Virus record (IMG/VR): IMGVR_UViG_3300025889_000214
Span: 1 to 44,513 of that record
DNA: 44,513 nucleotides
Strand: one strand, 5' to 3'
DNA from: a virus
The notes beneath the pieces are model-generated. The model searched no databases. It had not been told where the DNA came from and saw only the letters and a program-made list of their open reading frames with translations. A program made the translations under genes and the position numbers. Positions 1 through 44,513 of this stretch are shown one piece after another (position 1 is the first letter of the stretch; the number at the start of each line of letters is the position of its first letter).

Positions 1-1131
1 AATGAAGCAAGCAATCCCGATCTTTGTAGACATTCCCAATTTCAAAAAAGCTGCACATGCTGCGTCAAAAGTTGTTGTGATGTACTCTAACGCCCCCTGC
101 GGGGGTTTTGCCGATGGCTCCATATTCAAAGCAGCTACATTATCTAGAAGATTATTAAGTTCTGGTGTCTTAGATATAAGATCTTGCAGTGCTGTTACCC
201 CTTCCTCGGCTGCATCTGCCATTTTTTTCTGGAATTTGGGCTGATCTTTTACTAGCCGGGCAAGTATTTCGCCCCATTTTCCTGCGAGGTTGTCTAGAAA
301 GCCATCTTCAAGATTTATATTATTCATCTTTTTTATAGCTGCATTTCCCTTCTTGTTAATCATGTCATAAAGTTGCTGTGCGTATTCTACCGTCAACCTC
401 TGCCTTTCTTCATCAATTTCAGCTTGGCTAATTCCTTTAAATTTCATTACAGCCGCCTTAACAGCGTTGCCCCAGTTCATATACAATTCTTTAAACCAGT
501 TGCGCGTGTTGATGATCATTTTACCAAATTCAAAGATCAAAAGCCCAGCAGGGGTGACAATCGCCCAGCTTTTTATTTTATTAACAACATTAATAGTCTT
601 AAAATTATTTAAAGCTTTGGAGAGATACTTTCCAGCCGTTGTCAGCTTTTTGCCTTCCCGATGCGCATCAGCAACTAGTTCAATATTCTTTACAGCATCT
701 TCGCCGCCAATCTTCAAAACATCAGCCATCAACTTTACAGCCTTCGCTATTTCTTCTTCTGAGGGGTTCTCTTTGTCGATCGCTTCTGCAACCTTTTGCA
801 TTGCTACCTGCTCTTGTCCGGCCACTTTTTGCCGAACCACTTCAAAGGCCCCAATTTCATCGTCGATGCTTGCAAGAACGTCCGCTGCGGATTTTTCAAA
901 TCGTTTAACTAGAAGCTCCGCGCCTTTAGGAGCTTGTTTAATCAAATTTTCTGAGTTTGTTTTAAACTCATCTCTGATCTCTGTTATAAACTCTGCAAAT
1001 TTGCCAATTGCAGCCTCAAGTTCCTTTTCTTTGTTGTTCCTTTGTGGCATTTGAACAACTTCTTCAGACAAGGTGTTAGTATACTTTCTCCAGTTTTCTA
1101 CGAGCATTTTGTAGTCTACTTTTTTCTTCAT
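1..1131 (-). CDS. Unidentified phage protein, 3' end cut by window edge
   Basis: An open minus-strand frame runs from an ATG at 1131-1129 to the window edge without a stop, so at least 377 residues are present and the C-terminus is missing. The start is preceded by AAAAGGAGCC, a strong Shine-Dalgarno. The protein begins MKKKVDYKMLVENWRKY, a short basic/aromatic N-terminal motif of a kind seen at the start of many marine phage proteins, then becomes largely helical and charged (Glu/Lys-rich). One hydrophobic stretch near residues 186-205 (around AIVTPAGLLIFEFGK) and a hydrophobic region near the cut C-terminus could be membrane segments. No catalytic motif was recognised. It is the last gene of the visible leftward array, 35 bases after the small membrane protein gene. 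Function unknown; a virion-associated or membrane-active role is only a guess. Confidence 0.8.
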   Translation of the reverse strand, partial: MKKKVDYKMLVENWRKYTNTLSEEVVQMPQRNNKEKELEAAIGKFAEFITEIRDEFKTNSENLIKQAPKGAELLVKRFEKSAADVLASIDDEIGAFEVVRQKVAGQEQVAMQKVAEAIDKENPSEEEIAKAVKLMADVLKIGGEDAVKNIELVADAHREGKKLTTAGKYLSKALNNFKTINVVNKIKSWAIVTPAGLLIFEFGKMIINTRNWFKELYMNWGNAVKAAVMKFKGISQAEIDEERQRLTVEYAQQLYDMINKKGNAAIKKMNNINLEDGFLDNLAGKWGEILARLVKDQPKFQKKMADAAEEGVTALQDLISKTPELNNLLDNVAALNMEPSAKPPQGALEYITTTFDAACAAFLKLGMSTKIGIACFI

Positions 1132-1166
1132 TGGTTTGGCTCCTTTTATATAACAATAAATAGGGC

Positions 1167-1553
1167 TCATTTTTTAGTTTTCACTTTTTCTATTGTTTCG
1201 TCGATTTCACTTCTGACAACGTTGAATATTGCCGGCGACAGGTTGTACAACTCTTTAAATGCCTCATCTCGCCAAAGATCAACATCTTTCTCCCTTTTGT
1301 GAAATTCTTTTTCCAGACTATAGTCTGTATAGTCTGGATTCATTCTTTTGAAGCTTTCTTTCTGCTCTTGGATTTCCCTTCTAGAATCGACATAAACTTG
1401 CAAAAGAAAAGAAAGAGATAAATACATTGCAGATTTCATAATTTTATATGCTTGCGTGACACCTATGACAAACTGTAAGAACATATAGGCCATAATACCG
1501 CCTAAAAACCAAACCAACTCATAAACACCTTGTTGTTTCAAAAATTCAATCAT
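1167..1553 (-). CDS. Small membrane protein, unknown
   Basis: This 128-residue protein has two N-terminal hydrophobic segments, about residues 12-32 (ELVWFLGGIMAYMFLQFVIG) and 38-56 (IMKSAMYLSLSFLLQVYVD), joined by a short loop and followed by a strongly charged soluble tail with many Lys, Glu and Asp. That suggests a helical-hairpin inner-membrane protein with a cytoplasmic tail. The ATG is preceded by ATATAGGAGACACAA, a good Shine-Dalgarno, and the gene starts only 9 bases after the primase stop, so it is probably co-transcribed with the primase. Two transmembrane segments and small size are compatible with a holin, but no lysis gene sits beside it and the long charged tail is not typical, so no function is assigned. 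Confidence 0.78.
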   Translation of the reverse strand: MIEFLKQQGVYELVWFLGGIMAYMFLQFVIGVTQAYKIMKSAMYLSLSFLLQVYVDSRREIQEQKESFKRMNPDYTDYSLEKEFHKREKDVDLWRDEAFKELYNLSPAIFNVVRSEIDETIEKVKTKK

Positions 1554-1562
1554 TTGTGTCTC

Positions 1563-2486
1563 CTATATGTTAATCATTGAAAATAAAGTATCAAATCTAA
1601 CTTCAACTGCTGTCATTTTTAGCCTTTGATATTCATATTTTGAAATGTCGTTCAAATCTTTTCCTTCTGGGACTTCTATTTTCCAAACGTCTACTCCATA
1701 TTTGATCAAGCTTGAAATAATGTCAAGCTCTTTTTTGTAAGCATCTGGATCTAAAGCAATAAAAACCTTTTTGGCTTTTTCGACAATCTTTTGAAAAAGG
1801 TCTGACCTTTCTGAAAGGGTTGATCCTAAGATTGGGATCATATTCTTTTCGTGAATTGCATCAAAAACACCCTCGACCAAGATGATTGGCTTTTCCCAAT
1901 CAATTAAAAGGTCATTAAAAACAATATCTTTTGATGCTTTTGGGTTTTTGTACTTTTTCCAATCTTTTTCATATGTTCTTGAAACAAAATAACTAACATC
2001 CCCTTCATCATCAAAAGAAGGAATGATTATTCTTCCTTTGTATTCTCCCGATGGGCAATACCCAACCTTCCATTCTAAGATCTTTTCTTGTGAAAAGCCT
2101 CTTGATTTAAGATAATTCAAAGGCTTTTGAGAATAAAGGTCAATTGACCCTGTGAAAAGCGGCTTGTACTCTTTTGGCAGATCGATCTTTTGCTTGATCT
2201 TCTCTTGTACCGTTGAGCCAGTGATCATCAGTTCAAAATCACGAACATCGATCTGATTTGTGATCTTAAGCCATTCTTGCTGGTTATCAAATGATCCAAA
2301 TCTTTTTAGAAGGTAATAGACGTTTTTACCACTTGTGTCACAAACCCAACATTTGAATACGTTCTTAGAGATGTTCACAGACATTTTTGGCTTATGGTGC
2401 TTGCAGAAAGGACAATAGAAAAGATGCTCGCTCCCTTTGGAGTAAGCATAATCTAATGTGTTTTTAAGGATGGATAGTTCTTTCAT
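1563..2486 (-). CDS. DnaG-type DNA primase (T4 gp61-like)
   Basis: Synthesises RNA primers for lagging-strand replication. The 307-residue protein has an N-terminal zinc-binding domain with CPFC at residues 25-28 and CWVC at 46-49, a DnaG-type core with GRIIIPSFDDEG at about 151-162, and a Toprim domain with VEGVFDA at 204-210 (catalytic Glu205) and an acidic DPDA at 246-249. It is much shorter than bacterial DnaG (about 580-600 residues) and lacks its helicase-binding C-terminal domain. This fits a T4 gp61-type primase that would pair with a separately encoded helicase, which is not in this window. It is expressed from its own exact-consensus sigma-70 promoter just upstream and has the Shine-Dalgarno AAAGGAAG. 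It sits with a RuvC-like nuclease gene, so this end of the window is a replication/recombination block. Confidence 0.92.
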   Translation of the reverse strand: MKELSILKNTLDYAYSKGSEHLFYCPFCKHHKPKMSVNISKNVFKCWVCDTSGKNVYYLLKRFGSFDNQQEWLKITNQIDVRDFELMITGSTVQEKIKQKIDLPKEYKPLFTGSIDLYSQKPLNYLKSRGFSQEKILEWKVGYCPSGEYKGRIIIPSFDDEGDVSYFVSRTYEKDWKKYKNPKASKDIVFNDLLIDWEKPIILVEGVFDAIHEKNMIPILGSTLSERSDLFQKIVEKAKKVFIALDPDAYKKELDIISSLIKYGVDVWKIEVPEGKDLNDISKYEYQRLKMTAVEVRFDTLFSMINI

Positions 2487-2515
2487 GTGTGGCTTCCTTT
2501 GAAAAAGTTACACAC

Positions 2516-2544
2516 ATTATATCAAGGATGGGGGGTGTTGTCAA
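2516..2544 (-). promoter_or_regulatory. Consensus sigma-70 promoter for the primase
   Basis: On the minus strand TTGACA (2544-2539) is followed by a 17-base spacer and TATAAT (2521-2516). Both boxes match the bacterial housekeeping consensus in all 12 positions. The predicted start is near 2509, giving a leader of about 23 bases that keeps the primase Shine-Dalgarno. The 71-base gap between the primase and the gene before it is one of the longer gaps in the left half and is taken up mainly by this promoter. Confidence 0.9.
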
Positions 2545-2557
2545 GAGGTTTATTTTC

Positions 2558-3016
2558 TCATCCCATAGGATAATCTTCCATATTCCCACTGTCTTCGTAA
2601 ATAATAGCGCCACCACCGGGAGAATACACATATCTTTTCCATGTTCCTTCACTAACATTAGTCGAATCTGAGAAGAACGAGGACTTCTTCTTAAGGTTAA
2701 ATTTAATAACTTGTGTATAGTAACCTGTTTCTTCTCTTAACTCTCCACTTAAGATATCTTCTCTTGTCGCAGGAGGAAGAGGAGGGACATCTTCCGGCGC
2801 GAGTTCCACCGAATACTGCTTGTTGCGTCCGACCTGCTTGGCTAAACTGTGATGGTCATATTTCTTAAGTTTTTCTAGATGTTGCTTATAGGCTTTCTGA
2901 TCGGGTCGGCCCTTCCTATCTACAAAGTTACTCTGATCATAATCCCGCACTTCTCTTTCTTCCCTAAGTAACTCCTCCTTGATGATCTTCATTAGAAACT
3001 TCTTGGTGATTTTCAT
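2558..3016 (-). CDS. Small charged protein with IIKEEL-type N-terminus
   Basis: This 152-residue protein is not recognised by function. It starts MKITKKFLMKIIKEELLREE, a short amphipathic N-terminal helix of a type found on many otherwise unrelated marine phage proteins. The rest is polar and basic/acidic with a proline stretch (PEDVPPLPPATRE near residues 74-86). Its ATG overlaps the stop of the RuvC-like gene (ATGA-type overlap, 4 bases), implying translational coupling. It lies between RuvC and primase, so an accessory role in DNA metabolism is possible by position only. No membrane segment or metal-binding motif is visible. It may equally be a virion protein. Confidence 0.75.
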   Translation of the reverse strand: MKITKKFLMKIIKEELLREEREVRDYDQSNFVDRKGRPDQKAYKQHLEKLKKYDHHSLAKQVGRNKQYSVELAPEDVPPLPPATREDILSGELREETGYYTQVIKFNLKKKSSFFSDSTNVSEGTWKRYVYSPGGGAIIYEDSGNMEDYPMG

Positions 3017-3531
3017 TTATTTGCTCTCCTTTTTAAAAATCCTGATTTTGCAATGACAATTGCGTCTGACATATCGTAATAAATAGGTTTTGGATTTCCT
3101 TTTTTCGTATATTCCGGATTGATTAACCCTTCTTTCACCAAAACCCCTAGAACAAAGGGCTTTGCCTTTTGGCCTTTTGGAACTTTGATACCGCAATCTT
3201 TTCTTGCGGAGGAAGCCGAAATGTATTCTGGGGGCATTCCATAGACCTCATAACAGAACCAAGATACAATCCCATTGAAAGCAGACAATGTTGAAAGAAC
3301 TTTTGCAGAGGAGAAGCCTGATCTAAAAGATTGTAAAGACTTTTCAATATAAATGTTATTAATATCATATTCTTTTTTTAATTCTTCAAGTTTTTCTTTT
3401 ACTTTTTCTGCTTTTTCATACATATTTTTGTATTTTCTTGTGTCAACAGCAGCATTGTACACAATATTTTCTTCTTTGTCAAGTACACAAATTCCAGTTA
3501 TGCTTGTGCTAACATCCAAACCTAATATCAT
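3013..3531 (-). CDS. ruvC: RuvC-like Holliday junction resolvase
   Basis: Predicted structure-specific endonuclease that cuts four-way DNA junctions during phage recombination and before packaging. The 172-residue length matches the RuvC family. RNase H-fold acidic residues are in order: GLDVSTS near residues 4-10 (Asp6), IYIEK at 60-64 (Glu63) and YYDMSDA at 151-157 (Asp153 and Asp156, the DxxD pair typical of RuvC). The first two motifs each end a predicted beta strand, as expected. T4 itself uses gp49 (endonuclease VII) for this step; a RuvC-type enzyme is a known alternative in other large phages. A sigma-70-like promoter lies directly upstream and the Shine-Dalgarno GGAGG is 5 bases from the ATG. 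The next gene overlaps its stop codon. Confidence 0.88.
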   Translation of the reverse strand: MILGLDVSTSITGICVLDKEENIVYNAAVDTRKYKNMYEKAEKVKEKLEELKKEYDINNIYIEKSLQSFRSGFSSAKVLSTLSAFNGIVSWFCYEVYGMPPEYISASSARKDCGIKVPKGQKAKPFVLGVLVKEGLINPEYTKKGNPKPIYYDMSDAIVIAKSGFLKRRANK

Positions 3532-3549
3532 TTAAACCTCCAAAGATAT

Positions 3550-3578
3550 ATTATACCACATTATAAGTCCATTTTTAA
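3550..3578 (-). promoter_or_regulatory. Sigma-70-like promoter before ruvC
   Basis: On the minus strand TTAAAA (3578-3573), a 17-base spacer and TATAAT (3555-3550). The -10 box is a full consensus match and the -35 box matches at four of six positions. The -35 box lies in the last codons of the preceding structural gene, and the predicted start near 3543 leaves the GGAGG Shine-Dalgarno intact. The same TTAAAA-17-TATAAT arrangement recurs at 43699-43727. Confidence 0.65.
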
Positions 3579-4751
3579 CTTAAATGTGAATGAATCTTTT
3601 TCTCTTTTTCTAACAGGATTTGCCAAGTTAGCAACTGCGATCAAGTTCTTGTATTCGTCATAAATGCCAATTTTGGTGATATAAGTGATCTTTTCAAACG
3701 AACCGGTGGTCTGTGTAAAAGAAGAAGACACGATATTCTTGATTGCTCTTTCTGGATTTTCTTTGTAATAAAGAGAGCCCGTTGTAATTGTCGGTAATGT
3801 TGAGCTAGAAGAGATAAAAGTTGGATTATTTGAGTAATTCAATTCTCCTCTGTTGGCGTGAGCTAGCATAGTTAAGTTTGGAATCTTCTCTGTTGCTTGA
3901 AAGTCCAAAGTATAGCTGGAAGAAGGCGTTGAGATACCTGTAAAAGTCTCTGATAAGGCACTTCCGTAGTAAATCCACTTGGGATTGTCGTTTCCATCGC
4001 CGGTGTAATCTTCTTGGTGGCTGGCATCCAAGGCCCAAGCCCCTGTGAGAAGGATAAACCCTTCATTATAAAGAACCAGTCCTGCTACTTTACCATCATT
4101 TGCTGCGATTGTTCCGGAAACTTGAACCAATTCGCCTCTTTCGTTTTTATAATCTGTCAATTCCGCAACCATTGTGCCAGAGACATAATATTTTAAAGAA
4201 ACAGAGCCCTTTTTAATGTTATTTCCAGTAATAATTGCAGGAATATTGATCAAATTAACGTTTTCTTCGTCCAAATTCCTTGTTCTATAGGCCGAACCAG
4301 CAGGGATCTGACCTGAATAATTGAAATGAGGGCTCATCGGGCGATAATGATTGATTGTATTCTTCAAAGAGCGCAGCTTGTGTTTTACAGAAGTGTCGCC
4401 ACTTTCAAAATAAAACAAACTGATCGACGAAGAAAGTGGATAAGACCCTGTAATGGAGCCCGTAATCTGCTGAACCTGAGAAGCTGTCGGCAAAGTGGAT
4501 AAAGCAAATGTCTGATCATACCTAGGATAAACAAAAGGATAGATCAAATTGCCAGAAGCTCGGTTGACGTTTAGTTCGTAAAGGTTGACATAGCCCGGTG
4601 GAACATTTGTAACGCTAGACGAGTAAGTTCCAGACATTGGCTCATGTTCATTAAGGTAGAGATCATTCTGATAAATGAAAAAATTATAGGAAGGTCTCGC
4701 TACCAAAGTATTAAGCAGGGTGTCGCCCTTGTTAAATTTATACAAAGACAC
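3561..4751 (-). CDS. Virion/tail structural protein, paralogue A
   Basis: This 396-residue beta-rich protein is full of Ser, Thr, Gly, Asn and Tyr and has no enzyme motif. It is clearly related to the product of the gene just upstream (4771-5901). Both contain an N-F/Y-S-x-NPT motif (NYSNNPTF here) and both end in the same kind of domain, here YITKIGIYDEYKNLIAVANL followed by a P-x-x-K segment and an alternating beta-strand C-terminus. Such C-termini are common in tail and baseplate-associated proteins of marine myoviruses (family recollection, not searched). It starts at GTG (4751-4749), chosen because AAGGAGG sits 6 bases upstream. As the last gene of the structural array it is probably a late virion component, perhaps a peripheral baseplate or fibre protein. 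Confidence 0.82.
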   Translation of the reverse strand: MSLYKFNKGDTLLNTLVARPSYNFFIYQNDLYLNEHEPMSGTYSSSVTNVPPGYVNLYELNVNRASGNLIYPFVYPRYDQTFALSTLPTASQVQQITGSITGSYPLSSSISLFYFESGDTSVKHKLRSLKNTINHYRPMSPHFNYSGQIPAGSAYRTRNLDEENVNLINIPAIITGNNIKKGSVSLKYYVSGTMVAELTDYKNERGELVQVSGTIAANDGKVAGLVLYNEGFILLTGAWALDASHQEDYTGDGNDNPKWIYYGSALSETFTGISTPSSSYTLDFQATEKIPNLTMLAHANRGELNYSNNPTFISSSSTLPTITTGSLYYKENPERAIKNIVSSSFTQTTGSFEKITYITKIGIYDEYKNLIAVANLANPVRKREKDSFTFKLKMDL

Positions 4752-4770
4752 TTTTTACCTCCTTAATAGT

Positions 4771-5901
4771 TTAGTAGTCAAGGCGCACTTTGATTTTCAA
4801 GGCTTGTGCGGGGTTGTTTTCAATTGGCTTGGAAAGCTTTGCAACTGCAAGAAGCTGATCCGCCCCATTGTAAAGGCCGACAGTAGTGATATATGCCTTG
4901 GGAGGAGATTGTGGGTCGTTTCCTTTAACTCTAATCTTGCTTCCGGTCAGATAAGTTGGGTTAGCACTGAAGTTGAAATCTTCCGGCTCAATATCGCAAA
5001 AGTACATTGTCGAAACCAAGTTCGTAGTGTTGTTGAATGTCATATTGTACATTCTTCTGCGAAGTCCAGTTGCAACCTCTTCGATCGAACCCGAAGTCAA
5101 AATCTCGTGAATATCTTCTTGTCTAGACGAAGAAGAAAGCCAAAGCAGGTTATTGGTAGACGCACTCATAATCCCGCCATTGGCAGATGGCATAAACATC
5201 GAAGCAGAAAGAACTGCAACACCTGCTTGGTAGTAAATCAAACCACAAGGAGCAGTTTTATCTGTCGGATCAATACCAACGCCGTCCAAAGGAGTTCCTG
5301 TGGAGTTGTTTGCATAAAGAATGCCATACTCTCCCTTGGGGGAGTTTACTTTGTAAGAAGAAGTTCCGTTAAGGTCTTTGATCTTGATTCTTTGTTCAAA
5401 CGGAGCACTATATCCAGCATCTGATCCGGAAACGCCAAGCTCCAACTCAAACGTTCCTTTTTGAATTCCGTCTTTTGCCAAAAGACGAGCAACGTTGATT
5501 GTGATGACTTCATCAAACTTTGCACCACCGGTAAGGTCGCCGTCTTTGTCGAAACGATGAATGTTATTGTTAATGTCAAAACCAACAAGAACTTGTGCCA
5601 TTTCATTATAAATGTTGTTCTTCTTGGAGCCGGACACTTCCCCAGTAACACCATCCAAGTCGGAGTTTGTTCCATACCCAGCAGTCAAATCAAAAAGATG
5701 GTTTGCCGAGGAGGAAGCATAAGGATAGTCGTAAACAGATTGGAACATCTCGTGAGTATACTCTTTAATGTTCGAGGTTGTTCCTGCGCCGTTCGGTTCT
5801 GCGTATGTCCCAGACACAATTGAGCCAGTAATAGGGATGGATTCCCTTAGTTTGGTTGTAATTGGTTGAGTTTTGGTAATTTTTTTAGTCGTACCAGCCA
5901 T
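4771..5901 (-). CDS. Virion/tail structural protein, paralogue B
   Basis: This 376-residue protein is a beta-rich tail-associated protein and a tandem paralogue of its downstream neighbour (3561-4751). It shows the shared motif as NFSANPTY and the shared C-terminal domain as AYITTVGLYNGADQLLAVAK, ending in IKVRLDY. A central segment (about residues 120-220) has strands resembling the middle of paralogue A, for example GIQKGTFELELGVSG. The N-terminus is Thr/Lys-rich and flexible. No catalytic residues are seen. It follows the 308-residue structural gene by 16 bases, with AAAGGGAT as ribosome binding site. It probably assembles into the outer baseplate or a tail appendage; whether the two paralogues form a hetero-oligomer cannot be told from sequence. 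Confidence 0.82.
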   Translation of the reverse strand: MAGTTKKITKTQPITTKLRESIPITGSIVSGTYAEPNGAGTTSNIKEYTHEMFQSVYDYPYASSSANHLFDLTAGYGTNSDLDGVTGEVSGSKKNNIYNEMAQVLVGFDINNNIHRFDKDGDLTGGAKFDEVITINVARLLAKDGIQKGTFELELGVSGSDAGYSAPFEQRIKIKDLNGTSSYKVNSPKGEYGILYANNSTGTPLDGVGIDPTDKTAPCGLIYYQAGVAVLSASMFMPSANGGIMSASTNNLLWLSSSSRQEDIHEILTSGSIEEVATGLRRRMYNMTFNNTTNLVSTMYFCDIEPEDFNFSANPTYLTGSKIRVKGNDPQSPPKAYITTVGLYNGADQLLAVAKLSKPIENNPAQALKIKVRLDY

Positions 5902-5917
5902 TTTTTATCCCTTTGAA

Positions 5918-6844
5918 TTAAATTTCTTTGATAAATCTTAATGGAATATCCAATTGATATCCTGTAACTTTTGCTCGAACTCGAATGATAGCATCAATAA
6001 AGTAAAGATCGTCTGACCCGGATGCCCCAAAGGTTGTTGAACTCATTGTTCCGCCAAGCTCCGTAAAGATTGTAGTGGAAGTAGTGAGAAGTTCGGAAGC
6101 TTTAATCTTGAATTGCAGGAAAGTTCCTCTTGGCCCCAAGATTGTCATAAATTTTGAATCAGTGTCGTTGCTGATTGGCTGAACGAAAACTGTTTCCCCA
6201 CCATCAGACTCCAAAGACATATCATAAAATGCAACGTTGTCGTCGTCAATGAAAGTCAAAGGAGCATTAACAGCAGTAGTCCCAACTGAGACCACAGATC
6301 CAAAGCGGTTGTCCAGTTCGGCAACATATCCAGTTTCAAAAAACTCTGGACTCAAAGATTGCTTTGGCGAGATAAGGTCTGTGTCCAAACCTTGGTGCAA
6401 AAGAACAAAAGTGTCTTGCTCAGTCGGGTTTGCACCGGCGAGAACACCCTGAACTGTGGTGTTATTGGTGAAGATTAAATCTTCTGTGTTTTTGTCAACA
6501 CAAACCGCAAAATACCCACCAGATGCTTTTTGAGTATTTCTTTGAAGCTCATTCAACTTCACAATTGGCATAAATAAAGTATTGTTGTTTGTCATTGAGA
6601 CCAAACGATACTTCAAGCCAATTGAGCTTTCAGTAGATGCTTCAAAAACAGGCAACTGACGTAAAGAAGTAGACTCGGTTCCAGTGCTAGCAGTAGCATC
6701 ATAAAGGCTGTAATCAATCTCGTCATCGCCCAAAGCAAAATGCGTAATCTTATAACTTCCATCTGCTCTTGAAAGCAGGTCTCTTCCTAGGTCTGTAAGG
6801 ACTGCATCTAAAATAATGTCCCCACTGTTGTCAATAAAACCCAT
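5918..6844 (-). CDS. Tail/baseplate structural protein with LTxxGRxLLS motif
   Basis: The 308-residue protein opens with MGFIDNSGDIILDAVLTDLG and continues RDLLSRADG. This N-terminal LTxxGRxLLS element is shared with the 350-residue protein at 12707-13759 (LTSYGRQLLSKG), and in both it is followed by a segment with an aromatic residue and then DD (ALGDDEIDYSLYD here, AFFDDGIMYD there). The two are therefore probably distant homologues over the first 50 or so residues. The rest is beta-rich with no enzyme motif. Similar N-termini recur in proteins beside baseplate genes of marine T4-like phages (recollection, not searched). AGGAG lies 7 bases before the ATG. It is the first of three consecutive small structural genes at the end of the tail operon. 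Confidence 0.8.
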   Translation of the reverse strand: MGFIDNSGDIILDAVLTDLGRDLLSRADGSYKITHFALGDDEIDYSLYDATASTGTESTSLRQLPVFEASTESSIGLKYRLVSMTNNNTLFMPIVKLNELQRNTQKASGGYFAVCVDKNTEDLIFTNNTTVQGVLAGANPTEQDTFVLLHQGLDTDLISPKQSLSPEFFETGYVAELDNRFGSVVSVGTTAVNAPLTFIDDDNVAFYDMSLESDGGETVFVQPISNDTDSKFMTILGPRGTFLQFKIKASELLTTSTTIFTELGGTMSSTTFGASGSDDLYFIDAIIRVRAKVTGYQLDIPLRFIKEI

Positions 6845-6885
6845 TTTTAGTCTCCTAATTTATAAAACTTAAAATAAATAGTCTT

Positions 6886-9800
6886 TTATTCTTCTTTTCG
6901 TTTAAAGAAGTCACTATCTTCTAGGATTGGTGTTGATTGTCCTAACTCTTGTGTTGGTCTTTCGCTTTCTGGTAGGGTTGCCATATTTGTCCTGTCTTCT
7001 TCGCTTATAACGCCATAGCCTGCCACGTCTGATGCGGTAACTACATCTCCAACATATTTTTTTGTAAAATCAAAGTTAATATCTACTTTTTTGCCGGACG
7101 ATTTTGATGTAATCCTAACTTTAAACTTTTTACCCCAAGCGTTATCCACTCCTGAACCCAAAGGCGCAACACCTCCAAGCCCCAATCCATATGCTGATTT
7201 AAAATTATCAGTTATATCTGTATCTATAATTGTGTTTTCAAAACTTGGTTTGATTTCCAAGTATTTTCTGAACGATTGTGTATATTGATAATAATCTTTA
7301 TCTTCCAATTGAATTACTTTGAACTCTGGGAATATAAACCCAGCCTGATCGTTAACAACAACTTCATAAACCGGCGATGGGTTTGAAAGGTTGTCGTGGA
7401 CATCCATCGATCTAAAAGTGTAATAATACTTTTTATTTGGCAGCAAGCGGTCTCTATAGGTTGCTCCGGCATATTTTCCTTGAAGGTCGATCTCTCTTCT
7501 TATTTGTTGATCAAAGTCTTTGTACGACTTTGGCCTCTCTTCCAATCGGAATATTTGAAACTTTCTATTTTCATCGTCTGTTTTGAAAAGCAACCTTCCG
7601 TTCCGATCAGTTCCCTTGCTTTTGATCAGATTATTAAAATAATCTTCTTCAATGTCGTTAAAAGGAATTGGCTTTTCATACATTCTTGTAGTTTGCGTTT
7701 TCAAACTAATAAAGATTTGATTGTTCTTGCCTTTCACGCCGGAAAAATGAACTTCCGGATAGATTGGAGGATTTTCCAAAACTTTCCCTTCGATAGAGAA
7801 TAGCGGCACCTCCATAAGAACAATATAATCAGATGTACTAATTTTTATCTTATCAAAATCCGTTGTGAATAAATTTCTTCCCTGTGCTATTTCAAAGTTT
7901 CTTATTGCGGTATTGAAATATTCATTTGTAGTTGCTGTGATTTCTTTTCGCAAATCAGATGTAGTTGTGAGCCCCTCTGTTATAAGAAGACCGGTTGTAA
8001 ACAAAAGAACAAAATTAACCATAGCGTCTCTATAGCCCGCAATTGGGAAGCCCAATTGTTGCTGCGCCTGTGGGTTGGAAAAGATACTTTTTGTTGTCCC
8101 CCCTCCAGAGTTAATATAGAAATCATAAACGACCGTGTCAATTTGCTTAAACAACTGATCATAATAGCCGCGCCTACCACTGGCGGAAGTAAATCCTGTA
8201 AAATACTTCTGAAAGTCAAGCTGTGCATTTTGTAAATTTCTAAAAAGATTTTGGAAATCTAAAAGTATTGCCAAGATAGTGAGATTGAATGCTTGTTTCT
8301 GTCCTGAACTTTTATAGTTTGAGGTATTTGTTTTTTCCCATTGCCTAATGTATGTCAAAATACGATTTTCAAAAGTGTCTAAACCTTTTCCAAGATTTGC
8401 GGCTAGTTTAATTTTGGGGCTGTTTATAAAAAATTCCGTTCTCAAATCTCTCATCAAGTTCATGAACGTCTTCCATCTAAAAGCATTTTTATCGTCTGCA
8501 TAAAACGGAGAGTAATAATATTTCTTTGCTAATACAAGAGGATAAGCGCTAATCTCGTACTCGTATTGCTTATCATACTTAACTTGTGCATCAAAAAAGT
8601 TCAACAATTTTCTTCTTGTTTTGCTTTCTTCTGCCGGTGATGGTAATATAAATGTTTGAAGTTGATTACCATTTCGATCTTTTTTAACGATCTTGTAAAA
8701 CAAAATTTCGTGAGGGGTCTCACTTGAATCAATAAAACACTGCTTTGCTGTTAAACTATTTTTATTGACCAAATTTTTGAAACCTATATTAGCTGCCTCC
8801 AGCATAAGGTCTTGAAAAAACTTATAAGTTGTATTATTTTGATATTTTTGTATTGCTTCGCTGGATTCTCCCAGAACGGTCACATTTTTATTGTTGGCTA
8901 TGTTTAAAATATTTTTAAGAACTGTTTGTGATTGCTTTTTATAATCTAAAAAGAAATCTGTCAGATCCCAAGTCTTATAGCCCACCTTGTCTAGAGAAAA
9001 ATCCAAAGGCAATTTTGCTTTCCCTACATTTCCAAACTCAACAAAAGAAAGTTGAGAAATGTATTCAAGACTATCAAACTTTGATATACTGCTAGCGGTC
9101 AAGTTATTGACACTTTCTTGTGTTAATTGCCCACCTACTCGCTGTGTAGTGTTTCCTTCTGACCGGATCACCAAGTCATACAAATTTAAATCAGTATTTG
9201 TTTTTTTGAAAAGGTTTTTGAAGTCATCCAGATCATCTTCTTTCCCAGTAAGAGTTGGGGGCTCGTATGGAAACTCCAAATAAAAACCAAAGTTTGCACC
9301 ACCTCTATATTGTTCTGCTAATTGATTATATTCAATAACATCATCTTGGGTTACAACATAGTTTTTTGCTTTATTCTTTGTAGTTTGTGGCGCATTTTTA
9401 AAGTAATCTTCTTTTGCCGGAAGATAGCCATTTTGATATTCTTGAAAACTAAAATTAATAGTATTCATTCTATTTTTTAGCTTTACCTCATCTCCGCCAT
9501 ACGACATAAGTTCCAAATATTCTTTATCAAAGTTTTTAACATCTTGATCTGTCAAACTTTCCTTCAAGAAAGAAAACATATGTGCATTTGGGATAATCCA
9601 CTCTTCTTGATTTGTTCTTTCGATTAGTTTTTCATAATCTCTCAAATAAAAGTTGTAAACAAATTCAGATTGAAAAGTAGAAATCCTAGGATCATTATCA
9701 ACAAATCCGGATTGATGATCTGGCCTTCCAGAGGAGACTTGGTTTTGCCTTACTTCCTCTTGAGAGAAAGGTATGTCTAAGACAAAGTTCAAATAAACAA

Positions 9801-10212
9801 ATTCTTTTCCTTTAACGTACTTTTCAAAATCTGATAATGCTTTCGTCTCTTTACTTGAAGGTACGTCAAAAGAAATGGTATCTTTATTGACTTCTGTCGT
9901 GCTAGACTTAACTTGCCCACTAGCGACATCTTTGATCAGAGAGCTAACATCTCCTGTCTGGGAAGTTATGAAGCTATCAAAACCATAGCCGTCCACCGAA
10001 GAGCGAAAGATATCAACACTACTGCCCAAAGAACCAAAATAAATGTCTTTGGAAATAATTCTCAAATGTTTTGAACGAAGGTTCTTGCCTTTTATAATAT
10101 TCGGTTGTGATTTAACCGGTGTAAATGGCAAGCCAGTGCTCGGGCCGGTTGGCTTACTCTTTTTAGCAGCAGACTCTTCTTGGCAAATATTAGTAATTTT
10201 TGTATTAGCCAT
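6886..10212 (-). CDS. Large virion structural protein, 1108 residues
   Basis: A large, mostly beta and mixed alpha/beta protein with no recognisable enzymatic motif, placed in the middle of the tail operon. About residues 800-960 contain strands of Ig/fibronectin-III character, including KKYYYTFRSMDVHDNLSNPS, followed by VYEVVV. Such segments are frequent in tail fibres and baseplate proteins and usually mediate surface or subunit contacts. The N-terminus is Lys/Ser/Pro-rich and probably disordered, and the last 40 residues are also polar and low in hydrophobics. The central part has a hydrophobic stretch (VNFVLLFTTGLLITEGL) that is probably a buried helix rather than a membrane anchor. The start codon lies 2 bases from the stop of the preceding gene. 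Exact role unknown; large baseplate or tail-tip component inferred from context. Confidence 0.85.
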   Translation of the reverse strand: MANTKITNICQEESAAKKSKPTGPSTGLPFTPVKSQPNIIKGKNLRSKHLRIISKDIYFGSLGSSVDIFRSSVDGYGFDSFITSQTGDVSSLIKDVASGQVKSSTTEVNKDTISFDVPSSKETKALSDFEKYVKGKEFVYLNFVLDIPFSQEEVRQNQVSSGRPDHQSGFVDNDPRISTFQSEFVYNFYLRDYEKLIERTNQEEWIIPNAHMFSFLKESLTDQDVKNFDKEYLELMSYGGDEVKLKNRMNTINFSFQEYQNGYLPAKEDYFKNAPQTTKNKAKNYVVTQDDVIEYNQLAEQYRGGANFGFYLEFPYEPPTLTGKEDDLDDFKNLFKKTNTDLNLYDLVIRSEGNTTQRVGGQLTQESVNNLTASSISKFDSLEYISQLSFVEFGNVGKAKLPLDFSLDKVGYKTWDLTDFFLDYKKQSQTVLKNILNIANNKNVTVLGESSEAIQKYQNNTTYKFFQDLMLEAANIGFKNLVNKNSLTAKQCFIDSSETPHEILFYKIVKKDRNGNQLQTFILPSPAEESKTRRKLLNFFDAQVKYDKQYEYEISAYPLVLAKKYYYSPFYADDKNAFRWKTFMNLMRDLRTEFFINSPKIKLAANLGKGLDTFENRILTYIRQWEKTNTSNYKSSGQKQAFNLTILAILLDFQNLFRNLQNAQLDFQKYFTGFTSASGRRGYYDQLFKQIDTVVYDFYINSGGGTTKSIFSNPQAQQQLGFPIAGYRDAMVNFVLLFTTGLLITEGLTTTSDLRKEITATTNEYFNTAIRNFEIAQGRNLFTTDFDKIKISTSDYIVLMEVPLFSIEGKVLENPPIYPEVHFSGVKGKNNQIFISLKTQTTRMYEKPIPFNDIEEDYFNNLIKSKGTDRNGRLLFKTDDENRKFQIFRLEERPKSYKDFDQQIRREIDLQGKYAGATYRDRLLPNKKYYYTFRSMDVHDNLSNPSPVYEVVVNDQAGFIFPEFKVIQLEDKDYYQYTQSFRKYLEIKPSFENTIIDTDITDNFKSAYGLGLGGVAPLGSGVDNAWGKKFKVRITSKSSGKKVDINFDFTKKYVGDVVTASDVAGYGVISEEDRTNMATLPESERPTQELGQSTPILEDSDFFKRKEE

Positions 10213-10214
10213 TT

Positions 10215-12707
10215 TTATTCTCTAGACCTCTCTTCTCTAATGAAGTATTCATTATAAATAGCAAATTGAGAATCTTTTTGAACTGGCTTGGCTCTAAATA
10301 AATAAGTCTTTCCTTCTTCCAAAGGCTCACTGTATTCTAGGAATATAGGCGATCTCATAATATTTTCTTTGTTTGGGTTCTTTTGATATCCTGAAAGGTA
10401 TTCCAGCCGGACTGTGGCGGTCGGAACTTCTGCGTCAACCTTGGAAAGCGCATCGTTAAAGGCAGCATTCTCAAAAGACATTCCTAAATTATCAGAGAAA
10501 ATAAACTTTTTATCACCTTCATCTAGTCTTTCTAACTGTTTTAGTTTTTTATCTGGCTGTTCACCGGTGGTTGCCGATGGAATAAAGTTGTAAACAATGC
10601 CTTGAGGAAAAGTCAATACTTCTTCTTTTTCTATTGTCTCTTGTTCGCCAGAGAAAAGAACTTCTTCATTATATTCAAACGCTTCATTATAGCTAGCAGG
10701 AACAAAAATGTTTTTAAATACAAATTTAATTGGTTCTAACCTAACTTGTCTAGTTTTGTTTTGGTTTGATTGGTTTTTCACATTTTTAGTTTCTAAATCT
10801 TTTGCGTTTGTCAACTGCTGCAAAGAAACAACAAAATCTTCAATATTCTTTTGAAGATTTTTAAACTGCTCAACATCTGTATTGCTCAGATTGTAGCTTT
10901 GCATAAACTCTTCCCTAGTATAAGAAAGATTTGGGCTGTAAGTGACTTCTTCAAAAGAGAACATTTGTATTTCGCCGGCTGAAATAACATCTGTAAAAAG
11001 AGTTATGGGCGTGGTATAGCTTAAAACAACATCTTCACCGGTGAATTGGTCTTCTTCTTTTTTGAAGATCTCTTCTTTTACTCTTTTTCTTTTCAAAGTA
11101 AGAGCGCCAATTGCAAAATCAGCTAAAAAGTTGGTAGTTAAAGCATCGTAAACTTCATTTGCGACTTGATCAATGTCCTTTTGCATGCCATTTCCGCCAG
11201 TTTCAGCGAAACTTCTAGAAAACTCTCTTGTTACTTTATCGTAATTTTCTTCTTTTTTGGCCTCTTCGAATGCGTTATTCAACAACCTTTGAGAGTCTGT
11301 CAGTCTTTTGATCAAAGTTTCCACATTCTGCTTGAATGTTTCTGAAATTTTGACTTCCAATGAGTATTGATGGCGACCAGAGACCACTGTCGCGGCTCCT
11401 CTGTCGTATATTTCAAATGTTTTTACTGTATCCCCTGTTAACCCTTTTTGAACAAAATCTAAAAGGCTTTCTGGAAGTTCTGAATGTTGTTTAATAAGCT
11501 CAAACAGATCCAAAGAAAACAAAACCTTTACATCTCCGCTCTTTTCCTTTGATAAATAAATATCAGAATTTGGAGTTGGGATTTGAACTGTTTGTATCTT
11601 CTTATTCAAGCCAATATCCAACTTTTTATCTACTGTTTTTAAATTACTTACAACCGGCTTCAACAGATCATCAGAGAGATCTTGCTTTGAGAACAAAACA
11701 TCCATAAAGAAAAGCTGTCTGGGTATAAACGTGAAGTCTGCCCTCAGATTATCCGCTGCATAATATTTCTGATTTTCAAAGAAAAAGGAAAACGCACCGT
11801 TCCAAAACTCTTGGGAGCCTTTATCAAAGTAGTAAGCTCTAATTCTCTTATAAGAAACAACTTCGGAATTAGATGTTTTCTCAATCTTTATTGCGTCCCA
11901 CAGCCCATTGTTCTGATTATTCAACATATCTAATACTTGATTTTTCGTATTGTTCAAAAAATCTCTGGAAAAGTCAGGCTGACTGAAAAAAGTGCGAACT
12001 ACGACATAATGCTCGTATTGGCCTGTTAAAAACTTCTCTGGTATTTCAATCTGCGCTTCAAAGAAATACTTATTTTCTAATTTATTGCTTTTATTTTCAA
12101 GATCAGTTATGCTTAAAAATGATTTCTTCTCTCTTTTAAAGTCAATTTGATTTGTATAGCCGACATAATCATCAAAAAGAGAAGTTCTTGTAATGCTTTC
12201 ATTCTCTATTTCGTCTGTGTTCGGCACCAAATAAGCCTTGAATTTAAAATATTCTAGAAAATCTTCCCAAAACCACTCATCTGACAAGAAATCTCCAGAA
12301 ACTTTAACTTTGATTGACAAAACTTTGTTCAAAAGAGGACCACGGTCATTCAACTTAAGATCAATAATCTCTGGCATAGGGAAAGAAGCGTGAATAGTCT
12401 TCAAAAAAGGGTGTATGTCTCCGCCACCACTTAAAGAATTCAGAGCATTGGATAAGGCTGTTGGGTCTACAGTGGGCGCAACAGAGACAGTTTGCACTCC
12501 AGTTCCGTCTTCGGGCTGCTGCGAGGTTACAGACAAGGCAGACTGCAAATCTGTTGGTGCCCCTGCCGCTTGGCTCAGAATGTCGCCCGGATCTGGGAGT
12601 GGACTTTCTCCAAGCCCCGGCTCGGTCACTAATTGATTGCCGGCTTGGTTTCCCATTCCCGGATCAGCTAACCCCCCTATGAAATCATCATAGCCAAAAT
12701 CTGACAT
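10215..12707 (-). CDS. Large virion structural protein, 830 residues
   Basis: This protein begins with about 90 residues of low-complexity Gly/Pro/Asp/Ala/Gln sequence (for example PGMGNQAGNQLVTEPGLGES), likely disordered, followed by a long, mostly beta-strand region and a helical segment near residues 430-520. The C-terminus (GKTYLFRAKPVQ) again looks like an Ig/FN3 strand and resembles the C-terminal style of the 1108-residue neighbour. No catalytic motif or membrane segment is visible. Its ATG overlaps the stop of the 350-residue gene by one base (TAATG-type), so the two are translationally coupled. The role is inferred only from position between other tail proteins: likely a baseplate or tail-appendage component. 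Confidence 0.85.
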   Translation of the reverse strand: MSDFGYDDFIGGLADPGMGNQAGNQLVTEPGLGESPLPDPGDILSQAAGAPTDLQSALSVTSQQPEDGTGVQTVSVAPTVDPTALSNALNSLSGGGDIHPFLKTIHASFPMPEIIDLKLNDRGPLLNKVLSIKVKVSGDFLSDEWFWEDFLEYFKFKAYLVPNTDEIENESITRTSLFDDYVGYTNQIDFKREKKSFLSITDLENKSNKLENKYFFEAQIEIPEKFLTGQYEHYVVVRTFFSQPDFSRDFLNNTKNQVLDMLNNQNNGLWDAIKIEKTSNSEVVSYKRIRAYYFDKGSQEFWNGAFSFFFENQKYYAADNLRADFTFIPRQLFFMDVLFSKQDLSDDLLKPVVSNLKTVDKKLDIGLNKKIQTVQIPTPNSDIYLSKEKSGDVKVLFSLDLFELIKQHSELPESLLDFVQKGLTGDTVKTFEIYDRGAATVVSGRHQYSLEVKISETFKQNVETLIKRLTDSQRLLNNAFEEAKKEENYDKVTREFSRSFAETGGNGMQKDIDQVANEVYDALTTNFLADFAIGALTLKRKRVKEEIFKKEEDQFTGEDVVLSYTTPITLFTDVISAGEIQMFSFEEVTYSPNLSYTREEFMQSYNLSNTDVEQFKNLQKNIEDFVVSLQQLTNAKDLETKNVKNQSNQNKTRQVRLEPIKFVFKNIFVPASYNEAFEYNEEVLFSGEQETIEKEEVLTFPQGIVYNFIPSATTGEQPDKKLKQLERLDEGDKKFIFSDNLGMSFENAAFNDALSKVDAEVPTATVRLEYLSGYQKNPNKENIMRSPIFLEYSEPLEEGKTYLFRAKPVQKDSQFAIYNEYFIREERSRE

Positions 12708-13759
12708 TATTCACACTCCTCGTCCAACGTTGAAATAAACAAATCAATCCCACCTTCGCTTAAATTATTGTCATAAACAGATGTGGCTCTCTGCTCTGCC
12801 AACACTTCGTCACAATTGATTGGATTTTTAAAGAAAAGAGTTGTGTCGTCTTTTTCTTCGTTTCTACAAACTAAAACCTGATCAACGTCCGCATCGTATG
12901 ATATATCTAAATAATAAGATACAAATCCATTGTTAACTTTGTCCAGTGAATCTAAAATTTCCGTATCAGGTTCGACCAAAAGATTATTTTGAATTTGTTT
13001 TTCTTCTTTCAAAAACTTCAATGGTACTAAAAATTCAGTATTCGTCGCAGATACAGGAGTTTCTTTTAAATCAACAACCTCAAACACTTCAATTTCAAAG
13101 TTATCTTTCAAAGAAAGTGTGTTTTTCTCCTCCACCTTTAATAAGATCTTGCCTTCTTTGATTTCCAAAGTTGTTCCATCTCCAAAAACAACTTCTGAAT
13201 TGAAAAAAGCACTTTCTTCTCTTTCACAAGGCTCTAGATCATTGAATTGATCAACGTTTTCAGAGCTTGGTCGCACTTCGTATTGAATACTTTCTTGATC
13301 GATATTAATTTGCGGGATTGGAATATCTCTGCTCTCCGCCGATGCTGTTAAAAAGTTATTAGAACCTGTGATCTCTGCTGAGAAGCAAGAAATAGCCCAA
13401 GCAGGGGCGTTGTTATTTGTATTCCTAGAAGCTCCAAGTTGGTTTTCAAACGTTGAGTTAAAATCCATAAGCGGCAAAACATTCTTTTCAAACTCATCTG
13501 GAATAAGAATGGGATTTTTTGCAAAACGATCTGCTTGTTCATAATCGTCAACATCTTTCATAAAGATTGTTTCGTTTTTAACACGATATTGAACATCGTT
13601 TTGAACTTCTGTTAAGCCACCTTTTGCGCCATCATACATAATTCCATCATCAAAAAAAGCATAATAAGCCGGCTTCATCATTCCCTTGGAAAGCAATTGG
13701 CGACCATAGGAAGTTAATTGAATTTCCATAACTTCTTCTTTTTTATCAAAAAATTCCAT
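12707..13759 (-). CDS. Tail/baseplate structural protein with LTxxGRxLLS motif, acidic
   Basis: A 350-residue acidic protein beginning MEFFDKKEEVMEIQLTSYGR, then QLLSKG and a PAYYAFFDDGIMYD segment. The opening LTxxGRxLLSxG...FDD pattern is one I associate with tail-module proteins of marine T4-like phages, and it is shared more loosely with the 308-residue protein at 5918-6844. The remainder has alternating beta strands and many Glu/Asp residues, with no enzyme motif. Its start overlaps the stop of the 2818-residue gene by one base, and its own stop overlaps the next start by one base, so it is embedded in a coupled translational series. A structural role next to the giant protein, perhaps as connector or chaperone, is inferred from context. 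Confidence 0.83.
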   Translation of the reverse strand: MEFFDKKEEVMEIQLTSYGRQLLSKGMMKPAYYAFFDDGIMYDGAKGGLTEVQNDVQYRVKNETIFMKDVDDYEQADRFAKNPILIPDEFEKNVLPLMDFNSTFENQLGASRNTNNNAPAWAISCFSAEITGSNNFLTASAESRDIPIPQINIDQESIQYEVRPSSENVDQFNDLEPCEREESAFFNSEVVFGDGTTLEIKEGKILLKVEEKNTLSLKDNFEIEVFEVVDLKETPVSATNTEFLVPLKFLKEEKQIQNNLLVEPDTEILDSLDKVNNGFVSYYLDISYDADVDQVLVCRNEEKDDTTLFFKNPINCDEVLAEQRATSVYDNNLSEGGIDLFISTLDEECE

Positions 13760-16700
13760 TATTCTTCACCTTCCAAAATCTTTCCAAGCTTGATACCCGC
13801 TTCTTCTGCTGTATCTTTTGGCACAATTTTAAGAGTTGCTTCCACCTTTGCCATCTCAACAATGGAGCAGTAGTCGTATGGCCAGTTATAACCATAGTCA
13901 TCAATTGCCGTCTCTCTCAAGTTAACTACATCTAAATAATCTTTTCTTGCTTTTTGTTTAACTTTAAAGATCAGCCAACGAACATCTGATGGAATCTCTT
14001 TTCCGTGGAAGAATTCATCTTTTCCAGTCATATGCTTGATTGTAACTTCGTCAAACTCTTCATTTCCGGTCAAGGACGCGTCTGGCATAACACCTTGCCA
14101 CATGTAGGCTAGGTCTTGCTGATCAAACTCTACATCGAATTCAAAAAGATACATAACAAAAGGATTGATATCCCTATACTTAACAAAGTTATAGTTAGGC
14201 GGGATAACATAGTTTTGCATTCTTCTGTACATTCTTGTCAACGTAGTGTCTTTATTGTCTTTTATCTGCTGCTCCAAGATCTCACGGTCAACAGAGAAGA
14301 AGTTTTGTTTTTCAATAACAGTCAAATCCGCTTCTTCTTGTGAAATATTCTCCCTCTCCAAGAAAGGAATGGCAACAATTGCTTCTTTAATAACAGTTTT
14401 TTCTGCGATTGCTCCAATTCTTTTCTTTTCTGGTTTAAAGCCCAACTGATCCGCCAAAGAGCCGGTATTGTTCGTTGTAAAGTAAGAGCCGGAAAAACTT
14501 GGCAAGACCGAAAGGAAAATGCCTTCTTTTTCATTGGTTGGCAATTCACCCAAGCCACTCCACATCCCGCGAGAATGGAAAACAACCGCCTCCTGTTCGT
14601 AAAAGTTCAAGACAGGGCATTCGTATTTAGTAGAAATTCTCCAAGATGCCTTGTTTGTATTCAAAGGCTCACCAAGCTCAATTGATACATCTGCTTGTGG
14701 TTGAAATACGTTATTAATATTCAACAGGTTGTCCGTTAAAACATTTGTCGTCTCAATTGACAAATTTGAAGTTGAAGAAAGTTCTTTTTGCCGAACAACT
14801 GACTGTAAATCTCTTGTCACAACCTTGATATCCGGCTGTGTTATTTTACCCAACAAGTTGACGCTCGAAGAGAGGGACATTTGGTAAGCAATTGCCGCAC
14901 CATTATAAGTTGCAGTTCCTTGAATTGGATCTCCATCCAACCCTTCGTTGAAATAGGTGATACTAGAACTTTTTTGAACTTCTTCTAGTGTATATCTTCT
15001 AGTTTCTGTCGGCGTAAATTCAACCCTAGCCACACTTTTTCCATAAAAATAAGGCGGAGTGTAAGGCGCATAGGATGGATCAGAAGCTATGTAGGAAGCG
15101 GAAATATTCAACCCGGCATCGCCACCTGCATACCACTCGCCATCAGCGCGATCAACGCCGAAAGGAGGACCGAATGTTCTTCCTTTTCTTCCGGGATCTG
15201 TAAAGATTGTCTGTAATAGGTTAGAACCTGTTCCTTCGTTTTCAACCCAAACCTCGTCAAACATAACATGGTTGGAAGTTTGCTGCAAAGCGATATCCAT
15301 ATAATAAGTTTTGCCGGCTTCAAACAGTTTAAAGTTTTCTTCAACATCGGACACAAAAGAAGTAAAACTTTTTTCTTTCAAAAAGAAGTTGGCAGACTCT
15401 GCCAAGTAATTGTTCATTGCCTTTTCATAAAGATTAGAAGCCCTTACTCCATCCCATCTAAAAGTCACAAAAGGTCTAGATTGACCTCCTTCCTCTAGAG
15501 CACCGGTGACAAAACTGGGGCATAAATAAGGAATGTCCAAATTAGTTGGAAACTTGTTCAGATCTGTCAACGCTTCAAATGGAACTCGGATTGGATCGCC
15601 CATTCCAGTAATCACGTTTGAAGAAGATGGAAAGTGATCAAAATTTCCTTTTATATTGTTAGTATATGTATCTGTTGCCCACCCTTGTTCACTTTCCAAG
15701 AGAAAATCAACAGCAATACCGGACTTGATAGTGTTAAAGAAAATGCCGGGGGCGAAGAGAGGTTGTAGTGCCGCTTGAAGCATCGCCGGCCTCATATTAG
15801 CATTGATCTGTTCTTGATTATACAATGACGTTCCGTATAATTCACCGTCTGTAGTGCTGGTCTTGAATATCCCCTTTGCTGAGTTTTGGTTTGCCTCGAC
15901 CGCGCCATGTTCTGTGTTGGTATATGCGGTTAAGCTTGGCCCAACTGATTGAGAAAACAGTGTTCCAAGTTGCACCGAACGGTTCATTGGATAAAAACCT
16001 TGCTTTGGAAGAAATTTTTTCACACCCTTACATGTGAGAGTTACTTCGCCTGTTTTTCCTATCTTATCGTGGTCTTCTTTGACCACTTTAAAGCCTTGTA
16101 GGAATTCAGTATTAACATAATCTTTATAAAAATCTGCGTTGTAATTCGAAATTTCAGTTTCAGCACTTGAAGTAGTATTGATTGCGCCTTTTAAATCCAA
16201 AAACTTTTTATTTGTTGCTCTAAAGTTTGCACCTTTTTGATCAACATAATAAGACATGTGCTCTGAAATATTAAACTCTGGTATGATAGCATAATCATCT
16301 GTAAGAAACTTAATGCTTTCATTATACTCTGCAAAGGAAGCGAAGAAAGGCTCTCTCTCACTCAAAGCAGGCACCCTATATGTGTGTCCATGATAGGGAG
16401 TGATTTCCCTTAGTTGATAAACCGAGCCCGTTCCAACTGGTGATTTAACTTTATTAACATAAGATAAGGATGCAGTTGGCAAGTAGTGGTTGTAGATACC
16501 ATCGGCAAACAAAGAAGAAGAAACAGATGCTGTAATTGTAATTCCAGCAATTGCTAGTTCATCTGCTCCAAATTGTGTGAGGTATTGTGCATTTTTCATT
16601 GCTCGCCCGGAACCAAAAATACCTTCGTTTTTAAAACCACGGTTGTTCAAAGGCGCAGCGTGTCCAATCTCTTTTGTTTGATAAAAATAATTTTCTTTAT

Positions 16701-19700
16701 ATTTCACAGGAGTATAGAAAGCATAAAAAGAAGAGTTCAACTCTCCATCTTCTTTTGAATAAACAGTGTTGATATTAGGACCAGACGTGTCTGTCCAAGC
16801 GCCATCCTCACTAGAGCTAACCTCAACAGAGATATTGCCACCTCCATTGGGGGTGGTTAAATAAAGACCCAGCTTATGAGAGTCTGCCGGAGAAGAAGAG
16901 CTAATAACCAGATACCCAGCAAGAACGTGCTGCGAAACGATCGGGTGTTGGTTGATCGTGTTTGCTAAATATTGTAAACTTTGACCATATTCTGTGTGCC
17001 TAAACCAGCTATTGTAACCATCATTATCTGTTGCTGACGCTGTTAATTCGTATGCTGTTTCATTAATAGTGAAAGTTACTTTGTCACCAACATTGAATGT
17101 AGCCGACAGCCCACCCAACCCTGAAGTTCCAGCTTTTGCAGATGCTATGTAGAACTCTTCACCATCGAAGTTACGATCTTCTTCCGGCGTAACCGCATAA
17201 TCTGATAATGGAAACACATTTTCAGAATAAATCGATTTATGACCCATTGAATTTTTAGCATCAGTGTAAACCGGTGTTTTTCGCACCTCAGCATCCAAGC
17301 GACCACCACGTTTTCTTACTTCTTGAACGCCCTCTTTCTGCCAAATTGTGTTCGCGGTTCCTAAAATGTCCAGTAATTGCTCACTAGTTGAATCATAATT
17401 TGGCTTATCTCTGTGAGAGTTCACGCCTTCAAACTTTTCTTTTGGCCAAACTCTTTCTGAATATTCAACAGAAGTCCATCCTTTGATTGGGTTTCCATCA
17501 ATCTTTGCGTTATTAAGATAAAGTTGTTTTACTTTTTCATATCCAGTATCAACTTTCACATTGTCCAAGTTAAACTTCGCATTCAATTCGCGGTTAGAAA
17601 AGGAAGCCAATTTTCCGGCATATGAGCTTTGAACTTCAATAAATTCTTCTGCTTCAGTGTTCAAAACAAAAACGTGACGAATTGGTTTGTATTTCTTGAT
17701 CACTAAGGGTTCGGTATAGTTTGTGAACGAATTAGCAATCAAGCCTTTTTCAACAATTCTTTGACCGTTGGAATCCTCCAGTTGCAAAATCGGAAGGCTA
17801 TCATCAACAGAGAGTGTGTTATTCTTCTTGTGTGTCCGGACAACCAAACTATCGCCATTTCTAGTTTGAAGCCAAGTATTGTAGCCAAACTTTCCAATCG
17901 AACTAAAATAGTTGTTACTGGCAGAAGGAGTTTCCAAGACAACTGTGGATGTGTTTGTGCTGGAGTTGACCTCTGCTCCATAGATGTTTGTTGCCGAGCC
18001 GGGACTTGCAGCCCAAGAAAAGAAAGTTTCTGGCTTGAATGTGATCTCTTCCGAGCCAGTCTGGTTCAAAAGAAACTCTAAGTTTGAAGAGGAGTAGCTT
18101 TTTTCAATCCAATCATACTGCAAGTCGGATGCCGGGATTGGGTACTGGATAAACCCGTTGTCAAAGAAAGACTGCGTTACAAATCCGGCTGCTGATGTGA
18201 CGTATTCTTTTCTTGGGTTGCGATAAACACCCAAGAAGTAAGAACCGTCTTCAGGGTTTGCCAAGATTGTTGGATCATCATCCGGTGCGCTGTAAATTTC
18301 ATCCAAAGCTTTACGAACAATAGCATTTCTATAGTTCATATTGTTGTAGACAGAGTATTGACTTGTTTCAAAATCCAAATAACCCAAGGAAGTCACTTCA
18401 TAACCGCCGGGAGCAGCAAACCTAGTTCTTATAAACTGGGGCTGTGATAATCTAGTTGGTAACGTATAATCAACAACTCCGGAAATCTGAATGGAGTCCG
18501 TTGTTGTAACAACAGAAGCAAAAGGATCTAAGAAATAATCATCATTCCCTTTGATTTCTGTGATCATTATCGAATGAAAACCGTCAGAAGCAACGCTTCC
18601 TTTTTGATCTTTCAGTAAAGTTCTAGGGACACCGATCGTATTCAACTGATCGGAGCCGGAAATATAAAGCCTTCTGTTTACATTGTTGGTATCTATGCTC
18701 GCAATGTTCTTCACAGTTCCGGAAAGGAAAAACGTTGATTGAGCCCCTACAGACGCAGACAAAAATGAACTAGCAGTCAGCGGATTGGCATTTTGCAAGT
18801 TCAACGCCTTGTTACCTTTTGTTGAAAAAGGATAAGAGTTTGGCGCAGCTTGTATTGTCGTCTCATAAACAGTCTGTGGCTTGATTACAGGCAGTTTGTG
18901 TTGGAACTTGTTTCTTTCTAAAACGTGACTTTCAATAACATTCCAAACTGTGCTTGAAAACTCCGCAGTCGCAGGGATCAACTGCTCAATCACCATTGCG
19001 ATACTAGTATCGACCCACTTGTAGTAATCTAAAAATCTTTCAAAGTCAAGTTCGTTCTGGACTTTGTTGAAGAAATATTGCCTATATTTCTTCAATTGTT
19101 TGTATTCTGGCCTATATCTGTTCGCAGACTCACCAACCAAATTGTTGAAGTCTTTCAAAGTCGAGAAGTATTCTAAAATACGATCATCAACTGCTTTGTA
19201 AAAGCTTTTTTCGGCTGCAAAGTAATAATTGATGGGTCTTTTATCCAATGAAAACACATCATCGTCTTGCGACAAGATTGAAATCATCTCATTGGAAGAT
19301 ACCGTATCATAAGGTGCTAATTTGTAAGTTGCAACCTTCTCTTTTTTAACAACATCTGTAGAAGATGCTTCAAAGCCGAAGCCTTTTCCACTGTGATAAT
19401 ACTGATTTTCTGTATCTCCTTGAAAATTTCCTAGGTCATTTACAGTGAAGTTCCCGGAAGAGTCCGAACCTGTTACGGTCTCAAAATCCCATCGCAACAT
19501 CAAAGTATCAATGTTTTTGACTTTCGTTGAGTAGTTTGAATCTAGGAGATAAGCGTCTCTTTCGCTGTTCGTTATTCCATAATTGTGAAGATCTCTCAAA
19601 TGAGATTTCAAGTCATTATCAGAAAGGTAATTATACCAGAAATTAATGTTTGAAATCTTCGCAAAAGAGTATCCGTTTTGATAAACAGAGCCAGTAAAGT

Positions 19701-22215
19701 TCTCTCTGTGTGCCCCAACATAAAGCCTTTTTGACGCTTCGGTGAAAAGAAGACCTTGCGCCTCGCTTACCGATGCTGTTACTTTAAATTCATTTTCAAT
19801 GTAGTTTGTTGAAGCGTTATAGCCAGAAAACTCCAAAAGATAAGCATCTGCATCAATATCAAAAGCCCCTGACACCCTTTGTGTCAGAGGGTAATTGACG
19901 TGCTTAAAGCGAACCGACACGTTCCAGTTTGTATTCGTGAAAAGATCTTTGACGGTGCTACTGGTTAATTCAATATTTGCACCGCCAACTGAACCGGTTA
20001 GCAAGAAATAGCCATCTGGTGTCTTCAAAGTTGGTCTAATAGCGTGTGCTTGAAGTTGATTTTGGTCTGGTGAAAGCCAAGTTAAATCTGTCTCGGCCTG
20101 TGCCTCATCAACATCGTGGAAACCGAACAAAGAACAAGTCAAATAAGAATTTGTTATCGTTTGATAATAAAAGTTTGCTCCAATCTTATCAGAAGGCAGT
20201 GTCAAACAAGAGTCAATTGTAATCGGAGTATAGTAATATTTACCAGTTCCAGAGCCTGAAATAAAAGATTTGCTTGGCTCTGCCGATGAGCTAAACTGGT
20301 GAATAGTTGCCGAGTTGTTGTCTGGATCTTTAAAGTTGATTTTCTTTTTATTGTCCATAATCAACTTTGTGTTGTCTAAAATCTCGTACTGTGCATTGTT
20401 CGAGTAGAGATTGATATCCACGATCTTTTGTGAGATGCCAAGACTGTTCAGTGTATTTCTAAAAGAATCATAAGTCCCTTTAGACTTGTAAATATGAGTT
20501 AAGTTGTTGTAAAGGTTTTCATAGATCTTGTTTTTGATCTTTGTTAGATCAGTTTGATAATTTGTTTTTTCGTTTCTGTTATAAAGTTGTTCGACAATGT
20601 CCATATCAACGAACAATTCAGGAACCAACATACCTTTGTCGGAAAGAAGCCTATCTCCAAATGGAAGTGGCTTTACAGAACCGGAAGTATATTCAACAGA
20701 TTTAATGTCTTTCAACTCTTCAATTTGAAGATAAAGAGTGTCCAAATAACTTCCCATTATTTGAGTTAAATGACGAAGGTTTTCTCCGCCATAAGACTCA
20801 TCCTCTTCAATGATCCAAGAAGGAAGCGAGAAGAAAAGGGCTGATGTGTTTAGATTATCGTGAACCGAGCCGCTATTTTCCAAGTTCGACTTCAAAGTCG
20901 AAACATCAGGGTGAAAAGAATAGATAATCGGATCTTTGTATTCATATGAAGACGCGCTTGCTGAAACAATTGCGGAGCCAACGTTGCGATCTCCTGCTTC
21001 ATATCCTGTCCAAGAACCGTTGGAAACACGCCCAGAATAGTCCAAAACAGTCGCATCCGTGTCTGTACCTGTCACACCCTCGTTGAACTTAAAATAGACC
21101 CCTAAGAGCGTGTTTGCGTCATCAGTATTTGTTCCACCGCCAACTTGGTTGTTGTAGTTTTGGAAAATCTGCTTTGCATTTCTTTCTGTTTTCCAATATC
21201 GAAATTCGTCAAACGAAGAAGAAAGAACTTTACCATAACCAAGCATCTCTTCGCCGTGATAAATATTCCCGGAAGGAGCGTTGACAAGCGCACCAATGTT
21301 AGCAGACATTTTTGCGGCGGTTGCATCGCTAAATGCCGTTCCCAAAACCTTCTCTTCGACGTACTGTCCATCCCTGTAGAACTTTGTGTTGATGCCACCG
21401 GACGCAGAGGCAAAAGAAACAGCGTAATGGTGCCAATTGTCGTCTGCAATGGCCGCTGTTGTTAAATTTCCAATCTCTTGTTGGAAATATCCGTCTGTTC
21501 CGGACTGGCAAGTTGCTAAAAAGACGTGATCAGACGACACTGCGGAGGCTGAAAGTTCGATTGTAAGCCTTCCATAGTCCGCAGAAGAAGACAAATTGTT
21601 ATTCCAAAGGTCAAAAAGCACTTCTTTTTTGGTCAAAGTGTTGTCAAAAGCACCTTTTTTCAACCAAAATTCAACAGTTACACCACCTTCAAGGTCTAAT
21701 TTAAGGTTGTTTTCCCTGTTTTTTGATGCTTTAAAGTAATTTGCCTTGGATATTGTTCGATCGCCAGCAGGATCAAAGCCCAAATGCGGACCACCGGTAA
21801 ATCCAATGTATTCCGACTGTGTTGATAAAGAATAGTCACCCACAGTAGCATCTTGTGCGCCCCAGCCATCCCCCAAAACAACGTATCCGTTTGTTCTAGG
21901 GTAAAGATTTTCAAAAATATATTGATCTAAATAAGTTCCCCTATTGTACCAATCTTCTCTTTCATATAGGGAGCCATCATAAGGATAAGAGTTGTAGATA
22001 TACTCAACAGAAGTGCGATAATATTCTTCTGCCAAGCCATACCTAGCAAAGCTCTCTGGCTTTGAAAAATCTGTTCTTGGTGTGAAAGATTTTTGAGTTT
22101 TAATCTTTTCTTTGATGAAGTCTTTGGATTCCACTTCTTCTTTCAATTTGTCATAATTGGCAGACGAAATGAACTTATTTGGATTTTGTTTTTTGAAAAG
22201 GTCTTTTTTACTCAT
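13759..22215 (-). CDS. Giant 2818-residue LamG-containing virion protein
   Basis: The largest gene in the window (8.46 kb). Residues about 165-345 form a LamG/concanavalin A-like jelly-roll: GGVTVEFWLKKGAF, then DNWHHYAVSF near 259-268, then SFDEFRYWKTERNAKQI, the classical order of such domains. A second, weaker LamG-like region lies near 730-880 (TNTNWNVSVRF, then AKISNINFWYNYLSDNDLKS). These domains usually bind glycans or proteins, so host-surface attachment or a sheath of lectin-like domains is plausible. The rest is a long Ser/Gly/Thr/Tyr-rich mosaic of beta segments with an alpha-helical portion around 480-600 and 1000-1120. No protease or hydrolase motif was found. It overlaps the upstream 521-residue gene by 8 bases and the downstream gene by one. 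A tail-fibre or large baseplate role is inferred. Confidence 0.88.
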   Translation of the reverse strand: MSKKDLFKKQNPNKFISSANYDKLKEEVESKDFIKEKIKTQKSFTPRTDFSKPESFARYGLAEEYYRTSVEYIYNSYPYDGSLYEREDWYNRGTYLDQYIFENLYPRTNGYVVLGDGWGAQDATVGDYSLSTQSEYIGFTGGPHLGFDPAGDRTISKANYFKASKNRENNLKLDLEGGVTVEFWLKKGAFDNTLTKKEVLFDLWNNNLSSSADYGRLTIELSASAVSSDHVFLATCQSGTDGYFQQEIGNLTTAAIADDNWHHYAVSFASASGGINTKFYRDGQYVEEKVLGTAFSDATAAKMSANIGALVNAPSGNIYHGEEMLGYGKVLSSSFDEFRYWKTERNAKQIFQNYNNQVGGGTNTDDANTLLGVYFKFNEGVTGTDTDATVLDYSGRVSNGSWTGYEAGDRNVGSAIVSASASSYEYKDPIIYSFHPDVSTLKSNLENSGSVHDNLNTSALFFSLPSWIIEEDESYGGENLRHLTQIMGSYLDTLYLQIEELKDIKSVEYTSGSVKPLPFGDRLLSDKGMLVPELFVDMDIVEQLYNRNEKTNYQTDLTKIKNKIYENLYNNLTHIYKSKGTYDSFRNTLNSLGISQKIVDINLYSNNAQYEILDNTKLIMDNKKKINFKDPDNNSATIHQFSSSAEPSKSFISGSGTGKYYYTPITIDSCLTLPSDKIGANFYYQTITNSYLTCSLFGFHDVDEAQAETDLTWLSPDQNQLQAHAIRPTLKTPDGYFLLTGSVGGANIELTSSTVKDLFTNTNWNVSVRFKHVNYPLTQRVSGAFDIDADAYLLEFSGYNASTNYIENEFKVTASVSEAQGLLFTEASKRLYVGAHRENFTGSVYQNGYSFAKISNINFWYNYLSDNDLKSHLRDLHNYGITNSERDAYLLDSNYSTKVKNIDTLMLRWDFETVTGSDSSGNFTVNDLGNFQGDTENQYYHSGKGFGFEASSTDVVKKEKVATYKLAPYDTVSSNEMISILSQDDDVFSLDKRPINYYFAAEKSFYKAVDDRILEYFSTLKDFNNLVGESANRYRPEYKQLKKYRQYFFNKVQNELDFERFLDYYKWVDTSIAMVIEQLIPATAEFSSTVWNVIESHVLERNKFQHKLPVIKPQTVYETTIQAAPNSYPFSTKGNKALNLQNANPLTASSFLSASVGAQSTFFLSGTVKNIASIDTNNVNRRLYISGSDQLNTIGVPRTLLKDQKGSVASDGFHSIMITEIKGNDDYFLDPFASVVTTTDSIQISGVVDYTLPTRLSQPQFIRTRFAAPGGYEVTSLGYLDFETSQYSVYNNMNYRNAIVRKALDEIYSAPDDDPTILANPEDGSYFLGVYRNPRKEYVTSAAGFVTQSFFDNGFIQYPIPASDLQYDWIEKSYSSSNLEFLLNQTGSEEITFKPETFFSWAASPGSATNIYGAEVNSSTNTSTVVLETPSASNNYFSSIGKFGYNTWLQTRNGDSLVVRTHKKNNTLSVDDSLPILQLEDSNGQRIVEKGLIANSFTNYTEPLVIKKYKPIRHVFVLNTEAEEFIEVQSSYAGKLASFSNRELNAKFNLDNVKVDTGYEKVKQLYLNNAKIDGNPIKGWTSVEYSERVWPKEKFEGVNSHRDKPNYDSTSEQLLDILGTANTIWQKEGVQEVRKRGGRLDAEVRKTPVYTDAKNSMGHKSIYSENVFPLSDYAVTPEEDRNFDGEEFYIASAKAGTSGLGGLSATFNVGDKVTFTINETAYELTASATDNDGYNSWFRHTEYGQSLQYLANTINQHPIVSQHVLAGYLVISSSSPADSHKLGLYLTTPNGGGNISVEVSSSEDGAWTDTSGPNINTVYSKEDGELNSSFYAFYTPVKYKENYFYQTKEIGHAAPLNNRGFKNEGIFGSGRAMKNAQYLTQFGADELAIAGITITASVSSSLFADGIYNHYLPTASLSYVNKVKSPVGTGSVYQLREITPYHGHTYRVPALSEREPFFASFAEYNESIKFLTDDYAIIPEFNISEHMSYYVDQKGANFRATNKKFLDLKGAINTTSSAETEISNYNADFYKDYVNTEFLQGFKVVKEDHDKIGKTGEVTLTCKGVKKFLPKQGFYPMNRSVQLGTLFSQSVGPSLTAYTNTEHGAVEANQNSAKGIFKTSTTDGELYGTSLYNQEQINANMRPAMLQAALQPLFAPGIFFNTIKSGIAVDFLLESEQGWATDTYTNNIKGNFDHFPSSSNVITGMGDPIRVPFEALTDLNKFPTNLDIPYLCPSFVTGALEEGGQSRPFVTFRWDGVRASNLYEKAMNNYLAESANFFLKEKSFTSFVSDVEENFKLFEAGKTYYMDIALQQTSNHVMFDEVWVENEGTGSNLLQTIFTDPGRKGRTFGPPFGVDRADGEWYAGGDAGLNISASYIASDPSYAPYTPPYFYGKSVARVEFTPTETRRYTLEEVQKSSSITYFNEGLDGDPIQGTATYNGAAIAYQMSLSSSVNLLGKITQPDIKVVTRDLQSVVRQKELSSTSNLSIETTNVLTDNLLNINNVFQPQADVSIELGEPLNTNKASWRISTKYECPVLNFYEQEAVVFHSRGMWSGLGELPTNEKEGIFLSVLPSFSGSYFTTNNTGSLADQLGFKPEKKRIGAIAEKTVIKEAIVAIPFLERENISQEEADLTVIEKQNFFSVDREILEQQIKDNKDTTLTRMYRRMQNYVIPPNYNFVKYRDINPFVMYLFEFDVEFDQQDLAYMWQGVMPDASLTGNEEFDEVTIKHMTGKDEFFHGKEIPSDVRWLIFKVKQKARKDYLDVVNLRETAIDDYGYNWPYDYCSIVEMAKVEATLKIVPKDTAEEAGIKLGKILEGEE

Positions 22216-23773
22216 TATTATCTTCTTCTACTCTAAATTTGAAGATGCCTTTTTGCTCTTGGTAATCACCAACAGCGTCGTTGTAAAAGGCAAATTTTAA
22301 ACCGTACATATATCCGGGTTCTAACATTGACATATCTAAGTCAAAGTAGTTGCCTTCTGAATCATAGGACATAAGAGTGTGATTTGTAGTGGAGCCGGTG
22401 CCATGGCCAATAACTTCATAGTTGTCTGCTACTCTTATCACTTTGTAAGAGGCACTAACAATCGGTAAAGTTGATTGGGCGGCAACCGCTCTAGTATAAA
22501 TATTTGGGTTCCAGTTTTTTTCACGAACAAAAAGTCTAAATTTTCCAACTTCTTGTGTATCGTATGACTTTTTAAGATTGGTTACATTGATAACATATTT
22601 TCTATTGTCGTTGTAACCGAGCGCATCAAAGGTTTGAGGGGAAATTGACCCTGTTTTGAACTCCACCCCTCCAGAATGCCAAACATCATACAAAGTAGCG
22701 ACAGGCGTAGAGGCTGCTGTAACGGCGAATGAGGCACTATAAATCCCAGTTGATACCCAGCCCCCAGTTACATTGAGATCGTTCGTAGAAACCACTCCTC
22801 CGCCCGCTGGAAGCAATAATTTTGAACCAGATGGAGCAGTGTCGTTAGAAGAGCCTGAATAAAGACTGAGCAGGATGGCTCCTTGGCCTACCGATGGGAT
22901 GTTTGCCAAGCGACCTCTAACGTAGTTGTAGAGGTATATCGTGTTAAGGTTGTCAGCAGCAGGTGCCAACGAAGACGAATAAAAGAAATAATTGCGATCA
23001 TCTTCAATTCTGGAGTCCCACCTAGCTTCAAGGATTGGTCTTCTATAGAAGAACTCAGATTCTCTTGCAAAAAACTTTTTTGTATAGTAAGATCTTTGAG
23101 CGCCATCCGTATTATGTATAAAAGAGCTTGAGTTTTGCCCGGTTGAAGAAGAATAATAAGCTTCATAAGAAGAGCTTAATCTTACCCCAATTCCATAATT
23201 TGTTTTTGTCCCATCTAACCACTGTTCTACTAAACTTGTAATGTCAAGTTCTATGTTTTCTGTGCCTTCTCTGCCAAAAGAAGCAGTATAAGAAGGTGAA
23301 GCGTGATAATCACCACCAACAGAAGTCCAAGCAGTTCCCAAAGAAGCAGAAATCCAGTTTGAACCTTCCAATTTGTTATAAGTTTGGTCTGTGTAGTTAT
23401 CCATATCCAGACCTTCACCCTCTTCCCAAGACCTAGAAACCGCTTGAATGGTCATTTTATAGTCTCTTGGAAGAGTTTCAGAGTGCTCTGCGTTAAACAT
23501 ACGAAGATAAAAAGAAACAGAGCCGGCTGCTGGGATTTTTCCTGCTGTTCTGTCTGCCGAAACAGTTGCAATGGGAAAATTAACCAAAACTCTTGATAAT
23601 TCTTGACTTTCTCCAAAATCTGAGCCTGAAACTTGATCATAAATTGAAAAAACTTCAAGAATGTCGGCCCTGCCCATATTGGAGCCAGTTCCTCTATTAG
23701 CTAAAACCAAGCTTGAATCAAAAGCATTTGTAATTGTATTGTCGGCATCTGCTAAATATCTTTTAATAGCCAT
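22208..23773 (-). CDS. Virion structural protein, 521 residues
   Basis: A beta-rich protein dominated by Ser, Tyr, Asn and Gly with no catalytic motif. The first 250 residues resemble a carbohydrate-binding-type jelly roll in strand pattern and include ENIELDITSLVEQWLDGTK, which looks like the D-I-T-x-x-V-x-x-W element of DNRLRE/CBM-type domains (where it anchors the last strands); this is a weak visual match. The C-terminal half has FN3-like strands (VGKFRLFVREKNWNP and GYMYGLKFAFYND). It lies between the gp6-like wedge gene and the giant LamG gene, overlapping the first by 1 base and the second by 8. A baseplate-peripheral or fibre-connecting role is inferred from that position. Confidence 0.83.
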   Translation of the reverse strand: MAIKRYLADADNTITNAFDSSLVLANRGTGSNMGRADILEVFSIYDQVSGSDFGESQELSRVLVNFPIATVSADRTAGKIPAAGSVSFYLRMFNAEHSETLPRDYKMTIQAVSRSWEEGEGLDMDNYTDQTYNKLEGSNWISASLGTAWTSVGGDYHASPSYTASFGREGTENIELDITSLVEQWLDGTKTNYGIGVRLSSSYEAYYSSSTGQNSSSFIHNTDGAQRSYYTKKFFARESEFFYRRPILEARWDSRIEDDRNYFFYSSSLAPAADNLNTIYLYNYVRGRLANIPSVGQGAILLSLYSGSSNDTAPSGSKLLLPAGGGVVSTNDLNVTGGWVSTGIYSASFAVTAASTPVATLYDVWHSGGVEFKTGSISPQTFDALGYNDNRKYVINVTNLKKSYDTQEVGKFRLFVREKNWNPNIYTRAVAAQSTLPIVSASYKVIRVADNYEVIGHGTGSTTNHTLMSYDSEGNYFDLDMSMLEPGYMYGLKFAFYNDAVGDYQEQKGIFKFRVEEDNNE

Positions 23774-25587
23774 TACTTCACAGTTCCTTTAATATCAGAT
23801 TCAGGGAATTTAATTTCAAAAACAGCATTGTCAGGACAAACCACAACTCTTCCATCGGAAGTTAACGCCTCGTCAATGCTTAAGAATAAATCAGTGTAAG
23901 GAGAGCCAAATTTTGACACAATTTCGACATCTAAAACGTCTACCACCTCTTCCAATTCTTTTAAGCTCTTGTATACTTCAATAATATTGAAATTCTCTCC
24001 AATATCGAACTTTCTTTCGGTTAAATCTTCTGTTAACTTGTCGATGCAAAGTTGCAAAACATCAAATTTGTTTGTGTCTTCTTCTGCAAGTACAGAAAAA
24101 TTAATGCCCAAGTTTACAATCTTAGCGTCAAAAACATCAACAGTGTCATTGATCATTTTATATCTGGCTAGCCAAGTGCGAAGATTGTTTTTCAAAACAG
24201 AAGAAGCCGCTGAAAAGTTACCTTCTGTGTCTTCTGACAAAATGTATAAGTTTAAATTTCTTTTTTGAGAATCTGGGTCTCTCACTGCATTTGCTCTTTT
24301 TACAGCGCCCAAAGAAGCCGGCATCAAGTAAGAAAGATAAATGTAATCTTCTCTTGTTACGGCTCTATTCTGCGTTGAAAAAGAGCCAATAACTCGCTGC
24401 CTTAATTCATCTGCTGTTGGCGCTGAGACATCTCCGGAGATTGCTTTTTCATTGTCCACTTCAACACCGCCACGAACATCTGATACTTTTGTTTCGTCCA
24501 ATGTTTCTTCGTCATTAAACTCTAGAGTGGTGGACAAAACTTGATTTACTGCTCCAACAGAGGCATTTGAAAGAACCTCATTGTTCACAAGATAGGTAAT
24601 GTCCAACGTGGTGTTTGATGGCCCAATTCCCAACTTATCGTGATAAGATAAAACATTTGGATCAAAATAGGTTGAAGAAATATAATTCTTTCCCCTCTGC
24701 TGAAGAGCCACAGAAGAAGGATCAGAGATCTCATCATTCAATGTATCTGATTCGCTTCCGCCGCCAAACTGCAAAAAGACTTGACCAGTAGATGTTCTTT
24801 CAACCGTAAATCTTCTGGGCACAACCAATGGCTTTAAAATGTTTGGAACCATACTGTTTGTAGCTGTGTCTTTATTTGAAAATGCTTTGTAAATAATATC
24901 TTGCGAAAGAGAATCAACTTCAAAATATTCATTCCCCTCGGTATCAAATACTGAGATGATTTCAATTATTTCACCTTCAACATTCTCCCCAACTTCAATT
25001 TTATTGAACGCCTCAAAGCCCTCAATCAGAGCCGCTTCCGATTGTTCTGTCCCGGAGACAACTTCACCTGCTTTTCTTAAGACATAAAAAGTTGGAACAC
25101 CAGTCGTTTCATCAACTTTAGAAAGAAGAATATCTGCGCTTGCATCGTTGAAGTTGACATCGTCAGTTAGAGTGAAAACACCACCGTCAACAGATGCGAA
25201 GGTGGAACCCTTCTTGACAATTGGAAGATAGTTTGTATTTGGAGTTCCATCTGTATTTGCCGGAATTTCAACATAGATCTCAACCAATCCCGTGGAGACC
25301 CCGGAAGCAGAATAGCGATAACCCATTTGCTTTCCAATTTTAAGAATGCTTTCCTCTTCTAAGGCCGTTTCCAAGAACGTTTCGTTTGCTTGGTAATCCA
25401 AAAAGAAAGAAAGGGTATCACCAATATAAGAAACTGTATCGATCATCAAAGAGCCAAATCCGGATGTATCAAAATCTTGAAAAGTATCTGGATAGTACCT
25501 TCTTGCGTGATCGACCAAAGCTTCCCTAATTGATTGAAAATCTCTTGCTGTGTAGTCAATTGGTGGTCTTTTATTTTTAAAAGCCAT
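23773..25587 (-). CDS. Baseplate wedge protein, T4 gp6 / baseplate J-like
   Basis: Structural subunit of the contractile-tail baseplate; in T4, gp6 forms the dimeric iris that ties the wedges together. The 604-residue protein has the typical N-terminus of the gp6/J family: DYTARDFQSIREALVDHARR near residues 10-29, then GSLMIDTVSYIGDTLSFFLD and YQANETFLETA near 45-80. The J-type middle domain contains TREDYIYLSY near 410-420, a conserved position in these proteins, and an acidic C-terminal region (LKELEEVVDVLDVEIVS) matches the usual last domain. It sits immediately after a gp25 gene, the same neighbour order as in many contractile phages and related injection systems. GGAAAC precedes the ATG; the gene ends by overlapping the next start by one base. 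Confidence 0.93.
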   Translation of the reverse strand: MAFKNKRPPIDYTARDFQSIREALVDHARRYYPDTFQDFDTSGFGSLMIDTVSYIGDTLSFFLDYQANETFLETALEEESILKIGKQMGYRYSASGVSTGLVEIYVEIPANTDGTPNTNYLPIVKKGSTFASVDGGVFTLTDDVNFNDASADILLSKVDETTGVPTFYVLRKAGEVVSGTEQSEAALIEGFEAFNKIEVGENVEGEIIEIISVFDTEGNEYFEVDSLSQDIIYKAFSNKDTATNSMVPNILKPLVVPRRFTVERTSTGQVFLQFGGGSESDTLNDEISDPSSVALQQRGKNYISSTYFDPNVLSYHDKLGIGPSNTTLDITYLVNNEVLSNASVGAVNQVLSTTLEFNDEETLDETKVSDVRGGVEVDNEKAISGDVSAPTADELRQRVIGSFSTQNRAVTREDYIYLSYLMPASLGAVKRANAVRDPDSQKRNLNLYILSEDTEGNFSAASSVLKNNLRTWLARYKMINDTVDVFDAKIVNLGINFSVLAEEDTNKFDVLQLCIDKLTEDLTERKFDIGENFNIIEVYKSLKELEEVVDVLDVEIVSKFGSPYTDLFLSIDEALTSDGRVVVCPDNAVFEIKFPESDIKGTVK

Positions 25588-25598
25588 TTTTTGTTTCC

Positions 25599-25982
25599 TT
25601 ATTCTTCTGCTAATCCAATAGAGACAGAGTCCACCAGATCAATCTCTGGAATGGAATATGTAACTTGAACAAAAATCTTATTTCTATCTGTTTCAACTAA
25701 GTCAAAACTAACTTCTTCCAAATCAATATAAGAAAGGTAGCTATTGACTTGCTCTATTATCCTTCCTTCGAAATCTAAAAGCATATCTTTGTCAGAAAAG
25801 TTCTCAAACAACATACCAGAAAGACCAACCCCAAACTCTGGAATCATCACTCTTTCTCCGGGGTTTGTTAACAAAACCATTTTTAGGTTTTGCCTTGCTA
25901 GATCTCTGATTTCTTCAATGTGTTCAAACCCCGGCTGTGTTTTATCAGGCAGTAGCGGTAGTTTTGGAGTGTATTTAGGCAT
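25599..25982 (-). CDS. gp25: Baseplate wedge protein gp25
   Basis: A small conserved subunit that sits at the core of the baseplate wedge and nucleates sheath assembly in contractile tails. The 127-residue length fits the family (T4 gp25 is 132). The family signature is clear: DLARQNLKMVLLTNPGERV near residues 27-45, followed by MIPEFGVGLSGMLFE, corresponding to the conserved TxxGER-x-M-x-P-x-F-G-x-x-L core shared with Mu/P2 gpW-type proteins and type VI TssE. Despite the historical 'lysozyme-like' label, no catalytic function is implied. It overlaps the 1863-residue gene upstream by 8 bases and is followed after 11 bases by the gp6-like gene. Confidence 0.95.
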   Translation of the reverse strand: MPKYTPKLPLLPDKTQPGFEHIEEIRDLARQNLKMVLLTNPGERVMIPEFGVGLSGMLFENFSDKDMLLDFEGRIIEQVNSYLSYIDLEEVSFDLVETDRNKIFVQVTYSIPEIDLVDSVSIGLAEE

Positions 25983-28900
25983 CTTCTATATCGTCCCTTT
26001 TCACAACTTTTGTCAAAACAACGTTTTCTTCAACTTCTTTATGGTCTTTGCCAGCCATCACTGTCCCATCTTTATGGGTGTGGTACCTGCCGACATAACT
26101 TTTACCATCCGGTGTTATATACTCACCTCCGGATGTTATGCCGTCTGAAACTTTTGGGTTCCTTAATAAATACTCTTCTAAAAGATCTTTACACGCTTTT
26201 TCAAAATTTTCTTCTGGTGCTTTCAAAAATGAAATCTGCCCTTCCGGAACGTCAAACAGTTGATTTTTAAGCTTCTCAATCTCTTCCTGACCAAGATCCA
26301 AAGATATTAAAATAGCTTCGAAAACCAAATATAACACAAATTCAGTCATATTCAACGGAGGTAGACCCAAACCTGCATTTGTAATGGCAAAAGGAGCTAC
26401 CGGAGGATTAAACAAGTATTTAAATAATTTATTTCCAGAAACCATCTGCTGCTGTGATGGGAATTTATCTGGTATATCCGCGCCAAAAAGAGAACCAACA
26501 TTTTTGGCCCCTTCTTCAACTTTATTGGCTGCTTTAATTGAATTTCTAAACAACTCTCCAACAACACGAGCTTGAACTGCTCCCAAAGCCACTGCCGGCT
26601 CTTTGACCTCTACATCATTCAAAAATGCTTGAATTTTACCTTTCAAAGTAAAAAGAGCAAAGTCAAACAATTGATTACCCACCTCTACGCCGACCTGATC
26701 CCAATTGACTGACTTGATATATTGTACGTCACGGTCTGTTAAGGAGTTGATTTGGCCTATTTTTAAATCAATAATGTTATTTGCTCTTTGCAAAGGATCA
26801 ACATAGTTCAGACTAAACACATCGGAGTTCAAATCCTTTATAACACTGTTGATATGATCTGTGTGTAGGTTCAAGTTAACCGCGATATGTGAAAGATACT
26901 TCCTAACCGGTAGCGCCTCTTCAAACACATAGCCATACTGATTTGTGAAGAGATCTTTCTTTATATCTTTCAAAAATTCTTCTTTAATACAGTAGTGGAA
27001 GTAATCTTCAATGTTCAATCTTCGATCTTTTCCATATTTTTTGACATAATTCTTTCTTAAACTCCCATTTTGGAGAATATCAGAATCGTATTCTTTTTGA
27101 TAAATCGGCTTCTTTTCAATCAAAAATCTTCTAGAATTAGAAATATTATCCAATTTGGCAACATATTCCAAAGATTTATCCGCCTTATTAGCAAAAAAAG
27201 TCTCCTCTGTGGAATTATTTGACTTCAAGACACTAGGAGGCTGATAATTGTAATTTATTGAAGGGTTACTAACCCCTAATTCAAAAGATTGTTTGTATGA
27301 CGGCCCAAAGAAAGAGACATCAGTACCTTCTAAGTCTTTCCATTTTTCAAAAAAACCACCCACACTGCTGTTTGGATATTCAGAGAATGTATAAAACACA
27401 TCTTTTAACACATTTTTACCTTTATCAGAGGTTTTTCTTTTGAGTTTAAAATAAGAATTCTTTCCAAAAACATCTTCAATTAAAAGATTTTCTTCTAAAT
27501 TATGCGCATTATACGACTGGTTATCTGGTTTTTTATTTTTGTCAAACGGCACCACAACTCTGAACCCGTCCACATCTTTGAAGCCAGATTGGTTAAAAGT
27601 TGCCTCTTCGAATGGGAATGCTTTTCGGACAGAAACTTTAAACTTTCCTGCTGTCTTTTCACTGTAACTGATCGTTGTGATAAGAAAATAGTTTCTTCCT
27701 AATTGGCTGTCAATGTTTCTTCTCAATTCCTCTTTAACGTATTTTTCAGAAGTGGATAAATTTTCAAAATAAGGAAACTGATAAGAAACAGCGTCTTTTA
27801 AAAACTCTGTCAAGCCTCGCTTCAGCATTAGTCGATAGTTAAACTGATTGTTGTAATCTAAATTAATGAAGTTCAACTTTTCTTCTAGAAATCTTTCATC
27901 GATTGAAAACACAGAACGATCTTTAATCTCTTCCGGGTAGACAATCTCTTTAAGTCTCTTGGAAATTCTTGAAATTTCCACTGCTATAAGATCTCTTATT
28001 GCAATACAAAAGTCAGTTTCTTGCTTTATTTTTTCAACTTTATTGTGATGGTGTAAAAGAACTTTTGTGATGTCATATGCATCATTCACAATCAAATCGT
28101 TACCATTTTTTGTTCCAGATATTGAAATCTTGGAAACATCAAGCTGTTTGAATCTCTCAATCATAGAGTTTAGAAACTCTTTCTGTTGTTTTAAGCTTTC
28201 TTTTTCCTTCTGGACTAAGCCAATCTTGTCCAAAGAATTCCTAACATCAATTGCAGATTGATTTAAAAGAGCTTGTATTGCCCTGATCAGATCCTGCCCT
28301 CTCAAACTTCTGTCAATAGTGAACCCCGTATTGGAAATGTTAGCAAAAATTGGATTAACGCTTTGGCTAGAATTTTTAAAAGAAGCATTAGCTCCAGTTT
28401 TAAATTCATATATTTTAGAATTTTTACCAACATTGCTTATAATCAAATCAGAAGCGTTCCAATCTAAATATTTAAGAACAACATTTGAAAAGAATGAGTT
28501 GTTACGACTAACATTGGTGCCAAAATCAGAAGCTGCTTTTTTCTGATCTGCAATATTTTTACCAGAAAGATTTTTATCTATGTCGTTAATTTCTTTTTTA
28601 ATCTTGTCGGCAAACTCTGGTGCAAAATCAAAATATCTTATCTTTTTTAGAAACTCTTGCTTTTCAGATTGTGTCAATCTTAAATAATCAAAACTCTCTT
28701 GCGAACCCAGCGCATCTTTGAAGATTAAATTTCTGAACATTTGAATGTAAATGAAATCTTTCATCATATCATCTACATCAACTTCTTCAAAATCAAACTG
28801 GGAAAAGACGTGAATAGACTTTAAAACAAAGCTGGCCACCTGAAGCTTAAACTTCAACAAAAGGTCTAAATACCTTTCTCTTTCCAACTCTTCATCAATG

Positions 28901-31566
28901 ATTTCATTTGCTGCTGGTTTGTAGTAGTCAAAGATATCAACCCCAGCAACAATTCTAGCTTCTTCTTTGAAGTTCACCAATTCTTTATATTTCAAAGAGC
29001 CGGCTCGTGATGAAAACAATTTTCCACAAAAACTTCTATCATCTGCCGGGTAATAAGGTGGAATAACATCATATGACGAAATCTTCGACGAATCAAAAGA
29101 GTTATTAGACGCGGCGACAGGAACTTTTCTAGAATAAACACTATTGTAACAAACCTTTGCTAACTGGTTGTATGTCGTGTGCAATTCTCTTTTGTATTTT
29201 TCATCAATTAAAGAATTTGAATCATCCCTCCCTACCTTGCCATAATCAATGCCAAGAGAGTTGTACAAGTAATTTGTAAATGAATTTCCTTCCTTGATAT
29301 CATCTTTCTTCTGCTCTAGAATAACTTCGTTTTTAAACCCTGTAGGGATTGGCCTGTATCGTACATTTTTATCGCCTATCGCAATTAAGCTGCTAATTTC
29401 AGCAAACCGGCTCCTGTTTCTTCTCTTTTTTTCGAACGGAGTATAAGAGTAGGCACACAGCTTTGTATAGAATGGAACTTTTAAATCAGAATTGTAAAAA
29501 TATCTCTTAGGATCTGCCCCTTTATCGGTTGCTTTGAACACGTCAACATAATATGATAATGCTCTAGAGCTTTCTGTAAAGTTTCCATAATTCTTGAACA
29601 CGGTGTATTCATATTGCCCATCGGATAATTGGCTACGAATCTCACCTTCGCTTAAAAGAATGTTCTTTTCTAACTGAGGATTGATTTGCTTGCTTATCTT
29701 AGAAATGCCTTCTTTTTCATAAGACTTAATTAAAGAATTCTTTATCCTATTGATATCCCCTTGGGCAGCTTTATTAGAGCCAGTCAATTGCCTAAATATT
29801 GAATTTAAAAAAGGCTCTGCATCTTCGTTGTAATTAAAATTAAAGTTATAATACTTTTTATAACCATCTATTCCGTTTTTATAATAGGTTTCATAGCCAT
29901 CCACAATCGAAAGCAATCTTCTTTCTTTTCTTCTCTGTTCTTCTCTTTCCAAAAGCTTTTGGATTGCTTGCTGATTTGCTCTCATTTCTTTTGGGAAATA
30001 GGCAATCTCAATTGCTCTTGATAAACCTTCTTTTTTATTTTTTATGTAATCTTTTCTAAGAGATTTAAGCTTGTCTTTGTCCCTTTGAAAAACGCAAGGT
30101 CGCAACTTTCCAGCGTAACTATCCGGGTCTAAACAAGGATCGTCTCCAAGTGATGCAACCGCTACATCGGCACACAATTCCTCTCTTTCCGGTAAGATAT
30201 TTCCTAAATACACAAAAAGGTTTTTGACTTTCTCTTCTGTATTCAAATATAAAGCAATATTTGGGTAGAATGCTTCAATATAAAATATAACAGATTCCAC
30301 CACTTGTTCTTCTGCCGCCCCTTCAAACAAGGAACAAACCTCAATCTTTGTTAAAAACGAAGAAAGATCTGCCAAAAGACCTATAAAATCATCCAAAGTA
30401 TCAGAATCTAATCCAAACTGCCTTCTTAATTCCTCTTTGAGTTCTGGAATATCATCAAAAGAGAACGTACCAACTTCGTCTTCGTCACAAATGTTATTAA
30501 CAATAACATCAATTGTCTTAGTTGCTGCTGTCACTATAATTGGAACAATTGCATTTAAAAATTGCTCTCTTCTCCTGTTGACAAGAGCATCATTAACTGT
30601 TCTAATTGGAGCCATTCTTAAGGTTTTTTTAGAATTTGAATAATTTGCAATATATTTACTAACAAAATCAAAACCATCTTCTGTAATGCCCAAAGCTTTG
30701 TCTGCTATGTTCAAACTTTCAGTTATAAATTCATCTGTGTTTTTTGCAAAATCATCAATTTCTTTCTGTTTTTGTTCAAAAACTTCTTTAACTTCACTGA
30801 GGGGGATGTTTTTCGTCAAACACCTTATGGCATCGCCTGCCAAATTATCAACATTGAACTTTCTTACATAATTTCCATAAAAAGCGCTTACTTGCTTATA
30901 GCCAGAAGAGGACATAACTTCTCTTGCAAAGTCCGATTTCAAATTTTTATAATTTGAAGTAAAGAAGTTTCCAACTTTTTGATTGTTATTTTTAAATCTT
31001 AAAGATGCTTTGTAAAACTGATCAATATAGGTATTAATATAGTTGTTGATTTCGTCCTTTTCTTGCCTTGCTATCTCTGCTGTTTTTAAAATCTTGTTAT
31101 TTTGCTTTTTCTGGATCTTTTTAAGCTCTTTGACGGCCTTCTTTTCGCCTCTCGTTTGAGCATCAATCTCATCCAATTCGCTATATGCATCTTCAATTTT
31201 TCTTTCTTTTTCTCTTTTTTGCCTTTCTTGGACTTTTTTAGACAAAAAGTCATCTAGATATTTAATATATTCTCTGAAATTTGATAATTCTCTTTTTCTG
31301 GGGGCTACAATTCTGTCTGGGCCGACAAGATTATATGAAAAAGCATTCAAAGACTTCAAAAGCGAAATATACTTTGAAAGATCGGCTTCTTTTTCAAAAA
31401 GAGAGCGAACATATTCTTTATTATTAGCAGGATCTCCAATAGTATTATATACTTTTCTCCAATCAGCCTCTTTACTGCTATCTGCCAAATAAAATGCGAA
31501 GGAAGAGATCTTTTCAATATTATCTACTGCCAAGCGATCAAATTCTTGAAAACTGTAATTTGCCAT
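25975..31566 (-). CDS. Very large tail/baseplate protein, 1863 residues
   Basis: Located between the spike/hub gene and gp25, so almost certainly a virion component. The N-terminal third is helical, with a strongly charged coiled-coil candidate at about residues 95-180 rich in Lys, Glu, Arg and Gln. The middle is mixed, Asn/Lys/Tyr-rich. The C-terminus ends in a small domain with GGEYITPDGKSYVGRYHTHK followed by a KDH element (about residues 1813-1842). A G-x-Y-x-T-P-D-G-x-x-Y-x-G-x-Y-H-x-H pattern like this occurs at the ends of several large marine phage virion proteins as I remember them. The closely spaced His residues might bind a metal; that is inference. Tape-measure identity was considered but there is no long uniform helix or hydrophobic core typical of one. 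Start overlaps the preceding stop as TAATG. Confidence 0.86.
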   Translation of the reverse strand: MANYSFQEFDRLAVDNIEKISSFAFYLADSSKEADWRKVYNTIGDPANNKEYVRSLFEKEADLSKYISLLKSLNAFSYNLVGPDRIVAPRKRELSNFREYIKYLDDFLSKKVQERQKREKERKIEDAYSELDEIDAQTRGEKKAVKELKKIQKKQNNKILKTAEIARQEKDEINNYINTYIDQFYKASLRFKNNNQKVGNFFTSNYKNLKSDFAREVMSSSGYKQVSAFYGNYVRKFNVDNLAGDAIRCLTKNIPLSEVKEVFEQKQKEIDDFAKNTDEFITESLNIADKALGITEDGFDFVSKYIANYSNSKKTLRMAPIRTVNDALVNRRREQFLNAIVPIIVTAATKTIDVIVNNICDEDEVGTFSFDDIPELKEELRRQFGLDSDTLDDFIGLLADLSSFLTKIEVCSLFEGAAEEQVVESVIFYIEAFYPNIALYLNTEEKVKNLFVYLGNILPEREELCADVAVASLGDDPCLDPDSYAGKLRPCVFQRDKDKLKSLRKDYIKNKKEGLSRAIEIAYFPKEMRANQQAIQKLLEREEQRRKERRLLSIVDGYETYYKNGIDGYKKYYNFNFNYNEDAEPFLNSIFRQLTGSNKAAQGDINRIKNSLIKSYEKEGISKISKQINPQLEKNILLSEGEIRSQLSDGQYEYTVFKNYGNFTESSRALSYYVDVFKATDKGADPKRYFYNSDLKVPFYTKLCAYSYTPFEKKRRNRSRFAEISSLIAIGDKNVRYRPIPTGFKNEVILEQKKDDIKEGNSFTNYLYNSLGIDYGKVGRDDSNSLIDEKYKRELHTTYNQLAKVCYNSVYSRKVPVAASNNSFDSSKISSYDVIPPYYPADDRSFCGKLFSSRAGSLKYKELVNFKEEARIVAGVDIFDYYKPAANEIIDEELERERYLDLLLKFKLQVASFVLKSIHVFSQFDFEEVDVDDMMKDFIYIQMFRNLIFKDALGSQESFDYLRLTQSEKQEFLKKIRYFDFAPEFADKIKKEINDIDKNLSGKNIADQKKAASDFGTNVSRNNSFFSNVVLKYLDWNASDLIISNVGKNSKIYEFKTGANASFKNSSQSVNPIFANISNTGFTIDRSLRGQDLIRAIQALLNQSAIDVRNSLDKIGLVQKEKESLKQQKEFLNSMIERFKQLDVSKISISGTKNGNDLIVNDAYDITKVLLHHHNKVEKIKQETDFCIAIRDLIAVEISRISKRLKEIVYPEEIKDRSVFSIDERFLEEKLNFINLDYNNQFNYRLMLKRGLTEFLKDAVSYQFPYFENLSTSEKYVKEELRRNIDSQLGRNYFLITTISYSEKTAGKFKVSVRKAFPFEEATFNQSGFKDVDGFRVVVPFDKNKKPDNQSYNAHNLEENLLIEDVFGKNSYFKLKRKTSDKGKNVLKDVFYTFSEYPNSSVGGFFEKWKDLEGTDVSFFGPSYKQSFELGVSNPSINYNYQPPSVLKSNNSTEETFFANKADKSLEYVAKLDNISNSRRFLIEKKPIYQKEYDSDILQNGSLRKNYVKKYGKDRRLNIEDYFHYCIKEEFLKDIKKDLFTNQYGYVFEEALPVRKYLSHIAVNLNLHTDHINSVIKDLNSDVFSLNYVDPLQRANNIIDLKIGQINSLTDRDVQYIKSVNWDQVGVEVGNQLFDFALFTLKGKIQAFLNDVEVKEPAVALGAVQARVVGELFRNSIKAANKVEEGAKNVGSLFGADIPDKFPSQQQMVSGNKLFKYLFNPPVAPFAITNAGLGLPPLNMTEFVLYLVFEAILISLDLGQEEIEKLKNQLFDVPEGQISFLKAPEENFEKACKDLLEEYLLRNPKVSDGITSGGEYITPDGKSYVGRYHTHKDGTVMAGKDHKEVEENVVLTKVVKRDDIEDA

Positions 31567-32561
31567 TAGTTTGTCCCATTAAATCTTGAAAGTAAGAATG
31601 TCTCTTCTTTCGGATTTGTCCAGATTTGTTCCCAATTGGTTAGGTTATCAACTTGCTGCTCTAACCTTCTTCCTATGCTCTCCATTTGTTTATTCAGCTT
31701 TGATGACAAACCAACAAAAGCCTCGATCGTTATAACGCCGGGAGGCGTAGTTGGAGCGCCCGGAGCGCTTGAAAAGTGAGTGTGATTTGAAACCACCCTA
31801 TTAAATGAAAGTTGATAACTAACAAACTCTTGCAAAAGCCCATTTAATATTAAAACATTCTCATACATTTGATAATAACTTTGAAAAAAGTTCTTGCCTT
31901 TAACAAATGGCTGTACCTCTAAAACACCTTTGTCTGCATTTTGAGCGATCAATTGAATGCCGGCTGGTGTTTTATCACCTTTGTTGTACACACCCGTAAC
32001 CAACTTAATCCCTTCGTCACCAACAATCCGAACCAAATCTGCTTTCACACCGATAGCGGGACGACCTGTAATGCTAGGCGCTGTGTTGAAATTATCAGTT
32101 TTTACTATCCCAAAGTTTTGATCAATGTCTGTCTTTTCTGATATATAAATTCTAGCAGCATCGTACCGAAAGTTGGGATCTGCGAACACTCTTCTTTCAG
32201 GGCCACCGCCTTGTCTGATTGTTGTTTTTGCAAATTGAGATACTCTACCCGCAACAATATCGATTGTAGAAGATTTTTGATGACCTAAGCCTCCATACCC
32301 CGATGTCAACCCAGAAGGTCTATCTTTCCCTATTACTATTGACGCATTGGAGTTCTTACTATCTAATATAATATCCCCATCTGCCTTGATATACTCTGGC
32401 TTTGGGATAAGCATTTGAGAGCCGCCCACGCCTAGCATTCTAGCTTTTCGCAAGCTTGGGTTTAGGTTGTTAATTTCTTTTAACTGATCGGTGCTTAAAG
32501 CATCTTTATCTGTGTTTAATCTTTTTGCACCCTGAGAAGGTTTACTTGCGCTGATTGTCAT
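31566..32561 (-). CDS. Baseplate hub/spike-like protein
   Basis: A 331-residue protein. Residues about 50-190 form short repeated beta strands rich in Gly, Asn and Ile (ADGDIILDSKNSNASIVIG), as in beta-helical or OB/spike proteins. A conserved-looking NHTHFSSAPGAPTTPPG segment is present near residues 266-282; His-rich turns followed by Pro-rich sequence are found in membrane-puncturing spike proteins of contractile phages (gpV/gp45-type). The C-terminal 50 residues are helical (SSKLNKQMESIGRRLEQQVD). It is sandwiched between the NlpC/P60-like hydrolase gene and the 1863-residue gene, as expected of hub components, and starts 2 bases after the preceding stop. Exact equivalence to T4 gp5 or gp27 cannot be established by eye. 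Confidence 0.72.
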   Translation of the reverse strand: MTISASKPSQGAKRLNTDKDALSTDQLKEINNLNPSLRKARMLGVGGSQMLIPKPEYIKADGDIILDSKNSNASIVIGKDRPSGLTSGYGGLGHQKSSTIDIVAGRVSQFAKTTIRQGGGPERRVFADPNFRYDAARIYISEKTDIDQNFGIVKTDNFNTAPSITGRPAIGVKADLVRIVGDEGIKLVTGVYNKGDKTPAGIQLIAQNADKGVLEVQPFVKGKNFFQSYYQMYENVLILNGLLQEFVSYQLSFNRVVSNHTHFSSAPGAPTTPPGVITIEAFVGLSSKLNKQMESIGRRLEQQVDNLTNWEQIWTNPKEETFLLSRFNGTN

Positions 32562-32563
32562 TT

Positions 32564-34036
32564 TTATCTATCCCAAAATCCAAATTGATCTGCCAAAGCA
32601 AATGTGATTGGTATACCAAAAACCACTACGTCTTTTCTGTGTTTTGCTCGTGTCCCTCTCTTGTTTAAAGAGTAAAAAGTTCTTGTTGCTAATTTTGTTT
32701 TATATTGAAAAAACATTGCTTCATATGTTTCTATTTTGTATTTATTTCCTGATTTTTTAAACCCTTTGCCGGCAGACACAGCAACGTGTCCATATTTTCC
32801 ACGACTACTATTTCTAACATAAAAAACACAGGCCCCGGGGGTATATGCAAACTGCTCAATGGTGATATCCAAGCCAAAATTCAATGCATATAAGGTTTGA
32901 GAGTGAGAACCCCTTCCATATTCCCAAGCAACTTTATCATAAGTTTTTGGACTTCTTTTTGCATCATAGCCCCTTAACCCAAGAATAAAACCCAACTCAA
33001 AAGCTAGCCAAGCAGGAATTCCTGAACAATCAAATGTACCATCTTTGAAGACACCGGTTCCATCAGTTGTCATCAAATTGGAATAGTTATTAAAATAACC
33101 ATCTTTTGTAAAACCTTTTCCTGTTGCTTTTAAAATTCCAGCAATATTGTTAGGTTGCTTATATCTTCCGGGGTTTGTGTATTTTTGAACTCCACCAAAC
33201 ATATAAGGATAAAACTTTCCGCCGGCAAATCCAGAGTCCATTATTGATCTGATTTTTTGCTCAAATTGCTTGTCTTTCCAAAGGGATTTGCCTTTCGTGC
33301 TTCTAATCCTGTTTCTCATAGAAATAGCGGCTTCTCTTATCTTCTTGTTGCAAGGTTTGCAGTTGTAATTAAAATGTCTAATTTCACCATCGTAGTTAAA
33401 GATGTAAGAGTTTATCTGACTTCCTTTTATAATAGAGTTTTTTTCACAGTCATCGCTGCTAGTTTTCAAAGAAGATAGCCTTGTTTTTTGCCTAGTCTTT
33501 TGTGCCAGTGCACGAACATCTACCGTTGTACTGAAAGATAAAGCTCCTTGGGCTCCGGGAGGCACACCAGTCCCAACGACAGAGACAACCCTACCCTGAC
33601 TTGGAACGCCTCCAGCAACTGTGTCATACTTTACTTCAACAACATCGCCTTTGTTGAGTGGTGTCTTTGAAGGATTGAAAACATAACTCTGTGAGTCGTT
33701 AAACTCAGAAGAGATCAAAAGAGCAACAATCTTCTCTATCTGATCTTTTGAAAGATCTTTGTTTACTTCGACTTCTAAAGGGTTTCTTTTATTTGCGTGA
33801 ATATCGTGAACATAGACATGATAGTATTCGGTTGCTTCTGCGCCGTCTCCATTGATATCCGGAGCCAACACGATAGCGGAATATCTATTATTTGAAGAAA
33901 TTATACCCTTTGGCCTATAAACTGCCTCTCTGATAAACTTGCGCATTTCAACAAATGCTTGGTTATCATCATAGTAAAGATCGTTAAAACCTAGAGTGTC
34001 AAACTCAGATCCTTTATCATAAAAATCATCAGCCAC
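32564..34036 (-). CDS. Baseplate-associated NlpC/P60-like cell-wall hydrolase
   Basis: Probably opens the peptidoglycan during DNA injection, the job done by the lysozyme domain of gp5 in T4. In 490 residues, the part at about 70-160 has strands resembling an OB/SH3-like domain (NKGDVVEVKYDT, then GRVVSVVG). The C-terminal catalytic half has the papain-like NlpC/P60/CHAP pattern: FDCSGIPAWLA (catalytic Cys337), a YTPGACVFYV element, and KYGHVAVSAGKG (His417), with IETYEA as possible third-residue strand. Cys223/226/229 region (NCKPCNKK) could be structural. The start is GTG at 34036, chosen for the strong AAGGAGG at 34044-34050, 7 bases away. It heads the tail operon and is followed by the spike/hub protein. 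Alternative: an endolysin, but position favours a virion enzyme. Confidence 0.82.
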   Translation of the reverse strand: MADDFYDKGSEFDTLGFNDLYYDDNQAFVEMRKFIREAVYRPKGIISSNNRYSAIVLAPDINGDGAEATEYYHVYVHDIHANKRNPLEVEVNKDLSKDQIEKIVALLISSEFNDSQSYVFNPSKTPLNKGDVVEVKYDTVAGGVPSQGRVVSVVGTGVPPGAQGALSFSTTVDVRALAQKTRQKTRLSSLKTSSDDCEKNSIIKGSQINSYIFNYDGEIRHFNYNCKPCNKKIREAAISMRNRIRSTKGKSLWKDKQFEQKIRSIMDSGFAGGKFYPYMFGGVQKYTNPGRYKQPNNIAGILKATGKGFTKDGYFNNYSNLMTTDGTGVFKDGTFDCSGIPAWLAFELGFILGLRGYDAKRSPKTYDKVAWEYGRGSHSQTLYALNFGLDITIEQFAYTPGACVFYVRNSSRGKYGHVAVSAGKGFKKSGNKYKIETYEAMFFQYKTKLATRTFYSLNKRGTRAKHRKDVVVFGIPITFALADQFGFWDR

Positions 34037-34043
34037 AAAAAGA

Positions 34044-34050
34044 CCTCCTT
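34044..34050 (-). promoter_or_regulatory. Strong ribosome binding site for the GTG-started hydrolase
   Basis: AAGGAGG on the minus strand, 7 bases from the GTG at 34036-34034. It overlaps the stop codon of the preceding small gene and decides the non-ATG start. Confidence 0.8.
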
Positions 34051-34324
34051 ACTTTTCATTTTCCAACATATCATAAAGTTCTTCGGAGGAAAGATCGTCG
34101 CTTTCATGACGAAGCTTTTTTTCTTGGAGTGTCAAAACTTTGATCAATTGCTCATTAGACCTTTGAAGAGCTTCAAAATACTTTGCAACAACCATTCCGG
34201 CACGAGTATGATTTTCTTCGTTCTTTTTCAAATAAACCATTGCATCAACCAAAACAGAGTTGATTGCTGCTCTATCTGTTTTAACGTTGTCTAAGATCTC
34301 TTCTAGCTTTTGATCGTAATCCAT
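34049..34324 (-). CDS. Small helical protein, unknown
   Basis: This 91-residue, highly charged and probably all-helical protein has no Cys and no hydrophobic segment. The central part, AKYFEALQRSNEQLIKVLTL followed by QEKKLRHES, has a heptad-like pattern suggestive of a short coiled coil. It follows the sigma-factor-like gene by a single base and precedes the cell-wall hydrolase gene by 12 bases, with GGAG 9 bases before its ATG. Small helical proteins of this kind occur beside late sigma factor genes in several T4-like phages as I recall, but no function is known to me. It might be a chaperone for the tail hub or a co-regulator; both are guesses from position. Confidence 0.75.
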   Translation of the reverse strand: MDYDQKLEEILDNVKTDRAAINSVLVDAMVYLKKNEENHTRAGMVVAKYFEALQRSNEQLIKVLTLQEKKLRHESDDLSSEELYDMLENEK

Positions 34325-34325
34325 T

Positions 34326-35045
34326 TTAGATTTCTCCGTTATCCCACTTTTGCTTGAATTCTCTATATCTTTTCCTGATCTTCGTTAAACTGGAAGTTAG
34401 TTGTTTTGTGTTCATTCCAGTGATTTCTCGAAGATATAGATAAATAGCTTTCTTATTAAAAATTGGGATTGAATCAATGTCTCGGAAAATAATCTCAATG
34501 GCTTTGATAAGTTTTTCTTCTTGTTCTTTTAGATCCATTTTCTTCCATTCTTGGATTTCATTTCCTAAAAGCATCATAAACTCAGAGTTTTCTCTTTTTT
34601 CGTGGTATTTGTTTTCAACGATCAATTGATCTTTAACTTCATAGATGTCTTCAATAACAATGTGCTTTTTAAGTCTTTTCTTGTGTTTCTTTGTTTCGTG
34701 AATAAACCAGTTTTTAGTGATCACAGAAAAGTAAGAAAAAGCTTTGTGACCCTTTTCAGGTTGAAACTTTTCTAAGATTGTGACTAACCAGACTTTGCAT
34801 TCTTCTCGGAGGGAATCAATATTGGGAAGGCTTGTAAATCGGTAAGTGTAAACAATTTTATCAACCATTTCAGAAAAAACTGGCTTGATATCTTGCTTGT
34901 AAATGCGGCTTCTAACGTTGATATCTTCTGTGCTGTTGTACTTTATAATCTGCTGTTCGTGAAATTTGGTAAAGTACATATTCTCTTTTTTTCTTTTTCT
35001 ACCTCTCTTCTTCGGCTGGTTTTGTTGTTTGTTCGGCTGGGGCAT
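34326..35045 (-). CDS. Probable late-transcription sigma factor (T4 gp55-like)
   Basis: Predicted to direct host RNA polymerase to phage late promoters. The 239-residue protein starts with a Lys/Arg/Gln-rich tail, then carries a sigma-region-2-like helical block: an ECKVWLVTILEKFQPEKGHK segment followed by AFSYFSVITKNWFIHETKKH (about residues 78-120). Both the pattern 'F.P.KG...AFSYF....KN.FI' and its basic end match the DNA- and polymerase-binding core of gp55-type small sigma factors. A C-terminal segment (GMNTKQLTSSLTKIRKRYRE) resembles a short HTH. I chose the ATG at 35045 over the one at 35051, because AAAGG (35056-35052) touches the upstream ATG but is 6 bases from this one. The gene overlaps its upstream neighbour by 47 bases. 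A gp55 role is inferred from motif and phage context. Confidence 0.72.
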   Translation of the reverse strand: MPQPNKQQNQPKKRGRKRKKENMYFTKFHEQQIIKYNSTEDINVRSRIYKQDIKPVFSEMVDKIVYTYRFTSLPNIDSLREECKVWLVTILEKFQPEKGHKAFSYFSVITKNWFIHETKKHKKRLKKHIVIEDIYEVKDQLIVENKYHEKRENSEFMMLLGNEIQEWKKMDLKEQEEKLIKAIEIIFRDIDSIPIFNKKAIYLYLREITGMNTKQLTSSLTKIRKRYREFKQKWDNGEI

Positions 35046-35376
35046 ATTCATCCTTTATGTTTTCCTCTAATTCTTGCAGCAGTTCTTTTTCTTCTTCATA
35101 TTCTTCTTCTTCGTATAAGAGAGAATAAAAGTCTTCAAAGTTTTCTATCTTGTCTTTTAAATGTTTTGTATGTGTTATTAGAGCTTTTAAAGTTTCATCC
35201 CCATAGAACATTTCCATTGAATAAAGAGCTTTAAGGTGTTCTAAGAATTCTAACACCTCTTCTCTTAATTCAGCGACGTTCTCAGCAAAAAAGAAAAGTT
35301 TTCGAAGAAGGGCAACCACATAAAATGTTCCTCCTATAACTAGGAGAGTTAGCAAAGTTGCATAAATAGTTAACAT
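34999..35376 (-). CDS. Single-pass membrane protein with acidic tail
   Basis: A 125-residue protein. Residues 3-26 (IYATLLTLLVIGGTFYVVAL) form a clear N-terminal membrane anchor, followed by basic/aromatic RKLFFF and then a helical, coiled-coil-like region and a highly acidic tail (LLYEEEEYEEEKELLQELEE). The topology would be N-out/C-in or an uncleaved signal anchor. Its ATG directly follows the stop of the zinc-ribbon gene, and its last 47 bases overlap the start of the sigma-factor gene in another frame. The acidic tail could bind basic proteins or nucleic-acid-binding partners at the membrane. No spanin lipobox, holin-like second segment or enzymatic motif is present, so function is unknown. 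Confidence 0.75.
   Translation of the reverse strand: MLTIYATLLTLLVIGGTFYVVALLRKLFFFAENVAELREEVLEFLEHLKALYSMEMFYGDETLKALITHTKHLKDKIENFEDFYSLLYEEEEYEEEKELLQELEENIKDEYAPAEQTTKPAEEER
35052..35056 (-). promoter_or_regulatory. Ribosome binding site deciding the sigma-factor start
   Basis: AAAGG on the minus strand. It abuts the ATG at 35051 but lies 6 bases from the ATG at 35045, so the downstream ATG is the more likely start. It is inside the coding sequence of the membrane-protein gene. Confidence 0.55.
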
Positions 35377-35640
35377 TTATTTTTCCCACTCTTTTTGAAG
35401 ATTTAATTTTTGCTGTTTGATTTCTTCCTTTGTTTCTTCAATGTGTTTTTTCACTAAATCTCCCGGTTTTCTACCTTTTTTGTCTTGAATTTTGATAAAA
35501 TGCCTATGAAAAGAAGGCACTTTTTCTACCTGACACTCTTCTTGTTCGCAATCTGGGTGTCTTTCAAGAGTTTCACTCATTTGATGACGATACTCGAAAA
35601 CAAATCCACAGATCTTGCAACAATAATCGTACTTAGGCAT
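35377..35640 (-). CDS. FmdB-like zinc-ribbon protein
   Basis: An 87-residue protein opening MPKYDYCCKICG, the signature of the FmdB/CxxC zinc-ribbon family (usually M-P-x-Y-x-Y-x-C-x-x-C-G). A second Cys pair near residues 32-37 (DCEQEEC) completes a probable zinc-binding site, with an HPDC element. The remainder is a Lys/Glu-rich helical tail. The family is annotated as regulatory from limited evidence; in phages the role is unclear. I chose the ATG at 35640 because it restores the family N-terminus and has ACGGAAG 6 bases upstream. An in-frame ATG at 35664 has an even stronger GGAGG at 9 bases and would add eight residues (MLEKRKNW), so both starts may be used. It overlaps the upstream gene by 8 bases. 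Confidence 0.8.
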   Translation of the reverse strand: MPKYDYCCKICGFVFEYRHQMSETLERHPDCEQEECQVEKVPSFHRHFIKIQDKKGRKPGDLVKKHIEETKEEIKQQKLNLQKEWEK

Positions 35641-35836
35641 CCAATTCTTCCGTTTTTCCAACATTTGAAAATTCCTCCAAGGTTTTACCTTTTGGAGGAT
35701 TATTAACGATCAAAAGTTCATTTTGATCTAGTTGGAAGTCAAAATCTTGCAAAACTGGGACAATGTCGGATTGTTCCAAGATTGAATTCTGAAGAGCCAG
35801 CATAAGGGCTCCCATAGCTTGTGGTGATAATTTCAT
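35633..35836 (-). CDS. Conserved-looking small phage protein, unknown
   Basis: This 67-residue protein begins MKLSPQAMGALMLALQNSIL and includes DIVPVLQDFDF and an NPPKGK turn. I recall very similar small proteins in many marine T4-like phages, but with no known function. It has a hydrophobic N-terminal helix and an acidic middle, and is too short for a recognisable domain. A clear AAAGGAGAAATAAA ribosome binding site precedes the ATG. It is the first gene after the sugar cassette, following a 44-base AT-rich gap, and it overlaps the zinc-ribbon gene by 8 bases. It therefore appears to head the small block that leads into the sigma factor and tail genes. Confidence 0.78.
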   Translation of the reverse strand: MKLSPQAMGALMLALQNSILEQSDIVPVLQDFDFQLDQNELLIVNNPPKGKTLEEFSNVGKTEELDA

Positions 35837-35880
35837 TTTATTTCTCCTTTATATTCAAATTTAAAATATATAAAAACATT

Positions 35881-37017
35881 TTACCTTATAATTCTCCCAT
35901 TCAAGCTTGAAGGTAAAATTCTGAATTCTCTTAGGTGGGCCCTGAATAGTCTCTCTGGGTAAAAGCAATTAATTTTATGGTATAAACTATTCAGCCAAAT
36001 TGGTACAAGATAAAATTTTCCATATTTTGGGAGCCTCAAGCCCATTGTGGAAATTAATTCTTGATTTTGTTTTCTCATGTTGTCATAGAGTTTTATACAA
36101 TTTTCATACAAACTAGCGTAATGATTCATATTTTTTGAACTTCCGTATGCAAACACATCACAAACATCACAAACATGATCTCCGGAGTGCTCTCCATCGA
36201 CACACAAATAACAGGAAGGGTGACCATGGTTAGAACATTCGTGATTTGGAACGTATATAACCTTCTTTTCTAAATTGTTCAATAAGTACGTAATATCCTC
36301 AAGGGGGATTGAATTGCTCAATGAATAATCCATTCTAATTTTAATAACTAAATCATATTCAAAACCCATTTTCATTTCATACTCTTTTTTCAACTCATTG
36401 CTTTGATAAATTGAAAACAATTGAGACATTACATACTTGGGCTCTGCTGAACCTAAAAACCCAACTTCTTCACTTCCATGCCCAACTGCATAAAGAAAAA
36501 AATCTTCCTCACCCTGTTCAAAATTGTTCAAAAATTTTGAGTTATTTTCTAGAATATAGGATTTTGGGCTAAAATATTCAACCAATTCTTTTTCAGAAAT
36601 TTTAGAACCATCATGTTTAGGCTTCGGCCCTACAGTTCTGGGTGAAACCTCCTCTTGAAACCCCATGTCGTCCCAAGTGTGTATGAAGAGATCTGCCTTA
36701 AATCTTTTTATTAAGTTCTCTAAAATTGTAGGAAAAGTTTTCTTATAATTACGAAGGTGGCCAGAGATGCAGACTGCCGTTTTGACACTGTGGGTTAAAG
36801 GTTGTTCCTGTGTTTTCATCAAAACATCAAATTTAGGATTTGAATCTTCCCGCAACCTATTAAAAAACTCCTCAGACTCCAAAAACTCTTGTTTTTTTTG
36901 TTCTCTTGTTTTATGCTTTGAGTCTATATGTGACTTATGATATTCCAACTCTTCCCGAGATGGTTGTCTATTCAACAAGTATTTGAAAATATTTAACAAA
37001 AATTGTTCATTATTCAC
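35881..37017 (-). CDS. Glycosyltransferase-like protein with DUF4214-like N-terminus
   Basis: A 378-residue product. Residues about 4-40 (FLLNIFKYLLNRQPSREELE) look like a DUF4214-type repeat, a helical module common in surface-polysaccharide proteins. From about residue 80 comes the GT-like core: AVCISGHLRNYKKTFPT, then ADLFIHTWDD, and KIRMDYS near 226-232 as a possible nucleotide-sugar metal site, then FAYGSSKNM. An unusual Cys/His-rich insert (about residues 259-286) contains five Cys and several His. Probably transfers a sugar in the glycan pathway encoded around it, acting in the cytoplasm. I chose GTG at 37017: GGAGG at 37026-37030 is 8 bases away, whereas it abuts the GTG at 37026. The 8-base overlap with the preceding gene also fits local style. 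Confidence 0.72.
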   Translation of the reverse strand: MNNEQFLLNIFKYLLNRQPSREELEYHKSHIDSKHKTREQKKQEFLESEEFFNRLREDSNPKFDVLMKTQEQPLTHSVKTAVCISGHLRNYKKTFPTILENLIKRFKADLFIHTWDDMGFQEEVSPRTVGPKPKHDGSKISEKELVEYFSPKSYILENNSKFLNNFEQGEEDFFLYAVGHGSEEVGFLGSAEPKYVMSQLFSIYQSNELKKEYEMKMGFEYDLVIKIRMDYSLSNSIPLEDITYLLNNLEKKVIYVPNHECSNHGHPSCYLCVDGEHSGDHVCDVCDVFAYGSSKNMNHYASLYENCIKLYDNMRKQNQELISTMGLRLPKYGKFYLVPIWLNSLYHKINCFYPERLFRAHLREFRILPSSLNGRIIR

Positions 37018-37828
37018 TTTTTCCACCTCCGATTAAGCCCCTAATGAAACATATAGATGATAGTATCTTCTCATATGAACAGCCTTTCATCTCAATTGAC
37101 AAAAACCCACTGTAGCAATCCTCCTTCAGTTGATCAACTATTTTATTATACTTGAGCGTTTCTCCACTGGTAACTGGCTCTAAAAATGGCGCGCTTAAAT
37201 GGATTCTGTCAATCTGATGGATGTCCTTGCACTTGTAATAAACATCTTCAAATCTTTCACCAGAAAGTTCTATACAAGCCGAATCTATATGTGGAACTAT
37301 GTTATTTCTATTGATTTTTCGCAATAAAGAAATATTTTGAGAAAAATTTGTAATAAAATTACAACCATAATGCTTTGGGTTTGCTTCAATTCCAATTACT
37401 ATGTTAAGACCCTCTTTGTATAAGAAGTTTGAAACTTTTTTTATAAAATTTATAAATTTCAACTCTGCCTCTGCACTTGTCATACCAACTGGCACTCTTC
37501 TACAGCGTGGTGAGCCAAAAACTAAATATTCACAATTGAGCCTTGCTGCTATTTGAAAAATTGTCTTCAAATGTTCAAAAACATCTTCCTCGTTGAGGAA
37601 TATATTAAGACTAGTGTTGTAAAACAAGCTTTGCATCGAAATAATTTTTATGCCTTTTTCACTTGCTTTGTTCATGAAGTTATCAACCAAAGAAAAATCT
37701 ACATTTTTAATTGATGGCACTATCTTTGTTGGAGCTACCTCTACAAAACTAACACCATTCTCCGAACACATGTTCAAAAACAACTCTTGTTTCCCACTCC
37801 AGCAAATATTTGATAAACATAAATTCAT
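37010..37828 (-). CDS. Xylose isomerase-like TIM-barrel sugar isomerase/epimerase
   Basis: Predicted metal-dependent sugar or sugar-phosphate isomerase/epimerase. The 272-residue length is typical of the AP-endonuclease/xylose-isomerase-like barrel family. Metal ligands are in the order and spacing expected: Glu148 in VIGIEANPKH, Asp182 in PHIDSAC, His210 in RIHLSAP and Glu246 in LSIEMKG. These correspond to the Glu/Asp/His/Glu set of D-tagatose 3-epimerase-type enzymes. The start is ATG, overlapping the preceding stop by 4 bases, so it is translationally coupled to the SDR gene. Together with the SDR and FAD oxidoreductase genes it probably makes or modifies a sugar used by the nearby glycosyltransferases. 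The substrate cannot be read from sequence. An endonuclease IV function is unlikely because that family needs more metal ligands. Confidence 0.82.
   Translation of the reverse strand: MNLCLSNICWSGKQELFLNMCSENGVSFVEVAPTKIVPSIKNVDFSLVDNFMNKASEKGIKIISMQSLFYNTSLNIFLNEEDVFEHLKTIFQIAARLNCEYLVFGSPRCRRVPVGMTSAEAELKFINFIKKVSNFLYKEGLNIVIGIEANPKHYGCNFITNFSQNISLLRKINRNNIVPHIDSACIELSGERFEDVYYKCKDIHQIDRIHLSAPFLEPVTSGETLKYNKIVDQLKEDCYSGFLSIEMKGCSYEKILSSICFIRGLIGGGKSE
37026..37030 (-). promoter_or_regulatory. Ribosome binding site deciding the GTG start at 37017
   Basis: GGAGG on the minus strand, 8 bases from the GTG at 37017-37015 but overlapping the in-frame GTG at 37026-37024. It supports the shorter protein. 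Confidence 0.6.
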
Positions 37829-38613
37829 TTTAACACACCTATGTCAGTCTGTTGTGAAAGAAATTGTTTAAATTGATTTTTAAACTTTTCATCCCCACTG
37901 ATATACCCATCGCATCTTCCAAATATTTTAGAATATTTTGTTTTGACGTTGTATGATAACTTGTTTCCGAAAAAGCATTTATCTTTCTTTTGTGGGAAAT
38001 AGGTTTTAACAATCTTCTCAGTTAAAATTGGTTTCGGAGCAAAGTTGAACTTCTCAACACCACTGGCCTCTAGAATACTCAGGTCAAAAGATAAATTTGA
38101 AACATCATACCATTGAAATCTAGAATTAAGGTTGATCTTTTGTAAATTGTTATCATTTAATAGATCAAAAATATAGTTTTTTTTCAGACCTTCCCCATAC
38201 AGTGCAGGGAGCCTAACTACGAGATGTTTTTCAAACAATTGTTCAACTGTTTTTTCTATTTTTGCCCTATTTCTTCCATATGTATCATTAGCAGACCCCA
38301 AGCAAGAATCTTCGTCAACATGATTAGGATCGCTGTAGACATCAATTGTGGATAGTAAAATAAACTTGTCTGTTTTCACCTTTCTAATCACATCAATTAG
38401 TCTAGTTACATGCTTATCGTCTTCTAAGGGGAACTTATTCGCTTTCCATTTGACTGCACTTGGGGCAGCGCAATAAACTTTTTCGAATTCCTCTTCTACT
38501 ATATCATCAATGTTTTTCGTGTTGTATTTAAATTTAAAATCAATCTGTTGGCATAGATTTGTACCAACAAAGCCTGTATGTCCTATTATAGCTATTTTTC
38601 CCTGTTGTTTCAT
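37825..38613 (-). CDS. Extended SDR family epimerase/dehydratase-like reductase, YxxxR variant
   Basis: Predicted NAD(P)-dependent nucleotide-sugar epimerase, dehydratase or reductase. The Rossmann dinucleotide-binding motif GHTGFVG is at residues 11-17 and a strand ending LLSTIDVY at about 86-93 carries the usual Ser/Thr. The catalytic Tyr is in DTYGRNRAKIE (Tyr112), but the position that is normally Lys (YxxxK) is Arg116; Lys118 is two residues further. VVRLPALYGEG near 132-142 matches the conserved R-x-x-x-x-Y-G-P-like element. At 262 residues it is short for an extended SDR (usually 300-350), mainly in the C-terminal substrate domain. Its ATG follows the stop of the FAD oxidoreductase gene directly. 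Either an Arg-tolerant active enzyme or an altered-activity homologue. Confidence 0.8.
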   Translation of the reverse strand: MKQQGKIAIIGHTGFVGTNLCQQIDFKFKYNTKNIDDIVEEEFEKVYCAAPSAVKWKANKFPLEDDKHVTRLIDVIRKVKTDKFILLSTIDVYSDPNHVDEDSCLGSANDTYGRNRAKIEKTVEQLFEKHLVVRLPALYGEGLKKNYIFDLLNDNNLQKINLNSRFQWYDVSNLSFDLSILEASGVEKFNFAPKPILTEKIVKTYFPQKKDKCFFGNKLSYNVKTKYSKIFGRCDGYISGDEKFKNQFKQFLSQQTDIGVLK

Positions 38614-39660
38614 TTATTTAATAAAGTTCCTTATCTCAATGGCAATATCGGTTACTGCGCTTATTTTTCCGGCGATAACAGTTATATCATTTTTATTCAT
38701 GATACAATAAGAACCTCTATAAGCTCCCACGTCTTCTAAAATTTTACACTTTTGACTAACTCGACACCCAACTAGTTCATAATTTTTTAATTTAATATGT
38801 TTTTTTGATTCTTTAATTATTTTGAGAGATATAGTTTCTATATCTCTCTCAGTTAAATCTTTCTGTATCTTGTATAAGAACTTACTATCATAAGACTTAA
38901 AAAATGGGGTGTATAGAACGTTTGATATGCTAAAAATATCTTTTTTACTCGTACCATACAGGGAACAAAAATTTCCGTCCATAATTGTTATACTTTTATT
39001 AAAAAATTCTTGTTCAAACACTTTAATAAGCGGAACAAAACACAATTCATGTTTAACTTTTAAACATGAATTGCCTCTTTCTAGTAGGATTTCAGGATTA
39101 GTATAGGTACAATTTATCACAAAATTAAATTCAAGGTTCAATTTAGACTTATCAAGTATCTCTGTGTTTGTGTGAATTTTTATATTACTTCTTTGATATA
39201 TTGTTTTTTTTATTATATTTTTTAACTTTTTGAGATTAATTTTTTTTTCTTTTGTTTTTAATATTCCTTCAATATTACTTGGGTTAGCAAATAAATTGCT
39301 ATATTCTTCTACACTCTCTTCAGAGAATTCTAATCCATGTTCTCTCATTTTTAAGACATAATCAGAATAATTTATGAGACTATCTTTGTGAATTACATAG
39401 AGATTATGTGGCACATCCTCTATCGCGTCTTCGAACTCTGTTACAAACTTTGAAAAACAATCTCGTGATTGTTTAATTGTGAAATCACACCGTGGATAAT
39501 GAAATCCCTTGTGCAGACGCTGTTGATTGTTTGATATAGCTTCTTGTAGAATATCTTCGTTTTTTTCATAAACATGCACCTCGTCTGCAACATCTGAAAG
39601 GAATATAGACAAGTAACACCCATAAAAACCACCACCAATAATTGCTATTTTATTATTCAA
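38614..39660 (-). CDS. FAD-dependent oxidoreductase (DAO/glycine oxidase-like)
   Basis: Predicted flavoprotein oxidoreductase of 348 residues. The N-terminal FAD-binding fingerprint is IAIIGGGFYGCYLSIFLS at residues 5-22, followed by a VHVYEK strand end (Glu binding ribose). NQQRLHKGFHYPRC near 45-58 resembles the R-x-H-x-G-Y segment of DAO-family enzymes. The FVINCTYTNPE segment is the typical second FAD contact, and the C-terminus has a GAYRGSY element. No substrate is evident; with the neighbouring genes, oxidation of a sugar or amino-sugar is possible. The start is TTG at 39660: no ATG is available before the GGG motif, and an AGGA lies 10 bases upstream. The gene is very AT-rich (only 7 G/C in 39181-39240) and contains two perfect hairpins. 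Confidence 0.78.
   Translation of the reverse strand: MNNKIAIIGGGFYGCYLSIFLSDVADEVHVYEKNEDILQEAISNNQQRLHKGFHYPRCDFTIKQSRDCFSKFVTEFEDAIEDVPHNLYVIHKDSLINYSDYVLKMREHGLEFSEESVEEYSNLFANPSNIEGILKTKEKKINLKKLKNIIKKTIYQRSNIKIHTNTEILDKSKLNLEFNFVINCTYTNPEILLERGNSCLKVKHELCFVPLIKVFEQEFFNKSITIMDGNFCSLYGTSKKDIFSISNVLYTPFFKSYDSKFLYKIQKDLTERDIETISLKIIKESKKHIKLKNYELVGCRVSQKCKILEDVGAYRGSYCIMNKNDITVIAGKISAVTDIAIEIRNFIK
38824..38848 (-). repeat. Perfect 10-bp hairpin inside the FAD oxidoreductase gene
   Basis: Arms 38824-38833 (GAGAGATATA) and 38839-38848 (TATATCTCTC) pair perfectly around a 5-base loop. Neither side is followed by a T-run in the direction of transcription, so it is not a standard terminator. 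It lies in codons for a DIETIS segment. Confidence 0.7.
39043..39073 (-). repeat. Perfect 14-bp hairpin inside the FAD oxidoreductase gene
   Basis: Arms 39043-39056 (CAATTCATGTTTAA) and 39060-39073 (TTAAACATGAATTG) are perfectly complementary with a 3-base loop. On the minus-strand transcript the stem is followed by UGUUUUGUU, a weak U-rich stretch. It could act as an attenuator or mRNA-stability element, but it is within coding sequence. Confidence 0.75.
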
Positions 39661-39678
39661 AAATTTATGTTCCTATGT

Positions 39679-40353
39679 TTATTTATAAAGCTTTTTAATG
39701 TCTTCTAAAAAATTAATTTCCAAGTATTTCTTGTACTGTATGCCGTCTTCCAACATAAGGCTATCTACTCGTTCGTATTGTTTGTCTAGTTTAGACTTTC
39801 CTAAAGAATGATGCATATGTTCTATCAAAACATCGCTAAAATACTTGAGACACCCTAATTTGTTACCTAGTTCAAGCCAAAAATTATCAGCATACATGTG
39901 CTTTAAACAAGGTGGTGCAAAATATCCTAGCTTCTTAATTGTTTTAGAGGTTATAAAAACAGACGTTGGTAGGTGATTGTTTGGATTACCATCATCCCCA
40001 AAGCATATACTGTTGTCCATTCCTCTTGCCTGATCCAAAAATTTCTCTTCCCATCCGGGCGTTCTAAAGCGATGGTCATCCCCCATAAAAAAGAAATATT
40101 TATAATCATCAACATATTTCATTGATAGCAAATTAATCTTTGGGACGAGGTTTAAATTTTGGTTAATATCATAAATAACATCACTGTATCTAGGTTGGTA
40201 ATAGTGATGATCATCTTCATCCAAACCCAAGAGAACATCAGAGGCTCCAGAAGTTGTAACTTTCCAAGATTCAATTAAATCTTTTATGCTCCTATTCCTA
40301 ATACCCCCGGAAGATCTGGAAGGAATTATAATTAATATTTCTTTCTTACTCAT
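39679..40353 (-). CDS. GT-A glycosyltransferase-like protein
   Basis: Probably a small inverting/retaining sugar transferase. In 224 residues it has LLGLDEDDHH near 41-50 and FFMGDDHRFRTPGWE near 88-102, the latter being the nucleotide-sugar/metal-binding DxD-type motif in the usual place at the end of a strand. The C-terminal CLKHMYADNFWLELG and LIEHMHHSLGKS contain the Asp/Glu and His residues that in such enzymes help catalysis and metal binding. I recall this compact form, with GDDHR, in marine phages and surface-polysaccharide loci. Its ATG overlaps the stop of the upstream bidomain glycosyltransferase by 8 bases. Its stop codon coincides with a TATAAATA box for the next gene. The acceptor is unknown. 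Confidence 0.75.
   Translation of the reverse strand: MSKKEILIIIPSRSSGGIRNRSIKDLIESWKVTTSGASDVLLGLDEDDHHYYQPRYSDVIYDINQNLNLVPKINLLSMKYVDDYKYFFFMGDDHRFRTPGWEEKFLDQARGMDNSICFGDDGNPNNHLPTSVFITSKTIKKLGYFAPPCLKHMYADNFWLELGNKLGCLKYFSDVLIEHMHHSLGKSKLDKQYERVDSLMLEDGIQYKKYLEINFLEDIKKLYK
39680..39687 (-). promoter_or_regulatory. Candidate T4-like late promoter TATAAATA
   Basis: Exact TATAAATA on the minus strand, the consensus late box recognised by T4 gp55 with polymerase. It overlaps the stop of the glycosyltransferase gene and lies 19 bases before the TTG start of the FAD oxidoreductase. The predicted start near 39674 would put the AGGA at the very 5' end, so the match may be chance in AT-rich DNA. 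Confidence 0.35.
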
Positions 40354-42352
40354 CTTGATTTAAACCCTCTAGTAAAAAATTATAATCATTATCTTTCTCT
40401 CTGAATAGGAATATAGACATGCCCTCTTTTAATATATCTTTTTTAATTGTTAGTTTATTCATGCCGTTGTCGTATTCAGTATATGAATCGTCATTGTGCC
40501 AAACTGTTGCTGACGAGTTAAAGTTTAATAGATATTTTTTTAATTTTAGATCAAAGCTATATCTCACGTCCTCCGGAATTCCCTCTGTAGGGCGATCGGC
40601 ATGGACCAAGCACTCCTCGTCCCACTTAACACTTTCGAAAACATCTTTCCTAACAAGAAAAAACCCACTAGTTTGATAAATTTCTGAATCATAAACGCTG
40701 TGATCATAATCGACTAAGCGGTGTGGGTTTAAGGTAGCTCTATCCCAACACCTAGTGCCATCAGGCGATAGAAGCTTATTCCCTAAAACATCCCAACTAT
40801 TTTTATCATTATAACTTAAAAAATCATTCAGCCATCCCCGACCAAGTAAAATATCATCATCACACCAAGCAATAACATCAAAAACAGACGCTTTCCCGGC
40901 TTCATTTCTAAGCAGGGCGACCTTCCTAGAGTGGGCCTCTTCTGTTTTGTCAATAAGGGTGATACCATCAATATCTTTAAACGGCTCAATATCACCGCAC
41001 ATTACAATTTCATGAGGAAACTCTTTCATCTCGTTTTTAATTGACTTAATAGTCAATAGAGTTTTTTCGACTCTTTTTCCGTTGGTTGGAATACAGAAGG
41101 AAATGCCTTCAACTTTTTGTGGCTTTTTCGAAACATTCTTAAAAAGAGAGTCCGCCAAATAATTCAACCTTTTGTCCTCTTCAAACTCTTTCAGAAGCCA
41201 TTTTCTTAGTCTTTTCGCCTTAGCATGATAAATGCCATACATTTTCACGACATCTCGCAACCTTGAAACATAAGAAAACCTTTTTGGGAAAGCCCAAAGA
41301 GAGTCCCTAATCAAAACAGGCTCCCAAACAGCCTCTTCTTGCACCGGCTTTAGATCATAGTCAACCTTCAAGAAGTGAGCTTTTTTCTTTCCTTTGTCGT
41401 CTGGGGCGTAAAGAAAATCAACCACACCGCCCCAATCAGGGGCGATCACTGGAAGTCCATAATAGGCCGCTTCAAAAACCGGAAGACCAAAACCTTCACC
41501 ATGAGCCAAGTTAATAAAGCATTTAACTTTTTGATGTTGGTAAAGTGCTGAAAGTTCTTCTTCGGTCATATCTCCGTGAAGATAATAAACAGAGCATTCT
41601 CGGTCTTCAAAGTCTTTGAGAATGTGATTGATTCTTTGCTCAAACTTTTCTCGATCCATCACACAGTTTTTGGCAAAGTTTCCTTTTAGAATCAAACCGT
41701 AAGGCTTGTCTTGAAACTCTTCAAGCCACCAGCGAACAGTATTTTCCAAGTTCTTTCTTGGAGACCATTGCGCATTGCAAAGAAAGTTGAAATCGTGCTT
41801 GAAATCAAGTTCCAAAAACTCCGGACAAGGAGTAGCTTTACGAACAGGGTAGTGTGTCACTTCCACAGGAGTTTCATTTCTAAAAACAATCTCTTGTCCA
41901 GTTTGTGGATGTTGAAACTTGTATACAGTGTTGTCAAAAGCATATTTTGTATGCTCTGAAACGACCAGAATCTTATCCATTAGATTGCTTTTCTCAACCC
42001 ATTGTGGGGACATTTTAGTTGTTTCAGTGCCGGCTGTGCATCCAATATTGACAGCAGCTAGCTTCTCCCATTCTTGCGGGATGGTAACTTGAAGCGAAAC
42101 ATCAAAATGAACATGTTGTCCTGCTTTCTTGGCACCTTCAAGCATCAAAACAGTTTTCTTAATGGCCTCGTCAATATATTGCCTTTCTTCATTGTTTTCC
42201 CAAATCCAGCCGGTATCACCCCAGCGAATATTCAAGATATAAATGTCGAAAAGCTCTTCCTTGCTTCGCAGAGCACGAAGAACAAAGCGAGCGTGTTCTC
42301 CATATCCAGATCGGCTCAACATTGGAGCTTTAATCAAAACTTTCTTTTTCAT
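40346..42352 (-). CDS. Two-domain glycosyltransferase (GT4 + GT2)
   Basis: The 668-residue protein joins two transferases. The N-terminal part (about 1-400) is GT-B/GT4-like: KAPMLSRSGYGEHARFVLRA at the start, NAQWSPRKNLENTVRWWLEE near 193-212, and the donor-binding E-x7-E motif in HGEGFGLPVFEA near 284-295. The C-terminal part (about 416-668) is a GT-A/GT2-like domain: ISFCIPTNGKRVEKTL at 417-432 and AWCDDDILLGRGW near 495-507 with the DDD metal motif. It probably adds two successive sugars. The start ATG at 42352 is chosen because it overlaps the preceding stop as TAATG with AAAGAGG 7 bases upstream; an in-frame ATG 24 bases earlier lies in the previous gene. Codon composition is GC-richer in the first domain than in the second. 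Confidence 0.85.
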   Translation of the reverse strand: MKKKVLIKAPMLSRSGYGEHARFVLRALRSKEELFDIYILNIRWGDTGWIWENNEERQYIDEAIKKTVLMLEGAKKAGQHVHFDVSLQVTIPQEWEKLAAVNIGCTAGTETTKMSPQWVEKSNLMDKILVVSEHTKYAFDNTVYKFQHPQTGQEIVFRNETPVEVTHYPVRKATPCPEFLELDFKHDFNFLCNAQWSPRKNLENTVRWWLEEFQDKPYGLILKGNFAKNCVMDREKFEQRINHILKDFEDRECSVYYLHGDMTEEELSALYQHQKVKCFINLAHGEGFGLPVFEAAYYGLPVIAPDWGGVVDFLYAPDDKGKKKAHFLKVDYDLKPVQEEAVWEPVLIRDSLWAFPKRFSYVSRLRDVVKMYGIYHAKAKRLRKWLLKEFEEDKRLNYLADSLFKNVSKKPQKVEGISFCIPTNGKRVEKTLLTIKSIKNEMKEFPHEIVMCGDIEPFKDIDGITLIDKTEEAHSRKVALLRNEAGKASVFDVIAWCDDDILLGRGWLNDFLSYNDKNSWDVLGNKLLSPDGTRCWDRATLNPHRLVDYDHSVYDSEIYQTSGFFLVRKDVFESVKWDEECLVHADRPTEGIPEDVRYSFDLKLKKYLLNFNSSATVWHNDDSYTEYDNGMNKLTIKKDILKEGMSIFLFREKDNDYNFLLEGLNQDE

Positions 42353-43632
42353 TAAATAACCTCTTTCAAAACCCAAGTTTTATGATTTTTTCTATTTTCC
42401 CAAGAGCCGTGCTTTTCAACTGTTTTGTCAATCAGATCAACCCACGTTTCACAGAACTTTTCGTAGTTGTAGTTTTCTTGAACGTGTTCCATTCCCATTT
42501 GAGACATTGCTTCAAATTCAGGATCTTTGTTTTTCCAAAGCTGATACATATCATCCAAAGCATTGACAATATCTTCTTGATTTAGTCGATCTTCGTAAAT
42601 AAAAGGAACCGGCTGTGAGCCAATAACCGACTTCGAACAGGGAAACAAGCCAATTCCAAACCAATCTGCACCGTTTGTCACTTGCTCTTGAAGTCCGCCG
42701 GTCATATTCACAATGATTGGCGTTCCACAAGAAAGAGATTCCAAAGTAGCCAATCCAAATCCTTCTGCATCTGAAATGTTCACTGTGCAATCAACTGCAT
42801 TGTACACTTTTCCAAGAGTTGGAATGTCCAACTTTGTTGTTGAGAAGATTACTTCCCCGTTGATAAGTCCCAGTTCGTGAATGATTGCTTCAAGATCTTG
42901 ACCGTGTGGGTCTTTTGGCTCAGTGTGCATCATCAGGATTGCTTTATCATGGCCTACTTTATCCAAGAATTCTTTAAAACACCAAAGAAGATATCCAGAT
43001 TGTTTTCTTCTAGCGTTTCTGTTGTTCCAGAAAAAGACCATTTTTTCATTTCCTTCTTTATCAAGAAGGTTATCTTTGAAGATCTTTTTTCTGTGTTCTT
43101 TGATTTCAGCCTCTGGGAGCTTTTTGAAAGCTGTAGAATCTACTGCGTGTGGAATGTAATGACATTCAACATCAGAAAGAGTCCTTACAATATCGTCTGT
43201 GACCTTTGAAATCGTAGCAACAACATCATTTGAATCATAATACTTCTTATTGTATTTTGGATAAGGGTAGTTGTCCCAGACGTGGTAGTAAACCATCGGC
43301 ATAAGTGGTCTGATTTCGTTTTCAATTTCCCACAACCAACCATAAAACCTAGGATCTGTCATAAACCAAAGAAGATCAGGTTTTTCATTTCTGATGATCG
43401 ATCTAATTGAATCTTGATCTCCATATCCATCAACAGGATAAATAATAAGATCTTCTCCCCATTCTTCTGTTTTTTGAGGAGTATAGTTGTCGTGTTTAAT
43501 AGCTCCTGCTAAAGATCTGATCTCATATCTACCAGTCTTAAGAAGAGCTTCAATAACATATTTTGTTTGAGTTCCTACTCCAGAAGGAGAATAAGGATGA
43601 TCAGAAATGGTTAAGATCTTTGTTTTCTTCAT
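42352..43632 (-). CDS. Glycosyltransferase family 4
   Basis: A retaining GT-B glycosyltransferase of 426 residues. The N-terminus ILTISDHPYSPSGVGTQTKY (about 6-25) with its Gly-rich SGVGTQ loop, and the C-terminal donor motif DAEGFGLATLESLSCGTP near 288-304, with Glu290 and Glu298 as E-x7-E, are clear GT4 features. RNARRKQSGYLLW near 205-217 is the usual phosphate-binding Arg/Lys segment. Closely similar ISDHP...SGVGTQ proteins are, to my recollection, frequent in marine T4-like phages. Substrates unknown; it may decorate virion proteins, modified DNA bases or host surface glycans. It is the first gene of the leftward series and its ATG has AAGG 7 bases upstream. It ends by overlapping the two-domain transferase start by one base. 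Confidence 0.87.
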   Translation of the reverse strand: MKKTKILTISDHPYSPSGVGTQTKYVIEALLKTGRYEIRSLAGAIKHDNYTPQKTEEWGEDLIIYPVDGYGDQDSIRSIIRNEKPDLLWFMTDPRFYGWLWEIENEIRPLMPMVYYHVWDNYPYPKYNKKYYDSNDVVATISKVTDDIVRTLSDVECHYIPHAVDSTAFKKLPEAEIKEHRKKIFKDNLLDKEGNEKMVFFWNNRNARRKQSGYLLWCFKEFLDKVGHDKAILMMHTEPKDPHGQDLEAIIHELGLINGEVIFSTTKLDIPTLGKVYNAVDCTVNISDAEGFGLATLESLSCGTPIIVNMTGGLQEQVTNGADWFGIGLFPCSKSVIGSQPVPFIYEDRLNQEDIVNALDDMYQLWKNKDPEFEAMSQMGMEHVQENYNYEKFCETWVDLIDKTVEKHGSWENRKNHKTWVLKEVI

Positions 43633-43655
43633 ATTAAAACCTTATTTGAAATATT

Positions 43656-43663
43656 AATTTATA
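43656..43663 (-). promoter_or_regulatory. Candidate late promoter box TATAAATT
   Basis: TATAAATT on the minus strand, 23 bases before the first glycosyltransferase ATG. It differs from T4's TATAAATA at the last base. If used, transcription would start near 43650 and keep the AAGG Shine-Dalgarno. It lies downstream of the sigma-70-like promoter at 43699-43727, so the leftward genes could be read both early and late. Confidence 0.35.
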
Positions 43664-43677
43664 GCTTAAAAAGAATA
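43663..43677 (+). repeat. 15-bp direct repeat, copy 1
   Basis: AGCTTAAAAAGAATA, identical to 43797-43811 and in the same orientation, 134 bp apart. This copy is in the leader of the leftward transcript. Possible operator. Confidence 0.7.
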
Positions 43678-43686
43678 TTTTTTAAA

Positions 43687-43696
43687 TTCTTAAGAA
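43687..43696. promoter_or_regulatory. TTCTTAAGAA palindrome at predicted leftward start site
   Basis: A perfect 10-bp palindrome spanning the predicted leftward transcription start near 43692. A dimeric regulator binding here would block that promoter; no regulator is proven. In such AT-rich DNA a 10-bp palindrome could be chance. Confidence 0.35.
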
Positions 43697-43698
43697 AG

Positions 43699-43727
43699 AT
43701 TATAACATACATTTTTATATTTTTTAA
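43699..43727 (-). promoter_or_regulatory. Sigma-70-like leftward promoter for the glycosyltransferase genes
   Basis: On the minus strand TTAAAA (43727-43722), 17-base spacer, TATAAT (43704-43699), with TG two bases further upstream (ATGTTATAAT). The layout is the same as the promoter before ruvC. The 193-base region 43633-43825 holds this promoter, the rightward promoter, the direct repeats and a palindrome, and no gene. Confidence 0.65.
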
Positions 43728-43761
43728 CCTAATTTGAAAAATAATTTAATTTATTTTTTTA

Positions 43762-43790
43762 TTGAAATAATAAGATCTTTATGTTATACT
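43762..43790 (+). promoter_or_regulatory. Sigma-70-like rightward promoter
   Basis: TTGAAA (43762-43767), 17-base spacer, TATACT (43785-43790), each matching consensus at five of six positions, preceded by a very AT-rich UP-like stretch. Predicted start near 43797, leaving a 29-base leader with AAAGGAAA before the ATG at 43826. It also rules out the in-frame ATG at 43781, which lies between the two boxes. Confidence 0.8.
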
Positions 43791-43796
43791 GTTTAA

Positions 43797-43811
43797 AGCT
43801 TAAAAAGAATA
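43797..43811 (+). repeat. 15-bp direct repeat, copy 2
   Basis: AGCTTAAAAAGAATA, identical to 43663-43677. It begins at the predicted rightward transcription start, a typical place for a repressor site. Confidence 0.7.
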
Positions 43812-43825
43812 AAGGAAATATCATT

Positions 43826-44182
43826 ATGGATTACTGGGAAGATTTTAAAAAACTTAAGTCAAAAAGTCCTTATAAGTCTTATTCTATCATAAATGAATTA
43901 AAAAATCAAGGAAAAATAGATAATAATTTTCTTTCTAAGATAGATCAAATAACATTAGAAGATCTTATAGCAATAAAGTTGGAGTCAGCTACAAAAGCAG
44001 CAGGAGGAAAGTTGTATGGTATGAGAATTTTCTACAATATTGATAGAATAATAAAGGAATCTGTACTGAAAACAGCCATTTCAGCCGGAAAAGACCTAAG
44101 AAATGCAGCTTCTTTCTTAGGTATACCACCAGATAGGCTTGGAGAACTTTTAGGTAAATTCAATTTAAAACAAGGAAAGTGA
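43826..44182 (+). CDS. Small protein with Fis-like HTH C-terminus, probable regulator
   Basis: The only plus-strand gene, 118 residues. The C-terminal AASFLGIPPDRLGELLGKFN (about residues 92-111) matches the A-x-x-L-G-I-x-x-x-x-L-x-x-x-L-x-x-F pattern of Fis/NtrC-type HTH domains; the turn has Pro-Pro where Ser/Thr-Arg is common. The middle (TLEDLIAIKLESATKAAGGKLYG, in two parts, about 46-70) is helical. The start is the ATG at 43826 with AAAGGAAA upstream; the longer in-frame start at 43781 is inside the promoter. It has its own sigma-70-like promoter, so it is probably expressed early. It may regulate the divergent control region that it borders, but that is inference. It ends directly against the stop of the converging protease gene. 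Short proteins of this style are, as I recall, widespread in marine phages. Confidence 0.75.
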   Translation: MDYWEDFKKLKSKSPYKSYSIINELKNQGKIDNNFLSKIDQITLEDLIAIKLESATKAAGGKLYGMRIFYNIDRIIKESVLKTAISAGKDLRNAASFLGIPPDRLGELLGKFNLKQGK

Positions 44183-44513
44183 TTATTTGTACATAGCAGA
44201 ACGAATAGCAGAAAGAGGCACACCAAAGCTGATATGATGAAATTTTCTATGTACAGAAGAAACAATACCGATCACCTCTCCACATTTATTTAAAATTGGA
44301 GATCCAGAAGAGCCACCAATCACTGGGATTGTATAAACCGCCATCAAAGACTTATATCCTTTGATAGGTATTATCTTTTTACCCAGATAACGACCTTCAT
44401 ATAACCCTAGAACGTTCCCTGAGAAGAAACCTAGGGGTGAGGCTGTATTATAAACTTTCTCGCCTTTTTGGGGCATTTCCGTGGCGATCCTGTAAGTTGG
44501 AAGATCTTTCACT
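44183..44513 (-). CDS. Trypsin-like serine protease, 5' part outside window
   Basis: The C-terminal 110 residues of a trypsin/HtrA-like peptidase. PVIGGSSGSPILNKCGEVIG (residues about 62-81 of the visible part) carries the catalytic Ser of a G-x-S-G-S/G-P motif, followed by IGIVSS and HHISFGVPLSAI, the usual last strands of this fold (substrate-binding region). The catalytic His and Asp would lie upstream, beyond the window. The frame is open to the edge; a GTG at 44512 is unlikely to be the real start because it would remove the His/Asp half. It converges with the HTH gene, their stop codons being adjacent with no spacer. Possible roles are processing of virion proteins or attack on host proteins; neither is shown by sequence. 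Confidence 0.85.
   Translation of the reverse strand, partial: VKDLPTYRIATEMPQKGEKVYNTASPLGFFSGNVLGLYEGRYLGKKIIPIKGYKSLMAVYTIPVIGGSSGSPILNKCGEVIGIVSSVHRKFHHISFGVPLSAIRSAMYK

Follow-up and report, generated by a model that had tools for sequence, protein, structure and literature searches.

A hypervariable glycan island in a lineage of T4-like myoviruses and a recurrent five-gene sugar module within one of its alleles

Introduction

The presence of polysaccharide-gene clusters in T4-like phages was recognised by 2010 at the latest, and whether the clusters are functional or represent stuffer DNA was left open (PMC3037559). The LPS gene clusters of cyanophages P-SSM2, S-SM2 and S-SSM7, whose function is unknown, are situated near hli03 or phoH and tRNAs and were not described in that study as allelic replacements at a common site. 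Another described case is the host recognition cluster of pelagimyophages (PMC7029224), a large hypervariable glycosyltransferase island at a fixed position in T4-like myoviruses. Glycosyltransferase-rich pelagimyophage islands and cyanophage LPS clusters are thus already known as phenomena related to the one reported here.

In this study, we analyzed a locus in the window, that is, the whole stretch of 44,513 nucleotides of the IMG/VR virus record IMGVR_UViG_3300025889_000214, for which an earlier note, made from the sequence alone, had proposed an AT-rich five-gene sugar cassette. The locus resembles the pelagimyophage cluster in its glycosyltransferase content, fixed position and hypervariability. 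However, the pelagimyophage cluster includes tail fibres and is found between VrlC and gp14, whereas the present island has a GT4 pair at one edge and a late-sigma block at the other, and no tail-fibre family was among the top 25 Pfam families listed for two sets of island proteins.

Results and discussion

Boundaries and content of the island

We found that a lineage of T4-like myoviruses has a hypervariable glycan island, a slot whose content is replaced wholesale, and that the region is one of its alleles. Its boundaries were determined by blastn against the closest relatives, whose DNA is 90-99% identical. The left breakpoint, at about 41179-41181 inside gene 40346-42376, is shared in comparisons with G001, G002, G003, G004 and G005, and on the right side the alignment to G003 and G005 restarts at about 35850, which coincides with the ribosome-binding site of the conserved gene that follows. 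The features are as follows:

About 35851 to 41181, minus strand: exchanged island unit, 5.3 kb in length; its ends are codon ~398 of gene 40346-42376 and the ribosome-binding site of gene 35633-35836
42352 to 43632, minus strand: conserved flank, GT4 glycosyltransferase of 426 aa (PF13692/PF00534 over the cut-off)
41182 to 42376, minus strand: part of the conserved flank, the GT4 domain at the N terminus of the 676-aa product of gene 40346-42376, retained in relatives
40346 to 41181, minus strand: GT2-like domain of ~278 residues at the C-terminal end of gene 40346-42376, exchanged (weak Glycos_transf_2 match, E 0.0087, under the cut-off)
35633 to 35836, minus strand: conserved right flank, small protein of 67 aa, 99% identical in G003 and G005, whose ribosome-binding site forms the right boundary
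34326 to 35051, minus strand: conserved right flank, protein resembling late sigma factors (PHROG 234, weak match with E 0.0035)

Because the breakpoint falls inside gene 40346-42376, the exchanged unit takes in the C-terminal domain of the neighbouring glycosyltransferase. The earlier note was right in locating the cassette between conserved glycosyltransferases and the tail operon, but its limits (35881-40353) were too narrow. In full-length copies of this gene in relatives, similarity stops at residues ~374-427; the relatives' version mostly terminates about 30 codons past the breakpoint, and no homologue of the C-terminal domain was found in any of the relatives' islands.

Both flanks were identified in 32 of the 38 relative records, most of which are fragments, and the 5-23 kb between them (up to 22.7 kb in the largest island) encode glycosyltransferases and sugar-nucleotide enzymes that are unrelated. 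The late sigma factor-like gene was likewise found in 32 of 38 relatives, and relatives of the GT4 flank 42352-43632 are encoded in 487 viral stretches. The gene for an FAD-dependent oxidoreductase (DAO) was absent from all 32 relatives with both flanks, and in none of them was the TIM-barrel gene present at full length. Comparison of gene order revealed that the five genes are missing from close relatives. With regard to horizontal acquisition, exchange was borne out, but a single insertion event was not; the region is instead one allele of an island that is hypervariable throughout the lineage. Each relative examined had different content in the slot; this variation suggests a phage family that keeps altering a sugar coat, and we infer that selection favours such variability. 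Reading TAG as Q did not materially raise the coding coverage of the islands retrieved in full, and an Rfam search found no RNA within 30000-44513.

Base composition, on which the earlier note had relied as a sign of acquisition, was re-evaluated. Its hand counts of G/C (7 in 39181-39240 and 33 in 41401-41460) are exact, and the two segments are chosen extremes, as seven or fewer G/C per 60 within genes occur solely at 39171 onward. GC is indeed lower in the span 35881-40353 (0.321, rank 21 among 801 equal-sized windows), most of the dip being accounted for by the DAO gene (0.284). As the tail-operon gene 25975-31566 is also low (0.339), GC alone is weak evidence, and AT-richness was dropped as the main argument. 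Gene content and codon use provide strong evidence: the codon-use distance of the cassette is 0.232, compared with 0.133 +/- 0.016 (maximum 0.167) for 101 equal-sized blocks of the remaining sequence.

The five genes

All five open reading frames proposed before are present on the minus strand, consecutive or overlapping:

39679 to 40353, minus strand: GT-A type glycosyltransferase, 224 aa (PHROG 14945 at 1.9e-39), with GDDH and MYADNFW motifs conserved in homologues
38614 to 39660, minus strand: DAO with a predicted glycine/sarcosine oxidase fold and a TTG start (AlphaFold2 pLDDT 89; Foldseek)
37825 to 38613, minus strand: extended SDR, NAD(P)-dependent epimerase/reductase, RmlD-like (PF01370 Epimerase, 39.6 bits, cut-off 20.9; GxTGFVG)
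37010 to 37828, minus strand: xylose-isomerase-like TIM barrel of ketose 3-epimerase type (PF01261, 48.8 bits, cut-off 31.1; pLDDT 94)
35881 to 37026, minus strand: DUF4214 domain plus putative glycosyltransferase domain (DUF4214, 28.3 bits, cut-off 23.2; phrog_13607, 1.9e-21)

Profile searches of each protein gave matches within sugar and oxidoreductase families rather than unrelated ones. For the GT-A protein, no Pfam match and no solved structural relatives were found. The DAO protein scored 24.4 bits against PF01266, under the cut-off of 27.9; nevertheless, its predicted fold supports the assignment, with glycine oxidase as the best Foldseek match (glycine/sarcosine oxidase E 1e-14, TMq 0.74), and an H-x-G-x-H-Y-P-R motif is invariant in the alignment. 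The SDR has Y112-x-x-x-R116 in place of the catalytic YxxxK, so its redox role is uncertain; since the variant is invariant in 20 of 20 aligned sequences, it is a subfamily trait. The Glu/Asp/His/Glu metal set of the TIM barrel is complete, as had been noticed, and its residues (E148, D182, H210 and E246) are invariant in 22 aligned sequences. The TIM-barrel model has a TM of ~0.8 to ketose 3-epimerases, and structure matches of both DAO and TIM barrel are to solved enzymes of low identity (10-20%). Assignment of the TIM barrel as the 5-keto-L-gluconate epimerase IolO was rejected (32.2 bits against an NCBIfam equivalog cut-off of 300). The DUF4214 protein matched DUF7796 under the cut-off and solved structures with its N-terminal part alone (phycobilisome linker-type chains), and its nearest viral homologues are on contigs that also carry the GT-A gene.

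Recurrence of the module

The complete five-gene set was also found in two other phage contigs, L205 (371,675 bases) and L302, and L239 holds four of the five genes directly after two GT4 genes. Single-sequence scans for DAO and TIM in viral contigs gave nothing, and profiles later detected them. In bacterial loci the DAO-SDR-TIM trio recurs: it occurs together in 37 of 81 DAO loci, and in the Acetobacteraceae locus L125 the gene order is also the same. Among deposited 'phage' records the trio is present in MT839812 alone, which is probably of bacterial origin. Because the five genes recur together in phages and DAO-SDR-TIM in bacteria, the module is a coherent mobile pathway, and this co-occurrence strongly backs the sugar pathway that the earlier note had envisaged.

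It should be noted that the sequence comes from an IMG/VR metagenome contig and that bacteria also have the trio, as would be expected if assembly had joined a bacterial locus to a phage. We regard such a chimera as hardly credible: both flanks match one phage lineage, gene 40346-42376 stays in frame across the breakpoint, similar in-frame extensions occur in G017, G026, G030 and G035, and in the DAO tree the window sequence clusters with exactly those of phage contigs L302 and L205 (there as L295; support 0.985). It is also very improbable that the island is non-functional stuffer DNA exchanged neutrally, a possibility considered for cyanophage LPS clusters, for which Sullivan et al. did not know whether function or stuffer applies (PMC3037559). 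The reading frames are intact and tightly packed, and catalytic residues are conserved at 30-48% identity across phages; together with the repeated co-occurrence of the same five genes, this conservation indicates purifying selection.

Proposed mechanism and target of the glycan

In the mechanism that we propose, recombination would swap everything between the conserved edges, namely the two GT4 glycosyltransferases (the second up to codon ~398) on one side and the small-gene block with the late-sigma-like gene on the other. In the present allele, a self-contained module of five genes, the FAD oxidase, metal-dependent TIM-barrel 3-epimerase and NAD(P) SDR may oxidise a hydroxyl group of a sugar to the ketone, invert the adjacent carbon and reduce the ketone, respectively. 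Coupling of the product, a cytoplasmic step most likely directed at virion proteins, would then fall to the GT-A and DUF4214-linked transferases, and the phage would thereby acquire a surface serotype that can be exchanged. The chances appear about even that this allele makes an unusual sugar attached cytoplasmically, with the virion proteins of the phage itself as the most likely acceptors. The cassette genes are on the same strand as the downstream baseplate genes; however, for possible co-expression with virion genes the T4 late promoter motif TATAAATA gave no significant support, as it was not above chance (4 versus 2.55 expected).

Membrane proteins bear on a different target, the host surface. 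Remodelling of surface glycans (LPS O-chain) during infection, which would block co-infecting phages, is favoured by the authors of PMC7029224 for pelagimyophage islands; the island gene families are those of O-antigen loci, and bacterial homologues of the trio lie in loci with membrane transport-type genes. However, multi-pass membrane proteins, as judged by two or more hydrophobic segments, were not encoded by any of 457 island ORFs (window included), whereas the control was positive for 51 of 58 comparable bacterial loci. With no flippase, polymerase or ABC exporter in any island, a Wzx/Wzy-type O-antigen locus was rejected, and host-surface remodelling would have to rely wholly on host export machinery. 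Each swap would also need to suit each host's acceptor, and we consider this explanation rather unlikely.

Cytoplasmic assembly fits DNA as glycan target as well. Phage glycosyltransferases adding diverse glycans to DNA have been reported (Pyle et al. 2024, as cited in PMC12619734), restriction drives diversification, and the GT-A protein has a further match to PHROG 2675 (named DNA methyltransferase). On the other hand, no homologue of PF00303 (dCMP hydroxymethylase/thymidylate synthase) was found in 15 lineage records of up to 171 kb (five of ~155-171 kb), whereas the same search was positive in other large viral contigs. T4-type DNA glucosylation was rejected, as hmC synthesis is absent, although a base modified by another route may apply. 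In addition, the largest islands exceed the need of known DNA-glucosylation sets. Hypermodification of DNA bases against restriction therefore seems distinctly unlikely, and attachment to virion proteins is the reading that we prefer.

Comparison with known systems

Metaviromic islands (PMC3909814) are likewise regions that vary between otherwise near-identical phages; however, they often carry receptor-binding genes with size and gene number preserved, whereas here content and size vary several-fold. Bacterial O-antigen and capsule loci share with the phage islands conserved flanks, exchangeable sugar genes and the DAO-SDR-TIM trio, but the islands are without export or polymerisation membrane proteins. 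Compared with these systems, the advance lies in a lineage-wide single slot with edges sharp to the base, in complete exchange of its content between near-identical phages and in the lack of export genes. We tentatively suggest, at somewhat less than even confidence, that this phage lineage has its own serotype locus, in which recombination at a conserved glycosyltransferase swaps whole sugar-synthesis pathways, and that a mobile module of five genes, not described before, supplies a virion-coating sugar through flavin oxidation, 3-epimerisation and reduction. This minimal module, intact in unrelated phages, narrows the question to a unit small enough for testing. A cultured phage with the same type of locus is Flavobacterium phage vB_FspM_immuto (NC_055915, 49172-59988), in which two GT4-type genes are followed by GT2, aminotransferases, a methyltransferase and an epimerase; the GT4-like gene has ~30% identity, the right flank is different and, as annotated, the locus is without DAO-SDR-TIM.

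Replacement of the five genes among relatives

The 44,513-base IMG/VR record represents a fragment of a T4-like myovirus in which baseplate genes are present. The five open reading frames (ORFs) claimed in the earlier note were found as described, adjacent or overlapping and preceded by two GT4 glycosyltransferase genes. The relevant features are:

34326-35051: late sigma factor-like gene, right flank
35633-35836: 67-residue gene
35881-40353, minus strand: five ORFs for a GT-A transferase, a DAO-like oxidase, an SDR (37825-38613), a TIM barrel and a DUF4214 protein (35881-37026)
40346-42376: 676-residue gene, left flank, first ~400 codons a conserved GT4 domain
42352-43632: conserved GT4 gene

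Relatives of the GT4 gene at 42352-43632 occurred in 487 viral stretches, from which 80 loci were fetched. In these loci, conservation extends through this gene and ~400 codons into its neighbour, at which point similarity stops. On the opposite side, the sigma-like gene was present in 32 of 38 records, most of which are fragments. The intervening stretch was 5.0 to 22.7 kb long in the fetched loci (measured up to the sigma gene in one relative, G017). Neither DAO nor a full-length TIM barrel could be detected in any relative's island (tblastn, E 1e-4; profile search over whole records); a single weak, partial TIM match (G013) and an SDR at 37% (G030) were observed. Relative to the window, G003 and G005 were 99% identical in the protein next to the island on its right and 96-97% in the GT4 proteins on its left, and their island was a wholly different 10.4-kb gene set. 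Thus, the gene-order comparison proposed earlier showed the five-gene set replaced by other genes in the same slot, and the region is a variable island.

Its edges are sharp. On the left, blastn homology ended at ~41179-41181 in all five relatives compared (identity 97.7% in G001, 99.0% in G002 and 90.5% in G003, G004 and G005); on the right, homology with G003 and G005 restarted at the 67-residue gene's ribosome-binding site (~35850). The exchanged unit therefore takes in the C-terminal 278 residues of the 676-residue gene. In most relatives the homologue of this gene stops ~30 codons past the breakpoint, and four (G017, G026, G030 and G035) carry unrelated in-frame extensions of 268-310 codons. 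Given these extensions and a breakpoint inside the gene, the window's version looks like a fusion made at the recombination edge.

With regard to composition, the hand GC counts behind the reported AT-richness were exact, but the counted spots were extremes. The GC content of the island span lies within the lowest 3% of equal-sized windows, and a long tail-operon gene is almost equally AT-rich. Codon use did set the island clearly apart from the rest (0.232 vs 0.133 +/- 0.016).

Several other features were observed outside the island. Homologues of the sigma-like gene contain two in-frame TAG codons in six relatives (G017, G018, G019, G020, G034 and G036) and a single one in G013, which hints that some members of the lineage may recode stop codons. 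A 490-residue protein (32564-34036) with a DCSG motif and no PHROG match is possibly an NlpC/P60-type hydrolase, and a minus-strand ORF with a trypsin-like GSSGSP motif (44183-44512) is truncated at the window end.

Predicted chemistry and acceptor

The guessed identities of the TIM barrel, the extended SDR and DUF4214 were borne out above Pfam cut-offs; the oxidase scored slightly under that for DAO, and the GT-A protein matched a PHROG glycosyltransferase. Residues ~1-60 of the DUF4214 protein matched phycobilisome linker and related chains in profile searches, which suggests a protein-docking domain on a putative transferase. AlphaFold2 models of the oxidase and TIM barrel (pLDDT 89 and 94) showed a glycine/sarcosine oxidase fold and a grouping with ketose 3-epimerases, respectively; the TIM barrel also had a weaker profile match to 3-keto-D-glucoside 4-epimerase. 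The natural reading would be oxidation, epimerisation beside the ketone and reduction of the product by the SDR, an order that we infer. The reductase role is uncertain because the catalytic Lys of YxxxK was replaced by Arg (YxxxR) in all 20 aligned sequences (the SDR and 19 homologues), a trait of this subfamily of SDRs from bacteria and phages.

Among 192 island proteins of relatives, Pfam tallies included NAD-dependent epimerases, GDP-mannose dehydratases, GT2 and GT4 transferases, DegT aminotransferases, NeuB, UDP-sugar dehydrogenases, cytidylyltransferases, methyltransferases, PfkB and radical SAM proteins. In a simple Kyte-Doolittle scan, none of 457 island ORFs had at least two hydrophobic segments; by the identical measure, 51 of 58 bacterial loci holding a DAO homologue had an ORF with at least six. 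Judged by gene content, such islands could make and transfer sugars, not export or polymerise them. With sugars transferred in the cytoplasm and not exported, the likelier acceptors are virion proteins or DNA. PF00303 was absent from all 15 lineage records searched, the identical search finding it in other large viral contigs, and the island genes lie on the same strand as those for the baseplate; on these grounds a virion protein is the preferred acceptor, at roughly an even chance.

The module in other genomes

A DAO-profile scan of bacterial genomes yielded 80 loci; with MT839812 as the 81st, DAO, SDR and TIM occurred together in 37 of 81, and an Acetobacteraceae locus (L125) has them ordered as in the window. 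MT839812.1, a faecal scaffold deposited in GenBank as 'Bacteriophage sp.', is probably bacterial, since its SDR and TIM (667-2385) are 70-75% identical to Gemmiger/Subdoligranulum loci (L144, L157, L163 and L193).

Profile scans of viral contigs identified all five genes adjacent in two loci, L302 and L205. Identities of L205 to the window were 48% (GT-A), 36% (DAO), 36% (SDR), 31% (TIM) and 31% (DUF4214); its 371,675-base contig has a primase-type zinc domain nearby, and neither terminase nor tail sheath was found on it. In a third locus (L239), four of the five genes adjoin two GT4 genes on a contig that also carries terminase and tail sheath. For the GT-A and DUF4214 proteins, the nearest homologues among viruses lie on these same contigs, and in the DAO tree the window grouped with L302 and L205 (support 0.985) within a mostly viral clade. 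The five genes are thus a unit; as no GT4 gene was matched beside the module in L205 or L302, they appear self-sufficient. Two phages that are not related to each other both have a gene for IMP dehydrogenase close to their glycosyltransferase genes (L205, 8848-9909; Microcystis phage Mel-JY01, 82271-83368).

Comparison with known systems

No description of the five-gene module was found in the largely open-access literature searched. Virion glycosylation in mycobacteriophages is cited in PMC12619734, and glycosyltransferase loci of similar style are present in the cultured Flavobacterium phage immuto and in Microcystis phage Mel-JY01. Hypervariable islands with glycosyltransferases have been published for pelagimyophages (PMC7029224), as have LPS clusters of cyanophages (PMC3037559) and metaviromic islands (PMC3909814). 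In contrast with these three, the window locus has fixed edges and allelic replacement of its whole content, and carries a compact module and no export genes.
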